A stretch of 24,639 nucleotides of DNA from assembly GCF_000003605.2 (NCBI RefSeq), contig NW_003152837.1, forward strand, positions 1 through 24,639, given 5' to 3'. Of the stretch, positions 1-24,639 are shown piece by piece (the first letter of the stretch is position 1; every line of letters begins with the position of its first letter). This stretch comes from Saccoglossus kowalevskii (lineage: Eukaryota > Hemichordata > Enteropneusta > Harrimaniidae). A program made the translations under genes and the position numbers. The notes below the pieces were generated by a model. That model was not told the DNA's origin. It was given only the letters and a program-made list of their open reading frames with translations, and searched no databases.

Positions 1-68
1 AGTTCATCATTGTGGTTGTGAACAAGATATCGATTAGATGCAGATAATGTTAATTGTATTGGTAAGTA
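1..68 (+). repeat. Aberrant first unit of the window
   Basis: The unit opens AGTTCATCATTG instead of the usual AAGTAGGACTCATTG, and has GTGAACAAGATATC in place of GTGGAACAGGATATC. There is one inserted and one deleted base, leaving the total close to 67. From about base 33 it is consensus. It may be an ordinary degenerate unit or low-quality sequence at a contig end. Confidence 0.7.
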
Positions 69-1874
69 GGACTCATTGTGGTTGTGAAACAGGATATCGA
101 TTAGATGCAGATAATGTTAATTGTATTGGTAAGTAGAACTGATTGTGGTTGTGGAACAGGATATCGATTAGATGCAGATAATGTTAATTGTATTGGTAAG
201 TAGGACTCATTGTGGTTGTGGAACAGGATATCGATTAGATGCAGACAATGTTAATTGTATTGGTAAGTAGGACTCATTGTGGTTGTGGAACAGGATATCG
301 ATTAGATGCAGATAATGTTAATTGTATTGGTAAGTAGGACTCATTGTGGTTGTGGAACAGGATATCGATTAGATGCAGATAATGTTAATTGTATTGGTAA
401 GTAGGACTCATTGTGGTTGTGGAACAGGATATCGACTAGATGCAGATAATGTTAATTGTATTGGTAAGTAGAACTCATTGTGGTTGTGGAACAGGATATC
501 GATTAGATGCAGATAATGTTAATTGTATTGGTAAGTAGGACTCATTGTGGTGGTGGAACAGGATATCGATTAGATGCAGATAATGTTAATTGTATTGGTA
601 AGTAGGACTCATTGTGGTTGTGGAACAGGATATCGATTAGATGCAGATAATGTTAATTGTATTGGTAAGTAGGACTCATTGTGGTTGTGGAACAGGATAT
701 CGACTAGATGCAGATAATGTTAATTGTATTGGTAAGTAGAACTCATTGTGGTTGTGGAACAGGATATCGATTAGATGCAGATAATGTTAATTGTATTGGT
801 AAGTAGGACTCATTGTGGTGGTGGAACAGGATATTGATTAGATGCAGATAATGTTAATTGTATTGGTAAGTAGGACTCATTGTGGTGGTGGAACAGGATA
901 TCGATTAGATGCAGATAATGTTAATTGTATTGGTAAGTAGGACTCATTGTGGTTGTGGAACAGGATATCGATTAGATGCAGATAATGTTAATTGTATTGG
1001 CAAGTAGGACTCGTGGTTGTGGAACAGGATATCAATTAGATGCAGATAATGTTAATTGTATTGGTAAGTAGGACTTATTGTGATTGTGGAACAGGATATC
1101 GATTAGGTGCAGATAATGTTAATTGTATTGGTAAGTAGGACTCATTGTGGTTGTGGAACAGGATATCGATTGGATGCAGATAATGTTAATTGTATTGGTA
1201 AGTAGGACTCATTTTGGTGGTGGAACAGGATATCGATTAAATGCAGATAATGTTAATTGTATTGGTAAGTAGGACTCATTGTGGTTGTGGAACAGGATAT
1301 CGATTAGATGCAGATAATGTTAATTGTATTGGTAAGTAGGACTCATTGTGGTTGTGGAACAGGATATCGATTGGATGCAGATAATGTTAATTGTATTGGT
1401 AAGTAGAACTCATTGTGGTTGTGGAACAGGATATCGATTGGATGCAGATAATGTTAATTGTATTGGTAAGTAGGACTCATTGTGGTTGTGAAACAGGATA
1501 TCGATTGGATGCAGATAATGTTAATTGTATTGGTAAGTAGGACTCATTGTGGTTGTGGAACAGGATATCGATTAGATGCAGATAATGTTAATTGTATTGG
1601 TAAGTAGGACTCATTGTGGTTGTGGAACAGGATATCAATTAGATGCAGATAATGTTAATTGTATTGGTAAGTAGGACTCATTGTGGTTGTGGAACAGGAT
1701 ATCGATTAGATGCAGATAATGTTAATTGTATTGGTAAGTAGAACTCATTGTGGTTGTGAAACAGGATATCGATTAGATGCAGATAATGTTAATTGTATTG
1801 GTAAGTAGGACTCATTGTGGTTGTGGAACAGGATATCGATTAGATGCAGATAATGTTAATTGTATTGGTAAGTA
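69..1874 (+). repeat. Higher-order block A, copy 1 (27 units)
   Basis: The ordered string of variants is GTGAAAC (69), GAACTGATT (136), GCAGACAATG (203), CGACTA (404), GAACTC (471), TGGTGG (538), and a second CGACTA/GAACTC/TGGTGG run (672-872). Then follow GGCAAGTA with the 64-bp unit and ATATCAATT (1007), GGACTTATTGTGATTG with TTAGGTGC (1071), and CATTTTGGTGG with TTAAATGC (1205). The same string recurs at 19799, with about three units fewer between the first markers, and partly at 21672 and 7693. The second CGACTA/GAACTC/TGGTGG run, 4 units (268 bp) after the first, is a local duplication absent from the later copies. Confidence 0.85.
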
Positions 1875-2210
1875 GAACTCATTGTGGTTTGTGAAACAGG
1901 ATATCGATTAGATGCAGATAATGTTAATTGTATTGGTAAGTAGGACTCATTGTGGTTGTGGAACAGGATATCGATTGGATGCAGATAATGTTAATTGTAT
2001 TGGTAAGTAGGACTCATTGTGGTTGTGGAACAGGATATCGACTAGATGCAGATAATGTTAATTGTATTGGTAAGTAGGATTCATTGTGGTTGTGAAACAG
2101 GATATCGATTGGATGCAGATAATGTTAATTGTATTGGTAAGTAGGACTCATTGTGCTTGTGGAACAGGATATCGACTAGATGCAGATAATGTTAATTGTA
2201 TTGGTAAGTA
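1071..2210 (+). repeat. Block B, copy 1 (17 units)
   Basis: It begins with GGACTTATTGTGATTG (1071) and ends with GGATTCATTG plus GTGAAAC (2077) and GTGCTTGTGG plus CGACTA (2144). These rare markers occur in the same order at 7693-8900. A 68-bp unit with TGGTTTGTG lies at 1875. Block B overlaps the end of block A. Confidence 0.85.
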
Positions 2211-2676
2211 GGACTCATTGTGGTTGTGGAACAGGATATCGATTAGATGCAGATAATGTTAATTGTATTGGTAAGTAGAACTCATTGTGGTTGTGGGAAA
2301 GGATATCGATTAGATGCAGGTAATGTTAATTGTATTGGTAAGTAGGACTCATTGTGGTGGTGGAAAAGGATATCGATTAGATGCAGATAATGTTAATTGT
2401 ATTGGTGAGTAGGACTCATTGTGGTTGTGGAACAGGATATCGATTAGATGCAGATAGTGTTAATTGTATTGGTAAGTAGGACTCATTGTGGTTGTGGAAA
2501 AGGATATCGATTAGATGCAGATAATGATAATTGTATTGGTAAGTAGGACTCATTGTGGTTGTATAACAGGATATCGACTAGATGCAGATAATGTTAATTG
2601 TATTGGTAAGTAGGACTCGTGGTTGTGGAACAGGATATCGATTAGATGCAGATAGTGTTAATTGTATTGGTAAGTA
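2010..2676 (+). repeat. Block G, copy 1 (10 units), repeated at 14718
   Basis: Markers in order are CGACTA (2010), GGATTCATTG (2077), GAACTC with TGTGGGAAAGG and GCAGGTAATG (2278), TGGTGGTGGAAAAGG with GGTGAGTA (2345), GATAGTG (2412), GATAATGATAATTG (2479), CGACTA (2546) and the 64-bp unit (2613). The same series is at 14718-15379, offset 12707 bp at the early markers, where the last three units are heavily decayed. Confidence 0.85.
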
Positions 2677-2810
2677 GGACTCATTGTGGTTGTGGAAAAG
2701 GATATCGATTAGATGCAGATAATGTTAATTGTATTGGTAAGTAGGACTCATTGTGGTGGTGGAACAGGATATCGATTAGATGCAGATAATGTTAATTGTA
2801 TTGGTAAGTA

Positions 2811-3809
2811 GGACTCATTGTGGTTGTGGAACAGGATATCGATTAGATGCAGATAATGATAATTGTATTGGTAAGTAGAACTCATTGTGGTTGTGGAACA
2901 GGATATCGACTAGATGCAGATAATGTTAATTGTATTGGTAAGTAGGACTCGTGGTTGTGGAACAGGATATCGATTAGATGCAGATAATGTTAATTGTATT
3001 GGTAAGTAGGACTCATTGTGGTGGTGGAACAGGATATCGATTAGATGCAGATAATGTTAATTGTATTGGTAAGTAGGACTCATTGTGGTTGTGGAACAGG
3101 ATATCGATTAGATGCTGATAATGTTAATTGTATTGGTAAGTAGGACTCATTGTGGTTGTGAAACAGGATATCGATTAGATGCAGATAATGTTAATTGTAT
3201 TGGTAAGTAGGACTCATTGTGGTTGTGGAACAGGATATCGATTAGATGCAGATAATGTTAATTGTATTGGTAAGTAGGACTCATTGTGGTTGTGGAACAG
3301 GATATCGATTAGATGCAGATAATGTTAATTGTATTGGTAAGTAGGACTCATTGTAGTTGTGGAACAGGATATCGATTAGATGCAGATAATGTTAATTGTA
3401 TTGGTAAGTAGAACTCATTGTGGTGGTGGAACAGGATATCGATTAAATGCAGATAATGTTAATTGTATTGGTAAGTAGGACTCATTGTGGTTGTGGAACA
3501 GGATATCGATTAGATGCAGATAATGTTAATTGTATTGGTAAGTAGGACTCATTGTGGTTGTGGAACAGGATATCGATTGGATGCAGATAATGTTAATTGT
3601 ATTGGTAAGTAGGACTCATTGTGGTTGTGGAACAGGATATCGATTAGATGCAGATAATGATAATTGTATTGGTAAGTAGAACTCATTGTGGTTGTGGAAC
3701 AGGATATCGACTAGATGCAGATAATGTTAATTGTATTGGTAAGTAGGACTCGTGGTTGTGGAACAGGATATCGATTAGATGCAGATAATGTTAATTGTAT
3801 TGGTAAGTA
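2811..3809 (+). repeat. Block with partial plus full C cassette, copy 1 (15 units)
   Basis: The order is GATAATGATAATTG (2811), GAACTC/CGACTA (2878), a 64-bp unit (2945), TGGTGG (3009), GATGCTGATAATG (3076), GTGAAAC (3143), two consensus units, then a full C cassette from 3344. The same order occurs at 10573-11504, which is one unit shorter. GATGCTGATAATG is a rare marker. Confidence 0.85.
3344..3809 (+). repeat. C cassette, copy 1 (7 units, 466 bp)
   Basis: Unit order: TGTAGTTGTGG; GAACTC with TGGTGG and TTAAATGC; consensus; TTGGATGC; GATAATGATAATTG; GAACTC with CGACTA; 64-bp GGACTCGTGG unit. The next unit (3810) carries the rare GGACACATTG plus GAAAAGG, GATTATG and a compensating -1/+1 indel. 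GGACACATTG is otherwise seen only after the copy at 16988. Confidence 0.85.
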
Positions 3810-4279
3810 GGACACATTGTGGTTGTGGAAAAGGATATCGATTAGATGCAGATTATGTTAATTGTATTGTAAGTAAGGACTCATTGTGGTTGTGGAACAG
3901 GATATCGATTAGATGCAGATTAATGTTAATTGTATTGGTAAGTAGGACTCATTGTGGTTGTGGAACAGGATATCGATTAGATGCAGATAATGTTAATTGT
4001 ATTGGTAAGTAGGACTCATTGTGGTTGTGGAACAGGATATCGATTAGATGCAGATAATGTTAATTGTATTGGTAAGTAGGACTCATTGTGGTTGTGGAAC
4101 AAGATATCGATTAGATGCAGATAATGTTAATTGTATTGGTAAGTAGGACTCATTGTGGTTGTGGAACAGGATATCGATTAGATGCAGATAATGTTAATTG
4201 TATTGGTAAGTAGGACTCATTGTGGTTGTGGAACAGGATATCGATTAGATGCAGATAATGTTAATTGTATTGGTAAGTA

Positions 4280-4410
4280 GGACTCATTGTGGTTGTGAAA
4301 CATATCGATTGGATGCAGATAATGTTAATTGTATTGGTAAGTAGGACTCATTGTGGTTGTGAAACATGATATTGATTAGATGCAGATAATGTTAATTGTA
4401 TTGGTAAGTA
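4280..4410 (+). repeat. E cassette, copy 1
   Basis: Two units in series: a 64-bp unit with GTGAAACATATCG and TTGGATGC (3-bp deletion), then one with GTGAAACATGATATTG. The pair recurs at 7361 and 22942, always embedded in near-consensus units. Confidence 0.85.
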
Positions 4411-4678
4411 GGACTCATTGTGGTTGTGGAACAGGATATCGATTAGATGCAGATAATGTTAATTGTATTGGTAAGTAGGACTCATTGTGGTTGTGGAACA
4501 GGATATCAATTAGATGCAGATAATGTTAATTGTATTGGTAAGGAGGACTCATTGTGGTTGTGGAACAAGATATCGATTAGATGCAGATAATGTTAATTGT
4601 ATTGGTAAGTAGGACTCATTGTGGTTGTGGAACAGGATATCGATTAGATGCAGATAATGTTAATTGTATTGGTAAGTA

Positions 4679-5484
4679 GGACTCATTGTGGTTGTGAAAC
4701 ATTATATCGATTGGATGCAGATTATGTTAATTGTATTGGTAAGTAGGACTCATTGTGGTTGTGGAACAGGATATCGATTAGATGCAGATAATGTTAATTG
4801 TATTGGTAAGTAGGACTCATTGTGGTTGTGGAACAGGATATCGATTAGATGCAGATAATGTTAATTGTATTGGTAAGTAGGACTCATTGTGGTTGTGAAA
4901 CATTATATCGATTGGATGCAGATTATGTTAATTGTATTGGTAAGTAGGACTCATTGTGGTTGTGGAACAGGATATCGATTAGATGCAGATAATGTTAATT
5001 GTATTGGTAAGTAGGACTCATTGTGGTTGTGGAACAGGATATCGATTAGATGCAGATTAATGTTAATTGTATTGGTAAGTAGGACTCATTGTGGTTGTGA
5101 AAACATTATATCGATTGGATGCAGATTATGTTAATTGTATTGGTAAGTAGGACTCATTGTGGTTGTGGAACAGGATATCGATTAGATGCAGATAATGTTA
5201 ATTGTATTGGTAAGTAGGACTCATTGTGGTTGTGGAACAGGATATCGATTAGATGCAGATAATGTTAATTGTATTGGTAAGTAGGACTCATTTTGGTTGT
5301 GAAACATTATATCGATTGGATGCAGATTATGTTAATTGTATTGGTAAGTAGGACTCATTGTGGTTGTGGAACAGGATATCGATTAGATGCAGATAATGTT
5401 AATTGTATTGGTAAGTAGGACTCATTGTGGTTGTGGAACAGGATATCGATTAGATGCAGATAATGTTAATTTTATTGGTAAGTA
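4679..5484 (+). repeat. 201-bp higher-order repeat, 4 copies of 3 units
   Basis: A unit with GTGAAACATTATATCG, TTGGATGC and GATTATG recurs every third unit, at 4679, 4880, 5082 and 5284, each time followed by two consensus units. Spacing is 201, 202 and 202 bp; the extra base each time comes from a single-base insertion (in 5014-5081 and 5082-5149). The four copies differ by very few bases, so this is a recent local amplification. Confidence 0.9.
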
Positions 5485-5819
5485 GGACTCATTGTGGTTG
5501 TGGAACAGGATATCGATTAGATGCAGATAATGTTAATTGTATTGGTAAGTAGGACTCATTGTGGTTGTGGAACAGGATATCGATTAGATGCAGATAATGT
5601 TAATTGTATTGGTAAGTAGGACTCATTGTGGTTGTGGAACAGGATATCGATTAGATGCAGATAATGTTAATTGTATTGGTAAGTAGGACTCATTGTGGTT
5701 GTGGAACAGGATATCGATTAGATGCAGATAATGTTAATTGTATTGGTAAGTAGGACTCATTGTGGTTGTGGAACAGGATATCGATTAGATGCAGATAATG
5801 TTAATTGTATTGGTAAGTA

Positions 5820-6221
5820 GAACTCATTGTGGTTATGGAACAGGATATCGATTAGATGCAGATAATGTTAATTGTATTGGTAAGTAGAACTCATTGTGGT
5901 TGTGGAACAGGATATCGATTAGATGCAGATAATGTTAATTGTATTGGTAAGTAGGACTCATTGTGGTTGTGGAACAGGATATCGATTAGATGCAGATAAT
6001 GTTAATTGTATTGGTAAGTAGGACTCATTGTGGTTGTGGAACAGGATATCGATTAGATGCAGATAATGTTAATTGTATTGGTAAGTAGAACTCATTGTGG
6101 TTATGGAACAGGATATCGATTAGATGCAGATAATGTTAATTGTATTGGTAAGTAGAACTCATTGTGGTTGTGGAACAGGATATCGATTAGATGCAGATAA
6201 TGTTAATTGTATTGGTAAGTA
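5820..6221 (+). repeat. 4-unit (268-bp) duplication
   Basis: GAACTC with GGTTATGG followed by a GAACTC unit occurs at 5820/5887 and again at 6088/6155, exactly 268 bp apart. GGTTATGG is not seen elsewhere. The surrounding 5485-7360 is otherwise close to pure consensus. Confidence 0.85.
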
Positions 6222-7360
6222 GGACTCATTGTAGTTGTGGAACAGGATATCGATTAGATGCAGATAATGTGAATTGTATTGGTGAGTAGGACTCATTGTG
6301 GTTGTGGAACAGGATATCGATTAGATGCAGATAATGTTAATTGTATTGGTAAGTAGGACTCATTGTGGTTGTGGAACAGGATATCGATTAGATGCAGATA
6401 ATGTTAATTGTATTGGTAAGTAGGACTCATTGTGGTTGTGGAACAGGATATCGATTAGATGCAGATAATGTTAATTGTATTGGTAAATAGAACTCATTGT
6501 GGTTGTGGAACAGGATATCGATTAGATGCAGATAATGTTAATTGTATTGGTAAGTAGGACTCATTGTGGTTGTGGAACAGGATATCGATTAGATGCAGAT
6601 AATGTTAATTGTATTGGTAAGTAGGACTCATTGTGGTTGTGGAACAGGATATCGATTAGATGCAGATAATGTTAATTGTATTGATAAGTAGGACTCATTG
6701 TGGTTGTGAAACAGGATATCGATTAGATGCAGATAATGTTAATTGTATTGGTAAGTAGGACTCATTGTGGTTGTGGAACAGGATATCGATTAGATGCAGA
6801 TAATGTTAATTGTATTGGTAAGTAGGACTCATTGTGGTTGTGGAACAGGATATCGATTAGATGCAGATAATGTTAATTGTATTGGTAAGTAGGACTCATT
6901 GTGGTTGTGGAACAGGATATCGATTAGATGCAGATAATGTTAATTGTATTGGTAAGTAGGACTCATTGTGGTTGTGGAACAGGATATCGATTAGATGCAG
7001 ATAATGTTAATTGTATTGGTAAGTAGGACTTATTGTGGTTGTGGAACAGGATATCGATTAGATGCAGATAATGTTAATTGTATTGGTAAGTAGGACTCAT
7101 TGTGGTTGTGGAACAGGATATCGATTAGATGCAGATAATGTTAATTGTATTGGTAAGTAGGACTCATTGTGGTTGTGGAACAAGATATCGATTAGATGCA
7201 GATAATGTTAATTGTATTGGTAAGTAGGACTCATTGTGGTTGTGGAACAGGATATCGATTAGATGCAGATAATGTTAATTGTATTGGTAAGTAGGACTCA
7301 TTGTGGTTGTGGAACAGGATATCGATTAGATGCAGATAATGTTAATTGTATTGGTAAGTA

Positions 7361-7692
7361 GGACTCATTGTGGTTGTGAAACATATCGATTGGATGCAGA
7401 TAATGTTAATTGTATTGGTAAGTAGGACTCATTGTGGTTGTGAAACATGATATTGATTAGATGCAGATAATGTTAATTGTATTGGTAAGTAGGACTCATT
7501 GTGGTTGTGGAACAGGATATCGATTAGATGCAGATAATGTTAATTGTATTGGTAAGTAGGACTCATTGTGGTTGTGGAACAGGATATCGATTAGATGCAG
7601 ATAATGTTAATTGTATTGGTAAGTAGGACTCATTGTGGTTGTGAAACAGGATATCGATTGGATGCAGATAATGTTAATTGTATTGGTAAGTA
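7361..7692 (+). repeat. E cassette, copy 2
   Basis: A 64-bp GTGAAACATATCG unit (7361), the GTGAAACATGATATTG unit (7425), two consensus units, then GTGAAAC with TTGGATGC (7626). This extended order also fits the copy at 22942. It sits directly before block B copy 2. Confidence 0.85.
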
Positions 7693-8900
7693 GGACTTAT
7701 TGTGATTGTGCGAACATGGATATCGATTAGGTGCAGATAATGTTAATTGTATTGGTAAGTAGGACTCATTGTGGTTGTGGAACAGGATATCGATTGGATG
7801 CAGATAATGTTAATTGTATTGGTAAGTAGGACTCATTTTGGTGGTGGAACAGGATATCGATTAAATGCAGATAATGTTAATTGTATTGGTAAGTAGGACT
7901 CATTGTGGTTGTGGAACAGGATATCGATTAGATGCAGATAATGTTAATTGTATTGGTAAGTAGGACTCATTGTGGTTGTGGAACAGGATATCGATTGGAT
8001 GCAGATAATGTTAATTGTATTGGTAAGTAGGACTCATTGTGGTGGTGGAACAGGATATCGATTAGATGCAGATAATGTTAATTGTATTGGTAAGTAGAAC
8101 TCATTGTGGTTGTGGAACAGGATATCGATTGGATGCAGATAATGTTAATTGTATTGGTAAGTAGGACTCATTGTGGTTGTGAAACAGGATATCGATTGGA
8201 TGCAGATAATGTTAATTGTATTGGTAAGTAGGACTCATTGTGGTTGTGGAACAGGATATCGATTAGATGCAGATAATGTTAATTGTATTGGTAAGTAGGA
8301 CTCATTGTGGTTGTGAAACAGGATATCAATTAGATGCAGATAATGTTAATTGTATTGGTAAGTAGGACTCATTGTGGTTGTGGAACAGGATATCGATTAG
8401 ATGCAGATAATGTTAATTGTATTGGTAAGTAGAACTCATTGTGGTTGTGAAACAGGATATCGATTAGATGCAGATAATGTTAATTGTATTGGTAAGTAGG
8501 ACTCATTGTGGTTGTGGAACAGGATATCGATTAGATGCAGATAATGTTAATTGTATTGGTAAGTAGAACTCATTGTGGTTGTGAAACAGGATATCGATTA
8601 GATGCAGATAATGTTAATTGTATTGGTAAGTAGGACTCATTGTGGTTGTGGAACAGGATATCGATTGGATGCAGATAATGTTAATTGTATTGGTAAGTAG
8701 GACTCATTGTGGTTGTGGAACAGGATATCGACTAGATGCAGATAATGTTAATTGTATTGGTAAGTAGGATTCATTGTGGTTGTGAAACAGGATATCGATT
8801 GGATGCAGATAATGTTAATTGTATTGGTAAGTAGGACTCATTGTGCTTGTGGAACAGGATATCGACTAGATGCAGATAATGTTAATTGTATTGGTAAGCA
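7693..8900 (+). repeat. Block B, copy 2 (18 units)
   Basis: The same ordered markers as at 1071-2210 appear: GGACTTATTGTGATTG (7693), CATTTTGGTGG with TTAAATGC (7829), GGATTCATTG (8767) and GTGCTTGTGG (8834). It has one extra TGGTGG unit at 8030, so the offset between copies changes from 6622 bp at the left marker to 6690 bp at the right. The first unit is 69 bp because two bases are inserted (GTGCGAACATGG). Confidence 0.85.
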
Positions 8901-9234
8901 GGACTCATTGTGGTTGTGAACAGGATATCGATTAGATGCAGATAATGTTAATTGTATTGGTAAGTAGGACTCATTGTGGTTGTGGAACAGGATATCGATT
9001 AGATGCAGATAATGTTAATTGTATTGATAAGTAGAACTCATTGTGGTTGTGAAACAGGATATCGACTAGATGCAGATAATGTTAATTGTATTGGTAAGTA
9101 GAACTCATTGTGGTTGTGGAACAGGATATCAATTAGATGCAGATAATGTTAATTGTATTGGTAAGTATAACTCATTGTGGTTGTGAAACAGGATATCGAT
9201 TAGATGCAGATAATGTTAATTGTATTGGTAAGTA

Positions 9235-10239
9235 GGACTCATTGTGGTTGTGGAACAGGATATCGATTAGATGCAGATAATGTTAATTGTATCGGTGAGT
9301 AGGACTCATTGTGGTTGTGGAACAGGATATCGATTAGATGCAAATAATGTTAATTGTATTGGTAAGTAGGACTCATTGTGGTTGTGGAAAAGGATATCGA
9401 TTAGATGCAGATAATGTTAATTGTATTGGTAAGTAGAACTCATTGTGGTTGTGAAACAAGATATCGATTAGATGCAGATAATGTTAATTGTATTGGTAAG
9501 TAGGACTCATTGTGGTTGTGGAACAGGATATCGATTAGATGCAAATAATGTTAATTGTATTGGTAAGTATAACTCATTGTGGTTGTGAAACAAGATATCG
9601 ATTAGATGCAGATAATGTTAATTGTATTGGTAAGTAGGACTCATTGTGGTTGAGGAACAGGATATCGATTAGATGCAGATAATGTTAATTGTATTGGTAA
9701 GTAGGACTCATTGTGGTTGTGAGACAAGATATCGATTAGATGCAGATAATGTTAATTGTATTGGTAAGTAGGACTCATTGTGGTTGTGGAACAGGATATC
9801 GACTAGATGCAGATAATGTTAATTGTATTGGTAAGTAGGACTCATTGTGGTTGTGAAACAGGATATCGATTAGATGCAGATAATGTTAATTGTATTGGTA
9901 AGTAGAACTCATTGTGGTTGTGGAACAGGATATCGACTAGATGCAGATAATGTTAATTGTATTGGTAAGTAGGACTCATTGTGGTTGTGGAACAGGATAT
10001 CGATTAGATGCAGATAATGTTAATTGTATTGGTAAGTAGGACTCATTGTGGTGGTGGAAAAGGATATCGATTAGATGCAGATAATGTTAATTGTATTGGT
10101 GAGTAGGACTCATTGTGGTTGTGGAACAGGATATCGATTAGATGCAGATAGTGTTAATTGTATTGGTAAGTAGGACTCATTGTGGTTGTGGAAAAGGATA
10201 TCGATTAGATGCAGATAATGTTAATTGTATTGGTAAGTA
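9235..10239 (+). repeat. D cassette, copy 1 (15 units)
   Basis: Ordered markers: ATCGGTGAGT (end of the 9235 unit), GCAAATAATG (9302), GAAAAGG (9369), GAACTC/GTGAAACAAG (9436), GCAAATAATG (9503), TAACTC/GTGAAACAAG (9570), GGTTGAGG (9637), GTGAGACAAG (9704), CGACTA (9771), GTGAAAC (9838), GAACTC/CGACTA (9905), consensus, TGGTGGTGGAAAAGG with GGTGAGTA (10039), GATAGTG (10106), GAAAAGG (10173). It is related to 11974-12911 and 17521-19128. Confidence 0.85.
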
Positions 10240-10306
10240 GGACTCATTGTGGTTGTGGAACAGGATATCGATTAGATGCAGATAATGTTAATTGTATTGG
10301 TAAGTA

Positions 10307-10770
10307 GGACTCATTGTAGTTGTGGAACAGGATATCGATTAGATGCAGATAATTAATTGTATTGGTAAGTAGAACTCATTGTGGTGGTGGAACAGGATAT
10401 CGATTAAATGCAGATAATGTTAATTGTATTGGTAAGTAGGACTCATTGTGGTTGTGGAACAGGATATCGATTAGATGCAGATAATGTTAATTGTATTGGT
10501 AAGTAGGACTCATTGTGGTTGTGGAACAGGATATCGATTGGATGCAGATAATGTTAATTGTATTGGTAAGTAGGACTCATTGTGGTTGTGGAACAGGATA
10601 TCGATTAGATGCAGATAATGATAATTGTATTGGTAAGTAGAACTCATTGTGGTTGTGGAACAGGATATCGACTAGATGCAGATAATGTTAATTGTATTGG
10701 TAAGTAGGACTCGTGGTTGTGGAACAGGATATCGATTAGATGCAGATAATGTTAATTGTATTGGTAAGTA
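10307..10770 (+). repeat. C cassette, copy 2 (7 units, 464 bp)
   Basis: Same marker order as at 3344: TGTAGTTGTGG; GAACTC/TGGTGG/TTAAATGC; consensus; TTGGATGC; GATAATGATAATTG; GAACTC/CGACTA; 64-bp unit. A 2-bp deletion in the first unit (GATAATTAATTG) makes it 65 bp. Confidence 0.85.
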
Positions 10771-11105
10771 GGACTCATTGTGGTGGTGGAACAGGATATC
10801 GATTAGATGCAGATAATGTTAATTGTATTGGTAAGTAGGACTCATTGTGGTTGTGGAACAGGATATCGATTAGATGCTGATAATGTTAATTGTATTGGTA
10901 AGTAGGACTCATTGTGGTTGTGAAACAGGATATCGATTAGATGCAGATAATGTTAATTGTATTGGTAAGTAGGACTCATTGTGGTTGTGGAACAGGATAT
11001 CGATTAGATGCAGATAATGTTAATTGTATTGGTAAGTAGGACTCATTGTGGTTGTGGAACAGGATATCGATTAGATGCAGATAATGTTAATTGTATTGGT
11101 AAGTA

Positions 11106-11504
11106 GGACTCATTGTAGTTGTGGAACAGGATATCGATTAGATGCAGATAATGTTAATTGTATTGGTAAGTAGAACTCATTGTGGTGGTGGAACAGGATA
11201 TCGATTAAATGCAGATAATGTTAATTGTATTGGTAAGTAGGACTCATTGTGGTTGTGGAACAGGATATCGATTAGATGCAGATAATGTTAATTGTATTGG
11301 TAAGTAGGACTCATTGTGGTTGTGGAACAGGATATCGATTAGATGCAGATAATGATAATTGTATTGGTAAGTAGAACTCATTGTGGTTGTGGAACAGGAT
11401 ATCGACTAGATGCAGATAATGTTAATTGTATTGGTAAGTAGGACTCGTGGTTGTGGAACAGGATATCGATTAGATGCAGATAATGTTAATTGTATTGGTA
11501 AGTA
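11106..11504 (+). repeat. C cassette, copy 3 (6 units, 399 bp)
   Basis: Same markers as the other C cassettes, but the TTGGATGC unit is missing between the consensus unit (11240) and the GATAATGATAATTG unit (11307). It lies 799 bp after copy 2, which gives the local C-spacer-C arrangement seen in truncated form at 2811-3809. Confidence 0.85.
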
Positions 11505-11973
11505 GGACTCATTGTGGTTGTGGAAAAGGATATCGATTAGATGCAGATTATGTTAATTGTATTGGTAAGTAGGACTCATTGTGGTGGTGGAACAGGATAT
11601 CGATTAGATGCAGATAATGTTAATTGTATTGGTAAGTAGGACTCATTGTGGTTGTGGAACAGGATATCGATTAGATGCAGATAATGTTAATTGTATTGGT
11701 AAGTAGGACTCATTGTGGTTGTGAAACAGGATATCGATTAGATGCAGATAATGTTAATTGTATTGGTAAGTAGGACTCATTGTGGTTGTGGAACAGGATA
11801 TCGATTAGATGCAGATAATGTTATTTGTATTGGTAAGTAGGACTCATTGTGGTTGTGGAACAGGATATCGATTAGATGCAGATAATGTTAATTGTATTGG
11901 TAAGTAGGACTCATTGTGGTTGTGGAACAGGATATCGATTAGATGCAGATAATGTTAATTGTATTGGTAAGTA

Positions 11974-12911
11974 GAACTCATTGTGGTTGTGAAACAAGAT
12001 ATCGATTAGATGCAGATAATGTTAATTGTATTGGTGAGTAGGACTCATTGTGGTTGTGGAACAGGATATCGATTAGATGCAGATAATGTTAATTGTATTG
12101 GTAAGTATAACTCATTGTGGTTGTGAAACAAGATATCGATTAGATGCAGATAATGTTAATTGTATTGGTAAGTAGGACTCATTGTGGTTGAGGAACAGGA
12201 TATCGATTAGATGCAGATAATGTTAATTGTATTGGTAAGTAGAACTCATTGTGGTTGTGAAACAAGATATCGATTAGATGCAGATAATGTTAATTGTATT
12301 GGTAAGTAGGACTCATTGTGGTTGTGAGACAAGATATCGATTAGATGCAGATAATGTTAATTGTATTGGTAAGTAGGACTCATTGTGGTTGTGGAACAGG
12401 ATATCGACTAGATGCAGATAATGTTAATTGTATTGGTAAGTAGGACTCATTGTGGTTGTGAAACAGGATATCGATTAGATGCAGATAATGTTAATTGTAT
12501 TGGTAAGTAGAACTCATTGTGGTTGTGGAACAGGATATCGACTAGATGCAGATAATGTTAATTGTATTGGTAAGTAGGACTCATTGTGGTTGTGGAACAG
12601 GATATCGATTAGATGCAGATAATGTTAATTGTATTGGTAAGTAGGACTCATTGTGGTGGTGGAAAAGGATATCGATTAGATGCAGATAATGTTAATTGTA
12701 TTGGTGAGTAGGACTCATTGTGGTTGTGGAACAGGATATCGATTAGATGCAGATAGTGTTAATTGTATTGGTAAGTAGGACTCATTGTGGTTGTGGAAAA
12801 GGATATCGATTAGATGCAGATAATGATAATTGTATTGGTAAGTAGGACTCATTGTGGTTGTGGAAAAGGATATCGATTAGATGCAGATAATGTTAATTGT
12901 ATTGGTAAGTA
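11974..12911 (+). repeat. D cassette, copy 2 (14 units)
   Basis: GAACTC/GTGAAACAAG with GGTGAGT (11974), consensus, TAACTC/GTGAAACAAG (12108), GGTTGAGG (12175), GAACTC/GTGAAACAAG (12242), GTGAGACAAG (12309), then the shared run CGACTA, GTGAAAC, GAACTC/CGACTA, consensus, TGGTGGTGGAAAAGG (12644), GATAGTG (12711), and GAAAAGG with GATAATGATAATTG (12778). It has one 4-unit module where 17722-18525 has three. Confidence 0.85.
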
Positions 12912-13112
12912 GAACTCATTGTGGTTGTGGAACAGGATATCGATTAGATGCAGATAATGTTAATTGTATTGGTAAGTAGAACTCATTGTGGTTGTGGAAC
13001 AGGATATCGATTAGATGCAGATAATGTTAATTGTATTGGTAAGTAGGACTCATTGTGGTTGTGGAAAAGGATATCGATTAGATGCAGATAATGTTAATTG
13101 TATTGGTAAGTA

Positions 13113-13578
13113 GGACTCATTGTAGTTGTGGAACAGGATATCGATTAGATGCAGATAATGTTAATTGTATTGGTAAGTAGAACTCATTGTGGTGGTGGAA
13201 CAGGATATCGATTAAATGCAGATAATGTTAATTGTATTGGTAAGTAGGACTCATTGTGGTTGTGGAACAGGATATCGATTAGATGCAGATAATGTTAATT
13301 GTATTGGTAAGTAGGACTCATTGTGGTTGTGGAACAGGATATCGATTGGATGCAGATAATGTTAATTGTATTGGTAAGTAGGACTCATTGTGGTTGTGGA
13401 ACAGGATATCGATTAGATGCAGATAATGATAATTGTATTGGTAAGTAGAACTCATTGTGGTTGTGGAACAGGATATCGACTAGATGCAGATAATGTTAAT
13501 TGTATTGGTAAGTAGGACTCGTGGTTGTGGAACAGGATATCGATTAGATGCAGATAATGTTAATTGTATTGGTAAGTA
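13113..13578 (+). repeat. C cassette, copy 4 (7 units, 466 bp)
   Basis: Complete order as at 3344, ending in the 64-bp unit at 13515. It is followed by GAAAAGG/GATTATG (13579) and TGGTGG (13646), as also after copy 3 (11505, 11572). Confidence 0.85.
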
Positions 13579-16451
13579 GGACTCATTGTGGTTGTGGAAA
13601 AGGATATCGATTAGATGCAGATTATGTTAATTGTATTGGTAAGTAGGACTCATTGTGGTGGTGGAACAGGATATCGATTAGATGCAGATAATGTTAATTG
13701 TATTGGTAAGTAGGACTCATTGTGGTTGTGGAACAGGATATCGATTAGATGCAGATAATGTTAATTGTATTGGTAAGTAGGACTCATTGTGGTTGTGAAA
13801 CAGGATATCGATTAGATGCAGATAATGTTAATTGTATTGGTAAGTAGGACTCATTGTGGTTGTGGAACAGGATATCGATTAGATGCAGATAATGTTAATT
13901 GTATTGGTAAGTAGGACTCATTGTGGTTGTGGAACAGGATATCGATTAGATGCAGATAATGTTAATTGTATTGGTAAGTAGGACTCATTGTGGTTGTGGA
14001 ACAGGATATCGATTAGATGCAGATAATGTTAATTGTATTGGTAAGTAGGACTCATTGTGGTGGTGGAACAGGATATCGATTAAATGCAGATAATGTTAAT
14101 TGTATTGGTAAGTAGGACTCATTGTGGTTGTGAAACAGGATATTGATTAGATGCAGATAATGTTAATTGTATTGGTAAGTAGGACTCATTGTGGTTGTGG
14201 AACAGGATATCGATTGGATGCAGATAATGTTAATTGTATTGGTAAGTAGGACTCATTGTGGTGGTGGAACTGGATATCGATTAGATGCAGATAATGTTAA
14301 TTGTATTGGTAAGTAGAACTCATTGTGGTTGTGGAACAGGATATCGATTGGATGCAGATAATGTTAATTGTAGTGGTAAGTAGGACTCATTGTGGTTGTG
14401 GAACAGGATATCGATTAGATGCAGATAATGTTAATTGTATTGGTAAGTATGACTCATTGTGGTTGTGGAACAGGATATCAATTAGATGCAGATAATGTTA
14501 ATTGTATTGGTAAGTAGGACTCATTGTGGTTGTGGAACAGGATATCGATTAGATGCAGATAATGTTAATTGTATTGGTAAGTAGAACTCATTGTGGTTGT
14601 GAAACAGGATATCGATTAGATGCAGATAATGTTAATTGTATTGGTAAGTAGGACTCATTGTGGTTGTGGAACAGGATATCGATTGGATGCAGATAATGTT
14701 AATTGTATTGGTAAGTAGGACTCATTGTGGTTGTGGAACAGGATATCGACTAGATGCAGATAATTTAATTGTATTGGTAAGTAGGATTCATTGTGGTTGT
14801 GAAACAGGATATCGATTGGATGCAGATAATGTTAATTGTATTGGTAAGTAGGACTCATTGTGGTTGTGGAACAGGATATCGACTAGATGCAGATAATGTT
14901 AATTGTATTGGTAAGTAGGACTCATTGTGGTTGTGGAACAGGATATCGATTAGATGCAGATAATGTTAATTGTATTGGTAAGTAGAACTCATTGTGGTTG
15001 TGGGAAAGGATATCGATTAGATGCAGGTAATGTTAATTGTATTGGTAAGTAGGACTCATTGTGGTGGTGGAAAAGGATATCGATTAGATGCAGATAATGT
15101 TAATTGTATTGGTGAGTAGGACTCATTGTGGTTGTGGAACAGGATATCGATTAGATGCAGATAGTGTTAATTGTATTGGTAAGTAGGACTCATTGTGGTT
15201 GTGGAACAGGATATAGATTAGATGCACATAATGATAATTGTATTGGTAAGTACGACTCATTGTGGTTGTGGAACAGATATCAACTAGATGCAGATAATGT
15301 TAATTGTATTGGTAATAGACTCGTGGTTGTGGACAGGATATCGATTAGATGCAGATAATGTTAATTGTATTGGTAAGTAGGACTCATTGTGGTTGTGGAA
15401 AAGGATATCGATTAGATGCAGATTATGTTAATTGTATTGGTAAGTAGGACTCATTGTGGTGGTGGAACAGGATATCGATTAGATGCAGATAATGTTAATT
15501 GTATTGGTAAGTAGGACTCATTGTGGTTGTGGAACAGGATATCGATTAGATGCAGATAATGTTAATTGTATTGGTAAGTAGGACTCATTGTGGTTGTGAA
15601 ACAGGATATCGATTAGATGCAGATAATGTTAATTGTATTGGTAAGTAGGACTCATTGTGGTTGTGGAACAGGATATCGATTAGATGCAGATAATGTTATT
15701 TGTATTGGTAAGTAGGACTCATTGTGGTTGTGGAACAGGATATCGATTAGATGCAGATAATGTTAATTGTATTGGTAAGTAGGACTCATTGTGGTTGTGG
15801 AACAGGATATCGATTAGATGCAGATAATGTTAATTGTATTGGTAAGTAGGACTCATTGTGGTGGTGGAACAGGATATCGATTAAATGCAGATAATGTTAA
15901 TTGTATTGGTAAGTAGGACTCATTGTGGTTGTGGAACAGGATATCGATTAGATGCAGATAATGTTAATTGTATTGGTAAGTAGGACTCATTGTGGTTGTG
16001 GAACAGGATATCGATTGGATGCAGATAATGTTAATTGTATTGGTAAGTAGGACTCATTGTGGTGGTGGAACAGGATATCGATTAGATGCAGATAATGTTA
16101 ATTGTATTGGTAAGTAGAACTCATTGTGGTTGTGGAACAGGATATCGATTGGATGCAGATAATGTTAATTGTATTGGTAAGTAGCACTCATTGTGGTTGT
16201 GGAACAGAATATCGATTAGATGCAGATAATGTTAATTGTATTGGTAAGTATGACTCATTGTGGTTGTGGAACAGGATATCAATTAGATGCAGATAATGTT
16301 AATTGTATTGGTAAGTAGGACTCATTGTGGTTGTGGAACAGGATATCGATTAGATGCAGATAATGTTAATTGTATTGGTAAGTAGAACTCATTGTGGTTG
16401 TGAAACAGGATATCGATTAGATGCAGATAATGTTAATTGTATTGGTAAGTA
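13381..16451 (+). repeat. 27-unit (about 1.8 kb) tandem duplication
   Basis: Units from 13381 to 14650 correspond in order to units from 15186 to 16451. The shared series is GATAATGATAATTG, CGACTA, shortened GGACTCGTGG unit, GAAAAGG/GATTATG (13579, 15380), TGGTGG, consensus, GTGAAAC, two or three near-consensus units, TGGTGG/TTAAATGC (14048, 15849), TTGGATGC, TGGTGG, GAACTC/TTGGATGC, the rare TGACTC/ATATCAATT unit (14450, 16251), and GAACTC/GTGAAAC (14584, 16385). Offset is 1801 bp after the decayed region. The intervening 14651-15185 is block G copy 2. Confidence 0.8.
14718..15379 (+). repeat. Block G, copy 2, with decayed right end
   Basis: Same series as 2010-2676: CGACTA with a 1-bp deletion (14718), GGATTCATTG (14784), TGTGGGAAAGG/GCAGGTAATG (14985), TGGTGGTGGAAAAGG (15052), GATAGTG (15119). 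The units at 15186, 15253 and 15318 carry several unique substitutions and four 1-bp deletions besides the usual 3-bp one, giving lengths of 67, 65 and 62. Confidence 0.85.
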
Positions 16452-16987
16452 GGACTCATTGTGGTTGTGGAACAGGATATCGATTAGATGCAGATAATGT
16501 TAATTGTATTGGTAAGTAGGACTCATTGTGGTTGTGGAACAGGATATCGATTGGATGCAGATAATGTTAATTGTATTGGTAAGTAGAACTCATTGTGGTT
16601 GTGGAACAGGATATCGATTGGATGCAGATAATGTTAATTGTATTGGTAAGTAGGACTCATTGTGGTTGTGAAACAGGATATCGATTGGATGCAGATAATG
16701 TTAATTGTATTGGTAAGTAGGACTCATTGTGGTTGTGGAACAGGATATCGATTAGATGCAGATAATGTTAATTGTATTGGTAAGTAGGACTCATTGTGGT
16801 TGTGGAACAGGATATCAATTAGATGCAGATAATGTTAATTGTATTGGTAAGTAGGACTCATTGTGGTTGTGGAACAGGATATCGATTAGATGCAGATAAT
16901 GTTAATTGTATTGGTAAGTAGAACTCATTGTGGTTGTGAAACAGGATATCGATTAGATGCAGATAATGTTAATTGTATTGGTAAGTA

Positions 16988-17453
16988 GGACTCATTGTAG
17001 TTGTGGAACAGGATATCGATTAGATGCAGATAATGTTAATTGTATTGGTAAGTAGAACTCATTGTGGTGGTGGAACAGGATATCGATTAAATGCAGATAA
17101 TGTTAATTGTATTGGTAAGTAGGACTCATTGTGGTTGTGGAACAGGATATCGATTAGATGCAGATAATGTTAATTGTATTGGTAAGTAGGACTCATTGTG
17201 GTTGTGGAACAGGATATCGATTGGATGCAGATAATGTTAATTGTATTGGTAAGTAGGACTCATTGTGGTTGTGGAACAGGATATCGATTAGATGCAGATA
17301 ATGATAATTGTATTGGTAAGTAGAACTCATTGTGGTTGTGGAACAGGATATCGACTAGATGCAGATAATGTTAATTGTATTGGTAAGTAGGACTCGTGGT
17401 TGTGGAACAGGATATCGATTAGATGCAGATAATGTTAATTGTATTGGTAAGTA
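16988..17453 (+). repeat. C cassette, copy 5 (7 units, 466 bp)
   Basis: Complete C order, ending in the 64-bp unit at 17390 and followed by GGACACATTG/GAAAAGG/GATTATG (17454). GGACACATTG is shared only with the unit at 3810, so copies 1 and 5 are the closest pair although 13.6 kb apart. Confidence 0.85.
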
Positions 17454-17520
17454 GGACACATTGTGGTTGTGGAAAAGGATATCGATTAGATGCAGATTAT
17501 GTTAATTGTATTGGTAAGTA

Positions 17521-19128
17521 GGACTCATTGTGGTTGTGGAACAGGATATCGATTAGATGCAGATAATGTTAATTGTATCGGTGAGTAGGACTCATTGTGG
17601 TTGTGGAACAGGATATCGATTAGATGCAAATAATGTTAATTGTATTGGTAAGTAGGACTCATTGTGGTTGTGGAAAAGGATATCGATTAGATGCAGATAA
17701 TGTTAATTGTATTGGTAAGTAGAACTCATTGTGGTTGTGAAACAAGATATCGATTAGATGCAGATAATGTTAATTGTATTGGTGAGTAGGACTCATTGTG
17801 GTTGTGGAACAGGATATCGATTAGATGCAGATAATGTTAATTGTATTGGTAAGTATAACTCATTGTGGTTGTGAAACAAGATATCGATTAGATGCAGATA
17901 ATGTTAATTGTATTGGTAAGTAGGACTCATTGTGGTTGAGGAACAGGATATCGATTAGATGCAGATAATGTTAATTGTATTGGTAAGTAGAACTCATTGT
18001 GGTTGTGAAACAAGATATCGATTAGATGCCGATAATGTTAATTGTATTGGTGAGTAGGACTCATTGTGGTTGTGGAACAGGATATCGATTAGATGCAGAT
18101 AATGTTAATTGTATTGGTAAGTATAACTCATTGTGGTTGTGAAACAAGATATCGATTAGATGCAGATAATGTTAATTGTATTGGTAAGTAGGACTCATTG
18201 TGGTTGAGGAACAGGATATCGATTAGATGCAGATAATGTTAATTGTATTGGTAAGTAGAACTCATTGTGGTTGTGAAACAAGATATCGATTAGATGCCGA
18301 TAATGTTAATTGTATTGGTGAGTAGGACTCATTGTGGTTGTGGAACAGGATATCGATTAGATGCAGATAATGTTAATTGTATTGGTAAGTATAACTCATT
18401 GTGGTTGTGAAACAAGATATCGATTAGATGCAGATAATGTTAATTGTATTGGTAAGTAGGACTCATTGTGGTTGAGGAACAGGATATCGATTAGATGCAG
18501 ATAATGTTAATTGTATTGGTAAGTAGGACTCATTGTGGTTGAGGAACAGGATATCGATTAGATGCAGATAATGTTAATTGTATTGGTAAGTAGGACTCAT
18601 TGTGGTTGTGAGACAAGATATCGATTAGATGCAGATAATGTTAATTGTATTGGTAAGTAGGACTCATTGTGGTTGTGGAACAGGATATCGACTAGATGCA
18701 GATAATGTTAATTGTATTGGTAAGTAGGACTCATTGTGGTTGTGAAACAGGATATCGATTAGATGCAGATAATGTTAATTGTATTGGTAAGTAGAACTCA
18801 TTGTGGTTGTGGAACAGGATATCGACTAGATGCAGATAATGTTAATTGTATTGGTAAGTAGGACTCATTGTGGTTGTGGAACAGGATATCGATTAGATGC
18901 AGATAATGTTAATTGTATTGGTAAGTAGGACTCATTGTGGTGGTGGAAAAGGATATCGATTAGATGCAGATAATGTTAATTGTATTGGTGAGTAGGACTC
19001 ATTGTGGTTGTGGAACAGGATATCGATTAGATGCAGATAGTGTTAATTGTATTGGTAAGTAGGACTCATTGTGGTTGTGGAAAAGGATATCGATTAGATG
19101 CAGATAATGATAATTGTATTGGTAAGTA
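17521..19128 (+). repeat. D cassette, copy 3 (24 units)
   Basis: It opens with ATCGGTGAGT, GCAAATAATG (17588) and GAAAAGG (17655), as at 9235. It is expanded by three 4-unit modules (17722-18525), then continues GGTTGAGG (18526), GTGAGACAAG (18593), CGACTA, GTGAAAC, GAACTC/CGACTA, consensus, TGGTGGTGGAAAAGG (18928), GATAGTG (18995), GAAAAGG/GATAATGATAATTG (19062). It is the longest of the three D copies. Confidence 0.85.
17722..18525 (+). repeat. 268-bp higher-order repeat, 3 copies of 4 units
   Basis: Module: GAACTC/GTGAAACAAG with GGTGAGTA; consensus; TAACTC/GTGAAACAAG; GGTTGAGG. TAACTC units start at 17856, 18124 and 18392, exactly 268 bp apart. Modules 2 and 3 also share GATGCCGATAATG (18030 and 18298), which is absent from module 1, so they are the most recent duplication. 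Confidence 0.92.
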
Positions 19129-19798
19129 GGACTCATTGTGGTTGTGGAACAGGATATCGACTAGATGCAGATAATGTTAATTGTATTGGTAAGTAGGACT
19201 CATTGTGGTTGTGGAACAGGATATCGATTAGATGCAGATAATGTTAATTGTATTGGTAAGTAGGACTCATTGTGGTTGTGGAACAGGATATCGATTAGAT
19301 GCAGATAATGTTAATTGTATTGGTAAGTAGGACTCATTGTGGTTGTGGAACAGGATATCGATTAGATGCAGATAATGTTAATTGTATTGGTAAGTAGGAC
19401 TCATTGTGGTTGTGGAAAAGGATATCGATTAGATGCAGATAATGTTAATTGTATTGGTAAGTAGAACTCATTGTGGTTGTGGAACAGGATATCGATTAGA
19501 TGCAGATAATGTTAATTGTATTGGTAAGTAGAACTCATTGTGGTTGTGGAACAGGATATCGATTAGATGCAGATAATGTTAATTGTATTGGTAAGTAGGA
19601 CTCATTGTGGTTGTGGAAAAGGATATCGATTAGATGCAGATAATGTTAATTGTATTGGTAAGTAGAACTCATTGTGGTTGTGGAACAGGATATCGATTAG
19701 ATGCAGATAATGTTAATTGTATTGGTAAGTAGAACTCATTGTGGTTGTGAAACAAGATATCGATTAGATGCAGATAATGTTAATTGTATTGGTAAGTA

Positions 19799-21470
19799 GG
19801 ACTCATTGTGGTTGTGAAACAGGATATCGATTAGATGCAGATAATGTTAATTGTATTGGTAAGTAGAACTGATTGTGGTTGTGGAACAGGATATCGATTA
19901 GATGCAGATAATGTTAATTGTATTGGTAAGTAGGACTCATTGTGGTTGTGGAACAGGATATCGATTAGATGCAGACAATGTTAATTGTATTGGTAAGTAG
20001 GACTCATTGTGGTTGTGGAACAGGATATCGATTAGATGCAGATAATGTTAATTGTATTGGTAAGTAGGACTCATTGTGGTTGTGGAACAGGATATCGATT
20101 AGATGCAGATAATGTTAATTGTATTGGTAAGTAGGACTCATTGTGGTTGTGGAACAGGATATCGACTAGATGCAGATAATGTTAATTGTATTGGTAAGTA
20201 GAACTCATTGTGGTTGTGGAACAGGATATCGATTAGATGCAGATAATGTTAATTGTATTGGTAAGTAGGACTCATTGTGGTGGTGGAACAGGATATCGAT
20301 TAGATGCAGATAATGTTAATTGTATTGGTAAGTAGGACTCATTGTGGTTGTGGAACAGGATATCGATTAGATGCAGATAATGTTAATTGTATTGGTAAGT
20401 AGGACTCATTGTGGTGGTGGAACAGGATATCGATTAGATGCAGATAATGTTAATTGTATTGGTAAGTAGGACTCATTGTGGTTGTGGAACAGGATATCGA
20501 TTAGATGCAGATAATGTTAATTGTATTGGCAAGTAGGACTCGTGGTTGTGGAACAGGATATCAATTAGATGCAGATAATGTTAATTGTATTGGTAAGTAG
20601 GACTTATTGTGATTGTGGAACAGGATATCGATTAGGTGCAGATAATGTTAATTGTATTGGTAAGTAGGACTCATTGTGGTTGTGGAACAGGATATCGATT
20701 GGATGCAGATAATGTTAATTGTATTGGTAAGTAGGACTCATTTTGGTGGTGGAACAGGATATCGATTAAATGCAGATAATGTTAATTGTATTGGTAAGTA
20801 GGACTCATTGTGGTTGTGGAACAGGATATCGATTAGATGCAGATAATGTTAATTGTATTGGTAAGTAGGACTCATTGTGGTTGTGGAACAGGATATCGAT
20901 TGGATGCAGATAATGTTAATTGTATTGGTAAGTAGGACTCATTGTGGTTGTGGAACAGGATATCGATTGGATGCAGATAATGTTAATTGTATTGGTAAGT
21001 AGGACTCATTGTGGTGGTGAAACAGGATATCGATTAGATGCAGATAATGTTAATTGTATTGGTAAGTAGAACTCATTGTGGTTGTGGAACAGGATATCGA
21101 TTGGATGCAGATAATGTTAATTGTATTGGTAAGTAGGACTCATTGTGGTTGTGAAACAGGATATCGATTGGATGCAGATAATGTTAATTGTATTGGTAAG
21201 TAGGACTCATTGTGGTTGTGGAACAGGATATCGATTAGATGCAGATAATGTTAATTGTATTGGTAAGTAGGACTCATTGTGGTTGTGGAACAGGATATCA
21301 ATTAGATGCAGATAATGTTAATTGTATTGGTAAGTAGGACTCATTGTGGTTGTGGAACAGGATATCGATTAGATGCAGATAATGTTAATTGTATTGGTAA
21401 GTAGAACTCATTGTGGTTGTGAAACAGGATATCAATTAGATGCAGACAATGTTAATTGTATTGGTAAGTA
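19799..21470 (+). repeat. Higher-order block A, copy 2 (25 units)
   Basis: It starts GTGAAAC (19799), GAACTGATT (19866), GCAGACAATG (19933), then CGACTA, GAACTC, TGGTGG, GGCAAGTA plus the 64-bp unit (20536), GGACTTATTGTGATTG (20600), CATTTTGGTGG/TTAAATGC (20734). GAACTGATT occurs only here and at 136. The match to copy 1 is offset by 19730 bp at that marker. It ends around a unit with both ATATCAATT and GACAATG (21404). Confidence 0.88.
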
Positions 21471-21671
21471 GAACTCATTGTGGTTGTGGAACAGGATATC
21501 GATTAGATGCAGATAATGTTAATTGTATTGGTAAGTAGGACTCATTGTGGTTGTGGAACAGGATATCGATTAGATGCAGATAATGTTAATTGTATTGGTA
21601 AGTAGGACTCATTGTGGTTGTGGAACAGGATATCGATTAGATGCAGATAATGTTAATTGTATTGGTAAGTA

Positions 21672-22740
21672 GGACTCATTGTGGTTGTGGAACAGGATAT
21701 CGACTAGATGCAGATAATGTTAATTGTATTGGTAAGTAGAACTCATTGTGGTTGTGGAACAGGATATCGATTAGATGCAGATAATGTTAATTGTATTGGT
21801 AAGTAGGACTCATTGTGGTGGTGGAACAGGATATCGATTAGATGCAGATAATGTTAATTGTATTGGTAAGTAGGACTCATTGTGGTTGTGGAACAGGATA
21901 TCGATTAGATGCAGATAATGTTAATTGTATTGGTAAGTAGGACTCATTGTGATGGTGGAACAGGATATCGATTAGATGCAGATAATGTTAATTGTATTGG
22001 TAAGTAGGACTCATTGTGGTTGTGGAACAGGATATCGATTAGATGCTGATAATGTTAATTGTATTGGCAAGTAGGACTCGTGGTTGTGGAACAGGATATC
22101 AATTAGATGCAGATAATGTTAATTGTATTGGTAAGTAGGACTTATTGTGATTGTGGAACAGGATATCGATTAGGTGCAGATAATGTTAATTGTATTGGTA
22201 AGTAGGACTCATTGTGGTTGTGGAACAGGATATCGATTGGATGCAGATAATGTTAATTGTATTGGTAAGTAGGACTCATTTTGGTGGTGGAACAGGATAT
22301 CGATTAAATGCAGATAATGTTAATTGTATTGGTAAGTAGGACTCATTGTGGTTGTGGAACAGGATATCGATTAGATGCAGATAATGTTAATTGTATTGGT
22401 AAGTAGGACTCATTGTGGTTGTGGAACAGGATATCGATTGGATGCAGATAATGTTAATTGTATTGGTAAGTAGGACTCATTGTGGTGGTGGAACAGGATA
22501 TCGATTAGATGCAGATAATGTTAATTGTATTGGTAAGTAGAACTCATTGTGGTTGTGGAACAGGATATCGATTGGATGCAGATAATGTTAATTGTATTGG
22601 TAAGTAGGACTCATTGTGGTTGTGAAACAGGATATCGATTGGATGCAGATAATGTTAATTGTATTGGTAAGTAGGACTCATTGTGGTTGTGGAACAGGAT
22701 ATCGATTAGATGCAGATAATGTTAATTGTATTGGTAAGTA
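21672..22740 (+). repeat. Higher-order block A, copy 3 (partial, 16 units)
   Basis: It repeats the series of 20134-21269 after 23 units (1538 bp): CGACTA (21672), GAACTC, TGGTGG, consensus, GATGGTGG (21940), GATGCTGATAATG with GGCAAGTA (22007), 64-bp unit (22074), GGACTTATTGTGATTG (22138), CATTTTGGTGG/TTAAATGC (22272), GAACTC/TTGGATGC (22540), GTGAAAC/TTGGATGC (22607). One unit fewer is present after the TTAAATGC marker. Confidence 0.85.
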
Positions 22741-22941
22741 GGACTCATTGTGGTTGTGAAACAGGATATCGATTAGATGCAGATAATGTTAATTGTATTG
22801 GTAAGTAGGACTCATTGTGGTTGTGGAACAGGATATCGATTAGATGCAGATAATGTTAATTGTATTGGTAAGTAGGACTCATTGTGGTTGTGGAACAGGA
22901 TATCGATTAGATGCAGATAATGTTAATTGTATTGGTAAGTA

Positions 22942-23273
22942 GGACTCATTGTGGTTGTGAAACATATCGATTGGATGCAGATAATGTTAATTGTATTGGT
23001 AAGTAGGACTCATTGTGGTTGTTAAACATGATATTGATTAGATGCAGATAATGTTAATTGTATTGGTAAGTAGGACTCATTGTGGTTGTGGAACAGGATA
23101 TCGATTAGATGCAGATAATGTTAATTGTATTGGTAAGTAGGACTCATTGTGGTTGTGGAACAGGATATCGATTAGATGCAGATAATGTTAATTGTATTGG
23201 TAAGTAGGACTCATTGTTGTTGTGAAACAGGATATCGATTGGATGCAGATAATGTTAATTGTATTGGTAAGTA
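22942..23273 (+). repeat. E cassette, copy 3
   Basis: A 64-bp GTGAAACATATCG unit (22942), GTTAAACATGATATTG (23006), two consensus units, then GTTGTTGTGAAAC with TTGGATGC (23207). Same order as 7361-7692. Confidence 0.85.
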
Positions 23274-24271
23274 GGACTCATTGTGGTTGTGGAACAGGAT
23301 ATCGATTAGATGCAGATAATGTTAATTGTATTGGTAAGTAGGACTCATTGTGGTTGTGGAACAGGATATTGATTAGATGCAGATAATGTTAATTGTATTG
23401 GTAAGTAGGACTCATTGTGGTTGTGGAACAGGATATCGATTAGATGCAGATAATGTTAATTGTATTGGTAAGTAGGACTCATTGTGGTTGTGGAACAGGA
23501 TATCGATTAGATGCAGATAATGTTAATTGTATTGGTAAGTAGGACTCATTGTGGTTGTGGAACAGGATATCGATTAGATGCAGATAATGTTAATTGTATT
23601 GGTAAGTAGGACTCATTGTGGTTGTGGAACAGGATATCGATTAGATGCAGATAATGTTAATTGTATTGATAAGTAGGACTCATTGTGGTTGTGAAACAGG
23701 ATATCGATTAGATGCAGATAATGTTAATTGTATTGGTAAGTAGGACTCATTGTGGTTGTGGAACAGGATATCGATTAGATGCAGATAATGTTAATTGTAT
23801 TGGTAAGTAGGACTCATTGTGGTTGTGGAACAGGATATCGATTAGATGCAGATAATGTTAATTGTATTGGTAAGTAGGACTCATTGTGGTTGTGGAACAG
23901 GATATCGATTAGATGCAGATAATGTTAATTGTATTGGTAAGTAGGACTCATTGTGGTTGTGAAACAGGATATCGATTGGATGCAGATAATGTTAATTGTA
24001 TTGGTAAGTAGGACTCATTGTGGTTGTGGAACAGGATATCGATTAGATGCAGATAATGTTAATTGTATTGGTAAGTAGGACTCATTGTGGTTGTGGAACA
24101 GGATATTGATTAGATGCAGATAATGTTAATTGTATTGGTAAGTAGGACTCATTGTGGTTGTGGAACAGGATATCGATTAGATGCAGATAATGTTAATTGT
24201 ATTGGTAAGTAGGACTCATTGTGGTTGTGGAACAGGATATCGATTAGATGCAGATAATGTTAATTGTATTG
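23207..24271 (+). repeat. 11-unit (737-bp) duplication at the right end of the array
   Basis: GTGAAAC/TTGGATGC, consensus, GATATTGATTAG occurs at 23207, 23274 and 23341, and again at 23944, 24011 and 24078. Everything else here is almost pure consensus, apart from GATAAGTA at about 23668 and the GTGAAAC unit at 23676, which also occur as a pair at 6681/6691. Confidence 0.8.
24212..24271 (+). pseudogene. EGF-like domain exon remnant (C-terminal half), last unit of the array
   Basis: Read from 24217, this unit encodes HCGCGTGYRLDADNVNCI, then one base (G) before GTAAGT. The spacing C-x-C-x(2)-G-Y-x-L-x(2)-D-x(3)-C, with 12 residues between the second and third cysteine shown, matches the C4-C5-C6 part of calcium-binding-type EGF domains. 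It also satisfies the general EGF signature C-x-C-x(2)-[GP]-[FYW]-x(4,8)-C. Cysteine codons lie at unit bases 9-11, 15-17 and 54-56. The reading frame is cut after the first base of a codon (phase 1), the usual phase of EGF exon borders, and that G could begin the Asp or Glu that often follows the last cysteine. The first three cysteines of a full domain are absent: upstream lies only another copy of the unit. The same remnant occurs in most of the 363 units. This copy is singled out because it alone is followed by different downstream sequence, so it may be the authentic exon end or simply the array border. Homology is inferred from motif only. Confidence 0.6.
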
Positions 24272-24298
24272 GTAAGTTGTAATGTTTCAATACATTAA
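24260..24298 (+). other. Inverted repeat placing the donor GTAAGT in a hairpin loop
   Basis: TTAATTGTATTG (24260-24271), the end of the last 67-bp unit, is complementary to CAATACATTAA (24288-24298) in the first 51-bp copy. There are 7 pairs, one bulged T, then 4 pairs. The 16-base loop at 24272-24287 holds GTAAGTTG. The stem is AT-rich with only two G-C pairs, so stability would be modest. The pairing is visible directly; any function is speculative. Confidence 0.4.
24269..24279 (+). promoter_or_regulatory. 5' splice-donor-like site at the array/intron border
   Basis: The sequence TTG|GTAAGTTG has G at -1 and the full consensus GTAAGT at +1 to +6. It lies immediately after the EGF-like frame in phase 1. 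In the other 67-bp units the same position reads TTG|GTAAGTAG, so a donor-like site recurs about 360 times. Variants include GTGAGT, GCAAGT and GATAAGT. No convincing acceptor (polypyrimidine tract plus AG) is visible on the + strand inside either repeat. Use as a splice site is inference. Confidence 0.5.
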
Positions 24299-24639
24299 AT
24301 ATGTTCAACTATGTTGCATGGTGTAAGTTGTAATGTTTCAATACATTAAATATGTTCAACTATGTTGCATGGTGTAAGTTGTAATGTTTCAATACATTCA
24401 ATATGTTCAACTATGTTGCATGGTGTAAGTTGTAATGTTTCAATACATTAAATATGTTCAACTATCTTGCATGGTGCAAGTTGTAATGTTTCAATACATT
24501 AAATATGTTCAACTATCTTGCATGGTGTAAGTTGTAATGTTTCAATACATTAAATGTGTTCAACTATCTTGCATGGTGTAAGTTGTAATGTTTAAATACA
24601 TTAATTATGTTCAACTATCTTGCATGGTGTAGGTTGTGA
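24272..24639 (+). repeat. 51-bp tandem repeat, 7.2 copies, running off the right edge
   Basis: Copies start at 24272, 24323, 24374, 24425, 24476, 24527 and 24578, with an 11-base stub at 24629. Each begins GTAAGTTGTAATGTTTC and ends TTGCATGGT. Consensus composition is A16 C5 G9 T21, with no CpG. Copies 1 and 2 are identical and copy 3 differs by one base. Copies 4-7 share TATCTTGC in place of TATGTTGC, copy 5 begins GCAAG, and copies 6 and 7 have further changes. Although 51 is a multiple of three, all six frames of the consensus contain a stop, so the repeat is non-coding. Apart from GTAAGT at its start it is unrelated in the direct orientation to the 67-bp unit. Its position directly after a predicted donor suggests an intronic minisatellite, but a second satellite family joined at a 6-bp microhomology is an alternative. 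Confidence 0.98.

Follow-up and report, generated by a model that had tools for sequence, protein, structure and literature searches.

Minisatellites and satellite DNA consist of head-to-tail, homogenised and non-coding repeats extending over tens of kilobases, and we know of no founding sequence for many such tandem arrays. The 67-bp tandem array described here, from Saccoglossus kowalevskii, is alike in these respects. Its unit also resembles the phase-1 exons of EGF-like domains (Pfam cEGF, PF12662; EGF_CA, PF07645), with which it shares the pattern from the fourth to the sixth cysteine (C4 to C6), one further codon and a G|GT donor. The initial annotation of this sequence had regarded the repeat as a satellite born from a fragment of an EGF gene. 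Our analyses uphold the EGF frame and the border layout on which that proposal was built, while no source exon was found and the repeat proved to occupy one locus of the assembly. The end of an EGF exon together with its splice donor is nevertheless the best origin that we can propose for the unit.

Layout and variation of the tandem arrays

The window, i.e. the whole stretch of DNA analysed, is the entire contig C4279 (24,639 bases), taken from an assembly that comprises 4,830 contigs and 572 Mb. It holds two tandem arrays, with units of 67 and 51 bp, and nothing else. The features discussed below are the following:

7..24277, + strand: tandem array of a 67-bp unit, about 363 copies (TRF and wrap-around alignment)
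24212..24216, + strand: GGACT, possibly exonic, preceding the EGF-like part of the terminal copy, with T where Y or F is usual (C4-2 comparison)
24217..24271, + strand: putative EGF-like exon end in the terminal copy, HCGCGTGYRLDADNVNCI plus the first base of the next codon (sequence, Pfam cEGF, shuffles)
24272..24277, + strand: GTAAGT, donor-like hexamer in phase 1, one codon past the last cysteine (sequence, comparison of layout in the genome)
24272..24637, + strand: second tandem array, 51-bp unit, 7.2 copies (TRF)

The copy number initially given, at least 363, was reproduced both by TRF (period 67, 362.9 copies, 96% matches over 7-24277) and by wrap-around alignment, which yielded 363 copies with a mean identity to the consensus of 0.979 (97.9%), including 102 copies identical to it. 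This number is a minimum, since the left end of the contig cuts into the array. In the copy alignment, identity does not decay toward the right end of the array. Minor variants recur in the unit, namely G to A at position 1, T to G at 14, G to A at position 18 and the loss of ATT at 6-8. That variants recur, partly in alternating runs along 7-24277, points to local copying or to a higher-order pattern.

When a 36-bp core of the unit was sought genome-wide with up to 3 mismatches, all 357 matches fell in this window, and no copy outside the array was found in the whole assembly. The repeat is tandem, short in unit, homogenised and present at one locus, and as assembled it forms a single-locus array of the minisatellite kind, not a dispersed satellite, assembly collapse being possible; to call it a satellite was therefore an overstatement. 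No Rfam match was obtained over 20000-24639, the part searched, and viral contigs contained no exact match to a 31-mer.

The second array has its start at 24272, precisely where the donor-like hexamer of the terminal 67-bp copy starts. A 41-mer of its unit gave seven matches genome-wide at up to 3 mismatches, all seven in this contig. Internal copies of the 67-bp unit continue as GTAAGTAGGACT and the terminal copy continues as GTAAGTTG, which the 51-bp unit also carries. As these letters are present on both sides, the two arrays could have been joined at them, and this bears on one alternative to our preferred reading, in which an EGF exon end left its gene, as a copy or by moving, and was amplified at another place, with the 67/51 junction arising later when two arrays joined at GTAAGT. 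Against such a history, the genome-wide search with the 36-bp core did not turn up another copy at a parent gene, and a 23-mer spanning the junction resembles native EGF borders: at up to 2 mismatches, it was found genome-wide at its own position and at 12 EGF exon borders in C85, and nowhere else. At 3 mismatches, eight further places outside the contig appeared, one of them in C1739, which has EGF_CA matches, and the reversed pattern used as a control gave five matches at up to 3 mismatches. The likeness to C85 is weak support because of these control matches and because the cysteine codon and the donor are common to EGF borders in any case. We regard amplification away from the parent gene as a possible, tentatively entertained history; the sequence of the junction hints that it may instead be a native exon-intron border. 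When the sampled EGF introns were compared with both donor continuations, nothing clear emerged apart from the suggestive C85 border.

The same likeness to C85 provides a weak link between the contig and the rest of the genome, which is a slight point against C4279 being a contaminant from another organism. That neither repeat is closely matched elsewhere in the assembly, and that the contig holds two arrays alone, would fit a foreign source, but we consider contamination unlikely.

EGF likeness of the unit and EGF exon borders in the genome

One + strand frame of the 67-bp unit reads THCGCGTGYRLDADNVNCI and then G|GTAAGTAG, so that the donor reads G|GTAAGT. In the terminal copy (24212-24277), this frame runs CAT TGT GGT TGT GGA ACA GGA TAT CGA TTA GAT GCA GAT AAT GTT AAT TGT ATT G|GTAAGT, with CAT at 24217-24219, the last cysteine codon at 24265-24267 and the exon-like end at 24271. 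The open frame contains the C4-x-C5-x2-G-[YF] ... C6 pattern of EGF domains. Only the last three cysteines are represented, a complete six-cysteine domain being absent from the unit. The calcium-binding type assigned in the initial annotation is not readable from the unit, which lacks the N-terminal half of the domain, where the calcium ligands lie.

The EGF frame itself was borne out by profile comparison. The best Pfam match was cEGF (E 2.3e-4; 21.4 bits, below the curated cut-off of 26.6), followed by FXa_inhibition (E 4.5e-4; 20.8 bits, below the curated cut-off of 33.4). The strict pattern C-x-C-x2-G-[YF]-x-L-x2-[DN]-x3-C was absent from all 60,000 dinucleotide-shuffled versions of the unit, and a looser EGF pattern occurred in three of 60,000; both patterns were composed post hoc from the sequence already seen, so these figures serve as guides, and the Pfam result is independent of that choice. 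A search of PDB sequences gave seven matches with E values from 0.38 to 8.8, none of them significant, all seven to proteins which we take to contain EGF domains.

We used the EGF exon ends of the same genome as a control. An EGF_CA profile search of the assembly gave 1,266 first-look candidates, the best 150 of which were scored, and contig C4279 was not among the matches listed. From 30 loci fetched around the best matches, 89 distinct C4-to-C6 segments were collected; they are the best profile matches and include overlapping or near-identical neighbours, which makes the sample a biased one. In 76 of the 89, one codon follows C6 and the exon then ends in G|GT (NNN G|GT), and in four more a single codon is followed by another base before GT (NNN H|GT); of the remaining segments, four run on into a D codon and five show other arrangements. 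The TGT ATT G|GTAAGT of the unit is the majority layout of these exon ends, in agreement with the phase-1 border described initially. The spacing of 12 residues between C5 and C6, put forward initially as that of the calcium-binding EGF type, is the commonest class (36 of 89). Judged from its sequence, the GT in phase 1 one codon past C6 marks a putative 5' splice site of an EGF exon, and the shared border layout is what most strongly favours the EGF origin put forward in the initial annotation.

The left limit of the exon-derived part is less secure. The residue two before C4 is T in the unit; of 91 exon ends of the genome, 88 have Y or F there, and the EGF likeness of the unit breaks off at the residue before C4. 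The source exon may have been odd at this place; alternatively, AGGACT represents intron or filler sequence and the exon part measures about 55 bp, so that the division into roughly 60 bp of exon and 7 bp of intron originally given is insecure. The terminal copy goes on with GTAAGTTG and internal copies with GTAAGTAG, a difference that does not settle the length of the exon part.

Search for a source exon

The decisive check suggested at the outset was an exon match of at least 50 bp ending at TATTG|GTAAGT. No such exon was recovered, all 357 core matches lying in C4279. A genome-wide pattern for LDADNVNCI followed by G, the donor and then any base but A retrieved the terminal copy only, as did border patterns barring the repeat's own continuation, and a left-edge pattern had no match in the assembly. 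With the 19-residue frame as a query, 361 candidates were obtained and 150 scored, all 150 in C4279, the search being saturated by the array. Compared with the unit plus donor, the best exons in the fetched loci agreed at 40 of 64 bases, above the maximum of 39 reached by 300 shuffles. For the 57 coding bases alone, the best agreement was 34/57, which 22 of the 300 shuffles equalled, and for this reason nucleotide kinship to any single exon is not established.

A composite EGF query of 41 residues (1,034 candidates, best 150 scored) ranked a single exon, in C1940, above the array copies, with 74% identity; the N-terminal half of the query had been modelled on that exon, and the match is biased and was discarded as evidence of origin. 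Below it stood the array copies and then, mostly lower, other EGF-like matches.

In the assembly, 70,000 bases sampled by place contained 22,494 N, of which 20,000 lay in two all-N stretches; two of the seven stretches sampled were entirely N (gaps or masked). Because part of the assembly is N and the left flank of the array is unassembled, the absence of a source exon is less telling than if the genome were complete.

These results bear on the simplest alternative, namely that a non-coding minisatellite unit came by chance to resemble half of an EGF domain with a donor-like hexamer behind it. The missing source exon, a coding-part match that does not exceed shuffles and the lack of an aromatic residue at C4-2 all speak for it; it has to contend with the cEGF E value, the strict pattern absent from all shuffles and a donor at exactly the position of the genome's EGF borders. 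We judge such a coincidence unlikely.

Proposed origin of the array and comparison with known systems

We infer, with a probability of about 80%, that the 67-bp unit is the 3' end of an EGF exon plus the start of the following intron, and that a duplication spanning their border expanded into the present single-locus array. The points against descent from an EGF exon have been given above: no near source exon in the assembly, Pfam scores below the curated cut-offs, no aromatic residue at C4-2, a coding part that shuffles can equal and no clear match of either intron continuation to the sampled EGF introns. On the other side stands the agreement of unit plus donor with EGF exon ends, which no shuffle attained. 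The unit would comprise about 55-61 bp from the 3' end of an exon encoding an EGF domain and 6-12 bp of the next intron, with the 5' splice site included. The founding step would have been a short tandem duplication that spanned the boundary of exon and intron, and unequal exchange or slippage at this one locus may then have led to growth and homogenisation to about 363 copies or more; the minor variants common to scattered copies agree with such repeated copying inside the array.

The array would most likely lie inside or beside its parent gene. As each duplicate would bring its own donor, the upstream exon and its splicing could stay unchanged: should the leftmost copy still complete that exon, splicing would use the first donor, and the later copies would be intronic and free to drift. 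Such a setting would explain both the single locus and the missing constraint. That the parent is still a live EGF gene, in which one intron begins with the array and duplications across the exon end are hidden from selection, is a doubtful proposition.

The copies give no sign of coding constraint. Stops occur in 13 of the 363 copies and frameshifts in 11, and the second cysteine of the frame is lost by one change in 34. GGTAAGT is retained in 340/363. Of the single changes that the coding part allows, 11 of 38 synonymous types were observed, and 35 of 133 nonsynonymous ones; among transitions, 80 of 227 events were synonymous, compared with 20 of 57 possible ones, events that are not independent, as changes are common to several copies. 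The strict EGF pattern persists in 265 of the 363 copies, as would be expected if the array were translated as serial EGF pieces. However, 67 is not a multiple of three, the consensus frame runs into GK-stop and synonymous changes are not in excess. Furthermore, a long array of EGF exons elsewhere in this genome (C2146, below) is open in all exons analysed, unlike the copies here, and we regard a coding repeat as extremely improbable.

Tandem arrays of EGF exon plus intron with a unit of about 252 bp occur in C2146:1-8000, in C85 and in C216:281446-286261, possibly as a giant multi-EGF gene. The first 8 kb of C2146 hold 31.7 copies of the 252-bp unit, with all 29 analysed exons open, a divergence of 3.3% in the exon against 5.6% in the intron, and exon divergences of 2.0, 3.2 and 4.9% at codon positions 1, 2 and 3. 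The units were cut with an expression that included the donor, so conservation of the donor is partly by construction. A 25-mer pattern of the exon end had 316 matches genome-wide at up to 3 mismatches (reversed control, 0), and all matches listed were in C85, C216 and C2146.

Should a live EGF gene indeed hold the array in this way, it would illustrate how genes in general may give rise to tandem arrays of tens of kilobases at the ends of their exons, and an array located within its own gene would reveal how donor-carrying duplications evade selection. Here a coding frame and an in-phase splice site are still visible, so that a case for a gene origin can be made and the duplication that founded the array could be located. 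Among titles found in the open-licence literature, none concerned an array built from an EGF exon end, which is no proof of novelty.

Compared with EGF-like exons, the unit is devoid of the N-terminal half, of an acceptor and of the aromatic residue at C4-2. It differs from known minisatellites and satellite DNA in having a recognisable gene origin, as we read it, and a splice donor, at one locus in the assembly. The 252-bp arrays of the same genome are similar in that EGF exon sequence was tandemly amplified with the same border phase. They repeat the whole exon with both splice sites and stay open, whereas the 67-bp array repeats the exon end only and drifts, which makes these long arrays of intact EGF exons its coding counterpart for comparison.
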